DNA of 64,000 bases from contig JAEEIU010000038.1 of assembly GCA_016281495.1 (NCBI GenBank), positions 186,001-250,000 of the forward strand, in the 5' to 3' direction. Shown piece after piece: positions 1-64,000 of the stretch (position 1 is the first letter of the stretch; every line of letters starts with the position of its first letter). This stretch comes from Treponema sp. GTDB lineage: Bacteria > Spirochaetota > Spirochaetia > Treponematales > Treponemataceae. A program made the position numbers and the translations under genes. The notes below the pieces were generated by a model. It made no database searches. It was not told where the DNA came from and was given only the letters and a program-made list of their open reading frames with translations.

Positions 1-90
1 AATGACGGTGAACTGGTACCTCACCAGCGATGAATGGGTGAAGGGAGTTAGGGGGTGAGATAGGCTCCACAAAAAAATATTCTTGATTTA
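1..90. other. window edge, no gene assigned
   Basis: A short reading frame on the plus strand is open from the edge to a stop at 56-58 (about 18 codons, ending KGVRG). It could be the tail of a gene lying to the left, but nothing recognisable is left. The rest is AT-rich sequence following the stop of the minus-strand gene at 91. No clear terminator hairpin is visible. Confidence 0.3.
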
Positions 91-1899
91 TTAAAATGAT
101 TCTTTAAAAGCCGTATGAGAAGGATAATCTAGAACAATGTAGTAATCATCCTTGTATACCTCCTTTCCAGCTTTTACGGATGAATCTTCCATATTTATTG
201 AATACTGCTCGGTCGACAGCAAAAGAAATATGTGCTCATCATTTTTATAATCTCCATAATATCTTTCCGGTGTAAGCCATTTATCATATTTATACTCTTT
301 TGTAATAACATCACCACTTTTAAACAGATTTCCAACTTCAACTTTCCCATCGGTTAAATAAGTTATTACATTAGCATTCCAAAAAGTCGCATAACCAAAG
401 GTGTAATTGTTTTCCAAGTATTCGGACACAGCATGCATTCCCTTATTTTCATCTGTTGTAAACTGATGTTGAAGAGTTGCGAATGTAGAAGAAAGAATTA
501 CAACTGACAGTATGACTCCGACAGCATACCGTTTTAATCCAGATATTTTTTCATTATCCAGTAAAATAGCGGAACAAGGGAAAAACAGTAGTAGTATCGG
601 GTAATAATACCGGCTTATAAACTCAGTATGAAGATATACAAAGGTATTGAATAGGTAGCTGGAAATAAAATAAATCACCAAAATTTTCTGTCCGTTTGAT
701 AATTTATTTTTCAATGAATATATGATTAACATTATAAAAAGAATTATAAGTAAATAAACAAGAACATTTATTATTCCATTAGGTGTAAAGACTGCAATAT
801 GATCAATATAACCGAAAAACTCTAGAACTGAGTGTATAATATCACTTATTCTTACATCACCATACCCACAAAAAGATATGTCATTCCATTGTGAAAATGA
901 AAATAGCGGTTGAAGGATAACATTGTTGCATACATAACCAAAACCAGAGATAAACAAACCGAGAACACTATATTTTATTATTTGTGTATTCTTCCAGAAT
1001 GCGTTAAAATTGTTAATCATACAATTCTGATCTTTTTCAAGACATTTATCTATTATCATTATCAGTGCAAGTGGGAAAACAAAAATCATTATATATCTGA
1101 TTGAAGATAGTCCTGATAGGAAGGCCCAAATGTAAAAGAAGACAACAAGAAGCTTTTTGTGTTTCCTGTTAGTATCCGTAACAACTCTAATAAATGTTCC
1201 AATATAGATTAGATTAAAAACAACATGAGGAATATAGTATGTCCCCCATGAACCTACATACCAAGCCATTTCGGAAAATGGAAGCACTGCAAGCACACAT
1301 ATAAGATACTTAACCCAAAACCTTTTTATTCTTATCTGAGTCAAAACATAGTAAACAGCAAAAAAAAGAATAGCCATCGAAAAAAAGGTTGTAAACAATT
1401 TCGCTATGTTCCAATTATCAGTAAAAATGAAAACAGGAGCAGTTATTAGCTGTGTATTGAACAGCCTTATCTCTGTTGAATAATTCCATGTCCTTGGCCA
1501 AAAGCTTTTTTCTTTAACACATTCTTTTGCAAGTAATAATTCAGATGCCAGATCCGAATTAACATGCTGCTTTGTGGCTACGGCAGTGCAGTATAACACA
1601 CAAAAAAGAACACTCGCAAAAAAAACAGATATAATTACTATTTTAGATTTATCTGTAAATTTATGAAAGAAAAGTGCTGTTGCCACTATTGAGACAAAAG
1701 CAGGGATAAGAAAAAAAGATTCTATTGTATGAAGCCATTTATCCAAATCAAAAGATCGATGGAAAATTTTTTCCGACAAAAAGGCATAAGCCAAATCAAT
1801 AAAACTACGTGAAAAACATATTAGAATGGCTCCCACTATAATACACAAAAAAGAAAAGAACATGAAAACTAAACTTTGTTTTTTTGTAAAATAATTCAT
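91..1899 (-). CDS. polytopic membrane protein, probable GT-C-type glycosyltransferase
   Basis: A 602-residue protein with about ten or more hydrophobic segments and a soluble C-terminal tail of roughly 100 residues. The first external loop after the early membrane segments carries an acidic NSDLASE stretch (about residues 114-120), the kind of loop in which GT-C enzymes place their catalytic Asp/Glu. It is the last gene of a minus-strand run with a WecE-type aminotransferase, a GtrB/ArnC-like glycosyltransferase and two small flippase-like proteins. This suggests it moves a sugar from a polyprenyl phosphate carrier to a glycan or lipid outside the inner membrane, as ArnT does. A good AAGGAG ribosome site precedes the ATG. 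Sequence similarity to a named family is not evident, so the call rests on topology and neighbours. Confidence 0.55.
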   Translation of the reverse strand: MNYFTKKQSLVFMFFSFLCIIVGAILICFSRSFIDLAYAFLSEKIFHRSFDLDKWLHTIESFFLIPAFVSIVATALFFHKFTDKSKIVIISVFFASVLFCVLYCTAVATKQHVNSDLASELLLAKECVKEKSFWPRTWNYSTEIRLFNTQLITAPVFIFTDNWNIAKLFTTFFSMAILFFAVYYVLTQIRIKRFWVKYLICVLAVLPFSEMAWYVGSWGTYYIPHVVFNLIYIGTFIRVVTDTNRKHKKLLVVFFYIWAFLSGLSSIRYIMIFVFPLALIMIIDKCLEKDQNCMINNFNAFWKNTQIIKYSVLGLFISGFGYVCNNVILQPLFSFSQWNDISFCGYGDVRISDIIHSVLEFFGYIDHIAVFTPNGIINVLVYLLIILFIMLIIYSLKNKLSNGQKILVIYFISSYLFNTFVYLHTEFISRYYYPILLLFFPCSAILLDNEKISGLKRYAVGVILSVVILSSTFATLQHQFTTDENKGMHAVSEYLENNYTFGYATFWNANVITYLTDGKVEVGNLFKSGDVITKEYKYDKWLTPERYYGDYKNDEHIFLLLSTEQYSINMEDSSVKAGKEVYKDDYYIVLDYPSHTAFKESF

Positions 1900-1925
1900 A
1901 AACGCTCCTTACAATACTAACTTCT

Positions 1926-2267
1926 CTATATAACATAAATTATTATCCCAGCCAGGATAAGAACAATGGCAAGATACTGTTTCAAAGATATTTTTTCTTT
2001 AAATATAAATCTACTGAAAGCTATGACGAATATATAGCTTGATGTCTCTATGACCGGCACAAAGGAAACCGGAACATATCGAAGTGCAAGAAGATCAATA
2101 AGAACCGCACAGAAAAAAAGGAAATATGCAAAAACAACTTTTACGTTAAGATATTCTCGAATCCATGAGCCATGTTTTTCCAAAGCAGATTTTTTTAAGA
2201 GGATCTGTGAAACTGCTGAAATAAAAACGGAGAATATCAGGAGAAAAATATACTTAATGTCGCTCAT
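1926..2267 (-). CDS. small EamA/SMR-family membrane protein (ArnE/ArnF-like flippase subunit)
   Basis: About 113 residues with four hydrophobic helices. The C-terminal part (VPVIETSSYIFVIAFSRFIF, then KEKISLKQYLAIVLILAGI) is typical of half-length EamA/SMR proteins. I place the start at the ATG at 2267 rather than the TTG two codons earlier, because a GGGGA ribosome site lies six bases upstream of it. It overlaps the preceding small EamA gene by 14 bases, so the two are translated together and probably act as a heterodimer. In the Arn system such a pair flips undecaprenyl-phosphate-linked aminoarabinose across the inner membrane. The carried sugar here is unknown, although the upstream aminotransferase suggests an amino sugar. 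Confidence 0.7.
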   Translation of the reverse strand: MSDIKYIFLLIFSVFISAVSQILLKKSALEKHGSWIREYLNVKVVFAYFLFFCAVLIDLLALRYVPVSFVPVIETSSYIFVIAFSRFIFKEKISLKQYLAIVLILAGIIIYVI

Positions 2268-2622
2268 CTTCAATCCCCATTTTTGCTGTAGACAGTAAAA
2301 TGATACCTGCTATTATTACTCCGGCTCCGAGTATTTTTTTCAAAGTGATTTCTTCCTTAAAAAACAGAAAGCTCCAAAGCATGCCCCATACAATAGTTGC
2401 GGCTTTATTCGCAGTTGCAAAAGACAGTGGGATCACTTTCAGAACCTGTTGCCATAAAATAGCATATACAAAAAGAATTGCAATAAGAACACAATAAAAC
2501 AGACAAAAGTGAAATGAGAGGAAATCATATTTTGCAGCTATTTTCCCTGTCACTGTATAGAAACTATACAGAAGGAAAGCTATGTGCATAATAATATAAG
2601 CTAAAATATTAGTCTTTTTCAT
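2254..2622 (-). CDS. small EamA/SMR-family membrane protein, partner of the next gene
   Basis: 122 residues, four hydrophobic segments, with the family-typical stretch SFATANKAATIVWGMLWSFLFFKEE followed by a final helix. It overlaps both neighbours by 14 bases: the glycosyltransferase end at 2609 and the second small EamA start at 2267. The tandem of two diverged four-helix proteins between a polyprenyl-phosphate glycosyltransferase and a GT-C-like enzyme matches ArnE/ArnF in layout. Likely role: one half of an inner-membrane flippase for a lipid-linked sugar. A multidrug (EmrE-type) role is possible from the fold alone but is less likely in this operon. Confidence 0.7.
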   Translation of the reverse strand: MKKTNILAYIIMHIAFLLYSFYTVTGKIAAKYDFLSFHFCLFYCVLIAILFVYAILWQQVLKVIPLSFATANKAATIVWGMLWSFLFFKEEITLKKILGAGVIIAGIILLSTAKMGIEDERH

Positions 2623-3547
2623 CTTGTTCTTTAGCGTTTACGGTTTCCTTTATGATGAATTTTGGCACGTTATTCACAGTTAGATAGACCTGCCCCAAAT
2701 AGCGGCCAATAATACCAAGGCTCAGAAGTATTCCGCCTCCCAAGATAAGAATCAAAACCACAATTGTAGTCCAACCAGTGACATCAGCTTTACCAACAAA
2801 ATACTCAACCAAATAATAAACAGCCAGAATCACTCCAGCAACAGCAGAAATCAAACCTATATGAAAAGTGATGTAAAGTGGCGCAGTAGAAAAGCCAAAA
2901 AGCATCCTCATGAAAACCTTTATTGATTTTGCAAGGTTATAGTTACTCTTTCCCATTTCCCTTTTATGATGTTCTACAGGGATCTGAGTGATATTTCGTG
3001 TTACCTGGAAGATCAATCCGTCTATATAGGGGAAAAGATTGTTGAATTTAATCATTTCCTGAACGACACCCCGGCAGATAATCTTGAACGGACTCAGGTA
3101 AACCTCTTTTGGTTTTTGGAGGGCTATCTCACTTATTTTCCCATTGAACCAACTGCCGATATTTTTCCAAAGCTTCTGTTTTTTGGAATCAAAATCAGCG
3201 TATACGACATCAAATCCCTTCTGCGCTTCCTCATAAAGTTTTGGAATGTCATAAGGCGAATGCTGCAAGTCATCATCCATGATAACAATCCATTCACCCC
3301 TTGCATAATTCAGGCCGGTTAGGATTGCCGAATCCTGGCCTCCGTTTTTGCGCAGATTTATCCCCACCAGGTTATGGCTCTTTTCCGCCTCTTTTTTTAT
3401 CTCATCCCAGCTGGAATCCTTGGAGCAGTCATTGACCATAATCTGCTCATAATCAAAATCCTTTAAAGCATCAGCAATCTGTCTTGAAAGCTCGGCTACA
3501 CATTCATGGCTGTTATATACTGGAATTACAATGGAAATCTCAGGCAT
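2609..3547 (-). CDS. polyprenyl-phosphate glycosyltransferase, GT2 (GtrB/ArnC/DPM1-like)
   Basis: A 312-residue GT2 protein. It opens with ISIVIPVYNSHECV, carries the DxD-type DDDLQH motif near residue 96, and ends with two membrane helices and a cytoplasmic tail, the layout of GtrB, ArnC and bacterial dolichyl-phosphate-mannose synthase homologues. These enzymes load a sugar from a nucleotide donor onto undecaprenyl phosphate on the cytoplasmic face. The start is set at the ATG at 3547. An upstream start at 3580 would overlap wecE by 31 bases, while GGAG lies at a normal distance before 3547. Its neighbours suggest that the sugar made by the WecE-like enzyme is the substrate. Confidence 0.85.
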   Translation of the reverse strand: MPEISIVIPVYNSHECVAELSRQIADALKDFDYEQIMVNDCSKDSSWDEIKKEAEKSHNLVGINLRKNGGQDSAILTGLNYARGEWIVIMDDDLQHSPYDIPKLYEEAQKGFDVVYADFDSKKQKLWKNIGSWFNGKISEIALQKPKEVYLSPFKIICRGVVQEMIKFNNLFPYIDGLIFQVTRNITQIPVEHHKREMGKSNYNLAKSIKVFMRMLFGFSTAPLYITFHIGLISAVAGVILAVYYLVEYFVGKADVTGWTTIVVLILILGGGILLSLGIIGRYLGQVYLTVNNVPKFIIKETVNAKEQDEKD

Positions 3548-3549
3548 GA

Positions 3550-4683
3550 TTAGCACTTCTCCAAAAAGAGTTTTGTACACTCAATAACCTTATCCAGATC
3601 ATTGGAATCCATATTGTAATAAAGAGGCAGCCTTACAAGCCGTTCGCTTTCTTTTGTCGTGAACTCATCCTCTCCTTCAAAACGACCATATTTTATTCCA
3701 GCTGGAGCCGAATGCAGTGGAATATAATGGAATACAGTCAGTATGTCATTTTCTTTCATGAAACTGATAAAATCTGTTCTTTCCTTTATTGATTGAAATT
3801 TAAGATAGAACATATGAGCATTATGCACGCAACCTGCCGGTACAGTTGGAAGTTCGACGATTTTTCCGTCATACGGCTTAAACTCCTCATTATATTTGTT
3901 CCAAATATCAATTCTATTCCTTTGAATTTCCTCAGCTTTTTCCAGCTGAGCCCAAAGATAAGCCGCATTCATGTCGCTTGGAAGATAGCTTGAACCATAG
4001 TCCCGCCACGTATACTTGTCTACCTGTCCACGGATGAATCTACTGCGGTCCGTGCCCTTTTCACGGATAATCTCAGCCCGTTCAAAATCATCATTTCCAG
4101 TATTGATGATTATGGCTCCCCCCTCTCCCATGGAAAAATTCTTTGTCTCATGGAAGGAAAGGCATCCGTAATCTCCGATTGTACCGAGGGGTCTTCCCTT
4201 GTATGTTGAGCAGATTGCCTGTGCCGCATCCTCTACAACTTTTAAATTGTGCCGTCTTGCAATATCCATGATTGCATCCATCTCACATGCCACTCCAGCA
4301 TAGTGAACCGCACAGATTGCTTTTGTTTTGCCCGTAATAGCATGCTCGATTTTTTTCTCATCTATATTCATCGTATCCGGCCTGATGTCCACGAATACGA
4401 TTTTTGCCCCGCGCTGAACGAATGCATCCGCTGTTGAACAAAAAGTATAGCTAGGCATAATCACTTCGTCGCCAGCCTGTATGTCACATAGCAGGGCTGC
4501 CATTTCCAAAGCTGTTGTTCCGCTTGTCGTGAGCAAAACACGGCTTCCCCCAAGCTGTTTTTCGAGCCATCCATGACATTTCTTTGTAAAAGCCCCGTCT
4601 CCGCAAATTTTATGTGCGGAAATCGCTTCCTGAATGTATTTTATCTCATTGCCTGTTACTGGCGGTATGTTGAAGTATATCAT
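3550..4683 (-). CDS. wecE: dTDP-4-amino-4,6-dideoxygalactose transaminase-like (WecE/RffA)
   Basis: A 377-residue DegT/DnrJ/EryC1 aminotransferase. The N-terminus MIYFNIPPVTGNE and the pattern SGTTALEMAALL, DEVIMPSYTF and VVEDAAQAI follow the WecE group closely. The PLP-binding lysine is Lys181 in SFHETKNFS. WecE converts dTDP-4-keto-6-deoxyglucose to dTDP-4-amino-4,6-dideoxygalactose with glutamate. No RmlB-type 4,6-dehydratase is in the window, although RmlA is encoded at 35749. It is the first gene of the minus operon running to 91. No ribosome site precedes the ATG, and the -10 box ends only nine bases upstream, so the mRNA may be leaderless. Confidence 0.85.
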   Translation of the reverse strand: MIYFNIPPVTGNEIKYIQEAISAHKICGDGAFTKKCHGWLEKQLGGSRVLLTTSGTTALEMAALLCDIQAGDEVIMPSYTFCSTADAFVQRGAKIVFVDIRPDTMNIDEKKIEHAITGKTKAICAVHYAGVACEMDAIMDIARRHNLKVVEDAAQAICSTYKGRPLGTIGDYGCLSFHETKNFSMGEGGAIIINTGNDDFERAEIIREKGTDRSRFIRGQVDKYTWRDYGSSYLPSDMNAAYLWAQLEKAEEIQRNRIDIWNKYNEEFKPYDGKIVELPTVPAGCVHNAHMFYLKFQSIKERTDFISFMKENDILTVFHYIPLHSAPAGIKYGRFEGEDEFTTKESERLVRLPLYYNMDSNDLDKVIECTKLFLEKC

Positions 4684-4692
4684 AGTAAATAT

Positions 4693-4721
4693 AGTATATT
4701 GATTTTTTTAGTTTTTTTCAA
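4693..4721 (-). promoter_or_regulatory. sigma70-type promoter of wecE operon, near-leaderless
   Basis: On the minus strand TTGAAA (4721-4716), 17 bases, then TATACT (4698-4693). Only nine bases separate the -10 box from the wecE ATG at 4683, so transcription should begin at or just before the start codon. Confidence 0.65.
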
Positions 4722-4848
4722 TCTTGCCTTTGTTCTTTATCCCGATAATAATCAGGTTTACCGGCAATTCATGCATAATCATTATGCAATAAAAAAGTAT
4801 CAATATTGACACTTTTTTTTAATTTATGGTTAATTTATTAACTTTTAA

Positions 4849-4878
4849 TTGACTTTTTTGTCTATTTATTGATATATT
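4849..4878 (+). promoter_or_regulatory. sigma70-type promoter of the XRE regulator gene
   Basis: TTGACT (4849-4854), an 18-base spacer, and TATATT (4873-4878), followed by an AAAGAGG ribosome site (4885-4891) and the ATG at 4899. The promoter is divergent from that of wecE. Confidence 0.6.
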
Positions 4879-4898
4879 ATTGTTAAAGAGGTTAATAT

Positions 4899-5489
4899 AT
4901 GGACAATTTGGAGTTCGGAAAGACACTGAAAAAAATACTCTTGGAGCGTAACATGACGCAGAAAGATCTGGCAGAGGCAGTTGGGATGGATCCGGTAACG
5001 CTTAACCGTTATATAAAAAACGACAGAAAGATTCCCCTGCCAGCGTTAAAAAAAATAGCTAGGCAACTCGATCTTGAACCGGAGAAACTTTTTGGAACCA
5101 AGGATCCTGATTTCATTACTTGGCATTACGGTCTTCTGGGGGGAGCTCAGATAGACATTGAAAGGGGAATTGCACAGGCAATTGAACAAGGGCGAGATAA
5201 ATCTTTTATATTCCCAATCCTAAGGAAATATTATACCAGGGAAGAAATTCAAGACCTCTTGGATAGCTATGGAGAAGATGCTGATTACGATGAGAAGAAT
5301 GAAAACGAAGGAGTAGTTAATTATACTCTCAAGGATTTGACAGAAAGACTGAACAGGCTTTCAGAGAGCATCAAGGCCTCAAAGACTCCACCGGAAAGCC
5401 TTTTTGAAGGAGCTTCTACTACAGAGAAATTACAGTTAATGGACTCATATTTTAACTATATTAATAACGATAAAAATGAAAAATCCTGA
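4899..5489 (+). CDS. XRE-family helix-turn-helix regulator
   Basis: 196 residues. Residues 8-62 form a classic Cro/CI-type helix-turn-helix: KTLKKILLERNMTQKDLAEA, then VGMDPVTLNRYIKNDRKIPL. The rest is charged with no recognised sensor domain. The region around residues 75-115 (WHYGLLGGAQIDIERGIAQA) may be an oligomerisation or ligand part. It probably binds DNA as a dimer. The gene is divergent from the wecE operon and upstream of an HU-like gene, so it may control either. It is not followed by any phage genes. A strong promoter and ribosome site precede it. Its target sites cannot be named from the sequence alone. Confidence 0.85.
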   Translation: MDNLEFGKTLKKILLERNMTQKDLAEAVGMDPVTLNRYIKNDRKIPLPALKKIARQLDLEPEKLFGTKDPDFITWHYGLLGGAQIDIERGIAQAIEQGRDKSFIFPILRKYYTREEIQDLLDSYGEDADYDEKNENEGVVNYTLKDLTERLNRLSESIKASKTPPESLFEGASTTEKLQLMDSYFNYINNDKNEKS

Positions 5490-5530
5490 CGCTGCCACAC
5501 CGGGTAAACGTCAGGAAGTCCTGTCAGGAC
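5485..5530 (+). repeat. overlapping inverted repeats between regulator and HU-like gene
   Basis: CCTGACG (5485-5491) pairs with CGTCAGG (5509-5515). Right after it, GTCCTG (5518-5523) and CAGGAC (5525-5530) form a 13-base near-perfect palindrome. The CAGG/CCTG units are shared between the arms, so alternative pairings are possible. There is no T-run, so this is not a terminator. It could be an operator or an RNA element ahead of the HU-like gene. Confidence 0.45.
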
Positions 5531-5569
5531 TTATATAAAACTGTGGCAAATGCCAGGAGGAAAAAAAGA

Positions 5570-5941
5570 ATGAAATATAAAGTCATTCAAAGGGAGAACC
5601 CTCTCGACAGAACTGAAAAACTCTATTACCCTGCCCCTGTTTTTGGGGAAAGGGTGTCAGAGGATGAACTTACAGAAGAAATATCTTTTGCAAGCTCTGT
5701 AAACCAGTCTGATGTCAGGGCCGTATTGACAAATCTTTTGGAACTTCTTCCGCGTCATCTGATGAGGGGCGACAGCGTAAATCTTGAAAAATTCGGGATA
5801 TTCCGCTTGAGCTTTGAGTCAACTGGTAGCACGGAAGAAAAGAACGTATCCGCCCAGAACATAACCCGTCCCAAGATTTTGTTCCGTCCGTCCACCAAAC
5901 TTAAGGATAAAATCGCAAGGACAAGTTTTGTTCACCAGTAA
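5570..5941 (+). CDS. HU/IHF-family DNA-binding protein (HU-HIG-like)
   Basis: 123 residues from the ATG at 5570, chosen over the GTG at 5543 because CCAGGAGG (5553-5560) sits nine bases before it. The protein resembles the variant HU-like (HIG) group common in Bacteroidetes and spirochaetes: an N-terminal helical part (DELTEEISFASSVNQSDVRA, then VLTNLLELLPRHLMRGDSVN), a sheet containing LEKFGIFRLSF, and RPSTKLKDKI near the end where DNA-contacting arms lie. It is expected to bend or coat DNA. It lies 80 bases after the XRE regulator gene, possibly co-transcribed, and ends at a strong hairpin terminator. Confidence 0.8.
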   Translation: MKYKVIQRENPLDRTEKLYYPAPVFGERVSEDELTEEISFASSVNQSDVRAVLTNLLELLPRHLMRGDSVNLEKFGIFRLSFESTGSTEEKNVSAQNITRPKILFRPSTKLKDKIARTSFVHQ

Positions 5942-5964
5942 GCGGAAGGTGTAAGGACCTGCAT

Positions 5965-6053
5965 GGCTCACAGCATTGAGCCTCCCAGCCTCATGCACTT
6001 GAGTTTCTATTATACCAGATGGAGCAAAAAGTGCAAGTGGCTGGCTTTTTTTT
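5965..6053 (+). terminator. hairpin pair with T-run, terminator after the HU-like gene
   Basis: A first perfect hairpin GGCTCA/TGAGCC (5965-5982, six-base loop) is followed by a long interrupted stem: CCAGCC (5985-5990) with GGCTGG (6039-6044), and TGCACTT (5994-6000) with AAGTGCA (6029-6035). A run of T (6046-6053) follows directly. This fits an intrinsic terminator for the regulator/HU transcription unit, although the 28-base loop is unusually large. Confidence 0.65.
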
Positions 6054-6070
6054 CTTTGGATAATGATGTT

Positions 6071-6126
6071 TATGTAAAGGAAAAAGCTTAATATCCTTTG
6101 GCTATTGCATGTTTCTCCTTTACATA
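6071..6126. repeat. 11-bp perfect inverted repeat with 34-bp spacer
   Basis: TATGTAAAGGA (6071-6081) is repeated inverted as TCCTTTACATA (6116-6126). An inner TCCTTT (6094-6099) can compete for the same AAAGGA, giving two mutually exclusive hairpins. No gene or T-run is attached. It could be a binding site, a small RNA fold or a relic element end. Confidence 0.45.
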
Positions 6127-6240
6127 TTTTGAATTATGCAAAGGTTGATTGGATTTATGGTAAGGTTTTTCCGTTTTAAAACTTCCATTTTGAATCAAAG
6201 CCCAAAATCCGCTCGCACTGGACGTTTTTTATCCAATCCT

Positions 6241-6278
6241 TGTCCAGTAATTATCTTTTAAAAGATAATTACTGGACA
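6241..6278. promoter_or_regulatory. 38-bp perfect palindrome, likely operator of the DUF4143 ATPase gene
   Basis: Positions 6241-6259 are the exact reverse complement of 6260-6278, with ends TGTCCAGTAATTATC and GATAATTACTGGACA. The outer unit GTCCAGT/ACTGGAC occurs four times in under 100 bases: 6217-6223 (inverted), 6242-6248, 6271-6277 (inverted) and 6303-6309. The last copy touches the -10 box of the downstream promoter. The arrangement suggests a repressor or self-regulatory site. No T-run follows, so it is not a terminator. Confidence 0.6.
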
Positions 6279-6285
6279 AATCCAC

Positions 6286-6314
6286 TTTACAAAAGCTATT
6301 TTGTCCAGTATAAT
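6286..6314 (+). promoter_or_regulatory. promoter of the DUF4143 ATPase gene, leaderless
   Basis: TTTACA (6286-6291), 17 bases, TATAAT (6309-6314). The ATG at 6322 lies seven bases after the -10 box and has no ribosome site, so the transcript probably starts at the start codon. The promoter sits directly after the 38-bp palindrome, and its -10 box overlaps the fourth GTCCAGT copy. Confidence 0.65.
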
Positions 6315-6321
6315 TAAATAT

Positions 6322-7491
6322 ATGATACAAAGGCAATTATCAGACCGATTGTTCAAACTTTTGGAAATTTATCCAATCGTTACAATAATTGGTCCCAGAC
6401 AATCTGGCAAAACAACACTTGCAAGAATGTCTCTAAAAAAATGGAATTATGTCTCTTTAGAAGATCCCGAAATTCGTGAATTTTGCAGTTCCGACTGTAA
6501 AGGCTTTTTAAAGACATATCCTGAGTACACAATCATTGACGAAGCGCAAAGGGTGCCAGCCCTTTTTTCGTATTTGCAGACTCATGTGGATCTTGCAGGC
6601 AAAAACGGCATGTATGTGCTTACAGGCTCACAGAACTTAAACATGATGGAATCAATTTCACAATCATTGGCAGGAAGAACTTCAATCCTAAAACTATTCC
6701 CCTTCTCTTATGAAGAGCAGAAAAAAGCTAAGATTCTTCCAGAAACGATTGAGGATCAAATCTTCACAGGCGGATACCCGCGCATATTTGACTCGCACAT
6801 TCCTCCAGAACAATTCTACAAAGATTACATAAACCTATATGTTGAACGTGACGTCAGACAGCTTAAAAACATAGGAAATTTGGAAACTTTTGCGCGCTTT
6901 GTAAGACTGTGCGCTGGGCGCATTGGTCAGCTTTTAAATATTCAAAATCTTGCGGATGACTGCGGAATCGGGGCGACGACGGCAAAAACTTGGCTTTCAC
7001 TATTGGAAACCAGCTTTATAATTTACTTTTTGACTCCAGATTATAGGAATTATACAAAACGCCTTGTAAAAAGCCCAAAACTGTTCTTTACAGACACAGG
7101 ATTAGTCTGTTCTCTTTTGGAAATACGAAATTCAAGACAATTACAATCACATTATTTACGAGGAAATCTTTTTGAAAATCTTGCCGTCAACAGGTTTAGG
7201 GCGAAAGCCTTTAATCAAGGACTCGAACCAAACCTTTCATTTTGGCGGGACAAAAATGGAATAGAAATCGACTTGATAGAAAACAAAACAAAAGATAATG
7301 GAGAAGAATGTCCCATAGCATGGGAAATAAAAGCGGGATCCACATATTCCCCTGATTATTTTAAGAATCTAAGGCATTGGGCGGAATTGTCAAAGTCACC
7401 AGCACAAAACTGCAACGTCATATACACGGGCGATCAAATGATAAAGACTCAATTTGGAAATGTCATGCCATGGAAGGACGATATCGATTGA
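6322..7491 (+). CDS. AAA_14/DUF4143-type ATPase
   Basis: 389 residues from the ATG at 6322. The N-terminal ATPase has a Walker A GPRQSGKTT (about residues 25-33), a Walker B-like YTIIDEAQR (about 70-78) and a sensor-like VLTGSQNL. The C-terminal DUF4143 part follows (LNIQNLADDCGIGATTAKTW winged-helix-like, then LFFTDTGLVCSLL and a nuclease-like FWRDKNGIEIDLIE...WEIKAG). This is the common pattern of these proteins, which are abundant in gut bacteria and whose role is unknown. The terminal D-(E/D)-x-K pattern resembles PD-(D/E)xK folds. The gene stands alone, between an HU-like gene and a convergent UDP-glucose dehydrogenase. Confidence 0.85.
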   Translation: MIQRQLSDRLFKLLEIYPIVTIIGPRQSGKTTLARMSLKKWNYVSLEDPEIREFCSSDCKGFLKTYPEYTIIDEAQRVPALFSYLQTHVDLAGKNGMYVLTGSQNLNMMESISQSLAGRTSILKLFPFSYEEQKKAKILPETIEDQIFTGGYPRIFDSHIPPEQFYKDYINLYVERDVRQLKNIGNLETFARFVRLCAGRIGQLLNIQNLADDCGIGATTAKTWLSLLETSFIIYFLTPDYRNYTKRLVKSPKLFFTDTGLVCSLLEIRNSRQLQSHYLRGNLFENLAVNRFRAKAFNQGLEPNLSFWRDKNGIEIDLIENKTKDNGEECPIAWEIKAGSTYSPDYFKNLRHWAELSKSPAQNCNVIYTGDQMIKTQFGNVMPWKDDID

Positions 7492-7543
7492 TTTTTTTTA
7501 GCAGTTAAAAATTCACATAAGAATAAAACTGCCCTATTTCTTA

Positions 7544-8728
7544 CTAATCCCTCGAATACAAATCCCGTGTATAGACCTTGTCCTTTACATCCTGCAAGTC
7601 ATCTGACATTCTGTTTGCAAGTATGATATCACATTCTGAAATGAAAGACTTTAACTCATTGTTAACGGGATATTTTTCGAATGTTTCGGATTTGAGGGTA
7701 GGCTCATAAATCACTACCCTGATGCCTTCGCCTCGAAGGATTTTCATGATGTCCTGAATGGAACTCTGGCGGAAATTGTCGCTGTTTGCCTTCATGGTAA
7801 GGCGGTAAATACCGACCGTATTTGGCCTTTTAGCAAGGATTTGTGCGGCGATAAATTCTTTTCTTGTTCTGTTTGAATCAACTATTGCCTGAATGAGGTT
7901 CTGAGGGACTGAATTGAAGTTTGCAAGAAGCTGCTTTGTATCCTTTGGAAGACAGTATCCTCCATATCCAAATGAAGGGTTGTTGTAAAAATCTCCAATT
8001 CGAGGATCAAGGCTTATACCTTCAATTATCTGACTTGTATTCAGTCCTCTGACCTCTGCATAGGTATCAAGCTCATTAAAATATGCAACTCTAAGGGCAA
8101 GATATGTATTCGCAAAAAGTTTTATGGCCTCAGCTTCCGTACAATTAGGAGTAAGAACATCTACTTCTTTTTTTATGGCACCCTCATGTAAAAGGCCAGC
8201 GAATTTCCTGGCTTTTTCGCTTAATTCCGGACGTTCCTTGGGATAGCTCACGACAATGCGGCTGGGATAAAGGTTGTCATACAACGCATGTCCTTCCCTT
8301 AAGAATTCTGGGGAAAACAGAATGTTCCGAATTTTATACCTCTTTAGCAGGCTTTCCGTATAACCAACAGGTATTGTTGATTTTATTACAACCGTCGTTT
8401 CCGGACATTTTTGCTCAACGACATCCAGTACATTTTCTATGGAAGAAGTGTCAAAAAAGTTTTTTTCAGAGTCATAGTTCGTTGGGGTTGCTATTACTAC
8501 ATAATCTGGACTTTTATATGCCACATCCTTGTCACAAGTCGCAGTAAGATGCAGTTCCCTTGTCTCCAAATACTCCGAAATTTCCTTATCGACGATTGGA
8601 GATTTCCTGTTATTGATTAAATCAACCTTGCCCTGCATTATGTCGCATGCAATAACCTCATTATGCTGTGCTAGAAGAATTGAAATTGAAAGGCCTACAT
8701 AGCCTGTTCCTGCTACCGTGATGTTCAT
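7544..8728 (-). CDS. ugd: UDP-glucose 6-dehydrogenase
   Basis: 394 residues. The NAD-binding GTGYVGLS is at residues 7-14, the EFLREG substrate loop at 141-146, Lys203 in [20 protein letters not shown], and the catalytic Cys259 in [14 protein letters not shown]. It oxidises UDP-glucose twice to UDP-glucuronate in the cytoplasm. The size and the short form of the C-terminal domain match the Klebsiella/streptococcal Ugd group. It follows a glycosyltransferase gene with a 21-base gap, so the two are co-transcribed. Its product is the substrate of the UDP-glucuronate 4-epimerase encoded at 12530. Confidence 0.93.
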
Positions 8729-8749
8729 TCCTTAATGATACCTCAAAAA

Positions 8750-9931
8750 TCAAAGAGTTTCTAGTAATTCAATAAATCTTTTGCAGATATTATCCCAAGT
8801 ACAATTTTGCAAGTCAAATGAATAGTCTTTTATCTTAATCTTCATCGCTTTTCTAACAGCTTCTATAAAATCTTCATAAGAATAGGTTACATCCACACCT
8901 ATATCTTTTAGTTTAGGGCTATTACAATAGGCAATTATAGGTTTTTTAGCAGCCATAGCCTGATAATACTTCGAAGTTATCGCTATTGGTCGATCCTTAT
9001 AAAAATCTGTTACATATGGAACCATTACTACCGAACAATTTGTAATCCAAGCAGGGACTTCTGATGGATTTATACCGGGCACATAAAATAGGTTATCCAT
9101 TTCTTCTACTTTTTCTTGGATTTTTTGAGGAGGATAATTCGGACATACTACAATATAATTAAAATTTGGGGTTTCAGAAGCCGCTCGAAACAAAAGTGGC
9201 CACTCAACATCCCAAGCACCCACATAAAGAAAAGTGTTTTGCTTTTGTAAAAGATCTGGAACAGGATACTCCTTAGTATAGGGCTCGATATCTACTCCAT
9301 TAGAAAGAATGGTCTGATTTATTCTTGAATCAAAGTCAGGTATTTCTTTTCTGTAAGCATCAAGACTTTCACTATTAACAAGAATTGTTAAATCAGAATT
9401 TAGCAGAATATGCTTCTCCATATCTTTTAAACGTTTGGGTGCTGTATTATGAACCATTGGATCACTAGGTCGGTAAACCATTCTTGCATTTGGAAACAAT
9501 TTTTTTAATTTATCCAAAAATGCAATTCCCTCACATGATTCAAAAACAAAGCAATCCGTTTCACTAAGATATTTATTACAAAACCGCTTAAATGACCTGA
9601 ATGAATGAGTAAGCATAAATTTCATAAAGAAAGATGGAAGGAACTTGCCCACAAAATCAGGAAGCCTAAATGTCGGAAAAGTTACATTTAGTACTTTACC
9701 TCCCCCACAATTATATTCTGCACCTTTTTTTAAGGTATTTATAATTTTTTTGTTTAATTGTTCTCGTTTCATAAAAAGACCATAATATGGCCGAGGAAAA
9801 GAAAAAAATACAGTCTCTATCCCATTTTTGGCAGTAGATTCTGCAAATTTATGGAAGCCACCCAGTCTTTTTGTATTCCAGTTATGGGCAGTGATGTATG
9901 TGATTTTTCTTAAGGATTTAGCTGTTTTCAT
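8750..9931 (-). CDS. GT-B glycosyltransferase, possibly a GumK-like glucuronosyltransferase
   Basis: 393 residues with a two-domain GT-B look: an N-terminal part beginning ITYITAHNWNTKRLGGFHKF, a VYRPSDPMVHNTAPKRLKDM region at the domain junction, and a C-terminal donor half (VLYVGAWDVEW-type strand, later VPYVTDFYKDRPIAITSKYY). The RPSDP region and the placement directly upstream of ugd recall GumK-type beta-glucuronosyltransferases of family GT70, but identity is not certain. It likely adds glucuronic acid to a lipid-linked glycan at the inner membrane. There is no clear ribosome site, and a -10 box ends seven bases before the ATG. Confidence 0.65.
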   Translation of the reverse strand: MKTAKSLRKITYITAHNWNTKRLGGFHKFAESTAKNGIETVFFSFPRPYYGLFMKREQLNKKIINTLKKGAEYNCGGGKVLNVTFPTFRLPDFVGKFLPSFFMKFMLTHSFRSFKRFCNKYLSETDCFVFESCEGIAFLDKLKKLFPNARMVYRPSDPMVHNTAPKRLKDMEKHILLNSDLTILVNSESLDAYRKEIPDFDSRINQTILSNGVDIEPYTKEYPVPDLLQKQNTFLYVGAWDVEWPLLFRAASETPNFNYIVVCPNYPPQKIQEKVEEMDNLFYVPGINPSEVPAWITNCSVVMVPYVTDFYKDRPIAITSKYYQAMAAKKPIIAYCNSPKLKDIGVDVTYSYEDFIEAVRKAMKIKIKDYSFDLQNCTWDNICKRFIELLETL

Positions 9932-9938
9932 AATACTA

Positions 9939-9966
9939 AGTATATAAAAAAAAAAAGAATATTCTA
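9939..9966 (-). promoter_or_regulatory. weak promoter of the glycosyltransferase-ugd operon
   Basis: A minus-strand TATACT (9944-9939) lies seven bases before the ATG at 9931. The possible -35 box (TAGAAT, 9966-9961) is poor and the spacing is 16. If used, the mRNA would be leaderless or nearly so. Confidence 0.4.
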
Positions 9967-10027
9967 TAAGGTTTTTAGAATAGTTATTTTTTTTATAAAT
10001 AATTCAACCGCTTTTCTTCCAGATAAC

Positions 10028-10056
10028 TTGCTTTTTATAGATTTTAAGAATATAAT
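10028..10056 (+). promoter_or_regulatory. sigma70-type promoter of the GT11 operon
   Basis: TTGCTT (10028-10033), 17 bases, TATAAT (10051-10056). This gives a leader of about 25 bases before the ATG at 10089. It probably drives the plus-strand glycan genes that follow. Confidence 0.65.
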
Positions 10057-10088
10057 AACATAAACGTTTTGTAGGAATTGGAATTTGA

Positions 10089-11549
10089 ATGTTTATAGTT
10101 AGAATTATGGGCGGTTTGGGGAACCAGCTATTCCAATTAAATTTTTATAACTATCTCAAACGAAAGTATCCAAAAGCAAAAATCAGAATAAATCTATCTT
10201 ATTATATAAATGACAGCCGTCATGGCGGTTATATGCTCAATGCAATACGATTACCTATAAAAAAGTTATATATGACAAGCCATTATAGGTTTGTAAATGA
10301 CAAAAATTATGTAGAGGATTTTTCGGATAGTGACAATATTCTTTTTGAAGGATATTGGCAGAACATGCGTTTTTTTAATGGCGATACATTTTCTTTTCCT
10401 GATGTCTTTAAAGGTGAAATGAACAATGACAGCAAGGATATTCTCAACATAATAGAGTCAATTCCTTCATCTGTATCAATTCATGTTCGAAGCGGGGATT
10501 ACGACAATGATATATGTCTTGGAAATGTTTCAACAAAAGCTTATTACAACAATGCAGTCAAACGAATACAAGAAATTGTAAATAATCCCATTTTTTTTGT
10601 TTTTTCAAACAATATAACATGGACCAAAGAAAATATAGATTTTGGTAACTGTACAGTCTATTATATAACATGTAATAATGCACCCCATGATGCTAAATGG
10701 GATCTTTTATTAATGAGCAAATGTCATTATAACATAATAAGCAATTCATCCTTTAGTTGGTGGGCACAATTTTTTAACTGTCACAAGGATAAAAAGGTAA
10801 TAACACCTCCTTATTGGATAAATGAAGAATCATCATGTTTTACAATCCCTCAACCAAACATACAAAAATTAAAGTATATGGAATGTGTTTCTAATATTCC
10901 GAATTCAATACACGATTCCGAAGCAATACAATTTTCTTGTATAACATTCTTAGAAGATGATCCTTCTGTATTAAGACGTACTGTCGCAACAATTTTAAAT
11001 CAAACATATGATTCTGTTGAATTATTAGTTATTTGTAATAAAACTCTTGAGGTTAACAATGAATTCATGCATTTATACAATCAAAGTCATAAGATTCATT
11101 TCCTTTATAAGGATACTACAAAAGCATTAGAAAAAGCTAATGGTAATTATATTGTTTTTGTAGATTATTCTTCATATTTTATGAGCAATGCATTCGAAAT
11201 TATAGATAAATACTTATTGGAACATCCAGATACGAATTTCCTTAAATTTAGTTATATAGACAAACCAACCGAAAATGTCCATCTTTGCACAGAAGATAAT
11301 ACAAGTAGACCAACAATAAACAATCTGATATTCAAGAAGAATCCTATTATCAGATTGTTTAACGAAAATTCTTTTACAACAGTTAATTCATTCGTTGACT
11401 TTTTAAGCACGAATAACTTTATCTACAAGAATATCAATACTGTTTTATTAAATAACGTTGTTAAGATCAATCCGGAACCAGCTATTGTAGGAAATAAACG
11501 CAGTTTATTCTATTATTTTAAGCGATTGATAAAAGAATTATTCCACTAG
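10089..11549 (+). CDS. GT11 alpha-1,2-fucosyltransferase fused to a degenerate GT2-like domain
   Basis: 486 residues. Residues 1-265 are a family GT11 fucosyltransferase: MGGLGNQLFQ (7-16), HVRSGDY (132-138) and ISNSSFSWWAQFF (217-229). The second motif normally reads HxRRGDY, and here the second Arg is Ser. Residues 281-400 resemble the start of a GT2 domain (SCITFLEDDPSVLRRTVATI, then LNQTYDSVELLVICN), but the usual DDGS/D and DxD motifs are gone (VFVDYSSYF where FxDxDD would be expected). The tail is therefore likely non-catalytic. The expected donor is GDP-fucose, made by Gmd/Fcl encoded at 30256-32315. Confidence 0.8.
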   Translation: MFIVRIMGGLGNQLFQLNFYNYLKRKYPKAKIRINLSYYINDSRHGGYMLNAIRLPIKKLYMTSHYRFVNDKNYVEDFSDSDNILFEGYWQNMRFFNGDTFSFPDVFKGEMNNDSKDILNIIESIPSSVSIHVRSGDYDNDICLGNVSTKAYYNNAVKRIQEIVNNPIFFVFSNNITWTKENIDFGNCTVYYITCNNAPHDAKWDLLLMSKCHYNIISNSSFSWWAQFFNCHKDKKVITPPYWINEESSCFTIPQPNIQKLKYMECVSNIPNSIHDSEAIQFSCITFLEDDPSVLRRTVATILNQTYDSVELLVICNKTLEVNNEFMHLYNQSHKIHFLYKDTTKALEKANGNYIVFVDYSSYFMSNAFEIIDKYLLEHPDTNFLKFSYIDKPTENVHLCTEDNTSRPTINNLIFKKNPIIRLFNENSFTTVNSFVDFLSTNNFIYKNINTVLLNNVVKINPEPAIVGNKRSLFYYFKRLIKELFH

Positions 11550-11573
11550 ATTTGTTTGTTAGGAGAACCTGTT

Positions 11574-12482
11574 ATGATAAGTATAATAATGGCATCATAT
11601 AATTGCGAAGAATATATTGGAGAAACTATCGAAAGCATTATACAGCAAACCATTAGTGATTGGGAATTAATATTAATTGATGACGCTTCTATGGATAATA
11701 CAAGAGAAATTATTAGGAAGTTTAAAGATGCACGTATCAAATACATTCGAAATAAAGAAAACAAAGGTCTTGCAGCTTCACTGAATATCGGACTGAAAGA
11801 AGCTAAAGGCGAGTATATATGTAGAATAGATTCGGATGACATAATGTATATTAATCGACTTGAAAAACAGTTGCTTTATCTGGAAAATAATAAAGAAATT
11901 GCTATTGTTGGATCAAATTTGCACCTGTTTGGTGAAGAATTCGAGGAAACATTTACAACATTTCCTCAATCATCAAAAAAGCTATTTGCCTACCTTCCCT
12001 TTTATTCTCCATTACCCCATCCTACATGGATGATTAGAAGATCTGCATTTGCTGATTCAGACTTAAAATATGATGAAACATTCAGAACTTCCCAAGATTA
12101 TGAATTTTTGTATCGTCTATTTATTAGAGGAGGAAAAATTTTTTGCATTAAAGAACCTCTTGTAAAATACAGAATGTCAAATGATTCCATCAGCCATAAA
12201 GGTAAAAAAGCAGACTTGAATACTTTCAGAGTTCAAAAGCAAATAGTAAAATTACTACATATTTCTGTAAGTGATAATATATTATTTTCTTTGAATTACT
12301 TAAAAGCTAAAGAAAAACATGATTTTATTTCTTTCCTCAAATGTCTATACGTATATTGGCTTATATTTATAAAAAACATGATTTATGGTGTTTTTGATCG
12401 ACCAATGTTATCTAAATTAATAATTAATCATATTATAATGACCATTAAATTTTCAATAAAATGTCTCATAAAGAGGTGTTAA
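11574..12482 (+). CDS. family GT2 glycosyltransferase
   Basis: 302 residues from the ATG at 11574, chosen because AGGAGA (11561-11566) lies seven bases upstream; the in-frame TTG at 11556 has none. It is a typical GT-A fold: ISIIMASYNCEEYIGETIES, LILIDDASMDNT, the DxD motif in CRIDSDD (about residue 85), then PHPTWMIRR and SQDYEFLYRL acceptor-side motifs. It uses a nucleotide sugar and probably extends the same surface glycan as its neighbours. It has no membrane helices of note. Donor sugar and linkage cannot be told. Confidence 0.88.
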   Translation: MISIIMASYNCEEYIGETIESIIQQTISDWELILIDDASMDNTREIIRKFKDARIKYIRNKENKGLAASLNIGLKEAKGEYICRIDSDDIMYINRLEKQLLYLENNKEIAIVGSNLHLFGEEFEETFTTFPQSSKKLFAYLPFYSPLPHPTWMIRRSAFADSDLKYDETFRTSQDYEFLYRLFIRGGKIFCIKEPLVKYRMSNDSISHKGKKADLNTFRVQKQIVKLLHISVSDNILFSLNYLKAKEKHDFISFLKCLYVYWLIFIKNMIYGVFDRPMLSKLIINHIIMTIKFSIKCLIKRC

Positions 12483-12529
12483 TTCTTTGACTTTTTTGTT
12501 ATAATTGTTTGGAATTATAAGGGGAATAG

Positions 12530-13564
12530 ATGAATTATAAATCAATTTTAATTACAGGTGCTGCAGGTTTTATTGGTTCAAATCTTGCAAAATCAATTCT
12601 TGAGAAACATAAAACATCAAAAGTTATCGGAATTGATAACATGAATGATTATTATGATGTAAATTTAAAAGAATACAGATTAAAAACACTTAATTCTTTT
12701 GATAATTTTATTTTTAAGAAATCTGATATTTCAGATAAGAACGCTCTTTTTTCAATTTTTGAAGAATATAAACCTGATTTGGTTGTAAATCTCGCTGCAC
12801 AAGCTGGGGTTCGTTACTCGATCGAAAATCCAGATGCTTATATCCAATCTAATATAATTGGTTTTTATAATATTCTTGAAGCATGCAGACACTCATACGA
12901 TGATGATAATACAGGAGTACAGCATCTTGTTTATGCATCCAGTTCAAGCGTATATGGTAACAACAAGAGAATACCTTACTCAACTGATGATAAAGTAGAT
13001 TCACCTGTTTCATTATATGCAGCTACGAAAAAAACAGATGAATTATTAGCATACTCTTATTCCAAACTCTATGGAATACCATCAACAGGGCTTCGTTTTT
13101 TCACAGTATATGGACCTGCAGGTCGTCCTGATATGGCATATTTTGGCTTTACAAATAAACTGGTAAATAACCAAAAAATTAAGATTTTTAATTTTGGTAA
13201 TTGCAAAAGAGATTTTACTTATATTGATGATATAGTATTAGGTATCTCTAGAGTTATACAAAAAATTCCTTCAGAAAATAGTGATGGGGTTCAATATAAG
13301 ATTTATAATATCGGAAATAGTAAACCTGAGAATTTATTGGATTTTGTAACAATCCTACAAGAGGAGTTGATTAAAGCAGGTGTTTTACCAAAAGATTATG
13401 ATTTTGAATCTCATAAAGAATTATTACCAATGCAGCCAGGAGATGTAGAAACGACTTATGCTGATATTTCTGATTTGGAAAGGGATTTTGATTTTAAACC
13501 ATCTACATCACTAAGGGATGGACTTAAAATGTTTGCTAAATGGTACAAGTCTTTTTATAATTAG
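12530..13564 (+). CDS. UDP-glucuronate 4-epimerase
   Basis: 344 residues of the extended SDR (NAD-dependent epimerase) type: GAAGFIGSNLA at residues 10-20, NLAAQAGVRYSIENP, the SSSSVYG strand, the catalytic Tyr/Lys in SLYAATKK, and LRFFTVYGPAGRPDMAYF, which is characteristic of the CapI/LspL UDP-glucuronate epimerases rather than GalE. It interconverts UDP-glucuronate and UDP-galacturonate in the cytoplasm, so it should use the product of ugd (7544-8728). A ribosome site AAGGGG precedes the ATG. A 7-bp inverted repeat around TATAATT/AATTATA lies just upstream (12498-12517). Confidence 0.85.
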   Translation: MNYKSILITGAAGFIGSNLAKSILEKHKTSKVIGIDNMNDYYDVNLKEYRLKTLNSFDNFIFKKSDISDKNALFSIFEEYKPDLVVNLAAQAGVRYSIENPDAYIQSNIIGFYNILEACRHSYDDDNTGVQHLVYASSSSVYGNNKRIPYSTDDKVDSPVSLYAATKKTDELLAYSYSKLYGIPSTGLRFFTVYGPAGRPDMAYFGFTNKLVNNQKIKIFNFGNCKRDFTYIDDIVLGISRVIQKIPSENSDGVQYKIYNIGNSKPENLLDFVTILQEELIKAGVLPKDYDFESHKELLPMQPGDVETTYADISDLERDFDFKPSTSLRDGLKMFAKWYKSFYN

Positions 13565-13572
13565 GAGATTTT

Positions 13573-14781
13573 ATGTTAAACTTAGAACAATTCATTTCAA
13601 GATATGTAACAGGACGTGACTCAAGTCTTTTTGAAAAAGATATACAGAATAATAGAATTGCATTAACCAAAGCTATTTCCAACAAAACAATGCTTGTTAT
13701 AGGTGGAGCAGGAAGCATTGGCAGTTCATTTATAAAAGCTTGCTTACAATTTAAGCCAAAAACTCTCGTAGTTGTAGATGTTAATGAAAACGGACTTGCA
13801 GAACTTACCCGAGACCTTCGTAGCACTAAAAATATGTTTGTTCCTGACGATTATGTACCTTATCCAATAAATTATGCCTCATCTGTTTTTGAGAAAATGT
13901 TTCGAGCTCGCGGAGGATTTGATATTGTTGCAAATTTTTCTGCACATAAGCATGTCCGTAGCGAAAAAGACATTTATTCTATAGAAGCTTTATTACAGAA
14001 TAATGTTCTGAATGCTAAGAAACTTCTTGATTTGCTCGCGGAATTCCCTCCTCAGGCTTACTTTTGTGTTTCTACTGATAAGGCTGCTAACCCTGTTAAT
14101 ATTATGGGAGCAAGCAAGCGTATCATGGAAGATGTTATCTTCTCTTATTCTGATAAATTCCCAGTTAAAACAGCTCGTTTTGCAAATGTTGCTTTTTCTA
14201 ATGGTTCTCTCCCAGCTGGATTTATTGACCGTATTTCAAAGCTACAGCCAATTTCTGCTCCTAATGATGTAAAACGTTATTTTGTCAGCCCTGCAGAAAG
14301 CGGACAGATTTGCATGCTCGCGTGTATGCTTGGAAAGAACCGTGAAATCTATTTTCCCAAACTTGAAGAAAAGAAAATGAAAACTTTTTCTTCTATTGCG
14401 ACTGACTTCTTGCATGAAAACGGCTATGAAGTTCTGGAATGTAATTCCGACCAGGAAGCAATTGATAAATCAGAAGATTTGGAGAATGGTTCAAAAAAAT
14501 ATCCGGTTCACTACTCTGGTTCTGATACAACAGGGGAAAAAGCTTACGAAGAATTTTTTACTGATACAGAACAGATAGATATGAATCAGTTTGAATCATT
14601 GGGGGTAGTGACAAATAGAACAGCTCGTTCAGTAAGTGAAATCCAGAATTTGTTTACAAAACTTGAAAATGTTTTTTCAAAGCCTGACACAACAAAAGCA
14701 GAAATTGTAAGAATTTTACAGGATTTTTTGCCTAACTTTGAGCATGAAGAAAAAGGCAAATCGCTGGACAGTAAGATGTAG
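13573..14781 (+). CDS. CapD/LegB-type nucleotide-sugar 4,6-dehydratase
   Basis: 402 residues. GGAGSIGSSFI (about residues 48-58) is the NAD site, FSAHKHVRSEKD resembles the AxKHVP(L/R) motif of the FlaA1/CapD/PglF group, CVSTDKAANPVNIMGASKRI carries the usual Thr-Asp-Lys and Met-x-x-x-K set, and the C-terminal third is an extension. These enzymes make 4-keto-6-deoxy amino sugars from UDP- or GDP-linked GlcNAc. It is followed at once by a LegC-type aminotransferase, with a PtmE-like sugar-1-phosphate nucleotidyltransferase two genes on. In Campylobacter this trio works on GDP-linked sugars in legionaminic acid synthesis, so a GDP substrate is possible here. Confidence 0.75.
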   Translation: MLNLEQFISRYVTGRDSSLFEKDIQNNRIALTKAISNKTMLVIGGAGSIGSSFIKACLQFKPKTLVVVDVNENGLAELTRDLRSTKNMFVPDDYVPYPINYASSVFEKMFRARGGFDIVANFSAHKHVRSEKDIYSIEALLQNNVLNAKKLLDLLAEFPPQAYFCVSTDKAANPVNIMGASKRIMEDVIFSYSDKFPVKTARFANVAFSNGSLPAGFIDRISKLQPISAPNDVKRYFVSPAESGQICMLACMLGKNREIYFPKLEEKKMKTFSSIATDFLHENGYEVLECNSDQEAIDKSEDLENGSKKYPVHYSGSDTTGEKAYEEFFTDTEQIDMNQFESLGVVTNRTARSVSEIQNLFTKLENVFSKPDTTKAEIVRILQDFLPNFEHEEKGKSLDSKM

Positions 14782-14792
14782 GGAGTATATAA

Positions 14793-15968
14793 ATGACAAA
14801 TCAAGATGCAATTCAATTTATTAAATCACTTTATCCCGAATATGGTGAACATATTCCACTACATGCTCCTGTTTTTTTGGGAAATGAAAAAAAATATCTT
14901 AATGACTGCATAGACACTACATTTGTTTCAAGTGTCGGGCAGTATGTAGACCGTATGGAACAGATGGTTGCTGAATATACAGATGCTGCTCGTGCAGTTG
15001 TTTGTGTAAACGGAACAAACGCTCTTTACATGAGTCTTTTACTTTCTGGTGTAGAACAAGGTGATGAAGTTATAACACAGCCTCTTACATTTATTGCAAC
15101 AGTAAATGCAATAAGTTACTTAAATGCTGTTCCCGTTTTTTGTGATGTTGATGAAGATACAATGGGTCTTTCACCTTTAGCAGTAAGAAAATGGCTAGAA
15201 GAAAATGCTGAAATCAAGAATGGTGAATGCTATAACAAATCAACAGGACGAAAAATCAACACCGTTGTTCCTATGCACACTTTTGGTCATCCAGTGCATT
15301 TGGATGAGTTTGTAAAGCTTTGTGAAGAATGGAAGCTTGCACTTGTTGAGGACGCAGCAGAAAGCATTGGAAGTTTTTACAAAGGAAAACATACAGGACT
15401 TTTTGGTAAAGTTGCAGCCCTTAGTTTTAATGGTAATAAGACAATTACAACCGGAGGTGGTGGTATGCTGCTTTTTACAGATAAAGAACTGGGTGAAAAA
15501 GCAAAACACCTTACTACGCAGGCAAAAATTCCTCATCGTTGGGAATTCAAGCATGATGCAATCGGTTATAACTATCGTATGCCAAATATCAACGCAGCGC
15601 TTGGTTGTGCTCAAATGGAAAACATAGGAGTGATATTGGAAAACAAACGTAAAACTGCCATAACATATAAAAATTTCTTTGCTGGCAGTAATATACAGTT
15701 TTTTGATGAACCAAAAGATTGTAAATCAAACTTTTGGTTGAATGCAATTCTTCTTCCAAACAAAGAAGCTCAAATCAAATTCCTTGAAGAATCAAATGAT
15801 GCAGGTATTCAGACGCGACCTATCTGGGAACTTATGAACCGACTTGAAATGTTCAAATCTTGCCAACATGATTCACTTAAGATATCCGAAATGTTTGCTG
15901 ATAGAGTTGTTAACATCCCAAGTGGATTTAGAACAAATATAACCATACATAATACAAGTTTAAAATAA
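14793..15968 (+). CDS. legC: LegC-family PLP aminotransferase
   Basis: 391 residues, DegT/DnrJ/EryC1 fold. The N-terminus with IPLHAPVFLGNEKKYLNDCI and FVSSVGQYVDRME is characteristic of the LegC group. The PLP lysine is Lys216 in SFNGNKTITTGGGG. LegC adds the C4 amino group to the 4-keto-6-deoxy sugar made by the preceding dehydratase. The later legionaminic acid genes (LegH acetyltransferase, LegG epimerase, LegI synthase, LegF CMP-transferase) are not in the window, so the end product may be an NDP-4-amino-4,6-dideoxy sugar used directly. Spacing of 11 bases and a GGGAG ribosome site show it is co-translated with the dehydratase. Confidence 0.8.
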   Translation: MTNQDAIQFIKSLYPEYGEHIPLHAPVFLGNEKKYLNDCIDTTFVSSVGQYVDRMEQMVAEYTDAARAVVCVNGTNALYMSLLLSGVEQGDEVITQPLTFIATVNAISYLNAVPVFCDVDEDTMGLSPLAVRKWLEENAEIKNGECYNKSTGRKINTVVPMHTFGHPVHLDEFVKLCEEWKLALVEDAAESIGSFYKGKHTGLFGKVAALSFNGNKTITTGGGGMLLFTDKELGEKAKHLTTQAKIPHRWEFKHDAIGYNYRMPNINAALGCAQMENIGVILENKRKTAITYKNFFAGSNIQFFDEPKDCKSNFWLNAILLPNKEAQIKFLEESNDAGIQTRPIWELMNRLEMFKSCQHDSLKISEMFADRVVNIPSGFRTNITIHNTSLK

Positions 15969-16065
15969 ATGTAACATATTTAATCATCTGATTTTTTTCA
16001 ATATATATGGATTTTTCGTTTAAAATCTGTTAAATTTATCTTATATTGTTTGAGGAGTTTGTATT

Positions 16066-17208
16066 GTGAACAAAAAATCTATTTTGCTTGTAAGCTTAAA
16101 TTCTTTTCATTTTATTCAAGAATACATAGCAAATGTTTTAGATTGTTCCGCTTTTGATATCCAGTTTTTAACTTTTAAAGCAAATTTAAATGAAGAAATA
16201 TGGAAAGAAAAAAAAGTTACTGTTCATACTTTGAAAAAAGAAGGTGAAAAAAAATTAAAAATCATTTTAATGTTGCCATTCCGACTTTTAAAGATTCGGC
16301 GGGAAATCAAACATGTAGACATTATTCATTATCATTATATCGATTATAAATTTACTCATCTCGTAAATTTTTTTATTAGGAATATTGCGACCAAAACTAT
16401 ATTAAGCTTCTGGGGAAGTGACCTTCTACGACAGTCAAAACGAACAGTTCTTAGTTATACAAAACTATTCCGTCGTGCGAGTAAAATTAATGTGATGAAC
16501 ATTGAAATGTTTAATAAATTTCAGGAATACACTAATAATATGTATACAAATAAGCTTGTTCCTCTTGACTTTGGTGATAGTACACTTGATTTTATTCTAG
16601 ATGCTGAAAAAAGCAATAATAAGAATGATTGGAAGATACAATATAGTGTACCAGATGGTAAAATCTGCGTACATTTAGGATATAATGGAATTCCGTCTCA
16701 ACAACACATAAAATTACTTGAATGCTTGGTTAAATGTGTTGATTCAGTAAAAAATCAAATCCATATAATTGTGCCGTTCTCTTATGGATGTTTCGATGAC
16801 AATTATAGAAATCAAGTAAAAAAATCGCTCGAATCATCAGGCATTTCTTTTTACATGAACGAAAGATTTCTAAGTCAAAAAGAAATTGCAGAATTTCGGT
16901 TAACTGCTGATATCTTTTTATATGGACAAACAACTGATGCAGTTTCTGCCAGTATGATAGAATATCTAGCATCTGGTACAACTGTTATAAAGCCTTCATG
17001 GCTTGTATACTCGGAGCTTACTGATAACGGTATAACTATGCTTGAATACAAAGATTTCATGGAACTTACATCTTTTTTTGAAAATTCCATCTTAAACAAA
17101 TCATATAAAAATATTGATACACAAAAAAACCGTTCTATTGTTTTAAATTTAAAGTCTTGGAATGTCTTAAAAGATAAATGGCTGGAAATGTATTATGATG
17201 AACAATGA
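16066..17208 (+). CDS. GT-B glycosyltransferase (GT4-like)
   Basis: 380 residues, GTG start with GAGGAG upstream. The N-terminal half begins SILLVSLNSFHFIQEYIANV; the middle has ILSFWGSDLLRQSK, a pattern seen in GT-B enzymes of surface polysaccharide clusters (4-alpha-L-fucosyltransferase-like). The C-terminal donor half has VSASMIEYLASGTTVIKP, similar to the GT4 E-x7-E region. It overlaps the PtmE-like gene by 14 bases. It presumably uses the amino sugar activated by that gene, but this is inference. Confidence 0.75.
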   Translation: MNKKSILLVSLNSFHFIQEYIANVLDCSAFDIQFLTFKANLNEEIWKEKKVTVHTLKKEGEKKLKIILMLPFRLLKIRREIKHVDIIHYHYIDYKFTHLVNFFIRNIATKTILSFWGSDLLRQSKRTVLSYTKLFRRASKINVMNIEMFNKFQEYTNNMYTNKLVPLDFGDSTLDFILDAEKSNNKNDWKIQYSVPDGKICVHLGYNGIPSQQHIKLLECLVKCVDSVKNQIHIIVPFSYGCFDDNYRNQVKKSLESSGISFYMNERFLSQKEIAEFRLTADIFLYGQTTDAVSASMIEYLASGTTVIKPSWLVYSELTDNGITMLEYKDFMELTSFFENSILNKSYKNIDTQKNRSIVLNLKSWNVLKDKWLEMYYDEQ

Positions 17209-18253
17209 AATAATTATATCCCCGGAAAATACACTATTCGATGCATTATCCCAGATGGATAAAATTGACAGGAAGCTTCTTCTTGTTCTTAAAGATCAAA
17301 AATTTATCAGTCTAATCAGCATTGGTGACATACAGCGAAGTATTCTGAAAAAAATCCCTTTGAATACTCCTGTAAGCCAAGTTTTTCGTCATAATATACT
17401 TGTAGCCAATTCTACAGATGACAAAGAACTTATTCTTACTAAAATGAAAGAAGAAAGAATAGAGTTCATGCCAATCATAGATTCTGAATCTAATCTTATT
17501 GATGTTCTTTTCTGGGAAGATTATTTTGAGAATAACAAAATGTCATCAGAAATTAAATTGTCTCTTCCAGTCGTTATTATGGCTGGTGGAGAAGGAACAA
17601 GGCTGCGTCCTCTTACAAACATAATACCTAAACCTTTGATTCCAATAGATGACAAAACCATAATTGAAGATATTATGGACAGGTTTATAGATGTAGGATG
17701 TAACAGCTTTATTTTTTCTGTAAATTATAAGGCCGAAAAAATCAAAGATTATTTTGATAAAATTCCAAACAAGAATTATTCTATAGATTATATTCAGGAA
17801 GATAAACCGCTAGGAACAGCAGGATCTCTTTACCTTCTGAAGAATAATATTTCTACTACTTTCTTTGTTTCTAACTGTGATATTTTGGTCGATGTAAATC
17901 TTGAAGATTTACTGAACTACCATCGTGAAAATAAAAATATCATAACAGTAGTATCTGTTTTAAAAAATTATTCTATACCGTACGGAACAATAGAAACATC
18001 TAAAAATGGTCAATTAGTTAGTTTAAATGAAAAACCCAACATTGTTTATCAAATCAATTCAGGATTATATATTCTAGAACCAGAAATTTTCAAATATTTG
18101 CCAGAAAACAAGTTTATGCACATAACTGACTTGATATTACTGTTAAAGGAAAAAGGTTTTAATATTGGAGTTTTTCCTGTTAGTGAAGGATCATGGATTG
18201 ACATGGGTAATTGGGATGAATATTTAAACATTATCAAGAAAAGGCATTTTTAA
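17195..18253 (+). CDS. ptmE: CBS-pair sugar-1-phosphate nucleotidyltransferase (PtmE-like)
   Basis: 352 residues in two parts: residues 1-115 form two CBS motifs, and residues 125-350 a nucleotidyltransferase with the signature MAGGEGTRLRPLTNIIPKPL, the FVSNCDILVD metal-binding strand and EGSWIDMGNWDEY near the end. The same architecture is found in Campylobacter PtmE, a glucosamine-1-phosphate guanylyltransferase that feeds the LegB/LegC steps with GDP-sugars. The CBS pair probably senses adenosine nucleotides. Two Met codons open the frame (17195, 17198). The first overlaps the preceding gene by 14 bases. Confidence 0.8.
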   Translation: MMNNEIIISPENTLFDALSQMDKIDRKLLLVLKDQKFISLISIGDIQRSILKKIPLNTPVSQVFRHNILVANSTDDKELILTKMKEERIEFMPIIDSESNLIDVLFWEDYFENNKMSSEIKLSLPVVIMAGGEGTRLRPLTNIIPKPLIPIDDKTIIEDIMDRFIDVGCNSFIFSVNYKAEKIKDYFDKIPNKNYSIDYIQEDKPLGTAGSLYLLKNNISTTFFVSNCDILVDVNLEDLLNYHRENKNIITVVSVLKNYSIPYGTIETSKNGQLVSLNEKPNIVYQINSGLYILEPEIFKYLPENKFMHITDLILLLKEKGFNIGVFPVSEGSWIDMGNWDEYLNIIKKRHF

Positions 18254-18322
18254 TTTATTTATGCATTTTTTCCTTTATTATAATCGGAATTTTGTATATT
18301 AAAAAAAATGGAGGTCAACAAC

Positions 18323-19249
18323 ATGGAACAAAATCCGGCTATTATTTTCATTCATAAGGGCAATCCACGATATTTAAAATTTGCTTTATTAAATGCAAAA
18401 AAATCTAATCCTAATTCTAATATAATTCTGTTGGGAGATAATTCAAATTCAAATTTATCAAAACTTTGCAATCATCATTATATTTCTGATTTTCTTGATT
18501 CTGCTGAAGAGTTCAAAAAGATTTATATACATCAATCTAATAATTCTTATGATTTTGAATTATTTTGTTTTCAAAGGTGGTTTATTCTTAAAGATTTTGT
18601 CATTAAAAATCAATTAAAACATTTTATAGCATGTGACTCAGATGTATTGATTTTTGATGATTTATCACAATATTACGATTACTCTACCTGGAAACAAAAT
18701 TACTTAAATGTTGTTGACAATAATGGACCACAATGTGTTTATTTCACAAAAGAATCCATCATAAACTTTTGTAATTATATATCTAATCAATATTCAAATA
18801 AAATATATTTAGAACGTTTAAACAATCGATGGAAACATTTTCTTGATAATAAATTATCAGGTGGTAATTGTGATATGACAATGTTCACTAACTATAAAAG
18901 TGATTTCCCTAATCTAGTTCTAAATTTATATGGATTTGAAAAAAGATTAAAAAACAGTTTCTTCTTTTATGATGTCTCAAATTATGAATCAGATAATAAA
19001 AAACTATTCTTACATGAAAAAAAAAGAGGACTAATTATTGCTAAAATCAGGACATATGACAAAATGCCATATGTCTTTGGTTTAGATGGAGAAATATTTA
19101 AAACTCCTGTTATCCATTTTCAGGGAAAATATAAATCTCTTATGTGTCAATATTCATACATTAATATTGTTTTTAAAATCATTGATGAATTATGTTATTT
19201 TATCTCAAGAATTACAAACAAAGTTAAATCTATCTTAAACAGATCTTGA
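18323..19249 (+). CDS. putative GT-A glycosyltransferase with DxD motif
   Basis: 308 residues from the ATG at 18323, preferred over 18308 because GGAGG (18310-18314) lies eight bases before it. The N-terminal strand NPAIIFIHKGNPRYLKFALL and the motif FIACDSDVLIFDDL (about residues 95-110) resemble nucleotide-diphospho-sugar transferases of capsular clusters. A WKHFLDNKLSGGNCDMTMF stretch follows at the usual acceptor side. The family is not certain. It is the last gene of the plus-strand run that began at 10089 and is very AT-rich. Confidence 0.6.
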   Translation: MEQNPAIIFIHKGNPRYLKFALLNAKKSNPNSNIILLGDNSNSNLSKLCNHHYISDFLDSAEEFKKIYIHQSNNSYDFELFCFQRWFILKDFVIKNQLKHFIACDSDVLIFDDLSQYYDYSTWKQNYLNVVDNNGPQCVYFTKESIINFCNYISNQYSNKIYLERLNNRWKHFLDNKLSGGNCDMTMFTNYKSDFPNLVLNLYGFEKRLKNSFFFYDVSNYESDNKKLFLHEKKRGLIIAKIRTYDKMPYVFGLDGEIFKTPVIHFQGKYKSLMCQYSYINIVFKIIDELCYFISRITNKVKSILNRS

Positions 19250-19252
19250 CCC

Positions 19253-20527
19253 CTAGTGTTTTGATTTTAGCATCGACAACAATTGTTTTTTTACAGTTTC
19301 TTTTCCGCAGATTTTTACCATGTGAGAATGTATTTCATTGGGATTTTGTATTGTTTTAGGCCTTTTTTCTATCATTGTAATCAGTTTTTCTTCAAAAGCT
19401 TTTATATCATATCTTGGTACAACATATCCTTGTTTTCCATCTTCAATAAACTGTTTTCCTATTCCTGTATCAAAAGAGATTGCCGGAACACCGCATAAAA
19501 GAGCTTCTTGCAACATCATAGGAGCAGAATCTTCAATAGATGCACAAAGAAAAATATCTGTTTTCTGATAAATTGATACTAAATCATTTACATTTTTACA
19601 GAAAGAAAACTCTTCAAATCTTATATTTTTGAAATTGTAATTCTGATATTTCTTGTTTGACAAACATAAAAATCTAATCTTTTTTGTAATTCTTTTGTCT
19701 ATATCCAATAAAGCAACAAGAAGATAGTTAAATCCTTTTCTAGGATCATCTACACGATTCACATTAGCAAACAAAGTTATTTCATCAGGATTTTTGAGTA
19801 TTTTATTATCCTTTGGACAGAATATTTCCTCATCAATAGGATAATATATTTGATGATAATTCTGAAAATTTATGATTGATTTTTTTGCAAATTCCAAATC
19901 ATATAAAGAACTTGAAAAAATATCTGCATTCAAATATGAATAATTTACTGCTTTTACCATAAGTTGATTATGAGATAGAAAATTCATTGCATTTGACAAA
20001 GCTGGACAATCAAGACAGTTATTTTCATATTTTTTACATGACCAAGGATAATGGCAGCCGCCTGTGATGGGTTCCAAGTCCATCATGGAAAAAAATATTT
20101 TTGCACCTGTCGCCTCGTAAAGATGTTTCATATCATAAGAATTTATAAAACCATCAAGCCAATGAATGAAAATATAATCAACATCCTTTAAATCAACTTG
20201 AGTAAGCAAAGTAGGAATAATTCCATGCTCATTGCATTCAAAATAATTGCCATAGCAGTACATTCCCTTCTTTGCATCGATATTTTGAATACCAGGAATT
20301 ATTTTACTGAGAAAAGAAAGATATAGTTTTTTAATTCTTTTTTTTATTCTACCTTTATTTACTTCTTTAAATCCTCTAAGAGGTACGATACTGGAATCAT
20401 TTATATTTGTTTTTTTCTTAACATATAATGTTGAGTCAATCCCCATTTCTTGCATAAGTTTATGATAGCGGACTGCACAAATGCCAGCGCCACCATCATC
20501 CATGGCCGAAAAATGTATAACTTTCAA
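19253..20527 (-). CDS. GT4 glycosyltransferase
   Basis: 424 residues, TTG start with a GGAGTG ribosome site. MKVIHFSAMDDGGAGICAVR at the N-terminus is typical of a GT4 subgroup found in O-antigen and exopolysaccharide clusters. Cysteines in GCHYPWSCKKYENNCLDCPA are shared by that subgroup and may form a structural site. In the C-terminal half, EDSAPMMLQEALLCGVPAIS holds the E-x7-E donor motif. It meets the plus-strand gene ending at 19249 with only three bases between, so the two are convergent. Confidence 0.85.
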   Translation of the reverse strand: MKVIHFSAMDDGGAGICAVRYHKLMQEMGIDSTLYVKKKTNINDSSIVPLRGFKEVNKGRIKKRIKKLYLSFLSKIIPGIQNIDAKKGMYCYGNYFECNEHGIIPTLLTQVDLKDVDYIFIHWLDGFINSYDMKHLYEATGAKIFFSMMDLEPITGGCHYPWSCKKYENNCLDCPALSNAMNFLSHNQLMVKAVNYSYLNADIFSSSLYDLEFAKKSIINFQNYHQIYYPIDEEIFCPKDNKILKNPDEITLFANVNRVDDPRKGFNYLLVALLDIDKRITKKIRFLCLSNKKYQNYNFKNIRFEEFSFCKNVNDLVSIYQKTDIFLCASIEDSAPMMLQEALLCGVPAISFDTGIGKQFIEDGKQGYVVPRYDIKAFEEKLITMIEKRPKTIQNPNEIHSHMVKICGKETVKKQLLSMLKSKH

Positions 20528-20625
20528 TTTATCACTCCAGTCTTTCGTTTAGTTGTTAATTTAAACTCTTTCTATTTAAAATAGTAGTAAATATACGCAT
20601 ATTTCTTATGAGTTTACGTAATTAA

Positions 20626-21591
20626 TTATATTGTGTCTTGCTTTAAGATCTTTTTCAATTGTTGATAGATATTTTTTAAACCACGCTTTCGTTTTATAAA
20701 CATTTTTATTCTTCTAGTCATTGTAATCTTGTTAATCTTACGATAAAAAAGAATATTTTTCCGATATTCAACTTTTGAAGTTTTTATCTCTTTTGGAAAT
20801 CTTTCTATAGAAAAATCTATTGAATCATTAAAATCATACTTATTATTCGGTCCACAATGTTCTCCGGAACCATCTAAACCAATATTTTTTACTAAGGATT
20901 TAGAAGGACCAAGACATAGTCCTTTGTTTAAGAAAAGCGTTGCATACCAAAAGATAGCCCATGTATTCATCTTTCCTGTTAAATTATCTTCTATTTGACC
21001 CCAATTTCCAGGTTCAGAACCTTCTATATTAAAATGAAAAATCATTTCATCAGAAAATTTATTTTTATAATACAAGGCATCTTTCTTGAAATGTTTCCAC
21101 CTATCAGCCCATGTAGCCCACCCCCAACAATCCATAGTGGGATAAAAATATGAATAACCTTCGCTAGTCTTTTTTACAGGATCACGCCATCCTGTTATGT
21201 GCCATACATTTTTATTATTTTCATATTTATCAAGTGCTGTATTCATAAATTCAAGGAAATATTTCCCCGTTATGATATCATCTTCAAGGACAATTACTTT
21301 ATCATATTTATGTACAATATCCGTGACACCAGAAATGATTGAAGCAGCTAGACCTTTATTTTTTTCGGATTCTATTATGGTAACAGTTTTACACCAATTC
21401 TTTGATTTAATAACTTCTCTTGTCTGTTTAATCTCTTCTAATTGATCTTTTGTAATGTTATCTTTTGGACCATCGGCATAAATAAACAAATCCGACTGAT
21501 TTGCCAGTTTATTTACCGCAAGAGCTTCTAATGTCTTAAGAGTATGATCAGGTCTATTATATACAAATAATATTATTGGAGCTAAATTCAT
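20626..21591 (-). CDS. GT2/GNT-I-like glycosyltransferase
   Basis: 321 residues. LAPIILFVYNRPDHTLKTLE opens a GT-A fold. The VIVLEDDIITGKYFLEFMN motif holds the metal-binding EDD, as in eukaryotic GNT-I-like and bacterial relatives. YPTMDCWGWATWADRWKHF is a strongly aromatic acceptor-site stretch common to this group. It is the last gene of a minus-strand set with the three WbpB/E/D-like enzymes, so it may transfer their diamino-uronic acid, though this is inference. Confidence 0.8.
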   Translation of the reverse strand: MNLAPIILFVYNRPDHTLKTLEALAVNKLANQSDLFIYADGPKDNITKDQLEEIKQTREVIKSKNWCKTVTIIESEKNKGLAASIISGVTDIVHKYDKVIVLEDDIITGKYFLEFMNTALDKYENNKNVWHITGWRDPVKKTSEGYSYFYPTMDCWGWATWADRWKHFKKDALYYKNKFSDEMIFHFNIEGSEPGNWGQIEDNLTGKMNTWAIFWYATLFLNKGLCLGPSKSLVKNIGLDGSGEHCGPNNKYDFNDSIDFSIERFPKEIKTSKVEYRKNILFYRKINKITMTRRIKMFIKRKRGLKNIYQQLKKILKQDTI

Positions 21592-21618
21592 TTTTTTCTT
21601 AAATACCTCAAGTTTTTT

Positions 21619-22116
21619 TTAATATCTTTCAAGAATTTCACAATTTTTATCTACTATACCATGTATTTTTGCCGGAACACCGTAAACCAAAGAATAAGGA
21701 GGAATATCCTTTGTTACAACACTTCCAGCTCCTATAAAGGCATATTCTCCTATTGTGATACCACATACTATGGTAGCATTTGCACCAATTGTAGCTCCTT
21801 TACAAATATGAGTTTTTTTAAACTCATTTTTCTTTTCTATAAAGGATCTTGGATTTATGACATTTGTAAAAACACATGATGGTCCTAAAAAAACATCGTC
21901 TTCCACTTCAACATCCTGATATACAGAAACGTTATTTTGAATTTTTACATGATTTCCTATAATAACACTTTTTCCGACAAAAACATTTTGACCAAGTTGA
22001 CAGTTATTACCGATTTTAGCACCATCCATTATATGACAAAAGTGCCAAATTTTAGTATTTTCACCGATAGTAACATTATTTTCAATATATGAAGATTCAT
22101 GTATAAAATAATTCAT
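21619..22116 (-). CDS. wbpD: hexapeptide-repeat N-acetyltransferase (WbpD/WlbB-like)
   Basis: 165 residues made of left-handed beta-helix hexapeptide repeats (for example [38 protein letters not shown]). The central loop with [11 protein letters not shown] and the end [20 protein letters not shown] match the WbpD/WlbB group. These enzymes acetylate the C3 amino group of UDP-GlcNAc3NA to give UDP-GlcNAc3NAcA. It overlaps the aminotransferase gene by four bases (ATGA). It works as a trimer in the cytoplasm with acetyl-CoA. Confidence 0.85.
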
Positions 22117-23288
22117 TGGAATTCCTTTAATATCTTTACAATAAATTCTCTTTCTTCTAGTGTTAGTTCAGGATAAACAGGTATTGCAAAAGTTGTCTGA
22201 GCAGCTTTTTCTGCAATTGGAAAATCTCCTTGTCTATATCCCAATTCTCTAAGTGCAACCTGAATGTGTAAAGGTCGTGGGTAATAAGTAAGAGAACCAA
22301 TTCCATTCTGATGCAAATAATCCATTATTTTTTTTGCTTCTGGATGTTGAATAACATATACATAATAGTTTTCAATGCAATTCTTATCTTCTATAGGTAA
22401 TTTGTAATTGAAGTCTTTTAATTCTTTAGTATAAAAAGAAGCATGATCACGTCGTCTTTTAACAAACGAATCTAATTTAGGTAATTTTTTCCGTAAAATT
22501 GCTGCTTGTATTTCATCAAGTCTTGAATTGCAACCTGTCAAGAAATTAAAATACTTAGGGGAACTTACATCCAAGCTAGTCTCGACATCCAATGGATGGT
22601 AAGGATGTTTTTTATTATATGCTTTTATACCTCCAACACCAAAACCATGACTCCTTAATGAAAAACAAATTTCTGCAAGATCATCATCGTTAGTCGTTAT
22701 AATTCCTCCATCTCCTTCACAACCAAGAGTTTTTGTTGGAAAAAAAGAGAAACAAGCGGCATCACCTAATGAGCCTGCTTTTCTACCATGATAAGAAGAA
22801 CCTGCCGCCTGACAAGCATCTTCTACGACTTTTAGATTATATTGTTTTGCAATTGAATTAATTTTATCCATATTGCAACATTTTCCATATAAATGGACTG
22901 GCAAGATCGCTTTAGTTTTAACAGTTATAGCTCTTTCAATTTCATTTTCATCAATGTTATATGTATCAGGATTAATATCTACAAAAACAGGCTTTGCTCC
23001 AATTCTTGTTATTGCCTCTGATGTAGCTATAAAAGTAAATGGAGTTGTAATAACTTCATCTCCAGGTTCTATACCGAGTCCTAAAAGGCAAATATAAAGC
23101 GCGTCAGAACCGTTTGCAACAGAAACAGCATGTTTAACTCCAACATATTCAGCAAACTCTTTTTCAAAGGCTTTAATATTTTCTGAAAGAATATAATTTC
23201 CACTTTTCATTACTGCAAGAGCAGCATCTTCATATTCTTTTGCATTTTCTTCATGTTGTCTTTGTATATCCATTAATTTAATATTCAT
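22113..23288 (-). CDS. wbpE: UDP-3-keto-GlcNAcA aminotransferase (WbpE/WlbC-like)
   Basis: 391 residues, DegT/DnrJ/EryC1 fold. [17 protein letters not shown] and [18 protein letters not shown] at the N-terminus are typical of WbpE/WlbC. The PLP lysine is Lys186 in [14 protein letters not shown]. It converts the 3-keto sugar made by the WbpB-like dehydrogenase into the 3-amino sugar using glutamate. Its place between the WbpB-like and WbpD-like genes in one operon makes this assignment more secure than sequence alone. Confidence 0.88.
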
Positions 23289-23290
23289 TT

Positions 23291-24370
23291 TTATAAATCA
23301 ACTCCTTTCATATCCAATGTTGAAAAATCCTTAAGAGGTAATTTTACAGGCTCACCTGTTTTCATACTTTTATAGATGGCAAGTATCATTTCAAGAGCAT
23401 TTCTTCCTGCAATAGCGTCTACATAAGGTTTGTGATTATTTTTTATTGAATCAATCATATCAGCATATACACTGGTATGACCATTACCATATACGTTACT
23501 AGTTGACTCTTCTAGTCCCTTGTTAGCTTTATCTTCTTCCGTTTCGTCTGCAAAATCCCATACATCAAGATTATTTGTTGATTTTCCTCCGATTTTTACT
23601 GTTCCCTTTTCTCCAAAAAGATAAAGGGTTTCCTCTAGATTTTGAGGATAAACATTTACAGTACCTTCTATTGTTGCGACTGTTCCATTTTTTAATGTAA
23701 CAACCGCCATTCCAATATCTTCTGCTTCAAGATAATGATGATACTGTTGACGTGTTACTCCATATACTGTATCCACTTCATCCCCCATCATCCAGCGCAA
23801 AAGATCTATTCCATGTATACATTGATTCATCAAACAGCCGCCATCTTCTTTCCACGTTCCACGCCATGGTGCCTGATCATAATAATCTTTGTTACGATTC
23901 CATCTAACATGTATTGATCCATGAGAAAGTTTGCCAAATCTTCCTTCTTCTAAAGCTTTACGAGTTTTTTGAACTGCGATATTAAATCTGTTCTGATGAC
24001 ATGCACAAACCTTTACGCCTTTTTGTTCACTTCGTTTTATTATTTCTTCAGCATCTTTCATGTTCATAGCCATTGGTTTTTCAATAATCACGTTAATTCC
24101 ATGATCAATGCAATAAAGAGCTATCTCTGCGTGTAATCCACTAGAAGTTGCGATAGCAACTAATTCCAAATCAGGATGCTCTTCAATCATTTTTTTATAA
24201 TCGGTATAACGTGCAATAGACTCATTGTTATCTAAATTATGTTTTTTTAAGAGATTTTCTATGTTTGACGATTCAATATCGCATGCTGCAATAAAATCCA
24301 AATTGTTATTCAAAACCGCTTTTATATGATTAGTCGCAATACGACCACATCCTATCAACGCATATTTCAT
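23291..24370 (-). CDS. wbpB: UDP-GlcNAcA 3-dehydrogenase (WbpB/WlbA-like, Gfo/Idh/MocA)
   Basis: 359 residues. YALIGCGRIATNHIKAVL is the NAD site, VIIEKPMAMNMKDAEEII holds the family EKP motif, and GGCLMNQCIHGIDLLRWMMG is the substrate/active-site helix seen in WlbA/WbpB. The enzyme oxidises C3 of UDP-N-acetylglucosaminuronate and in relatives recycles NADH with 2-oxoglutarate. The upstream 6-dehydrogenase (WbpA) that makes UDP-GlcNAcA is not in this window, so it must be encoded elsewhere or be supplied by another dehydrogenase. Confidence 0.85.
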   Translation of the reverse strand: MKYALIGCGRIATNHIKAVLNNNLDFIAACDIESSNIENLLKKHNLDNNESIARYTDYKKMIEEHPDLELVAIATSSGLHAEIALYCIDHGINVIIEKPMAMNMKDAEEIIKRSEQKGVKVCACHQNRFNIAVQKTRKALEEGRFGKLSHGSIHVRWNRNKDYYDQAPWRGTWKEDGGCLMNQCIHGIDLLRWMMGDEVDTVYGVTRQQYHHYLEAEDIGMAVVTLKNGTVATIEGTVNVYPQNLEETLYLFGEKGTVKIGGKSTNNLDVWDFADETEEDKANKGLEESTSNVYGNGHTSVYADMIDSIKNNHKPYVDAIAGRNALEMILAIYKSMKTGEPVKLPLKDFSTLDMKGVDL

Positions 24371-24380
24371 CTTTTATTCC

Positions 24381-25556
24381 TCATATATTGTTTATTATTG
24401 AATTATATATTTCAACTTCTTTTTTAATGCAGTTTTCCCATGTATAATCTTTTACTCTTTTTGCTATTTTTTTAGGATCATGTTCTTTACTTAGCCATTC
24501 AATAACGGCATTTGCATAATCATTTAGAAAATTTTCACTCTCGGGCACACAAATTCCATTTTCTCCAACTGCCTCTGGTATACCACCATTAGCTGATCCA
24601 ACAACTCCAACCCCACATGCTTGAGCCTCTATTGCGACTACTCCAAAACCTTCATTTCTACTTGGTAAAAGAAGAACATCTAGCTTTCTCATATATTCTC
24701 CAACTTTTTCCGGATTTACAGTAGGTACAAAACTTATATCATTCTGCAAATTTAATTTACATGTCATAAATTTTATATATGGAAATAAATCGCCATTATT
24801 GCAACCTAAAATAATTAATTTTGTATTTGGTAACTTTTTCTTTATAAGTTTTAACACTCTTGGTAATAAATCTGCTCTTTTTATAAAAATTAGATGCCCC
24901 ACAAAACCAATCAAATAATCATTTTTACTCTTTTTATGCTTTTTTAAATAAAAAATATCTGGGTTAAAACCATTATTTATTATTGTTGCATTTATCCCGT
25001 CATAACCTAATGACATTGCATATTTCAAAAGATATTTCGAAATAAATATGCATTTATCAGCATTGTTTAGTATCTCTAATGACTTTTCAATTTGATCAGA
25101 ATCATATGATGTTATTTCATGGATATCACTTCCATGTATCGTAACTACATAATGAATACCTAATTTATTCTTCAATTCCGGCAAAGATTCAGAATACCAC
25201 AAAAAATGTGCATGAATTATATCAAATTTGTTTTTTTTATACCATTGGAAAAAAGATCTGTATGAAACAAAAGAAACTCTATCATAATAACACAAAGACC
25301 CCAATTCATTAGTAAAAACTTTTAATCTGTTTTTATTGAAAGCAAATGTATTCTTAAAAACTTTATATATAATAGCTAGTATTTTTAAGAATCCTTTCCG
25401 TTTTGTATTAAATGGATTTGAAATAATTAAATTACCACCTTGTATGGTGACAACCGCATGTCCTTGTCGTTGAAGTTTAAATATTCTTTGTGTTATAAAA
25501 GGACATAAAGAGGGATTCTTTTTTGTAGCTGTTGGTGCGAAATATAATATATTCAT
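24381..25556 (-). CDS. GT4 glycosyltransferase
   Basis: 391 residues. The N-terminal half contains IIHAHFLWYSESLPE and YVVTIHGSDIHE, both typical GT4 motifs. The donor half contains LIGFVGHLIFIKRADLLPRV, LPSRNEGFGVVAIEAQACGV with the E-x7-E motif, and GGIPEAVGENG. It is the first gene of the minus operon 25556-20626, upstream of the diamino-uronic acid enzymes. The sugar donor cannot be told from the sequence. Confidence 0.88.
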   Translation of the reverse strand: MNILYFAPTATKKNPSLCPFITQRIFKLQRQGHAVVTIQGGNLIISNPFNTKRKGFLKILAIIYKVFKNTFAFNKNRLKVFTNELGSLCYYDRVSFVSYRSFFQWYKKNKFDIIHAHFLWYSESLPELKNKLGIHYVVTIHGSDIHEITSYDSDQIEKSLEILNNADKCIFISKYLLKYAMSLGYDGINATIINNGFNPDIFYLKKHKKSKNDYLIGFVGHLIFIKRADLLPRVLKLIKKKLPNTKLIILGCNNGDLFPYIKFMTCKLNLQNDISFVPTVNPEKVGEYMRKLDVLLLPSRNEGFGVVAIEAQACGVGVVGSANGGIPEAVGENGICVPESENFLNDYANAVIEWLSKEHDPKKIAKRVKDYTWENCIKKEVEIYNSIINNI

Positions 25557-25644
25557 TGATTCCTTTGTAATTAAAATCTAAAAGATATTATTTTTTTTGT
25601 GCTTAGATGACATTAACAGCATCTTTTATAACTAAAACCAAATA

Positions 25645-25670
25645 AAGAGAAAAAAGATTTCTTTTCTCTT
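25645..25670 (-). terminator. AT-rich hairpin between the GT10 gene and the next operon
   Basis: AAGAGAAAA (25645-25653) pairs perfectly with TTTTCTCTT (25662-25670) around an eight-base loop. It lies just past the stop of the GT10 gene. On the minus strand the following sequence is AT-rich but has no clean T-run, so termination strength is doubtful. Confidence 0.4.
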
Positions 25671-25694
25671 CAATATATGCCTGTAATTAATATA

Positions 25695-26690
25695 TTATTT
25701 ATCTTTAATTATTTTATAGAGTTTTTTTAAATATTTCCATTTATTAGTGGTAGTAGAATTTTTATAATATAAATCCAATAAATTATCACAATGCAATTTG
25801 CCATATCCAATTCTATCTCGTCTAAAAGCATTTTCTTTTGGTTGCTCAAATATTTTTATTAAAAACTTTTCCAGTTTCATATTTTCATCTTCTAATGATA
25901 CCGATTGCAACATAGCTGGGGTTTTTATCATGTTCATATACAAATCATCATCAGAATCAACTTTTTTAATAAATTCGACGACTTCGTCAAAATTGGAAAA
26001 ATCATGACAGTTTATAAAGGATTTTTTATTAAATACTTTATCAATATTTGGATCACCAAAATAAACAGGTATTGTTTTTGCTGCAAAGGCTTGTATTATT
26101 TTTTCTGTTGTATATCCAACGTGACTTGAATTTTCAAAAGCAATTGCAAATTTATGTTTTGATTGAAAATCTAACTTATCCTTAACACCATTAGGTTCTC
26201 CAATATTATTAAGAAATCGTCCACCACTGTTTACTTTTTTATACTTGCAGAGCTTATGGAATATTTGTTCGCGTTCTGACATAACATTGCCAGAACCTTT
26301 TGAAACCACAAAAGAACAAAAATTCTCTTTAGTTTTAATAAAATTCTCTTGAACAAGATGTTTTTTCAACATCAATTCATAGTCTTCTCCATATTCCTCA
26401 GGAATCATATAATTAGTATACCGGATATACCGATCACTAAAATCTAAATATTCAAATCCAATAGCATAGTCAAATACATTGAAATCCGGGCAGATGTTTT
26501 CGCCTGTATAAAATATTTTAACACAATCCTGATATTTAAGAAATTCCTTTGTAAAACAAGATGCAATAATATAATCAGGATTATCAGAAAAAACAACATT
26601 AAAACTTTTTTTCAATTTATTAATGATAAAATTATTATTTAGATCTAAACTTGGCCAAAACCCTAGCATTTTAATTTTTATTGTTTTCAT
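25695..26690 (-). CDS. GT10 alpha-1,3/1,4-fucosyltransferase
   Basis: 331 residues. The family GT10 donor motif is clear in FAIAFENSSHVGYTTEKIIQ, followed by AFAAKTIPVYFGDPNI. The N-terminal half has the weaker acceptor-side motif IFYTGENICPDF, the counterpart of the GE(N/S) segment of bacterial FucTs. It transfers L-fucose from GDP-fucose, usually to GlcNAc. Gmd and Fcl, encoded upstream on the same strand, make GDP-fucose, and a GT11 enzyme is encoded at 10089. It overlaps the preceding GT2 gene by four bases. It lacks the long C-terminal heptad repeats of Helicobacter enzymes. Confidence 0.88.
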   Translation of the reverse strand: MKTIKIKMLGFWPSLDLNNNFIINKLKKSFNVVFSDNPDYIIASCFTKEFLKYQDCVKIFYTGENICPDFNVFDYAIGFEYLDFSDRYIRYTNYMIPEEYGEDYELMLKKHLVQENFIKTKENFCSFVVSKGSGNVMSEREQIFHKLCKYKKVNSGGRFLNNIGEPNGVKDKLDFQSKHKFAIAFENSSHVGYTTEKIIQAFAAKTIPVYFGDPNIDKVFNKKSFINCHDFSNFDEVVEFIKKVDSDDDLYMNMIKTPAMLQSVSLEDENMKLEKFLIKIFEQPKENAFRRDRIGYGKLHCDNLLDLYYKNSTTTNKWKYLKKLYKIIKDK

Positions 26691-27700
26691 TTCTTACCTA
26701 CTATAATCCGAAAAAGTTTTTTACATCCTCTTATTGGTAGTTTTATTCCTCTCAAGAATGAAACCATACACTTTCCTAATATAGGATGTACATATATAAA
26801 TGACTTTTCAAGTAGATACTTTTTATTATTCGAATCAATCTTTCTTAGTAACGGTATCTCTTTTTTCATATCAGCTATAATAGTTTTATACTTTTTAGTA
26901 AAATTTTTCTCGACCCTATCATTTTTCATTTTATCCAAAGTACATATCTGTCTTTCAACCAATTGTAAATGCGCTAACAATTCCAAATCTGGAAATTTTT
27001 CTCTGCAAAAATCTACATATCGTTTACCACATTCTATACTTAAAAAGTTTAAATTTGAAAACTTTGAATGAATAAGACTATCCTTTCTTTGATAGTAAAA
27101 ATAATACTTTTGATTTGTAATAAGTGCTCTTTTTGACTGAGATAATATCAAATGATCAATAAATGCATCTTCATGCAAGCGTACAGATTCAAATCTTATT
27201 TTATCCCATAACTTTATATCATAAAATCTTGAACAAATTGTTGATGATATTTCAGACTTTAAATAGGCTGAAAGAAGTTCTTTTGTATCTACTATCTTTT
27301 CTATTTTTTCAGGTTGAACACATTCTTTTTCATTCCTATCAAATGTCGATTGCAAGTCAAAACATATTAAATCAATAGAGTTTTTCTTTATAATTTCATA
27401 TAGATTTTTTATAGCATTTTTTGGAATATAATCATCACTATCAAGAAAAAAAACATAATTACCTTTCGCAATCTCAAGTCCAGTATTTCGTGCACACCCA
27501 AGCCCTTGATTGTTTTTATGTACAATAACTATTCGTTTATCTTTTTTTGCGTATTCATCACAAATTTTTCCACTACCATCAGTCGACCCATCATCTACAA
27601 GAATAATCTGTAAATCATTATATGTCTGATTTAGTACAGACTCAATACACTGTCTGATGTAATCCTCAACATTATATACAGGTATAATTACCGAAACCAT
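26687..27700 (-). CDS. family GT2 glycosyltransferase
   Basis: 337 residues. MVSVIIPVYNVEDYIRQCIE, ILVDDGSTDGSGKICDEYA and YVFFLDSDDYIPK are textbook GT2 motifs (DxD in the last). Acceptor-side residues around RLHEDAFIDHLIL follow. The C-terminal 60 residues are basic and may touch the membrane. The gene starts a two-gene unit with the GT10 fucosyltransferase. Confidence 0.88.
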   Translation of the reverse strand: MVSVIIPVYNVEDYIRQCIESVLNQTYNDLQIILVDDGSTDGSGKICDEYAKKDKRIVIVHKNNQGLGCARNTGLEIAKGNYVFFLDSDDYIPKNAIKNLYEIIKKNSIDLICFDLQSTFDRNEKECVQPEKIEKIVDTKELLSAYLKSEISSTICSRFYDIKLWDKIRFESVRLHEDAFIDHLILSQSKRALITNQKYYFYYQRKDSLIHSKFSNLNFLSIECGKRYVDFCREKFPDLELLAHLQLVERQICTLDKMKNDRVEKNFTKKYKTIIADMKKEIPLLRKIDSNNKKYLLEKSFIYVHPILGKCMVSFLRGIKLPIRGCKKLFRIIVGKK

Positions 27701-28079
27701 TTTTACTCCGATTTTAATAGACTTTAAAATTTTTAAAATAAATTCTATTTATATTTGGCTATATAACAAAAAAATATTCACTACCACTTTTACATCATCC
27801 TATTTTTTCTCATTCTATATCATAAAAAAAAGGTAAAAAAAAAGGGATTTGTATATTTTTCCGAGTATAAAAAATATGCCATAAAACTTCCAATACAAAC
27901 ATTTTCATATCAACACCAGTTTTCAATATAATACATTCAACTTATATGATCTGAAAAGGAAGTAAAATATAATCAGTAGTTCTAACTATAAATTATTAAA
28001 ATTGTATCATAAATTTTGTAATGCAAGAAACTGAAAAAGTTTATTTTCAATTTCGTATTGAAGTTTTGATACAACAGTT
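27701..28079. other. 379-bp AT-rich intergenic region
   Basis: No gene found. It separates the end of the Wzt gene (28080) from the start of the GT2 gene (27700), both on the minus strand. It contains long A and T runs, a possible minus-strand promoter (TTGGAA at 27893-27888, 18 bases, TATACT at 27869-27864), and a small hairpin TTCAAT/ATTGAA (28046-28062) just past the wzt stop that could act as a weak terminator. Confidence 0.45.
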
Positions 28080-29351
28080 TTATAAAATCTCCCATTGTAT
28101 TACAGGAAAACAATCTTCAATTGAATTTCTTATAAACGGATTTATTGATTTTTTTGAGTTAACATAAAAATATAAATTCGGAGAATTAACACCAGGCTCT
28201 AAAATCCATTTCTGACAAAATAGGCTTGCTTGTAATTCTATACGATATTGTTTATCATTAAATAAATCTTTTGGCAATTTACAGGATATTTTATGTTGAC
28301 CAACATCAGGACAATAATCTGGAACAGAATAAAAAGGAGATGTTGAAAAAACAAGATTATTATTATCTGTTGCATAAAAGTAAAATTCATACGACAGATT
28401 CGTGGCTTTTTCACGAACATAAAAATCTAAAACCAATGATAATTCTGAAGATGCTGAAATATGGTTATCTGAAAACAATAAACTAATTGTCTCAGGATAA
28501 AAATTGTCGTTACCCACAGATCCATCATTTTTCCAAAATGTTCTATTACCTGAGTTTTCAGAATTCTCTCCAAATAAATAAAAATTTATACAATTATCAA
28601 TTTTATCATCACGGCAAACAACCCTTCCCTTTTCCAGCACAATTCCTTTATTGCATAAATTCTTCACCTGTCCCATGTTGTGTGAAACAAACAAAACTGT
28701 CCTACCCTCTCCAGCAGAAAGTTCAGTCATCTTACCAAGTGCCTTCTTCTGGAAAGCCGCATCTCCAACAGCAAGAACTTCATCAGCAATCAAAATGTCG
28801 CTGTCCAAATGTGCCGCAACTGCAAAAGCAAGTCTAACATACATTCCGCTAGAATATCGTTTTACTGGAGTATCGATATGTTCGCCTATTTCACTAAACT
28901 CAATGATGTCATTTACCTTTTTGTCTATCTCGTCATGCTTCATGCCCAAAATGGCACCGTTCATGTAGATGTTCTCACGCCCAGTCATCTCAGGATGAAA
29001 TCCTGTTCCTACCTCAAGCAGACTCGCTATCTTTCCATTGATTTTTATATTGCCTTCCGTTGGACCTGTTATCTGGCTTAAGAGCTTTAAGAGCGTAGAC
29101 TTTCCGGCTCCATTATGGCCTATGATTCCAACTCTGTCTCCTTTCTTTATCTCAAAATTCAAGTCCTTAAGAGCCCAGAACCCCTCTGCAGTAGGATCAT
29201 ACTTACTTCCTATTTTAGCATGGGGATCCTCTTTTCCCCTTACTCTTGCCCACCAGCTCTGGATGTCACGGAAAAGCGTACCATTATTGATTACACCTAG
29301 ACGATAGTATTTTGAGAGGTTTTCAACTTTAATTGCAATATCGTTTTCCAT
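28080..29351 (-). CDS. wzt: ABC transporter ATPase for polysaccharide export (Wzt-like) with C-terminal glycan-binding domain
   Basis: 423 residues. The N-terminal 250 form the ATPase: Walker A GHNGAGKST (about residues 77-85), the Q-loop region, signature KRYSSGMYVRLAFA, Walker B DILIADEVLAVGD and the switch His in VSHNM. Residues 270-423 form a beta-rich domain like the Wzt C-terminal glycan-binding module, which checks the finished polymer before export. The C-terminal part is clearly more AT-rich than the ATPase part, suggesting a swapped module. It pairs with the Wzm-like permease encoded upstream. The ATPase is nearly identical to that encoded at 33792-35024. Confidence 0.9.
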   Translation of the reverse strand: MENDIAIKVENLSKYYRLGVINNGTLFRDIQSWWARVRGKEDPHAKIGSKYDPTAEGFWALKDLNFEIKKGDRVGIIGHNGAGKSTLLKLLSQITGPTEGNIKINGKIASLLEVGTGFHPEMTGRENIYMNGAILGMKHDEIDKKVNDIIEFSEIGEHIDTPVKRYSSGMYVRLAFAVAAHLDSDILIADEVLAVGDAAFQKKALGKMTELSAGEGRTVLFVSHNMGQVKNLCNKGIVLEKGRVVCRDDKIDNCINFYLFGENSENSGNRTFWKNDGSVGNDNFYPETISLLFSDNHISASSELSLVLDFYVREKATNLSYEFYFYATDNNNLVFSTSPFYSVPDYCPDVGQHKISCKLPKDLFNDKQYRIELQASLFCQKWILEPGVNSPNLYFYVNSKKSINPFIRNSIEDCFPVIQWEIL

Positions 29352-29383
29352 TAGTTATGCTCCAAGAGGCGTTTTTTCATTCC

Positions 29384-30259
29384 CTAAATTACATCCACAA
29401 AGTTGCGCTCGTTTCTGGAGAACAAAATCAATCCAAAGAAACACAGGAACAAAGTTACTCCAAGACTTGTAATAATCATCGAAGGCTCCAGATGGCCTGC
29501 TCCATAAAAGGCAATCCTGAAAAACTCTATCGGAGCGCACATGGGATTAACATAGGCAAGCCAACTGAATTTCTCGGGAATCTCAGACAACGGATAGACA
29601 ACAGGAGTCGCATACATGGCAAGCTGGATTCCAAATGTAAGGAGAAGGTTCAAGTCGCGGTATTTCGTTGTGAGGGAACTTACAAAAAGACCGATGCTTC
29701 CGCCCAAAAGACCTACCCATAGAACTATCAGAGGAAAAGTCAAAGCCCATATCGTTATGTTGATATGAACTTTTTGGATGAACATATAATATAAAAATAT
29801 AAAAACAAGCAGAATAAACTGCATCGCAAGCTTTATGATGTGAAAACCACAGGTCGCAATCGGGGAAGTAAGACGTGGAAAGTATACCTTTCCGAATATG
29901 TTCTGGTTTGTAGTAAATGTCGTTGAGCAGCTTGTAAGGCAGGAAGTAAAATATGTCCACAGCATGGTTCCTGAGAAATAAAAAAGTATATAAGGTATTC
30001 CATCCGTTCCGACATTGGCCATCTTGCCGAATACAAACATATACATGAACGCAGTAATCAAGGGCTGAACTAGATACCATATAGGACCTAAAATCGTCTG
30101 CTTGTATTGCGTAATAAAATCACGCTTTATGAACATCTTGATAAGATATCTGTAATTCCAGACATCCTTTAGGTGTAAATCCAGCAGTCTTTTCTTTGCC
30201 GTAATTACTTTAGTCCATTGAGGATCATTTTTTACTGGCAACGCAACATTTCCACTCAT
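29384..30259 (-). CDS. wzm: ABC-2 type polysaccharide export permease (Wzm/TagG-like)
   Basis: 291 residues with six hydrophobic segments and the ABC-2 permease pattern: YRYLIKMFIKRDFITQYKQT (the amphipathic N-terminal helix), LGPIWYLVQPLITAFMY and YATPVVYPLSEIPEKF near the end. It forms the membrane channel that carries a lipid-linked glycan across the inner membrane. It overlaps fcl by four bases (ATGA) and is followed by wzt, so the exporter is translated with the GDP-fucose enzymes, which suggests a fucose-containing cargo. It is the only such permease in the window. Confidence 0.93.
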   Translation of the reverse strand: MSGNVALPVKNDPQWTKVITAKKRLLDLHLKDVWNYRYLIKMFIKRDFITQYKQTILGPIWYLVQPLITAFMYMFVFGKMANVGTDGIPYILFYFSGTMLWTYFTSCLTSCSTTFTTNQNIFGKVYFPRLTSPIATCGFHIIKLAMQFILLVFIFLYYMFIQKVHINITIWALTFPLIVLWVGLLGGSIGLFVSSLTTKYRDLNLLLTFGIQLAMYATPVVYPLSEIPEKFSWLAYVNPMCAPIEFFRIAFYGAGHLEPSMIITSLGVTLFLCFFGLILFSRNERNFVDVI

Positions 30260-31233
30260 TTTCTTACATCTCCGTTAAGGAAATCATCATAGGCTATCCT
30301 TACACCCTCGCGCACATCAATCTTCGACTTCCAGCCAAGAGCGTTAAGCCTTGTAACGTCACAGAGCTTCCGGGGAGTGCCGTTTGGTTTTGACGGATCC
30401 CACTCCATTCTGCAGCTGCGGCCGTCTTTACGGACATCATCGTAAACCACATCCTCTACAGTCTGGGCAAGCTCTTTTATCGTGCACTCAACTCCTGTAC
30501 CGACGTTAACAAAATCCCCTGCAGGATTCCTTAAGTCCGAGGCATCTTTATTCTCCATCAGATATACAACCGCATCAGCAAGATCTCCTGCATAGAGGAA
30601 TTCCCTTAGAGGAGATCCGTCTCCCCAAAGATGAACCACATCCTCCCCGCTTGCCTTTGCCTCATGGAATTTGCGGATCATGGCAGGAAAAACATGGCTT
30701 CCCTGTAGCTCGTAGTTATCTCCAAGCCCATAAAGATTTGTGGGCATTACAGAAAGGAAGTTTGTTCCATGCTGCTTGTTATATGCGGTACAAAGCTTTA
30801 TCACGCTGATCTTAGCAAGCGCATAGGCGTCATTTGTCGGTTCAAGCGGACCTGTAAGGAGGCTTTCCTCCTTGATGGGCTGCTCTGCCATTTTTGGATA
30901 AATACAGGTCGAGCCAAGATTCATGAGCTTCTTTACACCGTTAATCCGTGCCGCCTCAACCACATTAAAACCAATCACCATGTTCTGGTAAATGAAATCA
31001 GCCGGATAGGTTGAATTCGCACCGATTCCGCCGACATGAGCCGCCGCAAGAAATACATACTCCGGTTTCTCTTTGGCAAAGAAATCATTAACCGCAGCCT
31101 GATTCAAAAGATCAAGCTCTTTGTGAGTCCGTGTAATAATGTTTGTGTAACCTCTTTCCTTAAGGCACCTCAGAATTGCCCTGCCAACAAGCCCGCGGTG
31201 ACCGGCTACGTAAATTTTGGTATCCTTATTCAT
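30256..31233 (-). CDS. fcl: GDP-L-fucose synthase
   Basis: 325 residues of SDR type. KIYVAGHRGLVGRAILRCL is the NADP site. FLAAAHVGGIGANSTYPADF, LGSTCIYPK and the catalytic Tyr/Lys in NDAYALAKISVIK are hallmark Fcl (WcaG) sequences. It epimerises and reduces GDP-4-keto-6-deoxymannose to GDP-L-fucose. It follows gmd with a two-base gap. Its GC content is visibly higher than that of the glycosyltransferase genes nearby. Confidence 0.95.
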   Translation of the reverse strand: MNKDTKIYVAGHRGLVGRAILRCLKERGYTNIITRTHKELDLLNQAAVNDFFAKEKPEYVFLAAAHVGGIGANSTYPADFIYQNMVIGFNVVEAARINGVKKLMNLGSTCIYPKMAEQPIKEESLLTGPLEPTNDAYALAKISVIKLCTAYNKQHGTNFLSVMPTNLYGLGDNYELQGSHVFPAMIRKFHEAKASGEDVVHLWGDGSPLREFLYAGDLADAVVYLMENKDASDLRNPAGDFVNVGTGVECTIKELAQTVEDVVYDDVRKDGRSCRMEWDPSKPNGTPRKLCDVTRLNALGWKSKIDVREGVRIAYDDFLNGDVRK

Positions 31234-31235
31234 AA

Positions 31236-32315
31236 TTATCTGTTCCTGACAATCCTTTCAGCCTTTACATACTCCATGTCGTGCTGCATCATTATGTGAA
31301 CCAGCTCGGGGAATGAGGTTTTTGTGGGGTTCCAGCCCAGGACTGTCTTGGCTTTTGTCGGGTCTCCAAGTAATGTCTCTACCTCTGCGGGACGGAAATA
31401 CTTTGGGTCTACCTCTATCAGAGCATTGCCGGTTGCCTTGTCATACCCTTTTTCGTTTACACCCTCGCCCTTGAATTCTATCTCAATGCCTGCTTCCTTG
31501 AACGCCAGCTGGCAGAATTCACGGACACTGTGCTGCTCGCCTGTGGCAACCACAAAGTCATCAGGCTTATCCTGCTGCAGGATGAGCCACATGCATTCAA
31601 CATAATCTTTTGCATAGCCCCAGTCCCTTAAGGCATTTAGGTTTCCAAGATAAAGCTTTTTCTGGAATCCCTGTGCGATACGGCTTGCGGCAAGAGTAAT
31701 TTTCCTTGTTACGAAAGTCTCCCCCCTGCGCTCTGACTCATGGTTAAAGAGGATTCCGTTTGAGCAGAACATTCCGTAGCTTTCGCGGTAATTCTTCATT
31801 ATCCAGTAACCGTAAAGCTTTGCGACGGCATAGGGAGAACGCGGATAAAACGGTGTTGTCTCTTTCTGTGGAATCTCCTGAACAAGCCCGAACAATTCAG
31901 AGGTCGAAGCCTGATAAATACGGCAAGTTTTCTCCATTCCAAGAAAATGTACCGCCTCTAGAATACGGAGAACCCCCGTGGCATCTGTATCTGCGGTGTA
32001 CTCAGGGACATCAAAGCTTACCTTTACGTGGCTCTGGGCAGCAAGATTGTATATCTCCGTGGGCTTTATCTCGCGGATAAGACGGATAAGGCTTTCTGAG
32101 TCTGTAAGGTCACCATAATGTAGCTTTACAGGCTTATCCTTGTGCATGTCCTCGATAAGGTCTGCAATGTAAAGATGCTCTATCCTTCCCGTATTGAATG
32201 ATGATGAGCGCCTTATTATTCCATGAACTTCATAATCCTTGTCCAATAAGAATTCGGCTAGAAATGATCCGTCCTGCCCGGTAATTCCTGTAATCAATGC
32301 AATCTTGTCTGACAT
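31236..32315 (-). CDS. gmd: GDP-mannose 4,6-dehydratase
   Basis: 359 residues from the ATG at 32315; GGAGA lies five bases upstream, and an in-frame TTG at 32327 is rejected. [64 protein letters not shown] and [11 protein letters not shown] are all diagnostic of Gmd. It converts GDP-mannose to GDP-4-keto-6-deoxymannose, the substrate of Fcl. It is the first gene of the gmd-fcl-wzm-wzt operon and has a roughly 200-base leader with a structured GC-rich segment. Confidence 0.95.
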
Positions 32316-32424
32316 GTATTTCTCCAAAAATATGATAAAAGTAGTTTTTTGTATTAATAACCGGCTGATTCTTTTAAATACACCTCTTTCCTTCCGTACT
32401 AAGCTTTAAAACAAACTTTTCCGT

Positions 32425-32493
32425 AAAAATGCACTAGGCCCGTGCAATATGGGACTTTTGGTCGAGGCACTTCGCTGCGCACCTAACGTGCAT
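32425..32493 (-). promoter_or_regulatory. terminator-like folded element in the gmd leader (putative attenuator)
   Basis: Read on the minus strand, ATGCAC (32493-32488), a two-base bulge and TAGG (32485-32482) pair with CCTA (32438-32435) and GTGCAT (32434-32429), giving a ten-pair stem directly followed by four or five T. Inside are smaller options, such as TGCAC/GTGCA (32446-32430) and GCGC/GTGC around AGCGAA. The segment begins about 25 bases after the predicted start of transcription and is much richer in GC than its surroundings. It could be a conditional terminator read through with an antiterminator such as that encoded at 35231, or a dispersed repeat. Confidence 0.45.
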
Positions 32494-32524
32494 CACAGCC
32501 AGTTACAACTGAATGTTTCCTTAA

Positions 32525-32553
32525 ATATTAAGCCAAAAACCCCTTTCTGTCAA
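32525..32553 (-). promoter_or_regulatory. sigma70-type promoter of the gmd-fcl-wzm-wzt operon
   Basis: Minus strand TTGACA (32553-32548), 17 bases, TAATAT (32530-32525). A close copy of its -35 region lies at 35117-35130 ahead of the second wzt gene. Confidence 0.7.
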
Positions 32554-32596
32554 CATTAGAGGCTTTATATGTTTTAGTTTATAAAACATATTGTAC

Positions 32597-32625
32597 TTGA
32601 AATAAAAATTTAAACCATATAGAAT
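32597..32625 (+). promoter_or_regulatory. promoter of the lone GT2 gene
   Basis: TTGAAA (32597-32602), 17 bases, TAGAAT (32620-32625). The spacer end TTAAACCATA is identical in the promoter at 35184-35212. Confidence 0.65.
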
Positions 32626-32653
32626 TACAGTTGCATTAGAACAGGTGGTTTAT

Positions 32654-33688
32654 ATGATACATGAAGATTTAAGTACTCTACAATTACCATCAAGTAATCT
32701 TGAGAAAAAAACAGAAAAATTTGGAAATAATATTGAAAATTCACCTGAATTGATATCCGTAATCATAAATGTGTATAACGGAGAAAAATTTATAGACAAG
32801 TGCTTAAAAAGTGTTGTTGAACAAACTTATAAAAATCTTGAAATCATAGTTGTGAATGACGGTTCTACAGATAATACTTTAAATATTGTAAAAACATATA
32901 AAGATGAAAGAATTCGAATTATAAATCAAAACAATATGGGGCTTTCTTTATCACGAAATGTTGGAATTGAAAATGCTCATGGTGAATACCTTTTTTTTGT
33001 TGATGCTGATGATTTTGTTACTATTGATGTTATTGAATATTTATATGATATTGCAAAGAAAAAAAATGTTTTAATATCTACATGCAAGACTTTAGTTATT
33101 AACAACTATAATTATACAATAAATCAAGAACCTGAGAAAATCGAATTATTTACTGCCAGAGAAATGATAAAGAAAATCTTTCTGTCCTTAGATCGAGCTG
33201 GTTCATTATGGAACAAACTAATAAAAAAAGAAGTATTCAATGGTATAAGATTTGAAGATAGGGTTATTAATGACGTTGTCGTTGTATACAAACTTTATCT
33301 ACAAGCCGAAACAATAGCTTTCGGCAGCCGAACAACATATTTTTACCTTAAACATCCTGACAGTATAACATGTCGTGAAACAGAAGAGAGAACAAAGGAT
33401 TATTATCGAGGAGCCCGAGAACGATATGAATATTTAAAAAAGATTTATCCAAATTTCTGGGAAAATGAGATTTGCATGTATTTTTCGACAACAGATACTT
33501 ATCTTTTGAGAAATGATAATATTCGACAATTTTTGAAGGTTGAAGGAGCATTAAAATACTATAACAAAATCTTCAAACTTAGAAATATGTTTCACAAGAT
33601 GAAATTCTCCAATCGAATTAAATATCTTTTATTTAGAATAAGCCCGAACCTATGTCTTAAAATATATAAGTTTTGCACAGAACGATAG
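32654..33688 (+). CDS. family GT2 glycosyltransferase
   Basis: 344 residues from the ATG at 32654, with CAGGTGG just upstream. After a 35-residue lead comes the GT-A core: LISVIINVYNGEKFIDKCLK, IIVVNDGSTDNTL, YLFFVDADDFVT with the DxD motif, then LWNKLIKKEVFNGIRFEDRV. It stands alone, with its own promoter, between two minus-strand export operons. It is AT-rich like the 10-27 kb block and unlike the rhamnose and phosphonate genes. Confidence 0.85.
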   Translation: MIHEDLSTLQLPSSNLEKKTEKFGNNIENSPELISVIINVYNGEKFIDKCLKSVVEQTYKNLEIIVVNDGSTDNTLNIVKTYKDERIRIINQNNMGLSLSRNVGIENAHGEYLFFVDADDFVTIDVIEYLYDIAKKKNVLISTCKTLVINNYNYTINQEPEKIELFTAREMIKKIFLSLDRAGSLWNKLIKKEVFNGIRFEDRVINDVVVVYKLYLQAETIAFGSRTTYFYLKHPDSITCRETEERTKDYYRGARERYEYLKKIYPNFWENEICMYFSTTDTYLLRNDNIRQFLKVEGALKYYNKIFKLRNMFHKMKFSNRIKYLLFRISPNLCLKIYKFCTER

Positions 33689-33791
33689 AATAATCTTTTT
33701 CTGTAATACTGAGAGAATCATAAATTCTTGGTAAAAAGTACTGGGATATGTTTATATCCGTAACATCCTATTGTTTTAAAGAAAAAAAATT

Positions 33792-35024
33792 CTATATACT
33801 CTTTGTTACTGTAAATATTTTTTCTTCTGATACAACTGTTACAGATATTACTATAGGCATTTCAAATGGATTAATAATCCAGAAATTATTCCTTTCTGTC
33901 ACTCCAAGTGAAAAAAGATAATTATTTGGCGGAAAGCAAGCCTGTGGAATATTATAATACAAAGTCTGCTCTCCTTCATTTAGTTTTAGCTCCGAATCTG
34001 GATATAACATGGCAAATGGATTTCCTCCGAAAAAACATCGAAAATAAAAATCCACCCTTGGATTAACTTTTTCAACCCTTGCCTTTAATCTAATTCTGTA
34101 GCTCTTTTTATAATCAAGGCATGAAGAAACAATGTTTTCATCTTCATCCACAATATCAATACTTAGCGGAGTGAAATTTTCATTATAGAAAGAGCCATCA
34201 TTTTTCCATGATGTTGTTAAATCATTACTATCATTTTCTTTCTTGCCAAGATAATAATCAATACATCTATTAATATTATCATCCTGCCTAACAATTCTGC
34301 CCTTTTCCAATACAATCCCTTTATTACATAGATTCCTGATCTGTGCCATATTATGACTTACAAACAACACAGTTCTTCCTTGTCCAAAACTTAATTCATT
34401 CATTTTCCTAAGTGCCTTTTTCTGGAATGCTACATCTCCTACAGCAAGTACTTCATCAGCAATCAAAATGTCACTGTCTAAATGAGCTGCAACCGCAAAA
34501 GCAAGGCGAACGTACATACCGCTTGAATATCGTTTTACCGGAGTATCAATATATGCCCCGATTTCAGAGAATTCAATTATATCGTTGACTTTTTTGTCAA
34601 TCTCATCATGCTTCATCCCCAGGATCGAACCGTTCATGTAGATGTTCTCACGCCCGGTCATTTCAGGATGAAAGCCTGTTCCTACCTCCAGCAAGCTTGC
34701 GATTTTTCCATTAATCTTTATGTTGCCTTCTGTCGGGGTTGTTATCTGGCTAAGAAGTTTTAGAAGTGTTGATTTTCCGGCTCCATTATATCCAATGATT
34801 CCAACCCTGTCGCCCTTTTTTATTTCAAAATTCAAGTCCTTTAGTGCCCAGAATCCATCCGCAGACGGATCATACTTGCTTCCGATTTTCGCATGTGGAT
34901 CATCTTTTCCTCTTATCCGTGACCACCAGGTCTGAATATCACGGAAAAGCGTCCCGTTATTGATTACTCCCAAGCGGTAATATTTAGAAAGGTTTTCGAC
35001 TTTTATTGCTATGTCATTGTTCAT
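33792..35024 (-). CDS. second Wzt-like ABC ATPase with a different C-terminal domain
   Basis: 410 residues. Residues 1-250 match the Wzt encoded at 28080-29351 almost residue for residue (Walker A here GYNGAGKST, signature KRYSSGMYVRLAFA, Walker B DILIADEVLAVGD). The C-terminal 150 residues (NFTPLSIDIVDEDENIVSSC onward) are unrelated in detail but again beta-rich, as in glycan-binding Wzt modules. No permease gene adjoins it. It may use the Wzm encoded at 29384 with another cargo. The DNA of the shared part differs at many third codon positions, so the duplication is not recent. Confidence 0.88.
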   Translation of the reverse strand: MNNDIAIKVENLSKYYRLGVINNGTLFRDIQTWWSRIRGKDDPHAKIGSKYDPSADGFWALKDLNFEIKKGDRVGIIGYNGAGKSTLLKLLSQITTPTEGNIKINGKIASLLEVGTGFHPEMTGRENIYMNGSILGMKHDEIDKKVNDIIEFSEIGAYIDTPVKRYSSGMYVRLAFAVAAHLDSDILIADEVLAVGDVAFQKKALRKMNELSFGQGRTVLFVSHNMAQIRNLCNKGIVLEKGRIVRQDDNINRCIDYYLGKKENDSNDLTTSWKNDGSFYNENFTPLSIDIVDEDENIVSSCLDYKKSYRIRLKARVEKVNPRVDFYFRCFFGGNPFAMLYPDSELKLNEGEQTLYYNIPQACFPPNNYLFSLGVTERNNFWIINPFEMPIVISVTVVSEEKIFTVTKSI

Positions 35025-35097
35025 AAATCATTACCTCTATATCAACAAGGAGTGTTTTTCTTGATTGTTTCCGTCTTCGATGTCTAGTGACTATAAT

Positions 35098-35128
35098 CTA
35101 TTAAGGCAAAAAATAACCTTTCTGTCAA
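35098..35128 (-). promoter_or_regulatory. promoter candidate of the second wzt gene
   Basis: Minus strand TTGACA (35128-35123) with TAATAG (35103-35098) at 19 bases or TTAATA at 18. The 14-base block CCTTTCTGTCAACA (35117-35130, plus strand) is identical to 32542-32555, where the same sequence forms the gmd -35 box. Confidence 0.5.
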
Positions 35129-35183
35129 CAATTGATGTCTCATGTACTTTAACTATTCAAACATATTTTCCACCCTCATGTAC

Positions 35184-35212
35184 TTGCAATAAAACCTTAA
35201 ACCATATAAAAT
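35184..35212 (+). promoter_or_regulatory. promoter of the antiterminator-led operon
   Basis: TTGCAA (35184-35189), 17 bases, TAAAAT (35207-35212). The start codon at 35231 follows after a leader of only about 12 bases, so the gene has no room for its own leader element. Confidence 0.65.
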
Positions 35213-35230
35213 TATGGTGGTTGAGGACTT

Positions 35231-35752
35231 ATGGAATATTACTGCATTATGGTCAAGACAGGCTCTGAAGAGGCGTTCAAGGCAGATTTTGAAAAGATTC
35301 TTCAGGAATATGATCCAGGTGCCAAACTCATGTTTTTTAAGAAAAAAATGCGTACCTCAAAGAAAATCGAGTACGAGCAGGTGCTTTTCCCAGGGTATAT
35401 GTTCATGGCAGTCCAGCATCTTGATCCTGGCATGATAAAACAAGCCCATAATAACCGGAATTTCTATCATTTCCTGCCTTCAGACAGGGATATACATCAA
35501 TTGGAAGGGAAAGACCTTGAATATCTGTCCAATATACGGAAATTCGGCGAAGTCCAGGGCTTTTCCAAGGCATATTTTGACAAGGACATGCGTATTGTGG
35601 TAACCGACGGCCCACTGATGGGTTTTTCAGGTAACATCATAAAGGTTAACCGCAAGAGGCAGAGGGTTACGGTCAAGCTAGACTTGTGCAACAGTACATT
35701 AAAATTCGACCTTGCATACGACGAGATACAAGGAGTAAAGGAGGATTTATGA
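35231..35752 (+). CDS. loaP: specialised NusG paralogue, transcription antiterminator (LoaP/RfaH-like)
   Basis: 173 residues. Residues 1-105 are the NusG N-terminal domain ([20 protein letters not shown], then [13 protein letters not shown], the hallmark FPGY strand). Residues 115-170 are the KOW-type domain ([20 protein letters not shown]). Compared with housekeeping NusG it is closest in pattern to the LoaP group, which rides RNA polymerase through long polysaccharide and antibiotic operons. It is the first gene of a run that reaches 58089, the usual place for such a factor. It ends in ATGA overlap with rmlA. Whether it acts on its own operon, the gmd leader or both is inference. Confidence 0.8.
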
Positions 35753-36624
35753 AAGGAATAATTCTTGCGGGAGGTTCGGGTACACGTCTGTACCCCATAA
35801 CAAAGGCTGTTTCCAAGCAGATACTGCCCCTCTATGACAAACCCATGATTTATTACCCGCTCTCCGTACTGATGCTTTCCGGCATACGTGAGGTGCTTAT
35901 TATTTCGACACCCCGTGACATCGGACTTTTTAAAGAGCTTTTGGGTGACGGTAAATGGCTTGGAATGAAATTTGAATATGCTGTTCAGGACAAACCCAGA
36001 GGACTTGCAGACGCATTCATCGTTGGAGAAAAATTCATCGGCGATGACAACGTGGCCCTTGTGCTTGGCGACAACATTTTCTTTGGGCAGGCATTCACTC
36101 CCATTCTCCATAACGCCGTATCAAAAATCGAATCTGAAGGCGGCGGAGTCATTTTCGGATACCAGGTAAAGGATCCGACTGCATACGGTGTGGTTGAATT
36201 TGACTGCACAAATAAAGTCATTGGAATTGAAGAAAAACCCCAGAATCCAAAATCCAATTGGGCGGTACCTGGCCTTTACTTTTATGACAATTCTGTCATT
36301 CAGATTGCAAAAAACGTAAAGCCTTCTGCACGCGGAGAAATTGAGATTACGGCAGTAAACAACGCTTATCTTGAGCAAAAGAAGCTTTCTGTAGAACTTC
36401 TTGGACGCGGCATGGCATGGCTAGACACAGGTACATATGACGGACTTATGGAAGCCTCCAACTTCATCATGACCATACAGAAACGCCAGGGACTTTACGT
36501 AAGCTGCATAGAGGAAATTGCCTACAGGAACAAATGGATAGACAGGCAGAACCTCCTGGATATGGCGGCAACCTACAAGACTAGCTATGGGGAATACTTG
36601 AAATTCATAGCCGGGAGGGTATAA
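35749..36624 (+). CDS. rmlA: glucose-1-phosphate thymidylyltransferase
   Basis: 291 residues from the ATG at 35749, which overlaps the antiterminator stop (ATGA) and has AGGAGG (35739-35744) upstream. [40 protein letters not shown], the metal site in [15 protein letters not shown] and [20 protein letters not shown] are all RmlA signatures. It makes dTDP-glucose. RmlC follows. RmlB and RmlD are missing from the window. Confidence 0.95.
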
Positions 36625-36626
36625 AT

Positions 36627-37226
36627 TTGCCGTTTCAGATAAAAGATTGTCATGCTGACGGTCTCAAAATAGAGGGTCTTTCCGAGCTTACCCCTAGATT
36701 ATTCAAAGATTCCCGAGGATATATGATTGAATCATACAACGAAAAGGAATTCTTTGACTCTGGACTGACGATGAGGTTCGTTCAGGACAATCAGTCGCTT
36801 TCTGTAAAAGGGGTCCTCCGGGGCCTTCATTTTCAAAAACACCACCCCCAGTGGAAACTTGTTCGAGTTGTAAGCGGAAAAGTTTTTGACGTAGCCGTGG
36901 ATTTAAGGAATGATTCCAAAACATTTGGAAAGGCATTTACCACAATACTGGATTCCGACGTACAAAACCAGATGTACATTCCATGCGGATTTGCACACGG
37001 CTTTTACGTACTAAGCGACACTGCCATCTGCGCATACAAGAGCAGCGACTTCTATTATCCCGGTGATGAATCCGGAATCATTTGGAATGACCCGAAACTT
37101 GCCATAGGTTGGCCATTCGGACTTCAGGGAGAGAATCCAATCATGTCGGAAAAGGACAAGCATTTGGAAGCTTTTGATCCGTCTGTATCCTACTTCGGCA
37201 TGGATGGCCAATGGTTACAGAATTAA
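36627..37226 (+). CDS. rmlC: dTDP-4-dehydrorhamnose 3,5-epimerase
   Basis: 199 residues, TTG start two bases after the rmlA stop, preceded by GGGAGGG. LRGLHFQKHHPQWKLVRVV, with the catalytic His in the RGLHFQ strand, GKVFDVAVDLRNDSKTFG and YIPCGFAHGFYVLSD are diagnostic of the cupin-fold RmlC. It acts as a dimer after RmlB. Without rmlB and rmlD nearby, the rhamnose pathway must be completed by genes outside the window. Confidence 0.93.
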   Translation: MPFQIKDCHADGLKIEGLSELTPRLFKDSRGYMIESYNEKEFFDSGLTMRFVQDNQSLSVKGVLRGLHFQKHHPQWKLVRVVSGKVFDVAVDLRNDSKTFGKAFTTILDSDVQNQMYIPCGFAHGFYVLSDTAICAYKSSDFYYPGDESGIIWNDPKLAIGWPFGLQGENPIMSEKDKHLEAFDPSVSYFGMDGQWLQN

Positions 37227-37239
37227 GGGGGACAGAGAG

Positions 37240-38310
37240 ATGAGAAAGGTATTCATAAACGGAGAGGCTTTCTGCAAGCCCATTACAGGGGTCATTCGGG
37301 TTGCCGTTGACATAATAAATGAACTTGACACAATGGTCACAAAGGAAGACGGATTTGTTCTGGTAGTACCCAAAAACACAAATTACCTTCCCGAGCTCAA
37401 AAACATAGAAATAAAGGTACTGGATTATGAACTCAAGCGCTTTTACCTGTGGGAACAGATTCCGTTTCAAAAAGCCGTAAGAAAGGAAAAGGCCCTTTCA
37501 CTTGATTTTTCCAACACATGTCCGCTCATGTCTCCCGGAGTTGAATACCTCCATGACATCTACTGCAAGCTTTATCCGAATGATTACCACGGCCTTAAAG
37601 AAAAGCTCATCATGCTCTACAACCTAGTCAACTACAAAAGAATTGTAAAAAAAGCCAAGGCCATAATAGCAGTTTCCGAGTACACAAAAAAGACCATAAT
37701 TGACACATATCATGTCGACGACGACAGGATTAAGGTAATCTATAACGGATTAAGCCCCGCATACTTGAAGCTTGAGCCAGATTACTCAATCATCCAAAAG
37801 CATCCTGAACTCAAGGAAAAAGGCTTTTATTTTACCCTAGGGACCCTTGCCGTACGCAAAAACCTCAAATGGATAGCAGATCATGCACAACTTTATCCCG
37901 ATGAAACATTTGCCATTTCTGGTGGCATACTCACAAACCTTGTTCCTCCGGAATTGGAAAAACTCAAGACCTTAAAAAACGTCGTCCTTTTGGGATATCT
38001 TAGTGATGCGGAAGTCAAGGCAATGATGACAAAATGCAAGGCATTCATCCTGCCATCATATTTCGAGGGATTCGGCATACCCCCTCTGGAAGCCCTTTCA
38101 TGCGGTTCTCCCATCATCATATCTGACAGGACTTCTCTTCCAGAAATCTACGGAAAAACCGCCCATTACATAGATCCTGACAAAAGTGACGTCAATCTGG
38201 ATGAACTTCTATCAGAGCCTGTTGAAGATCCAGCCTCCATCCTTGAGCGTTATACAATTCACAATTGTACAAGCCAGCTGCTGGAAGTGATTCAGGCATC
38301 AAGGGACTAA
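37240..38310 (+). CDS. GT4 glycosyltransferase (WbaZ/mannosyltransferase-like)
   Basis: 356 residues from the ATG at 37240, which has a GGGGGA site upstream; the longer frame from 37174 overlaps rmlC and is rejected. VRVAVDIINE-type N-terminal strand, YLHDIYCKLYPNDYH, AIIAVSEYTKKTIIDTYHVD, VIYNGLSPAY and LPSYFEGFGIPPLEALSCGS with the E-x7-E motif place it in the GT4 group that holds WbaZ and WbdA-like mannosyltransferases. The protein encoded at 49935-51029 is a paralogue. The gene sits between rmlC and a pair of 18-bp repeats. Confidence 0.88.
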   Translation: MRKVFINGEAFCKPITGVIRVAVDIINELDTMVTKEDGFVLVVPKNTNYLPELKNIEIKVLDYELKRFYLWEQIPFQKAVRKEKALSLDFSNTCPLMSPGVEYLHDIYCKLYPNDYHGLKEKLIMLYNLVNYKRIVKKAKAIIAVSEYTKKTIIDTYHVDDDRIKVIYNGLSPAYLKLEPDYSIIQKHPELKEKGFYFTLGTLAVRKNLKWIADHAQLYPDETFAISGGILTNLVPPELEKLKTLKNVVLLGYLSDAEVKAMMTKCKAFILPSYFEGFGIPPLEALSCGSPIIISDRTSLPEIYGKTAHYIDPDKSDVNLDELLSEPVEDPASILERYTIHNCTSQLLEVIQASRD

Positions 38311-38313
38311 CAC

Positions 38314-38354
38314 ACCACAAATCTCTTAAATGAAATACCACAAATCTCTTAAAT
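38314..38354 (+). repeat. two exact 18-bp direct repeats
   Basis: ACCACAAATCTCTTAAAT occurs at 38314-38331 and again at 38337-38354, a period of 23 bases, in the gap between the GT4 gene and gtrA. It is a tandem duplication or a double protein-binding site. Confidence 0.6.
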
Positions 38355-38381
38355 AACGAAGAATTAACAGGCACTAAGGGC

Positions 38382-38410
38382 TTTATTTTTTCTTATTTAT
38401 ATAGTATAAT
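38382..38410 (+). promoter_or_regulatory. possible leaderless promoter of gtrA-gtrB
   Basis: TATAAT (38405-38410) ends six bases before the ATG at 38417, which has no ribosome site. The -35 candidate TTTATT at 17 bases is weak. Confidence 0.45.
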
Positions 38411-38416
38411 TGAATC

Positions 38417-38848
38417 ATGAAGATAACTGACAGGCTAAAGCAGATTTTCGACATAAAATTCCTGAAGTTTCTCCTTGTCGGTCTTATAAACACTGTCGTA
38501 GGTGCGGGAGTAATGTTCCTTTTGTATAACGTCGCGCACTGCGGATACTGGTTTTCAAGCGCCTGTAACTATATAGTTGGTGGAATAGTAAGCTTTTTCT
38601 TGAACAAATACTTTACCTTTACAAATCACGAAAAATCCCTTAAACAGATAATCCTCTTTATCTTGAATCTTTTGGTGTGTTACGTAATCTCATACCTTCT
38701 TGCAAAAAAAGCCGTATATGCCCTGCTGTCATCACAAAGCGAGAAAATTCGAGACAACATTTCGATGCTCATCGGAATGGGACTTTATACAATACTAAAT
38801 TATTTCGGTCAAAGACTTTTAGTCTTTGCTGCCAAAGGAAAAAAATGA
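38417..38848 (+). CDS. gtrA: GtrA-family membrane protein
   Basis: 143 residues, four hydrophobic helices. FLKFLLVGLINTVVGAGVMF, SACNYIVGGIVSFFLNKYFT and the end GMGLYTILNYFGQRLLVF follow the GtrA/DPMS-flippase pattern. GtrA proteins are thought to flip polyprenyl-phosphate-linked sugars across the inner membrane. The ATGA overlap with the following GtrB-like gene, and a GT-C-type gene after that, complete a gtr trio. The -10 box of a likely promoter lies six bases before the ATG. Confidence 0.85.
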   Translation: MKITDRLKQIFDIKFLKFLLVGLINTVVGAGVMFLLYNVAHCGYWFSSACNYIVGGIVSFFLNKYFTFTNHEKSLKQIILFILNLLVCYVISYLLAKKAVYALLSSQSEKIRDNISMLIGMGLYTILNYFGQRLLVFAAKGKK

Positions 38849-39777
38849 TGAGTGACATTTCTCTTGTAGTTCCATGTTTTAATGAAGAAGAAGCTATTCC
38901 TCATTTCTATGAGGAAGCTAACCGCGTATTAAAAGAAATGAATATTTTTGATAATGCAGAATTTGTTTTTGTCGATGACGGGTCATCTGACGGAACTCTG
39001 AGAATTCTACAAGAACTTTTCCATAAGGATAAAAGGATTCATTACGTCAGTTTTTCAAGAAATTTCGGAAAAGAAGCGGCTCTTTATGCAGGTCTATTAA
39101 AATCAAAAGGACAATACACCGCTATAATGGATGCAGACTTACAGGATCCACCTTCACTTTTACCACAGATGCTATCTGCCATACAGAATGAAGGATATGA
39201 TTGTGCGGCCACTAGACGCGCAACAAGAAAGAATGAGCCACCAGTTCGCTCTTTCTTTGCTAGGAAATTTTATAAAATCATGGGAAAACTCAGTAATGTA
39301 CCAGTAGTTGATGGAGCAAGGGATTTCCGGCTTATGACAGAAAAATACAAAAATGCAGTTCTTTCTTTATGTGAGAGAAACCGCTTTACTAAAGGTATCT
39401 TCCCCTGGGTTGGCTTTAACACAAAGTGGTTTTCTTATGATAATATTGGACGTGTTGCGGGAAAAACAAAATGGTCGTTTTGGAAGTTGTTTTTGTATTC
39501 CATCGATGGAATCATCGGTTTTTCTACAAAACCACTTGCTTTTTCCGCCATTGCAGGCATTCTGGGCATAATTCTTTCGTTTATAATGATTGTTTTCATC
39601 ATAATCCGACGGCTTGTATTCGGAGATCCTGTACAAGGCTGGGCAAGTCTAGTATGTATAATTCTTTTTGTTAGTGGAGTCCAACTTTTTACAACAGGTA
39701 TTGCTGGCCTTTATATATCAAAGATATACACAGAAGTTAAACAAAGACCACTTTTTATCATAAAAGAGGAGAAATAA
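38845..39777 (+). CDS. gtrB: polyprenyl-phosphate glycosyltransferase (GtrB-like GT2)
   Basis: 310 residues from the ATG at 38845 (a second ATG follows at once). The longer frame from 38677 lies inside gtrA and is rejected. DISLVVPCFNEEEAIPHFYE, FVDDGSSDGTL, AIMDADLQDPPSL with the catalytic DxD, and GARDFRLM are textbook GtrB/GT2 motifs. Two membrane helices close the protein. It loads a sugar, commonly glucose, onto undecaprenyl phosphate. It is a paralogue of the protein encoded at 2609-3547. Confidence 0.9.
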   Translation: MMSDISLVVPCFNEEEAIPHFYEEANRVLKEMNIFDNAEFVFVDDGSSDGTLRILQELFHKDKRIHYVSFSRNFGKEAALYAGLLKSKGQYTAIMDADLQDPPSLLPQMLSAIQNEGYDCAATRRATRKNEPPVRSFFARKFYKIMGKLSNVPVVDGARDFRLMTEKYKNAVLSLCERNRFTKGIFPWVGFNTKWFSYDNIGRVAGKTKWSFWKLFLYSIDGIIGFSTKPLAFSAIAGILGIILSFIMIVFIIIRRLVFGDPVQGWASLVCIILFVSGVQLFTTGIAGLYISKIYTEVKQRPLFIIKEEK

Positions 39778-39815
39778 TCAGTTTTCAAATTGACAACGAA
39801 TATTAACAAATCCTA

Positions 39816-39844
39816 TTGAAAAACGTTTGATTAGGGTATAGAAT
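39816..39844 (+). promoter_or_regulatory. internal promoter before the GT-C gene
   Basis: TTGAAA (39816-39821), 17 bases, TAGAAT (39839-39844). Both hexamers are identical to those of the promoter at 32597-32625. Confidence 0.6.
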
Positions 39845-39888
39845 GTAATTAGATATTTTGTTGTTAAAAAAATTTATAGGAATATTAT

Positions 39889-41256
39889 ATGGTTACAAAA
39901 AGAACAAGAATTATTGGATTTACAGTTTTATTGGCATTTAGTTTGATATTTTTATGTTTAAGTTTTTTCAGTGACTTTTCTTATAATTTATTAGAGAATC
40001 TCTTACGGATGAAGATTAATACAGACAGATGGCTTCCAATCATAGGAAAGCTTTTGTTTATCACTTCCTTTATACTCCTTATTTCATCAATTGCAGTTCT
40101 TTTTTTCCCCCACATACAGAAATTTTACGAAGAGAAGACTATTCTTTTTTATGCTATTTCATTTTTTCTAATTGCTTTATTATGTCGTTTTGCAGGATTC
40201 TCATTTGAATCAGGTGATTATAAAGACTGCTTAAAACCTTGGTTTGATACATTTAAAGAGGGAAGGCTAGAAGCTATGCGTTCTGATGTCGGTGATTATC
40301 CTGTAATCTATAAATACTTCATTATTCTTTTCACATTTATTCCAATTAATCCTCTTTATTCATATAAAATTCTTTCAATTATTTTTGATTTCCTTCTTGC
40401 AATTTATTCAGGCTTGTTCATTTTGAAAGCAACGGACAGCAAAATAAAAGCATTGTTTGGTTATACTGTAGTTTTGTTTCTTCCAAACTTTATATTAAAC
40501 AGTGCTGTTTGGGCTCAATGTGATTCTATTTTCTCTTTCTTTTGTTTATTAAGTTGCTATTATCTTTATCTTAATAAAGAAAAGAAATGTATAATTTATT
40601 ATACAATTGCATTTTGCTTTAAAATTCAATCAGTTTTCTTTCTACCAGTTTTGATTATTTCTTTGATGAAAAAGAAAATTAAAATTAATTCTCTTATTTG
40701 GTTTCCAATCGTTTATGTTATAGTTTCCATTCCCTCGATTATTTGTGGAATGTCTCCATTTTACGCATTATTTGGTGCATATCTTAAACAAACAACAAAA
40801 TATCAATCAATTAGTTTTAATGCACCTAATCTTTACATGATTTTCAATCATGGTTTCTTAGATCAGAATATAAATTTTCTTCTTATAAGTCTCACACTTG
40901 CTCTTTGTGCAATTATTGCTTTTATCTTCACTAACGACAAAGATGATAAGCCTAGTAAAATTATTCTTCTTTCATATCTTTTTACGCTCATTGTTCCTTT
41001 CACACTTCCGCATATGCATGAAAGATATTTCTTTTTATCAGATGTATTTGCCATTCTTTTTGCTTTTGTTTTTACACAGTATTATTACATATCAATAATT
41101 ACAATTTTTAGTTCTCTTCCTGGTTTAATAGCTTATTTATTTGGAATCAACAGCAATGTCAATCTAGTTTTTATGGCATATCTCATGTTCACGGGTATTC
41201 TTCTCCTGTTCAGAGTATTGCATAAAGAAATTAAATTAGAATCTATAAATCAATGA
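39889..41256 (+). CDS. GT-C family membrane glycosyltransferase
   Basis: 455 residues with about eleven hydrophobic helices. The first large external loop has FAGFSFESGDYKDCLKPWFD with an acidic pair, the GT-C catalytic loop. LNSAVWAQCDSIFSFFCLLS matches the WGQxD-type motif and LPHMHERYFFLSDVF the HERYF motif of bacterial mannosyl/glucosyl GT-C enzymes that use lipid-linked donors. As the third gene after gtrA and gtrB, it should transfer the flipped sugar to a glycan on the outer side of the inner membrane. A 15-base palindrome overlaps its stop codon. Confidence 0.85.
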   Translation: MVTKRTRIIGFTVLLAFSLIFLCLSFFSDFSYNLLENLLRMKINTDRWLPIIGKLLFITSFILLISSIAVLFFPHIQKFYEEKTILFYAISFFLIALLCRFAGFSFESGDYKDCLKPWFDTFKEGRLEAMRSDVGDYPVIYKYFIILFTFIPINPLYSYKILSIIFDFLLAIYSGLFILKATDSKIKALFGYTVVLFLPNFILNSAVWAQCDSIFSFFCLLSCYYLYLNKEKKCIIYYTIAFCFKIQSVFFLPVLIISLMKKKIKINSLIWFPIVYVIVSIPSIICGMSPFYALFGAYLKQTTKYQSISFNAPNLYMIFNHGFLDQNINFLLISLTLALCAIIAFIFTNDKDDKPSKIILLSYLFTLIVPFTLPHMHERYFFLSDVFAILFAFVFTQYYYISIITIFSSLPGLIAYLFGINSNVNLVFMAYLMFTGILLLFRVLHKEIKLESINQ

Positions 41257-41273
41257 TACTTGATAGTATCAAG
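41254..41273. repeat. overlapping palindromes at the GT-C stop codon
   Basis: TGATACT/AGTATCA (41254-41260 with 41265-41271) and CTTGATA-G-TATCAAG (41259-41273) share bases. There is no T-run after them. They may be an operator or an mRNA end structure. Confidence 0.4.
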
Positions 41274-41447
41274 ATTTGAAATGAAGACAATCATAGAAGA
41301 ACATCTGAATTACTTTTGTCAGATGTTAGGATTGTTCATATACCTGCATACAGACAATATGCCTGTGTTTATGATCCAAGAACTTGTAAAATAACTTCAA
41401 ATGAGTTATATTATAAAGGTGGTTACCCCACAATTTAGAGGTTTTGG
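41274..41447 (+). pseudogene. possible gene remnant before the TagF-like gene
   Basis: Two plus-strand frames are open across this gap. One, ending in TAG at about 41436-41438, gives a protein-like stretch with VRIVHIPAYRQYACVYDPRT and no start codon. The other is a 37-codon frame from the ATG at 41281. Neither has a ribosome site or a family I recognise. The stretch may be the tail of a lost gene, or chance. Confidence 0.2.
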
Positions 41448-42722
41448 ATGTTTTTATATATAGATCCCGGTACGGGAAGCATGCTTTTTTCCATACTGAT
41501 AGGAGTCGTAAGTACCCTGTTTTTCTTTGGAAGAAAGATTTTCCTCAATATAAAGTTCATTTTTAGCGGGGGAAAGGCGGAAAAAATAAACAACTCAAAG
41601 ATTCCATATGTAATTTTTTCGGATCATAAGCGTTACTGGAACGTTTTCAAGCCTATTTGTGACGAATTTGAGAAAAACGGTGTGGATATTTCTTACTGGA
41701 CCGCAAGCCCTGATGACCCCGCCCTTTCAGAAAAATATGAGCATGTAAAAGCAGAGTTTATCGGTGAAGGCAACAAGGCTTTTGCCCGCCTTAACATGAT
41801 GAATGCAGGAATTGTGCTAAGTACGACACCTGGATTAGACGTCTATCAATGGAAGCGGAGCCGGAATGTAGACTGGTATGCCCACATAGTTCATATGGCC
41901 ACCGATATAACCACATACCGTATGCTTGGCTTGGACTTTTATGACGCAGTCTTGGTTTCCGGTCCATATCAGCTGCAGCAGGTAAAGGCTCTTGAAACAA
42001 GGAGAAACCTGCCTTCCAAAGAGGTAAAAGTCGTCGGGTGCACCTACATGGATTCCTTAAAGCAAAAGCTTGATTCATCCAAAAGAATCACTGGATCTGA
42101 TAGAAAAACGGTACTTGTAGCCCCATCCTGGGGAAGCAGCGGAATACTTGCCAAATATGGGGAAAAAATCATTGATGCACTTATTGCAACCGGATATAAG
42201 ATTATAGTCCGACCCCATCCTCAGTCTTTTACATCAGAAAAAGAAATGCTTGAAAGCCTCATGGAACGTTATCCAGAAACAGAAGCCATAAAATGGAACC
42301 GTGACAACGACAACTTCAACGTCCTAAATGAAGCCGACATTCTGATTACAGACTTTTCAGGAATCATCCTTGACTATTCTCTTGTTTTCAATAAACCCGT
42401 CATTTTTGCGGATACAACTTTTGACCCGACCCCATATGACGCCGCGTGGATTTCTGAACCTCTATGGATTTTCCAGAACCTTGACAAAATTGGAATAAAG
42501 CTTAATGAAGCGGATTTTGGAAACATGAAGGCCATCATTGACTGTGCAATAGACAGTAAAATTCTGCAGTCTGGAAGAGAAGAAGTTAAAGAAGAATGCT
42601 GGGCAAACATAGGCAGTTCGGCCAAGACAGTTTTTGACTATCTTACTGCCAAACATGAAGAACTTAATGAAAAAAAATTGAAAAACAATAACATAAATAC
42701 TCATGAAGGAGAAGAACAATAA
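41448..42722 (+). CDS. TagF/TagB-like glycerophosphotransferase-family protein
   Basis: 424 residues. The N-terminus MFLYIDPGTGSMLFSILIG is one membrane helix with a conserved DPGTGS motif. The rest is a GT-B fold of the CDP-glycerol glycerophosphotransferase type: VLVAPSWGSSGIL, KIIVRPHPQSF with the catalytic-type RPHP, and ADILITDFSGIILDYSLVFN with the nucleotide-site DxSG. TagF/TagB relatives move phosphoglycerol or related CDP/CMP-activated alcohols to a lipid-linked acceptor at the cytoplasmic face. The gene runs straight into aepX with no gap, so CMP-2-aminoethylphosphonate is a plausible donor. It is a paralogue of the protein encoded at 53771-55030. Confidence 0.82.
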   Translation: MFLYIDPGTGSMLFSILIGVVSTLFFFGRKIFLNIKFIFSGGKAEKINNSKIPYVIFSDHKRYWNVFKPICDEFEKNGVDISYWTASPDDPALSEKYEHVKAEFIGEGNKAFARLNMMNAGIVLSTTPGLDVYQWKRSRNVDWYAHIVHMATDITTYRMLGLDFYDAVLVSGPYQLQQVKALETRRNLPSKEVKVVGCTYMDSLKQKLDSSKRITGSDRKTVLVAPSWGSSGILAKYGEKIIDALIATGYKIIVRPHPQSFTSEKEMLESLMERYPETEAIKWNRDNDNFNVLNEADILITDFSGIILDYSLVFNKPVIFADTTFDPTPYDAAWISEPLWIFQNLDKIGIKLNEADFGNMKAIIDCAIDSKILQSGREEVKEECWANIGSSAKTVFDYLTAKHEELNEKKLKNNNINTHEGEEQ

Positions 42723-44024
42723 ATGCCAAAGACAGTATATCTAGGAATTACAGGAGACATCATTCACCCTGGAATTATAAACATCATTAGCGAAGGTGCA
42801 AAACTTGGAGAACTTACAATTGGCCTTTTAACGGACAGCGCAATTGTCTCACACAAGAGGCTCCCCTATCTGACCTATGACCAGAGGAAAAAGGTTGTAG
42901 AAAACATCAAGGGTGTTGCAAATGTAATCCCGCAGGATGACTGGAGTTATGTTCCAAACATCAAAAAGCTTAAGCCGGACTACATGATTCATGGTGACGA
43001 CTGGAAGACGAACTACCTTTCCAAAATCCGTGATGAATGCTTTGAGGTAATGAAGGAATGGGGCGGCCAGGTAATTGAAATTCCATACACGCAGGGAATC
43101 AATTCCACAGCCCTTGTAGATAATGCAAAGACAATAGGAATTACACCGGACGTACGCCGAGCAACTTTACGCAGGCTTATCGCAGCAAAACCCATCGTTA
43201 GGATTATGGAAGCACATTCCGGACTAAGCGGACTTATCGTTGAGCATACGGAAGTGGTTAAAGATGACGGACTTCATTCTTTTGACGGAATGTGGTCATC
43301 TTCTCTCACCGACTCCACTTCAAAGGGAAAGCCTGACATTGAGGCCGTGGACTTGACTACCCGACTTCAGTCACTTACAGACATTCTTGAATGCACCACA
43401 AAGCCTATAATCTATGACGGAGATACAGGTGACATTCCTGAACACTTTGTATTTACAGTCCGCACACTTGAACGCAACGGAGTCAGTGCCGTCATCATCG
43501 AAGACAAAAAGGGACTCAAAAAGAATTCCCTCTTTGGAACTGAGGCTAAGCAGGTACTTGCAACAGAAGAAGAATTCTGCGAGAAAATAAGCGCCGGTAA
43601 AAAAGCACAGGTAACAAAGGACTTTATGATAATAGCCCGCATAGAGGAAATCATTGCAGGATACAGTGTTGATGAGGCTATAACAAAAGCCTTTGCTGCA
43701 GTCAGGGCTGGAGCAGACGGCGTAATGATTCATTCAAAGGACAAGAGCGGAATGGACATCAAGGAATTCTGCCAGAAGTTCAGGGCCGAATACAAGAACA
43801 TCCCTATCGTACTTGTTCCTACCACATACAATCAGTTTACGGAAAAAGAACTTTGTGAATGGGGAGCAAACATCATCATCTATGCAAACCACATGCTTCG
43901 TGCAAGCTATCCTGCCATGCAAAAGTGTGCGGAAACCATCCTTAAGGCTGAACGTTCGCTTGAGGTCAATGACATCTGTATGCCTATAAAAGAAATACTG
44001 GAGTTAATTCCAGGAACAAAATAG
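42723..44024 (+). CDS. aepX: phosphoenolpyruvate mutase with N-terminal nucleotidyltransferase-like domain
   Basis: 433 residues. Residues 145-433 are PEP mutase (isocitrate lyase superfamily): AHSGLSGLIVEHTEVVKDDG, TKPIIYDGDTGDIPEHF and the diagnostic EDKKGLKKNS at 260-269, matching the EDK-x5-NS signature that separates the mutase from related lyases. It turns PEP into phosphonopyruvate, the entry step to all C-P bonds. Residues 1-135 resemble a cytidylyltransferase (GITGDIIHPGIINIISEGA, GDDWK, TQGINSTAL), but the HxGH motif reads HPGI, so the second His is missing. The ATG follows the previous stop directly. Confidence 0.93.
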   Translation: MPKTVYLGITGDIIHPGIINIISEGAKLGELTIGLLTDSAIVSHKRLPYLTYDQRKKVVENIKGVANVIPQDDWSYVPNIKKLKPDYMIHGDDWKTNYLSKIRDECFEVMKEWGGQVIEIPYTQGINSTALVDNAKTIGITPDVRRATLRRLIAAKPIVRIMEAHSGLSGLIVEHTEVVKDDGLHSFDGMWSSSLTDSTSKGKPDIEAVDLTTRLQSLTDILECTTKPIIYDGDTGDIPEHFVFTVRTLERNGVSAVIIEDKKGLKKNSLFGTEAKQVLATEEEFCEKISAGKKAQVTKDFMIIARIEEIIAGYSVDEAITKAFAAVRAGADGVMIHSKDKSGMDIKEFCQKFRAEYKNIPIVLVPTTYNQFTEKELCEWGANIIIYANHMLRASYPAMQKCAETILKAERSLEVNDICMPIKEILELIPGTK

Positions 44025-44025
44025 A

Positions 44026-44130
44026 TTGTCGGGTCAAGCCCGACAATGACAGCCTTTGTAAGCCGATGATGACGGTCTTTGCAATGCTGACATTGACGGT
44101 CTTTGTCATTCCCCGACTTGATCGGGGAAT
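44026..44130. repeat. REP-like palindromic element between aepX and aepY
   Basis: TTGTCGGG-TCAAG-CCCGACAA (44026-44046) and ATTCCCCGA-CTTGA-TCGGGGAAT (44108-44130) are two hairpins whose loops are reverse complements of each other. Between them lie about three diverged tandem units of 23-24 bases starting TGACAGCCTTTG or TGACGGTCTTTG. The form resembles dispersed palindromic repeats found in many bacterial genomes. It lies inside the operon and does not end in a T-run. Confidence 0.65.
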
Positions 44131-44153
44131 CTTAGATTTTAGGAGATACAAAA

Positions 44154-47128
<2,975 letters not shown>

Positions 47129-47140
47129 CAGTGGAAATTG

Positions 47141-47169
47141 TTGCATAAAGCCTTAAAATTCGTTATAAT
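47141..47169 (+). promoter_or_regulatory. strong internal promoter before the first YidC-LtaS-like gene
   Basis: TTGCAT (47141-47146), 17 bases, TATAAT (47164-47169), followed after 40 bases by the ATG at 47210. It should allow the polymer-synthesis genes to be expressed apart from the phosphonate genes. Confidence 0.65.
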
Positions 47170-47209
47170 ATGAAGAATTAGAGTTACCATTACGGTTTAA
47201 GGATTGAAG

Positions 47210-49933
47210 ATGGGGCATTTTCTCTATACGGTGGTCATTTATCCACTTTACATGATTATAGAACTTATTTACTCCATAGTTTACCGACTGACGGATAACG
47301 AAGGTTTGTCTGTCATTGCTGTAAGCGTCGGAATTACTCTGCTTTGCCTGCCCCTATATGCCGTAGCCGAAAAATGGCAGGAAATTGAACGCAATAAACA
47401 GGCTCAAATGAAAGCCGGTTTGGGCATGATAAAAAATGCTTTTACAGGTGATGAGCGATATATGATAACTAATGCCTACTATAGAGAGAACAATTACTCA
47501 CCTATTATGGCTCTTCGCTCATCGTTTGGAATTCTTATCCAAATTCCTTTTTTTCTTGCCGCTTATAATTTTCTTTCGAATCTTGAATCATTAATAGGTG
47601 TCTCTTTTCTTTTTATCCATGACATGGGGGAACCTGACGCACTTTTTTCTATAGGCTCTTTCCAGATCAATATTTTGCCCATCGCCATGACTTTGATTAA
47701 CATGGTTTCCGGTGCAATCTATACAAAAGGTCATTCCCTAAGGGAAAAAGTCCAGGTTTATGGAATGGCTTTAGTTTTCCTCGTTATTCTGTATAATTCC
47801 CCTTCTGGCCTTGTCCTTTACTGGACCATGAACAATGTATTCAGCATGGTTAAAAATATCTTCTACAAATTTAAAAATCCCATCAAAGTATTCTGGATTT
47901 CTTGCCTAGCCATAAGCATCTGTCTTTTAATTATTGCATTTATAAGCACTACTTTAGCTTATGAAGGTTTATTTGTTTTCTTAGTACTTTTTATAGCTTT
48001 ACTACCATTACTTGTCAAAGGTGTTTCAAAACTTTTAGATACAAGACTCAGCTCTTTTGTTGAAAACCGAGGACAAAAAAATATCATTTTCTTTAGCTCC
48101 TGCATCCTCCTTTTCGTTCTTACAGGACTTGCCATACCAACTTCATTGATGGCATCCTCACCGGCAGAATTTGCCGAAATAGGAAACCATCCTAACCCCA
48201 TGTGGTACGTCTTTAATACAGCCTTACAGTCAGCTGGACTTTTTGTATTCTGGCCTTTATGCATTTATTTCCTGTTCAATAAGCGAGTAAAAACCATTTT
48301 TTCCTTGTTTATGACGATTCTCGCTTTCATCTTCCTTGCAAATACATATATATTTATGCTTTCTTACGGCGATATTTCAACTTCGCTTGTATTTCTGGAT
48401 GCAGCAGATTTTAAGACATTTTCCCCAATATCTATTTTAAATATTCTTGCCATTCTCTGTATTTTCATATTAGTTACTTTTTTTATCCCTATAAAAAAGG
48501 GAAAAGTTTTCTCTTATTTGCTTTCAATTCTTGCCCTAACATTAACAGCTATCTCATTTGTCAACTCAAGCAGGATACTATCTACATACAAAGAGTATAA
48601 GTCACACTCAGAAACAGCCAGCAATCAATCCATCAATCCGATCTTTCATTTGTCAAAAGACAAGCCAAATGTCATACTCATAATGCTTGATAAAGCATCT
48701 AATCATTATGTCACATCAATATTTGATGAAAGCAAAAAAGTTTCTGATGCCTTTACTGGCTTTACTCTTTATCCAAATACAATTTCTTTTAACGGACATA
48801 CTTTACAAGGAGCTCCTGGTATTTGGGGAGGTTATGAGTATACTCCGTATGAGATGAATAAAAAAAGTTCTGAAACATTAAAAGACAAAAACAACCAGGC
48901 TATTCTCATGCTTCCACGAATATTCTCAGAGGAAAAGAATTATTCAGCAACAATAACAGATCCTTCCTGGGCAAATTACAGTCAAACAAATATCTGTGAC
49001 CTTACATTCCTTGATGAATATCCGAAAATTAAAGGCTATAGAACTATCGGCACTTATACTGATTATTGGTTAAAAAAATACAATAAAAAAGGAGAACTTC
49101 TAGACAATTCGGAATATATCTTGAGCCGAAATCTTTTATTTTTTAGCTTTTTCAGGGAATTCCCAATTTGTCTTAGGGAGTTTCTATACAAAAAAGGAAA
49201 ATACTGGTCAAGCAATGAGGATGCCGTACACTCCAAAATCATACTTGACAACTACAGTACACTCGATCTTCTCCCCGAATTAACAGATTTCAACAATGAA
49301 AACGATGGATCATATATTTGTATGGTAAATGAGCTTACACATAATGATCAGTTTATGCAAGCCCCTGACTACACGCCAGTTTCTGAAGTTACAGATTATG
49401 GGAAATCAAGATTCCGTGATAATTCAGATTATCACACTATGGCTGCATCTTTTTCACTTCTTTCGAAATGGTTTGATTACCTTAAAGAAAATAATGTTTA
49501 TGACAACACAAGAATTATACTTGTTGCAGACCACGGTAGCCAATATGAAGAAGATTGTTTTGATGATGATTCTTCAAATAAAGTTTCTGTCGGAAGGGGG
49601 AGATATCATCCTCTTTTGATGTTCAAAGATTTCAATACTGATGGAAAATTAAATGAAGACATGACTTTTATGACAACGGCAGATGTTCCAACCTTACTTT
49701 TAAATGGTCTTATTGAATCTCCAATTAATCCTTTCACAAATAAACAAGTTCCACTAGACACCACCGACATCAAGAATAAAGGCGTCATAATAAGTACCGA
49801 TAGCAAACACAAACCGGAATATCACAATCAATATACATTTGATGTTGATGATGGAGATTGGTGGCTTGTAAAAGATGATATTTTCCAAAGTAAGAATTGG
49901 ACAAAAGCAGCTCCAACTTCTAAGGACAAATAG
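47210..49933 (+). CDS. YidC-like domain fused to LtaS/sulfatase-type transferase domain (copy A)
   Basis: 907 residues from the ATG at 47210; AAGGA lies upstream, and copy B begins in the same way. Residues 1-225 resemble the YidC/Oxa1 core: LSVIAVSVGITLLCLPLYAV, a cytoplasmic helical hairpin, then SFGILIQIPFFLAAYNFLSN and LYNSPSGLVLYWTMNNVFSM. The Arg usual in the first core helix is Thr here. About six more helices follow (230-460). Residues 485-907 form an alkaline-phosphatase/sulfatase-superfamily domain: Asp494 in ILIMLDKA, possible nucleophile Thr531 in NGHTLQGAP, His711 in NELTHND, and Asp774-His775 in ADHGS. This is an LtaS-like layout, suggesting transfer of a phospho- or phosphono-group outside the membrane. 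Confidence 0.8.
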   Translation: MGHFLYTVVIYPLYMIIELIYSIVYRLTDNEGLSVIAVSVGITLLCLPLYAVAEKWQEIERNKQAQMKAGLGMIKNAFTGDERYMITNAYYRENNYSPIMALRSSFGILIQIPFFLAAYNFLSNLESLIGVSFLFIHDMGEPDALFSIGSFQINILPIAMTLINMVSGAIYTKGHSLREKVQVYGMALVFLVILYNSPSGLVLYWTMNNVFSMVKNIFYKFKNPIKVFWISCLAISICLLIIAFISTTLAYEGLFVFLVLFIALLPLLVKGVSKLLDTRLSSFVENRGQKNIIFFSSCILLFVLTGLAIPTSLMASSPAEFAEIGNHPNPMWYVFNTALQSAGLFVFWPLCIYFLFNKRVKTIFSLFMTILAFIFLANTYIFMLSYGDISTSLVFLDAADFKTFSPISILNILAILCIFILVTFFIPIKKGKVFSYLLSILALTLTAISFVNSSRILSTYKEYKSHSETASNQSINPIFHLSKDKPNVILIMLDKASNHYVTSIFDESKKVSDAFTGFTLYPNTISFNGHTLQGAPGIWGGYEYTPYEMNKKSSETLKDKNNQAILMLPRIFSEEKNYSATITDPSWANYSQTNICDLTFLDEYPKIKGYRTIGTYTDYWLKKYNKKGELLDNSEYILSRNLLFFSFFREFPICLREFLYKKGKYWSSNEDAVHSKIILDNYSTLDLLPELTDFNNENDGSYICMVNELTHNDQFMQAPDYTPVSEVTDYGKSRFRDNSDYHTMAASFSLLSKWFDYLKENNVYDNTRIILVADHGSQYEEDCFDDDSSNKVSVGRGRYHPLLMFKDFNTDGKLNEDMTFMTTADVPTLLLNGLIESPINPFTNKQVPLDTTDIKNKGVIISTDSKHKPEYHNQYTFDVDDGDWWLVKDDIFQSKNWTKAAPTSKDK

Positions 49934-49934
49934 A

Positions 49935-51029
49935 ATGAAATATGAATGTATTGTGATTAATGGTAAATTCCTTGAACAAAAACTCACTGGCGTACAGAGA
50001 TTTGCACTTGAGCTTACAAAAGCTCTTGATTCAAAAGCTAGTTCTTTACCATTAAAACTCATTCTTGCAATTTCACCGAAGGCAGACAAATACAACATTC
50101 CTCCTCTTAAAAACATTCAAGTAGAAACAATAGGTTTTGGTAAAGGAGTTTTTTGGGAACAGATATGTCTTTCTTCTTTCATTCGCAAAATGAAAGCCTT
50201 AGGACTTCATTTTTGCAATGCAGTACCTGTCTTTGCACCAAAAGGAATTGCTGTTTTGCATGACATCAGCTACAAAGTCAATCCATCTTTTTTTACCACA
50301 TTCAAACATAAAATTATTCGTATTTGGCATTTGATGCAGTATAAAGCCTGTGTTTCTCATTCCCTTGTCCTTTTGACTGTCAGTGAATTCAGCAAAAAAC
50401 AGATTTGTCATACATACAAAATCAATCCAGAAAAGATTACAGTCGTTTATAACGGCTGGCAGCATTTTAACACGACAGCAGATGATTCCTTACTTGAAAA
50501 ATATCCATTCCTACAAAAAGGTGAATATTATTACAGCATGGCAACCCTTGCAAAAAACAAGAATTTAAAATGGATTATTGAATGTGCTAGGAATAATCAG
50601 GATTCTGATTTTGCCATAGCAGGTTTGCTTGACCTAAAAAAACATGGTGTTTCCCTTGAAAATGATTCCGTTTCTAATAACATACATTATCTTGGATATG
50701 TCACTGATGAAGATGCCCGCTCTTTGATGAAAAACTGTAAGGCTTTTATTTTTCCTTCATTATACGAAGGCTTTGGTATTCCACCTCTTGAGGCACTTGC
50801 AATGGGATCGAAGGTCATTTGTTCAAATTCTACATGTCTCCCAGAGATTTTCGGGAAAAGCGTACATTACATTAATCCTAACGATCCTAATGTAAATCTG
50901 GATCAATTACTTCAAGAAAAAACAGACGATGCAGAACTTGCCCTTTCAAAATACAGCTGGAAAAACACATCTTCCAAAACAATTGAAGTAATAAATAAAC
51001 TTTTGGTAACTCGAGGAGAAGAAAAATAA
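49935..51029 (+). CDS. GT4 glycosyltransferase, paralogue of the enzyme encoded at 37240
   Basis: 364 residues from the ATG at 49935, one base after the stop of the previous gene. VINGKFLEQKLTGVQRFALE, IAVLHDISYKVNPSFFTTF, LTVSEFSKKQICHTYKINPE, VVYNGWQHF and FPSLYEGFGIPPLEALAMGS with the E-x7-E motif define GT4. It shares its whole layout with the protein encoded at 37240-38310. It sits between the two YidC-LtaS-like genes and overlaps the second by one base (TAATG), so it is likely to add a sugar to the same polymer. Confidence 0.88.
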   Translation: MKYECIVINGKFLEQKLTGVQRFALELTKALDSKASSLPLKLILAISPKADKYNIPPLKNIQVETIGFGKGVFWEQICLSSFIRKMKALGLHFCNAVPVFAPKGIAVLHDISYKVNPSFFTTFKHKIIRIWHLMQYKACVSHSLVLLTVSEFSKKQICHTYKINPEKITVVYNGWQHFNTTADDSLLEKYPFLQKGEYYYSMATLAKNKNLKWIIECARNNQDSDFAIAGLLDLKKHGVSLENDSVSNNIHYLGYVTDEDARSLMKNCKAFIFPSLYEGFGIPPLEALAMGSKVICSNSTCLPEIFGKSVHYINPNDPNVNLDQLLQEKTDDAELALSKYSWKNTSSKTIEVINKLLVTRGEEK

Positions 51030-53767
51030 TGGCAAACTTTTTATATACTATAATAATTTATCCACTCTATACAATAATTGAAGTCATTTACATGTTTGCC
51101 ATGAAAGTTACTGACAATAAGGGACTTTCCGTTATTGCAGTCAGTGTGGGAATAACACTATTGTGCCTCCCCCTTTATGCTGTTGCCGAAAAATGGCAAG
51201 AAGTTGAACGTAATAAACAAGCACAAATGAAAGGTTATCTTAAAAGGATTAAAGAGACTTTTACCGGTGATGAACGCTATATGATGACCACAGCCTATTA
51301 TAAAGAAAATAATTATTCCCCGATTATGAGCCTTCGTTCTTCTTTCGGACTTTTGATTCAGATTCCTTTTTTCATAGCCGCCTACACTTTCCTTTCTCAC
51401 CTTGAATCTCTAAATGGTGTTTCTTTCCTTTTTATTCGTGACATGGGACATCCAGACGCTTTATTTTCTATAGGTTCTTTCCAGATCAACATTCTTCCCA
51501 TCGCAATGACATTAATCAACATGATTTCTGGAGCTATTTATACTAAGGGACATTCTGTAAGGGAAAAAATACAGGTTTATGGAATGGCTTTGATTTTTCT
51601 GGTTATACTCTATAATTCTCCTGCAGGACTTGTCCTTTATTGGACTATGAACAATGTCTTTAGCATGATAAAAAATATTTTCTACAAATTCAAGAAACCT
51701 CTCAAGGCTTTTTGGCTTTTTTGTTGCATCGTTTCATGTCTTGCCCTTATTTATATTCTATTCATTTTCAAGACAAAAACCGCATATAAGGGTATATTTA
51801 CAATAATAGTCCTACTGATTTTTATCGCGCCGTTATTGGTAAAAGCGGTTCAAAAACTTCTTGATACTAGATTCAAGAGCCTTACGGAAAGCAAATCTGC
51901 CCGCCATGGTGTTTTTTTGGCATCCATACTTGTACTTTTCATTCTTTCTGGGCTGACAATTCCATCCTCTTTGATGGCATCTTCTCCAACAGAGTTTGCA
52001 GGAATTGGCAATCATCCTAATCCCATCTGGTACATATTTAATACAACCTTGCAGTCTGCAGGCTTATTTCTTTTCTGGTTTGTATGCATCTACTTTCTGT
52101 TCAACAATAGAATTCAAACCATACTTGCCGTTATTTCATCAATCTTAGCCCTATCAGCCTTGTTGAATACTTACATCTTCATGCCTTCTTATGGCGACAT
52201 ATCATATTCACTTGCATTCCTGAACGCAGTTAACTTTAGAACCTTTTCTTCTTATGCAATACTAAATCTGCTGTCTCTACTACTCCTCACCGTTCTTGTA
52301 GTTCTATTTGTTCATTTAACAAAAGGAAAAGTGTTTACATATACATTTACAATTTTGAGCCTTGCACTTACCGCAATATCAGCATACAATATATTTTCAA
52401 TTCAAAAATCATATATTGCCTATAAAGACAATTCTGAGGTAAATGCCGTTTCCAATGTATCACCCATCTACCATTTTTCTAAAACCGGCAAAAATGTCCT
52501 TCTTATCATGCTTGACAGGGCTCAATGCAATTATGTACAGGAAATAATGAAAGAAAGCCCTGATCTCCTGTCTTCATTCTCAGGATTTACACTATATCCT
52601 AATACAGTATCTTTTAATGGACATACACTTCAGGCAGCTCCTGCAATTTGGGGTGGCTATGAATATACACCATTAGAAATGAATAAAAGGGATGATGTCC
52701 CTCTTAAGGATAAAAACAACGAATCCCTTCTCATGATGCCAAGATTATTCAGCGAGGACTTGGATTTTAATGTCACCATAACGGATCCTTCGTGGGCAAA
52801 TTATAGTGCAATTTGTGATCTATCTTTTCTTGAGCCTTACCCAAAAATCAACGGATATAAAACTATTGGCGGATATACAGATTACTGGCTAAAAAAACAA
52901 AATGGAAATGAGATTACTGATTATTCGGAAGACATTCTTAAACGAAACTTATTCTTTTTCAGTTTATTTAGGGAAATTCCAGTTTGTTTTCGCGAAATAC
53001 TGTATTACAAGGGAAAATACTGGTCAAGCAATGATAAACTTCAGGATAACAAACTTATAATGGACAATTATACAGCTCTTGCAGTATTACAGGATTTAAC
53101 ATCTTTTGATGGAAATGCAAATGGTTCTTACACATGTATTGTAAACGAACTTACTCATGAGAATTATTACTTTGAAGCACCTGATTATATCCCAGTAAAG
53201 AATGTCATAAATCATGGTACTTCAAAATATAAAGATTTTGGAGATTATCACACACAAATTGCTGCATTTAAGATGGTAGGAAAATGGTTTGATTTTCTAA
53301 AAGAAAACGGCATTTATGATAATACCAGAATCATTGTTGTTTCTGATCATGGGAACTATGGAATTGAAGAAGGATTTGAAAAAGATGATGACCTCGATAA
53401 TAAAGTTGCAGATACAAACTATTCTGGACGAGGACATTATCATCCTCTTTTATTGTTCAAAGATTTTAACACATTAAATAATGAACTCCTTATAGACGAC
53501 ACTTTTATGACAAATGCAGATGTACTTTCATTACTTTTAAAAGATCTTATTCAAAAACCTGTTAACCCCTTTACGAAAAAAGAAATTCCAATTAACACAA
53601 TTCTGCAAAAGCAAAATGGAGTCATAATCAGTACAAGTGACAAACACCAGCCGGCTTATAATGGAAAATTTAAATATACGATAGGCGAAGATAATTGGTG
53701 GCTAGTTAAGGACAATATTTTTAAAAGCGATAATTGGTCTCAAGTAAAACCTGATTTGGAGGAATAA
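51029..53767 (+). CDS. YidC-like domain fused to LtaS/sulfatase-type transferase domain (copy B)
   Basis: 912 residues. The YidC-like part (1-225) is nearly the same as in copy A (LSVIAVSVGITLLCLPLYAV, LYNSPAGLVLYWTMNNVFSM). The middle helices and the catalytic domain are more diverged, but they keep the metal and active-site motifs: LLIMLDRAQ, NGHTLQAAP, VNELTHEN and VVSDHGNYG. The matching Thr again stands where YidC has Arg. Two copies with the same motor-like front and diverged catalytic halves suggest two substrates or two steps (primer and polymer), as with LtaP/LtaS. It is followed three bases later by a TagF-like gene. Confidence 0.8.
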   Translation: MANFLYTIIIYPLYTIIEVIYMFAMKVTDNKGLSVIAVSVGITLLCLPLYAVAEKWQEVERNKQAQMKGYLKRIKETFTGDERYMMTTAYYKENNYSPIMSLRSSFGLLIQIPFFIAAYTFLSHLESLNGVSFLFIRDMGHPDALFSIGSFQINILPIAMTLINMISGAIYTKGHSVREKIQVYGMALIFLVILYNSPAGLVLYWTMNNVFSMIKNIFYKFKKPLKAFWLFCCIVSCLALIYILFIFKTKTAYKGIFTIIVLLIFIAPLLVKAVQKLLDTRFKSLTESKSARHGVFLASILVLFILSGLTIPSSLMASSPTEFAGIGNHPNPIWYIFNTTLQSAGLFLFWFVCIYFLFNNRIQTILAVISSILALSALLNTYIFMPSYGDISYSLAFLNAVNFRTFSSYAILNLLSLLLLTVLVVLFVHLTKGKVFTYTFTILSLALTAISAYNIFSIQKSYIAYKDNSEVNAVSNVSPIYHFSKTGKNVLLIMLDRAQCNYVQEIMKESPDLLSSFSGFTLYPNTVSFNGHTLQAAPAIWGGYEYTPLEMNKRDDVPLKDKNNESLLMMPRLFSEDLDFNVTITDPSWANYSAICDLSFLEPYPKINGYKTIGGYTDYWLKKQNGNEITDYSEDILKRNLFFFSLFREIPVCFREILYYKGKYWSSNDKLQDNKLIMDNYTALAVLQDLTSFDGNANGSYTCIVNELTHENYYFEAPDYIPVKNVINHGTSKYKDFGDYHTQIAAFKMVGKWFDFLKENGIYDNTRIIVVSDHGNYGIEEGFEKDDDLDNKVADTNYSGRGHYHPLLLFKDFNTLNNELLIDDTFMTNADVLSLLLKDLIQKPVNPFTKKEIPINTILQKQNGVIISTSDKHQPAYNGKFKYTIGEDNWWLVKDNIFKSDNWSQVKPDLEE

Positions 53768-53770
53768 TTT

Positions 53771-55030
53771 ATGAACTTTTTATATATAGATCCTGGAACA
53801 GGAAGCATGCTCTTTTCTATTCTAATTGGGGCTGCTGCAACTTTGTTTTTTCTTGTAAAGGCATTATGGCTTAAGATAAAAGTGTTCTTTTCTGGTAAGA
53901 AAAGTGGCGTTGAAATGGATGCTTCTTACAAACCCTATGTCATATATAACGAGGGGAAACAGTACCTTAATCTTTTCAGGCCAATAGTTGAAGAGTTTGA
54001 AAGAAGAAAAGTAAACCTTTCTTATCTGACATCGATTAAAGATGATCCTATTTTTGAAGAAAAACTTGAATATGTTAAATCAGAATACATAGGCGAAGGG
54101 AATGCGGCTTATGCCAAACTTAACATGCTAAGTGCCGGAATAGTATTAATGACTACTCCAGGATTAAATGTATATCAGTTAAAAAGAAGCCGTCGAGTAA
54201 AGTATTATGCAAACATCATTCATGGTGCCAGTGATCCAACCATGATGAGGCTATTTGCCCTTGATTTTTTTGATGCAGTACTTCTTACAGGCGAATATCA
54301 GATAAAGGACATCCGTTATCTTGAGGATCAGAGGGGAATTACTAAAAAAGAACTCATTGTTGTAGGCTGTCCTTATTTGGATGCCCTTAAAGAAAAAATT
54401 GATTCTATTCCAAGTGAAAATGATCATAAGTTTACCGTTCTTGTTTCCCCCAGCTGGGGACCAAGTGCCCTTCTTTCCAAATATGGTGAAAAACTTCTGG
54501 ATCCACTTGTTGATTCCGGCTTTAACATCATCATCCGCCCACATCCACAGTCAAGAAAAACTGAAAATCAAGTTTTGGAACGAATAACTGAAAAATATAG
54601 AACCTGTGAAAATATTGAATGGGATTATGCAAGTGACAACATTTATTCCATGAAGAAATCCGATATAATGATTTCTGATTTTTCCGGCATCATCTATGAC
54701 TATACCTTCCTATGTGACAAACCAGTCATATATGTAAATGCGGAACTAAATCTTAAGCCATATGATGCTTATGACCTTCCAAATAATGGTAAAACCATAT
54801 GGCAGTTTGAAGTCCTAAGAAAAATAGGCATAGAATTGAAGGAAGAAAACTTTTTAAACATAAAGGAAATCATTCAAAATGCCAGTGACAGCGACGAGCT
54901 GTCAAAAGCAAGAAATAGTGCAAAGAATGAAGCTTGGATGCATATGGGGGAATCTGCCAAGTTGACAGTTGATTATATGCTTGGTAAAATTGCTAACAAC
55001 TCAAAAGAAAAGGAAGAAACAAATGATTAA
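53771..55030 (+). CDS. second TagF/TagB-like glycerophosphotransferase-family protein
   Basis: 419 residues, the same plan as the protein encoded at 41448: N-terminal helix NFLYIDPGTGSMLFSILIG, then a TagF-type GT-B fold with VLVSPSWGPSALLSKYGEKL, IIIRPHPQSR and SDIMISDFSGIIYDYTFLCD. The two copies differ throughout, so they are old paralogues. This one directly follows YidC-LtaS-like copy B and overlaps the class V aminotransferase by eight bases. It may use the CDP/CMP-alcohol made by the next two genes, while the first copy uses CMP-AEP; this division is inference. Confidence 0.82.
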   Translation: MNFLYIDPGTGSMLFSILIGAAATLFFLVKALWLKIKVFFSGKKSGVEMDASYKPYVIYNEGKQYLNLFRPIVEEFERRKVNLSYLTSIKDDPIFEEKLEYVKSEYIGEGNAAYAKLNMLSAGIVLMTTPGLNVYQLKRSRRVKYYANIIHGASDPTMMRLFALDFFDAVLLTGEYQIKDIRYLEDQRGITKKELIVVGCPYLDALKEKIDSIPSENDHKFTVLVSPSWGPSALLSKYGEKLLDPLVDSGFNIIIRPHPQSRKTENQVLERITEKYRTCENIEWDYASDNIYSMKKSDIMISDFSGIIYDYTFLCDKPVIYVNAELNLKPYDAYDLPNNGKTIWQFEVLRKIGIELKEENFLNIKEIIQNASDSDELSKARNSAKNEAWMHMGESAKLTVDYMLGKIANNSKEKEETND

Positions 55031-56108
55031 CTTTACAGTTGGTCCTGTACAAATGGATGATGAAACTCGGAACCTTGGATATGAACAAATTCCATACTTT
55101 AGAACTCCAGAATTTTCTTCCATAATGAAAGAAAATGAAAGGCTTTTATGTTCTTTTTTTGATGCACCTGATAATTCCAGGGTCATTTTCATGACTGGCT
55201 CCGGTACGGCATCCATGGAAGGTGGGGTAATCAATTTCTTTACAAAAGAAGATAAAGTTTTAGTGGTTAACGGTGGAAGTTTCGGACAGCGTCTTATAGA
55301 ACTATGTGAAATTCATGAAATACCTTTTACAGAAATAAAACTTGATTACGGAAAACCGTTGACAGAAAAACATCTTTCTCAATTTATTGGAAAAGGTTAC
55401 ACAGGTTTTTTAGTTCAATTATGCGAAACATCTACCGGTGTACTATATGACATGGAATTGATTGGTGATTTCTGTAATGCCAATGGTCTTTTTCTCTTTG
55501 TAGATGCCGTTAGTGGTTTTATGGCAGATACTTTTTCCATGAAGAAAATGCATGTAAACGCCGCCATTACAGGAAGCCAAAAAGCCCTCTCCCTTCCTCC
55601 CTCAATGAGTTTTACAGTTTTAGATGAAACAGCCATTGAAAAATGTAAAAAAAATGACATCAATACTTTATATTTTAATTATCCTCTATATCTTAAAAAC
55701 GGTGACCGCGGTCAAACGCCTTTTACCCCAGCAGTAGGAACTCTTCTTCAATTAAATGAAAAATTGAGACGCATTGAAAAATCTGGTGGAATTATAGTTC
55801 AAAACAAAATTGCATCTGAACGTGCAGAATATTTTAGAAAAGCAATTACCAGTCTCCCTTTCAAAATTTTTACAGACAAAGATAGTTCCTCAAATTGTGT
55901 TACGGCGCTTTGTCCAACAAATCCAGGTATAAGTGCATATGAAATATTTGAAATTTTAAAAGATGAATATGGTATATGGATTTGTCCCAATGCTGGTGAC
56001 CTGGCAGAAAGAGTTTTCCGTGTTGGCCACATAGGCAGCATAAAAAATGAAGAAATAGATAAATTGGTTGAATCTTTCAAGGATTTAGTTAAGAGAGGAT
56101 TAATATGA
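55023..56108 (+). CDS. class V PLP aminotransferase (AEP transaminase/alanine-glyoxylate type)
   Basis: 361 residues from the ATG at 55023; a longer frame from 54969 lies within the previous gene. INFTVGPVQMDDETRN, FMTGSGTASMEGGVINFF, VQLCETSTGVLYDMELIG and FVDAVSGFMADTFSM are class V motifs close to AepZ and serine/alanine-glyoxylate transaminases. The PLP lysine is Lys187 in TGSQKALSLPPS. A transaminase half is already present in PntC-AepZ, so this second one may make a different amino alcohol or phosphonate, or act in reverse. It overlaps the cytidylyltransferase gene by four bases (ATGA). Confidence 0.8.
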   Translation: MINFTVGPVQMDDETRNLGYEQIPYFRTPEFSSIMKENERLLCSFFDAPDNSRVIFMTGSGTASMEGGVINFFTKEDKVLVVNGGSFGQRLIELCEIHEIPFTEIKLDYGKPLTEKHLSQFIGKGYTGFLVQLCETSTGVLYDMELIGDFCNANGLFLFVDAVSGFMADTFSMKKMHVNAAITGSQKALSLPPSMSFTVLDETAIEKCKKNDINTLYFNYPLYLKNGDRGQTPFTPAVGTLLQLNEKLRRIEKSGGIIVQNKIASERAEYFRKAITSLPFKIFTDKDSSSNCVTALCPTNPGISAYEIFEILKDEYGIWICPNAGDLAERVFRVGHIGSIKNEEIDKLVESFKDLVKRGLI

Positions 56109-56560
56109 TAGCAGGAAAAACAGTTGTATACACAAGCGGAACCTTTGACATGCTCCATGCAAACCACATCAAAATGATTGAATATGCCAGATCTCTTGGG
56201 GATATTCTTATTGTAGGCGTAAACACAGATGAATTGGTTGCAAGTTATAAATCCACTCCCATCATTCCATTTGATGAAAGAATTGCCTTGGTTAAAGCAC
56301 TAAAATATCCCGATATAGTGATTCCACAACACTCGCTAAATCATGCAGATAAAGTGGAAAAACTTAATTTTGATGTTTTTGTAGTTGGAGATGACTGGGC
56401 CGGTAAATATGATTATCTTAAGGAACAGGGTGTTGACGTAGTCTATTTTCCTTATGGAAGTGGAATCAGCAGTTCTAGCCTAAAGCAGCGTATCTACGAG
56501 AATTATGAGCAAATGAAAAAGAAAGCCGACAGCCATTTTCCTTTTGATGCTGAAACATGA
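56105..56560 (+). CDS. cytidylyltransferase of the TagD/GCT family with altered HxGH motif
   Basis: 151 residues. VVYTSGTFDMLHANHIKMIE carries the nucleotidyltransferase motif as H18-A19-N20-H21, where TagD and its relatives have HxGH. VVGDDWAGKYDYLKEQGVDV and the terminal GISSSSLKQRI (RTxGISTT-like) match CTP:glycerol-3-phosphate and CTP:phosphoethanolamine cytidylyltransferases. It should make a CDP-alcohol such as CDP-glycerol for the TagF-like and LtaS-like enzymes. Its ATGA overlap with a transaminase gene suggests an amino-containing substrate. The substrate is unproven. Confidence 0.8.
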   Translation: MIAGKTVVYTSGTFDMLHANHIKMIEYARSLGDILIVGVNTDELVASYKSTPIIPFDERIALVKALKYPDIVIPQHSLNHADKVEKLNFDVFVVGDDWAGKYDYLKEQGVDVVYFPYGSGISSSSLKQRIYENYEQMKKKADSHFPFDAET

Positions 56561-56607
56561 TGTATAATAAAAAAACTTATAGACTTTTTTTTATCGAAGG
56601 AAATATA

Positions 56608-58089
56608 ATGCATTTTATGAAAAGAATCGTTTTTTCCATATTATTATTTATTCTCTTTTTTTTTGATTTTCCTGTTTTATCTGCTGAAAATTCAGAATTC
56701 GCTGATACACAACCCGTAGACATCTCTATTGAAAACTCAGATAATAAAGAACTTATTAACACAGGTTTATCTTTTAATCAAGATGTTTATTCTCCAAGTT
56801 TTAAAGATTATTTGTTATCATGTTTAATTACACAGTTTGACAATATAATGCTATCTTTTTATAATAGGACTATTGATCCAAAGCCATACGCAAATATTGA
56901 TTTGGAAATTATTTATCATAATATCACAAATCCCTGGGTATGGGATAATGATGAATTCAGCATAAATCAAATGGGACATCCTTATCAAGGTTCAATGTAT
57001 CACCAAGGTGCAAGATCTAATGGTTTAAATTTTTATGAGTCTCTTGCCGTAACAACTTTTGGTTCTCTTACATGGGAATTGTTGATGGAGAATGAAACTC
57101 CTTCATTTAATGATTTAATAATAACATCCCTACAGGGATCTTTTTTTGGAGAAGTTTTACATCGGTTATATCTTGACACAACAGGAAAAATTCCTTTCTT
57201 TCCAGCTTTAATAGCCCCTCAATCTGCTCTTAATCATTTTATAACAGGTAAAACTTTCCCAAAAAAGTCTTTGAGTCATATCCTTGAGTTTTCTATAGGT
57301 GTTGGAACTGGCCTATATAATAATACTATATCTCAAGCAGCTAATGGAAACATTTTTAATACTTCAAATACACCCCAAATCGATCTTTATGGTAGATTAA
57401 AATATGGAGATATCTATAAATCTTCTACTTTTATTCCATTTGAATCATTTTCAGTAGAAGCATTAGGAGCCCTTAATTTTCCCATTAATTACTTACTCTT
57501 TATGAGTGCAGATGGTACTTTATTATCTTTAATACCTATCTTTAATACTGCAACTGTCTTTTCCTTAAACTTGATTTACCAATATTACTTTACATTTCAA
57601 GAAATTAACTTTTCAAATAATGCTCTAGGTGCTACAATCCAGCAGAAAATAGATGTAAATGACGACACTTCTATTGAATGGAAAGAACAGTTTCAATTCG
57701 CTTTTCTGGCGGGATATGACTGTCATTATCTGTTAGTTGAAGACAAAAGGTCTGATCCTTTCGACAATGAACAGAGGCTTTATGACTTGGGTATTGGAGT
57801 GGGAAACAATGCAAGTTTCACATTTAAAAACCCAACGATTGGTAATTTTAAATTAGAAGCTTATGCAGGCATCTTCAAGACAATTCCTGTATCAGTCCAG
57901 ACGGAAGGTTCTGATGGTTTTTCTGCGGTTGAATATGTCTCGGTTGATTATGAGCATAAAATCTATAAGAATCTTTCTTTTGCTATCAACTCTCTTTTCT
58001 ACTTCAGGCAGGCTGTTTACGATGACTTGAAGAATTACACGCAGTTTGCAAACGACACATCTGTGTTTGTCAGATATAACTTCCTCTAA
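56608..58089 (+). CDS. DUF3943 protein, exported, probable outer-membrane protein
   Basis: 493 residues from the ATG at 56608, which has GAAGG seven bases upstream; an earlier frame from 56557 would bury the signal peptide. MKRIVFSILLFILFFFDFPV is a signal peptide ending near LSAEN. WVWDNDEFSINQMGHPYQGS and YHQGARSNGLNFYESL are the DUF3943 core. The C-terminal half is made of alternating beta-type strands and ends in FVRYNFL with terminal hydrophobics, as in outer-membrane barrels. It is the last gene of the operon and may serve surface placement of the polymer. Its stop overlaps a convergent gene by four bases. Confidence 0.75.
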   Translation: MHFMKRIVFSILLFILFFFDFPVLSAENSEFADTQPVDISIENSDNKELINTGLSFNQDVYSPSFKDYLLSCLITQFDNIMLSFYNRTIDPKPYANIDLEIIYHNITNPWVWDNDEFSINQMGHPYQGSMYHQGARSNGLNFYESLAVTTFGSLTWELLMENETPSFNDLIITSLQGSFFGEVLHRLYLDTTGKIPFFPALIAPQSALNHFITGKTFPKKSLSHILEFSIGVGTGLYNNTISQAANGNIFNTSNTPQIDLYGRLKYGDIYKSSTFIPFESFSVEALGALNFPINYLLFMSADGTLLSLIPIFNTATVFSLNLIYQYYFTFQEINFSNNALGATIQQKIDVNDDTSIEWKEQFQFAFLAGYDCHYLLVEDKRSDPFDNEQRLYDLGIGVGNNASFTFKNPTIGNFKLEAYAGIFKTIPVSVQTEGSDGFSAVEYVSVDYEHKIYKNLSFAINSLFYFRQAVYDDLKNYTQFANDTSVFVRYNFL

Positions 58090-58517
58090 TGCTTGCTCTT
58101 TCGGAAGCTGAAAAAACTGTGGCCGAAGTAGTTGCAGACAAACGACACATTCAATCCGATGATGTGTGCGGCAAGTTCGATCAGGTTCTTTGAATCATTG
58201 GGGAAGCACTTGAACAAAATGAAGTGTGCCAGCGTTGAAAAGATGAAGGTTGCAATGAATCCGACCATCGAGACCATCATGAAGCGCCAGAAAGATTTCC
58301 AGGTAAAATGATGGGGGCTTCCTTCAACATGAAAGACAAAAAGCGCGGAAAGTATGTAATTGATTACGGCTCCAACAAAATAGGCTATGATGACGCTTAT
58401 ATGAAAATCCATTACATGAGAAAGCAGCCATCTGACAAATATGTTTATGATTGCACTGAAAGTTGCGGTTCCTGAATATTTTCCAATCTGCTTTGCCCTC
58501 TTTTTAATTGACCCCAT
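58086..58517 (-). CDS. GtrA-family membrane protein
   Basis: 143 residues, four helices. GKYSGTATFSAIINIFVRWL, FVGAVINYILSALFVFHVEG and the end VCNYFGHSFFSFRKSKH show the GtrA pattern. AGGAG precedes the ATG. No GtrB-type gene lies next to it; it follows the HD-GYP gene by eight bases on the same strand. It may flip a lipid-linked sugar for an enzyme encoded elsewhere, for instance one of the two GtrB-like enzymes in this window. Confidence 0.8.
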   Translation of the reverse strand: MGSIKKRAKQIGKYSGTATFSAIINIFVRWLLSHVMDFHISVIIAYFVGAVINYILSALFVFHVEGSPHHFTWKSFWRFMMVSMVGFIATFIFSTLAHFILFKCFPNDSKNLIELAAHIIGLNVSFVCNYFGHSFFSFRKSKH

Positions 58518-58525
58518 GAACTCTC

Positions 58526-59779
58526 CTATACGTTTCCTTCTTCTGTCGGTGCAAAACCGTCTTCTATCATCTGAAGCATGAACGGAACTATCTCTGGGTC
58601 AAACTGAGTTCCAGCACAGTCAACCAATTCTTTTTTAACCTTGTTGATGTCGATTTTATCACGGTAACAACGGTTGCTTGTCATTGCGTCAAAACAGTCT
58701 GCGACACAAATAATTCTTGACAGATATGGAATGGCCTTTCCCTTCAGCTGATCCGGATATCCGTTTCCGTCATAACGCTCGTGGTGATGGCGTACTATTG
58801 TCTCGATGTCGGGTATATATGGGAAACCGCGGAATATGTCAGATCCGATTGTCGTATGACTTTGAATGACCTTCCTTTCTTCATCAGTAAGCTTTCCGGG
58901 TTTATGGAGTATGCTGTCCGGGATTCCGACTTTTCCAACATCATGAAGAATTGCACAGTAATATACTATTTCCTGCTCTGACTCGCTCAATTCCATTCGT
59001 TTGGCAAGTTCCATGGAATAAATGGCAACCCTAAGCGAATGTCCCTTTGTATATGAATCCTTTGCTTCGATAGTATTGGCAAAAAGCAAAAGAGTTTTCT
59101 CGATGAATTCCTTGTCTTTCCTTTCGCGCGTGCGGTATTCACCCAGCCTTATGTAAATCGTAATCAACACAGAAATCATTGAAACCGCAAATGTAAAAAG
59201 GAAAACCTGTATTACACGGACTGCGGGAATCCTGTCAACCAAAATGTGCGGTGTATATTCAAAATTAAGTGGAACACTTTCCGGGTAGAACAGCTTGGAC
59301 GTATACATGATGCAGCCGAATGTCCTGTGTGACATGGGTTCAACAGTATAATCAGACTCATAGATCTGGGCGTTGGCTTCCTCCCCCCGATGCGGTTCCG
59401 TGACAGAAAGGGTGTCTCCATCAACGGTATAAATTCCATTCCACGGATTTTCGTCTATCCAGAACTTTCCCTTGATTTTTATGGACATCTTCCAGTCGGT
59501 TATGGCAGTGTATTCCCTGAGGCTTTCTATTTTTCCGTCATACTGTCCGCCGATTGTCACGCCATCAGACTCATACCACTGTTTGTCCGGATTCCTGAGG
59601 AATGAAACCTCAACGTCAGAACCTTCCGTATGACCGTTAACCAGTACAAGAGACCTCTTTTCCTTGTATATTCCATAATGCCTTAAAAGCGTAACTCCCA
59701 ATAACAGTAAAACTGTCAGCAACAACATTGTAAGAGGTATCAGATAGGGATTACGTTTTTTTGCATTTTCTTTCATCAT
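58526..59779 (-). CDS. membrane HD-GYP protein, probable cyclic-di-GMP phosphodiesterase
   Basis: About 417 residues; the start is one of two adjacent ATGs (59779, 59776) after the argS stop. One N-terminal helix (about 14-34), a periplasmic region of about 150 residues with no named fold, a second helix (about 190-212), then the HD-GYP domain: TKGHSLRVAIYSMELA, AILHDVGKVGIPDSILHKPG with the HD pair, HHHERYDGNGYPDQLKG with the GYP triad, and CVADCFDAMTSNRCYR. It is likely to break down cyclic-di-GMP in response to an outside signal. It overlaps argS by a few bases. Confidence 0.9.
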   Translation of the reverse strand: MMKENAKKRNPYLIPLTMLLLTVLLLLGVTLLRHYGIYKEKRSLVLVNGHTEGSDVEVSFLRNPDKQWYESDGVTIGGQYDGKIESLREYTAITDWKMSIKIKGKFWIDENPWNGIYTVDGDTLSVTEPHRGEEANAQIYESDYTVEPMSHRTFGCIMYTSKLFYPESVPLNFEYTPHILVDRIPAVRVIQVFLFTFAVSMISVLITIYIRLGEYRTRERKDKEFIEKTLLLFANTIEAKDSYTKGHSLRVAIYSMELAKRMELSESEQEIVYYCAILHDVGKVGIPDSILHKPGKLTDEERKVIQSHTTIGSDIFRGFPYIPDIETIVRHHHERYDGNGYPDQLKGKAIPYLSRIICVADCFDAMTSNRCYRDKIDINKVKKELVDCAGTQFDPEIVPFMLQMIEDGFAPTEEGNV

Positions 59780-61593
59780 CACATCCTGTCCAAATATGGA
59801 ATAAGAAGAAGATCCATGGCATTTTTCATCACTGTCAAAGTTGTTTTTGCCAGCTGAAGCCTAGCCTGTGCCAGAGTTTTTTCATCCTGTGCGATTGCAA
59901 GTATGGAACAGTCACGGTAAAAGGAACTGAACGCCTTGCTGAGGTCATAAAGATATACGGCCACAAGACTTGGATCCAGGTCGTTTGCAGATTTTTCGAT
60001 TATAGACGGATATCTTTCCAGAGTCTTTATCAATTCCCATTCGCTTTCGTGAGTCAGGAGCTTTAATGAGTCCTCGCTTGAATCTGGAACAAGACCCTGT
60101 TCTTCTGTTTTCCTTAAGATTGAGGAAATGCGCGCACCCATGTACTGGAGGTATGGTCCCGTGTTGCCGTTGAACGAAAGGCTTTCCTCAGGGTTAAAGA
60201 GCATGTCCTTTATCGGAGTAACCTGAAGAAGATAATAATGCAGGGCAGAAAGGGCAACTTTTTCCGCAACATCATCCGCATCACCGACTTCCTCGTCACG
60301 TCCCCTCTCGTTGATTGCCTTAAGGGCATCGGCATGCAGGCTGTCCAAAAGGTCATCTGCATCCACGACAGTTCCCTCACGGCTCTTCATGCGTCCAGAC
60401 GGAAGGTTTACAAGGCCATAGCTCAAGTGATAGAGCTTTTCCGCCCAATCAAATCCCAACTTCCTCAAGATGTAAAACAATACCTTAAAGTGATAAATCT
60501 GCTCGCTTGCAACAACATAGACCATCTGGTTGTACTGCCAGTCGTCATGTCTCTTGATTGCGGTTCCAAGGTCCTGGGTTATGTAAACTGAGGTTCCGTC
60601 CTTCCTCAACAATACCTTGCTCTGGTTGTTTCCGTCACGGTCTTTTCCAACGGCTTCCGTTATGTCAATCCTTACCGAGCCGTCATCTGCCCTGTAGAAG
60701 ATTCCCCTGTCAAGTCCGTCCTGAATCATTTCCTTTCCAAGAAGGTAAGTGTCGCTTTCAAAGTAGAGCTTTTCAAAATCAACCCCGGTCCTGGCATAGG
60801 TTTCCTTTACGCCATTTAACGTCCAGTCATTCATCTTCTGCCACAGGGCGCGGACCTCAGGATCTCCGTTTTCCCATTTTACGAGCATTTCCTCGGCTTC
60901 CTGTGCGGCCTCAGGGTGTTCCTTGGAATATTTGTCGAATTCCACATAACACTGGCCTACAAAATGATCTCCCTTTATGCCGAGGCTTTCAGGGGTGTCG
61001 TTGTTTTGTTCATGGAACAGCTTGTATGCCAGCATTGACTTGCAGATGTGGACTCCGCGGTTGTTGATGATGTTCGTGCGGAAAACCTCTGCGCCGGCTT
61101 TTTTAAGTATGCGGCTTACGGATTCACCAAGGGCATCGTTCCTCATGTGTCCCAGATGAAGCGGCTTGTTTGTGTTTGGAGATGAATATTCGACCATGAC
61201 CTTGCGGCCCTTAAGGAATTTTTCCCCATCCGGATTGAATGAACCGTATTCGTCTCCCTGGCTTTCAATTTTTTTGAGGATGGAAACGACAGAATTTGCC
61301 TTGTTAAGCTTAACGTTGATGTAAGGTCCAGCGGCAAGAAAAGTTCCGAAGCTCTGGTCTGCGTTACGGTTGATTACCTCAAGAATTCCCTTTGCAATCT
61401 GAGGGGGTGCCATCCTGAATGACTTGGCAAGAACAAAAAGAGGTATTCCAAGGTCTCCCATCTCCGGCTTTGGAGGATTTTCCACATGCAGCTTATCCTC
61501 AGTTACAGGTTCAGCCTCTATGCCTTTTTCCTGAACGTAAGTCTTTATCGCTTCTGCAACTATATTCCTAAACAATGCCTTATTATCTGCCAT
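59779..61593 (-). CDS. argS: arginyl-tRNA synthetase
   Basis: 604 residues. The N-terminal additional domain (1-110) is followed by VEYSSPNTNKPLHLGHMRND with the HIGH-type motif HLGH at 146-149, SGRMKSREGTVVDADDLLD in the KMSKS position, and the C-terminal anticodon-binding domain ending LLLIPYLDRM. It charges tRNA-Arg. The gene has its own promoter in the end of ligA and a GGAGA ribosome site. It is an ordinary chromosomal gene that marks the end of the glycan region. Confidence 0.97.
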   Translation of the reverse strand: MADNKALFRNIVAEAIKTYVQEKGIEAEPVTEDKLHVENPPKPEMGDLGIPLFVLAKSFRMAPPQIAKGILEVINRNADQSFGTFLAAGPYINVKLNKANSVVSILKKIESQGDEYGSFNPDGEKFLKGRKVMVEYSSPNTNKPLHLGHMRNDALGESVSRILKKAGAEVFRTNIINNRGVHICKSMLAYKLFHEQNNDTPESLGIKGDHFVGQCYVEFDKYSKEHPEAAQEAEEMLVKWENGDPEVRALWQKMNDWTLNGVKETYARTGVDFEKLYFESDTYLLGKEMIQDGLDRGIFYRADDGSVRIDITEAVGKDRDGNNQSKVLLRKDGTSVYITQDLGTAIKRHDDWQYNQMVYVVASEQIYHFKVLFYILRKLGFDWAEKLYHLSYGLVNLPSGRMKSREGTVVDADDLLDSLHADALKAINERGRDEEVGDADDVAEKVALSALHYYLLQVTPIKDMLFNPEESLSFNGNTGPYLQYMGARISSILRKTEEQGLVPDSSEDSLKLLTHESEWELIKTLERYPSIIEKSANDLDPSLVAVYLYDLSKAFSSFYRDCSILAIAQDEKTLAQARLQLAKTTLTVMKNAMDLLLIPYLDRM

Positions 61594-61620
61594 TACAATT
61601 CTCCAAAAGATTTGGATTAA

Positions 61621-61649
61621 ATTATACTTTAAATAAGAAAAAAATTCAA
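61621..61649 (-). promoter_or_regulatory. sigma70-type promoter of argS
   Basis: Minus strand TTGAAT (61649-61644), 17 bases, TATAAT (61626-61621), with a leader of about 20 bases to the ATG at 61593. It lies just past the ligA stop at 61652. Confidence 0.7.
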
Positions 61650-61651
61650 CT

Positions 61652-63604
61652 TCAAGAAATCATATCAAGGAATTCTTTTTCATTGATGACTGAAATCCCC
61701 AGTTCAGCAGCCTTTTTGTTTTTTGAAGATCCGCTTGAGGTATCATTCGTAACAAGGTAGGAAAGTCCCTTTACCACAGACGTCTTTACAAAACCGCCCT
61801 TGGATTTTACCAGGTTCTGTGCATCTGCCCTCTTCATGCTGACAAGTTCGCCGGTAAAGCAAAAGGATTTTCCCTCCAGGACTCCACCGGTTTTCTGCAT
61901 GATATGTATGACTCCATCCCTTACAAGCGATTCCATTTCCGCACGGTTTTCGGCCAAGCCCTGAACAAGAGTATGGGCCATGATGTCTGCAAATCCATAA
62001 ACGGCCGCAATCTGCTCTTCTGTGGCATTCAATATGGCTTCCAGAGAAGGAAATCCTCCCGCCATGAGTTTTTCAACAATGGTTTCGCCTATGCCCTCTA
62101 TGTCAAAGCCTGCTATATACTTGCTAAGGGAAAGATCCCTGTGCGCCTGGATTGATGCGTAAACTTTTTGGGCACCAAGGGATTTTTTGTCCTGTGAAAG
62201 GCTTTCCTGATTTAAAAAATATGGAGAAAGCTTTTCTTCCGTAAGGGAATAGATGTCTGTGATAGACCTGACCGTTCCGTCCTTAAATAGGGATGTCACA
62301 AGTGTATCGCCAAGATCACGTATGTCGGCAACATCCACCCATTTTAGAAGCTGATGCAGGATCCTCTTGGAACAGTCTTTGTTGGGACAATAGAGCCTTG
62401 TACCCTCGTTTACAAGGGTTGAACCGCATGTTCCGCATTTAACGGGAATTTCTACCGGGAACAATGCCCCTGTTTTTTCCTGTGCGACAACCCTTTCGAT
62501 TTTGGGGATGATTTCCCCGCGCTTTACTACAACGGCATGGCTTCCAATCTGCAGGCCCAGGTTTTTGATTGTATTGGGATTGGCAAGGCTTGCCCTCTGC
62601 ACTGTGGTTCCGTTCAAATCCACCGCATCAAATATTGCAACCGGAGTATATGTAGCCCCAGACTCATTCCATTCTACCTTACGTACGACCGTAACCGCTT
62701 CCTCAAGGCTGAATTTAAATGCAATCTGACGGTCAGGCCTATTTCTGAGCGAGTCCTCATGGTTTACAAGCCTTTCCTTAATGACCAGGCCGTCTATGTC
62801 GTAATCAAGGTCCCTGCGCAGTTCCATGACGCTTGCACGGTAATCGATGACTTCCTGAACGGACTTTGCTATATAAAGCGGAACCGTGTTAAAACCGAGC
62901 CTTTTGAGCCACAGGAGCTTTTCCTCCTCATCGGAATATGGCTGGGCACCCGTAGTAGACCACACGTCGTATACTATCACGCACAGGTTTTCAGAACCCT
63001 CGCCGTCCTTTCTTTTCATGAGGCCGTTGGCGGCATTGCGGCAGTTTGCTTTGTCTGAATAATGCTTTTGGTGGACCTCGTGGGTCATTATTACTTCACC
63101 CCTTATTCCACCGGTAAAAGTTACTTTATTTCCATTGTCCGAAAGAGTTTTTTGAACGCCGTTCATCTTAAGGGCATTTGCAGTGATTACGTCCCCTGTT
63201 TCTCCGTCGCCTCGGGTCACTGCACGAACAAGGTTTCCGTCCTCATACTGAAGCTCAAGGCTTGCACCGTCCAGCTTGTATTCCACAAGATATTCATCGT
63301 AGACATGCCTGTTTGCCCATGCCATGAATTCTTCCGGGCTTGCGGCCTTTTCCTGGCTTCCCATAGGCATGACATGGCGGTATTTTGGGAAATTTCCGCT
63401 GTCGGCCCCAACCTTCTGCAGTATCTTGTTTTCAGGATCAAGGGTCTTAAGCTCATCCCACAGGCTGTCAAATTCTGCATCGCTTACCTCAGCTTCCCCG
63501 TTGTAATAGGAATCCTGATAGCGTTTGATGAGTTTTTCAAGTTCCTTTATTCGTTTTGAATCATCACTTTTCCTTTTAGCGTCATCAACATCAAAAAGTT
63601 CCAT
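61652..63604 (-). CDS. ligA: NAD-dependent DNA ligase
   Basis: 650 residues in the normal order: Ia/adenylation domain with the active lysine Lys110 in EYKLDGASLEL, GGIRGEVIM, the OB domain with VKRGEIIPKIERV, a zinc finger (CGTCGSTL ... YCPNKDC), helix-hairpin-helix repeats, and a BRCT domain (GKSFCFTGELVSMKRADAQN) at the C-terminus. It seals nicks in replication and repair. It lies nine bases after the trmB stop, so the two share a transcript. Confidence 0.97.
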   Translation of the reverse strand: MELFDVDDAKRKSDDSKRIKELEKLIKRYQDSYYNGEAEVSDAEFDSLWDELKTLDPENKILQKVGADSGNFPKYRHVMPMGSQEKAASPEEFMAWANRHVYDEYLVEYKLDGASLELQYEDGNLVRAVTRGDGETGDVITANALKMNGVQKTLSDNGNKVTFTGGIRGEVIMTHEVHQKHYSDKANCRNAANGLMKRKDGEGSENLCVIVYDVWSTTGAQPYSDEEEKLLWLKRLGFNTVPLYIAKSVQEVIDYRASVMELRRDLDYDIDGLVIKERLVNHEDSLRNRPDRQIAFKFSLEEAVTVVRKVEWNESGATYTPVAIFDAVDLNGTTVQRASLANPNTIKNLGLQIGSHAVVVKRGEIIPKIERVVAQEKTGALFPVEIPVKCGTCGSTLVNEGTRLYCPNKDCSKRILHQLLKWVDVADIRDLGDTLVTSLFKDGTVRSITDIYSLTEEKLSPYFLNQESLSQDKKSLGAQKVYASIQAHRDLSLSKYIAGFDIEGIGETIVEKLMAGGFPSLEAILNATEEQIAAVYGFADIMAHTLVQGLAENRAEMESLVRDGVIHIMQKTGGVLEGKSFCFTGELVSMKRADAQNLVKSKGGFVKTSVVKGLSYLVTNDTSSGSSKNKKAAELGISVINEKEFLDMIS

Positions 63605-63613
63605 GCCGGCACC

Positions 63614-64000
63614 TCAATCCTTTTCAAACATCAGCTCGAATATTTCACGTCCCGCATCAATTCCCTTCTGCTCGAATTTTGTCCTGGGCCTCCATTCCTG
63701 ATGGGGTGCAAATCCATCATGGCGGTTGTGGATTCCGGAGGTGGCATTCAGTTCCTCAAGCGCAAAATCAGCATACTCCGCCCAATCTGTGACAAAATAA
63801 AGGTATCCGCCAGACTTGAGCTTTTTTGCAAGGAGATCCGTCCTCGGCCTCTGAATGATCCTCCTCTTGTGGTGCTTTTTCTTTGGCCATGGGTCCGGGA
63901 AAAAGATGTGGAATGCCTCTAGAGACCCGTCTGGAATCATTGCAGCAAGAATCTCCAGGGCATCATGTTCAACTATCAGAAGGTTTGAAAGATTCCTCTT
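63614..64000 (-). CDS. trmB: tRNA (guanine-N7-)-methyltransferase, 5' end beyond the window
   Basis: The frame is open to the window edge, so the start lies outside; about 128 C-terminal residues are seen. IFFPDPWPKKKHHKRRIIQR is the highly specific TrmB motif that holds the catalytic Asp, and ATSGIHNRHDGFAP, RPRTKFEQKGIDAG closes the substrate site. It methylates G46 of the tRNA variable loop with S-adenosylmethionine. It is upstream of ligA on the same strand. Confidence 0.95.
   Translation of the reverse strand, partial: KRNLSNLLIVEHDALEILAAMIPDGSLEAFHIFFPDPWPKKKHHKRRIIQRPRTDLLAKKLKSGGYLYFVTDWAEYADFALEELNATSGIHNRHDGFAPHQEWRPRTKFEQKGIDAGREIFELMFEKD

Follow-up and report, generated by a model that had tools for sequence, protein, structure and literature searches.

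How does a nucleotide-activated phosphonate made inside a spirochaete cell reach the cell surface, and what would a relative of the YidC insertase be doing in the operon that makes it? PntC of Treponema denticola produces CMP-2-aminoethylphosphonate (CMP-AEP), and the steps that follow have been described as enigmatic (PMC6697681). Both questions are raised by the window, a 64,000-nucleotide stretch of contig JAEEIU010000038.1 from the 3.2-Mb genome of a Treponema species, where genes of the phosphonate type are found with two genes for proteins that join a YidC-like membrane core to a domain of the alkaline phosphatase (AP) superfamily. This fusion family is labelled C0 here, and the family of TagF-like proteins that accompanies it is labelled C1.

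The first C0 gene (47204..49933, plus strand) encodes 909 residues from a TTG codon at 47204, the in-frame ATG at 47210 being the start used in the first-pass annotation, and its product consists of a YidC-like core (residues 34-221), predicted transmembrane (TM) helices, and an AP-superfamily domain from about residue 485. The product of the second gene (51029..53767, plus strand; 912 residues) has the same order, with the YidC-like core at residues 1-222, seven predicted TM helices (about 224-468), and the AP-superfamily domain at 486-912; the two proteins share 63% identity. Both match the Pfam 60KD_IMP/YidC family above cut-off (copy 1, residues 34-221, E 7.6e-21; copy 2, residues 32-219, E 5.1e-23). 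An AlphaFold model of copy 2 built with 67 relatives (pLDDT 90.7, pTM 0.85) contains the five-helix YidC core fold in its N-terminal part, which superposes on Bacillus halodurans YidC (3wo6) with a TM-score of 0.73 by target length, an rmsd of 3.4 A and 24% identity. Within C0 it is the YidC-like part that has diverged least, and it has therefore been kept by selection.

For the C-terminal half, Pfam alone is weak: the Sulfatase family (PF00884) matches copy 1 with an E value of 2.3e-7, and copy 2 gives a sub-threshold Phosphodiest match (1.8e-4) and a Sulfatase match of only 0.01. The AP-superfamily identity of this half in copy 2 is settled by the structure model, in which residues 486-912 match LtaP, LtaS, YejM, EptC, phosphonate monoester hydrolases and sulfatases with Z scores of 18-20 (for instance, 19.5 for LtaP 4uop_B, with an rmsd of 4.0 and 304 residues, and 18.3 for LtaS 2w5r). 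Five residues (D496, T533, H710, D773 and H774) are invariant in an alignment of 68 C0 members, and by their position in the sequence T533 is taken as the nucleophile and D496, D773 and H774 as metal ligands. The middle helices (residues 221-480) are also modelled with high confidence when folded alone (pLDDT 91.9), and a search of PDB structures with this region returned no clear match, the best Z score being 6.3 and that of YejM (6v8q) 4.4. In one Brachyspira-like locus (L184, 10514-13454), a C0 copy is spread over two overlapping ORFs of 731 and 281 residues, a frameshift or an assembly error, with intact C0 copies adjoining it.

The hydrophilic-groove Arg of YidC lies five positions ahead of a conserved Pro in the first core helix, and the 68 C0 members have Ser (29), Thr (27) or Asn (12) there, never Arg. 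The charge of this Arg has been called strictly conserved in all YidC homologues, and E. coli YidC is nonetheless functional without R366 if position 517 is aromatic or hydrophilic (PMC8920935). All 68 C0 members have a Trp at residue 205, which the sequence suggests is the counterpart of position 517. For these reasons the missing Arg is a weak clue: it marks a distinct subfamily and by itself is no proof of lost insertion, and the argument that a protein lacking the Arg cannot be an insertase was dropped.

It could be asked whether C0 is still a protein insertase or chaperone, carrying an attached sulfatase or phosphodiesterase and having no part in headgroup transfer. The well-conserved YidC core fits such a role, as does the Trp at the position where an aromatic residue makes Arg loss tolerable in E. 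coli. However, the same genome encodes a canonical YidC of 612 residues with Arg at the groove position, and C0 is linked to, and co-occurs with, one TagF-like enzyme and activation cassettes rather than genes for membrane-protein biogenesis. The catalytic residue also speaks against a sulfatase of type I, as the nucleophile position holds Thr, and the Cys/Ser-x-Pro-x-Arg formylglycine motif was not seen around it when the C0 alignment was read by eye. An insertase with an attached hydrolase is accordingly very improbable.

Much of the first-pass annotation is borne out to this point: its two proteins of about 910 residues, their YidC-like cores, AP-superfamily domains that keep metal and nucleophile motifs, and the replacement of the groove Arg. 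It had gone on to suggest, from the missing Arg, that the insertase fold has been reused, perhaps to hold or pass a lipid-linked polymer; reuse of the fold stands, and the lipid idea is favoured by the evidence below, with the Arg contributing little to it.

Two C1 genes frame this region. The first (41448..42722, plus strand) encodes a TagF-like protein (PF04464, E 2.6e-11, above cut-off) that begins with a YIDPGTGSM segment and a TM helix, and the second (53771..55030, plus strand; PF04464, E 9.1e-9, above cut-off) starts 3 bases past C0 copy 2. In the product of the latter, YIDPGTG occupies residues 5-11, and all seven residues are invariant in 30 of 30 aligned C1 proteins and nearly so beyond them. 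The predicted topology is a short N-out tail with an invariant Asp, a single helix, and then positive residues; two deep-branching members have a signal-peptide-like helix ahead of the YIDPGTG segment. The RPHP(Q) motif and other invariant residues of TagF-type enzymes are retained, and neither C0 nor C1 has a Pfam match to LicD (PF04991).

Between the first C1 gene and C0 copy 1, on the plus strand, are genes for a PEP mutase (Ppm) fused to a cytidylyltransferase-like domain (42723..44024; TIGR02320, E 1.8e-116, above cut-off), a phosphonopyruvate decarboxylase (Ppd; 44154..45281; TIGR03297, E 9.5e-151, above cut-off), and a nucleotidyltransferase fused to a 2-AEP aminotransferase (45293..47128), a PntC-AEPT fusion of the type of Tde1415 (PMC6697681). 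A GT4 glycosyltransferase gene (49875..51029, plus strand) lies between the two C0 genes and overlaps each of them. Downstream is a second activation cassette, also on the plus strand, of a class V aminotransferase (54969..56108; PhnW-like, below cut-off) and a TagD-like cytidylyltransferase (56105..56560; TIGR01518, E 1.8e-32, below cut-off), and this pair probably makes a further CDP-linked amino-alcohol phosphate. The same pair adjoins C1-C0 in another locus (L045), and the closest grouping of C1 copy 2 in its family tree is with members that adjoin nucleotidyltransferase-aminotransferase fusions of 608 or 609 residues.

Several other genes of the window are of note. A DUF3943 protein gene (56557-58089) closes the operon, with relatives recurring near C0 in three further loci (L047, L065 and L070). 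Directly upstream of C1 copy 1, at 38417-41256, are genes for a GtrA-like protein (PF04138), a GtrB-like GT2 and a 455-residue polytopic protein with no Pfam match, which are part of this operon and probably make up a glycosylation system of the three-component kind. Farther upstream (28080-30259 and 33792-35024) lies an O-antigen-type ABC exporter, consisting of a permease and two ATPase genes whose C-terminal extensions differ in sequence, and flanked by many sugar-nucleotide and glycosyltransferase genes.

In a set of 392 Spirochaetota genomes, each 90% complete or more, 124 carry C0 (counted at E 1e-40 or better), from the genus of the window to other classes, Brachyspira-like genomes included. 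The first-pass annotation had proposed looking for co-occurrence with TagF-like genes, and this was found: C1 is present in 120 of the 124 genomes with C0 and in none of the 268 without it, counts that are not phylogenetically independent. The four C0-bearing genomes with no C1 match are G366, G109, G445 and G247, and C0 itself is absent from a small 1.1-Mb Treponemataceae genome (G158). One genome with C0, which we take to be T. denticola ATCC 35405, has the gene 22 kb from that for PEP mutase. C0 also occurs in some Clostridia, and of 295 genomes in the clostridial order that was sampled, 10 carry C0 and exactly these 10 carry full-length C1. The six other TagF-like matches in this order begin at profile positions 51-53, without the N-terminal segment, and five of them are in genomes that lack C0.

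The association extends to gene order. C1 is the commonest neighbour of C0 in a clustering of neighbouring genes (76 of 98 loci); of the 81 C1 genes in a non-redundant set of 94 loci, 61 immediately adjoin C0, as against 22 expected and a maximum of 37 in 2000 within-locus shuffles, and 41 of the 64 same-strand C0-C1 pairs in these loci overlap. C1 is thus a nearly obligate partner, nearly always present with C0 in two phyla, a point on which the analysis goes beyond the first-pass annotation.

A search of viral contigs with C0 found no relative, and a plasmid collection yielded fragments of canonical YidC only. Two candidates for a wider or simpler distribution were rejected. A C0-bearing contig labelled Tannerella (L118) might have indicated spread to Bacteroidota; the genome is without C1, and the contig is probably a mis-binned one of spirochaete origin. 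In the case of a supposed clostridial stand-alone YidC-like gene (G571), the match stops at the contig end and is no evidence for one.

The YidC-like part can also be a separate gene, a second point not foreseen in the first-pass annotation. Such split versions are rare among C0 relatives, and three were found. In one (L182), genes for Ppm, Ppd, PntC-AEPT, a YidC-like protein of 238 residues, C1 and a 607-residue PF00884 protein are arranged as a single operon; in another (L183), there are a 286-residue YidC-like gene, C1 and a 594-residue protein that aligns with the sulfatase-type protein of L182, with phosphonate genes on the other strand; and in the third (L181), a sulfatase-type gene, C1 and a 229-residue YidC-like gene are separate. 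Where canonical YidC has the groove Arg, each of the three stand-alone YidC-like proteins has Asn. As the YidC-like, C1 and AP-superfamily parts are separate yet linked in these loci, they belong together even when unfused.

What is transferred is indicated by the activation cassettes beside C0 and C1. Phosphonate cassettes are found in Treponema, other spirochaete families, Brachyspira-like genomes and Clostridia, and a set with the logic of licABC (nucleotidyltransferase, choline kinase and EamA transporter) is found in Clostridia and one Brachyspira-like genome. Further cassettes include a heptose-type set and a fusion of a nucleotidyltransferase with an aminotransferase-like domain of class I/II, the latter perhaps serving CDP-ethanolamine. 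Of 16 genomes tested for LicD (PF04991), 14 gave no match, that of the window among them, and the other two did. Beside several C0 genes (L051, L052, L085, L086 and L103) there is an MBOAT O-acyltransferase (C28) with an unannotated neighbour (C22), resembling a DltB/DltD-like pair.

The operon context laid out in the first-pass annotation (TagF-like, Ppm, Ppd and PntC-AEPT genes, and a GT4 gene between the C0 copies) is as described, and the role it gave C0 in surface-polymer chemistry, together with the TagF-like and phosphonate genes, is supported. Its designation of the C0 proteins as synthases of a teichoic-like polymer fares less well, as the cassettes make single activated groups (CMP-AEP, CDP-choline) and transfer of headgroups is likelier than polymerisation. 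In its fullest form, the polymer hypothesis would have C0 as an LtaS-like synthase on the outer face of the membrane, making chains of alditol phosphates or a teichoic-like polymer that bears phosphonates, with the YidC-like part as a scaffold. The catalytic domain does match LtaP and LtaS as well as any relative (Z 18-20) and keeps the Thr nucleophile, C1 is TagF-like, and a TagD-like enzyme is encoded nearby. However, the cassettes make capping groups such as AEP and phosphocholine, which have no second hydroxyl for polymerisation; LtaS is a more distant sequence relative of the catalytic domain than are sulfatases and phosphonate monoester hydrolases; and there are several C0 paralogues per operon. 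An LtaS-like polymerase is thus improbable, and transfer of single headgroups remains the preferred reading.

Which of the two partners reads the cassette was addressed with trees of 28 de-replicated operons, to which cassette labels were assigned from gene neighbours. The C1 tree tracks the cassette, with 7 changes against a shuffled mean of 13.2 (none of 300 shuffles as low), although the heptose-type cassette is not clearly sorted on it. For these operons the C0 tree shows no such tracking (12 changes against 13.1; 83 of 300 as low), and the idea of a separate headgroup for each C0 clade was consequently rejected. From this contrast between the trees, it is probably C1 that reads the activated donor, with C0 probably acting afterwards.

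Co-variation points to the part of C0 with which C1 is associated. In 52 adjacent pairs, distances between C1 proteins correlate (Spearman) with those of the YidC-like part of C0 at 0.75, the middle region at 0.62 and the catalytic part at 0.50, and the difference between the YidC-like and catalytic correlations has a bootstrap interval of 0.13 to 0.35. Partial correlation with C1 gives 0.64 for the YidC-like part and 0.04 for the catalytic part given the YidC-like part, although distances in the catalytic part are larger, so that saturation may depress their correlation. Saturation alone is no explanation, because the middle region is still more divergent and correlates better (0.62).

Taken with the domain make-up, the predicted fold, the conserved catalytic residues, co-occurrence, the split genes and the link to cassettes, the tracking of cassettes by C1 and this co-variation form the basis for proposing that C0 and C1 constitute a two-sided machine by which small headgroups, phosphoryl or phosphonyl, are transferred, a proposal in which our belief and our doubt are about equal. 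In such a machine, the cassette would first make a nucleotide-activated group, CMP-AEP here and CDP-choline or others elsewhere. C1, anchored by its N-out helix, would then take the group off its nucleotide and, at the inner face, load it onto what may be a lipid or a lipid-linked sugar. The YidC-like part of C0 would act as the membrane partner of C1 by docking the YIDPGTGS helix, and the loaded lipid may cross to the outer face through the hydrophilic groove of the YidC-like part, presumably by scrambling. Lipid scrambling has been demonstrated in vitro for E. coli YidC, yeast Oxa1 and Get1 reconstituted in liposomes (PMC10491306). Finally, the outer AP-superfamily domain would take the group onto its Thr nucleophile and hand it to an acceptor, presumably a surface glycan or glycolipid.

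The crossing of the membrane is where the strongest alternative arises. The YidC-like part may be only a docking site or a private insertase for C1, inserting or holding its N-out tail and helix and so placing C1 beside the outer catalytic domain, with the lipid crossing by another protein. The topology of C1 (a short N-tail, an invariant Asp, one helix, positive residues) is exactly that expected of a small client of YidC. Every C1 with a YidC-like partner has the YIDPGTGS segment, which the other TagF-like proteins of the clostridial order lack, and C1 co-varies with the YidC-like part. Against this, an insertase is catalytic and one canonical YidC would do; tandem C0 paralogues with one C1 in an operon exceed the needs of docking; and the route of the product to the outer catalytic domain is left unexplained. 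On balance, a docking site or private insertase is unlikely, though it is the foremost competitor. The lipid could also be flipped by a separate flippase, with both C0 and C1 simply members of its pathway.

The two-sided machine has partial counterparts in known systems. LtaS/LtaP, YejM, EptA/EptC/MCR-1 and OpgB, which take the headgroup from a lipid donor, resemble C0 in having an outer AP-superfamily domain after TM helices, the motifs of a single metal site and a Thr nucleophile; however, they have no YidC-like domain in front, and C0 alone has a near-constant TagF-like partner. The insertases of the YidC/Oxa1/Alb3 family share the fold of C0 residues 1-222, and members scramble lipids in vitro (PMC10491306), whereas C0 is without the groove Arg, is fused or linked to a transferase, and co-exists with a canonical YidC. 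Tailoring by lic and pnt genes (LicABC-LicD; PntC) follows the same activation logic, with choline kinase, LicB-like EamA protein and cytidylyltransferase, or Ppm, Ppd, AEPT and PntC (PMC6697681), but C1 and C0 stand in the place of LicD, which most of the genomes tested lack. The layout of a cytoplasmic loader, a membrane carrier and an outer transferase is that of Gtr three-component glycosylation (GtrA flippase, GtrB and GtrII-type glycosyltransferase); unlike Gtr systems, C0 and C1 would handle phosphoryl groups rather than sugars, use a YidC fold rather than GtrA, and usually have the carrier and outer enzyme fused. C1 in turn shares PF04464 (above cut-off), RPHP(Q) and other invariant residues with the CDP-alditol phosphotransferases TagB, TagF and TarL, and differs from them in being short and single-domain, in its nearly invariant N-out YIDPGTGS helix, and in its obligate YidC-like partner.

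Each of these folds is known, and the novelty lies in how they are combined, in a pairing that is obligate across two phyla, and in the phosphonate operons that contain split versions. No described YidC-sulfatase or YidC-LtaS protein, or C0-C1 pair, was found in the literature searched, a weak negative given that the search was incomplete and most subscription journals lay outside it. Rather more tentatively than the two-sided machine itself, we suggest that a branch of YidC gave up protein insertion and now serves as lipid carrier in a machine for decorating the surface in general, working with a TagF-like loader and an outer phosphotransferase to move phosphonate, phosphocholine and related headgroups through the membrane in Spirochaetota and Clostridia.

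If true, this would represent a third type of transbilayer group transfer, the other two being Gtr systems and the transferases that draw on a phospholipid donor, such as LtaS and EptA. Passage of lipids by the YidC-like part, if it occurs, would provide a natural example of a dedicated lipid carrier built on an insertase fold, and would bear directly on the recent claim that insertases act as scramblases. The synthases of spirochaete surface lipids are poorly known. The phosphonate route from CMP-AEP to the cell surface has been stated as open (PMC6697681), and the C0-C1 module is a concrete candidate for the missing steps after CMP-AEP, one that also accompanies choline cassettes mostly without LicD.
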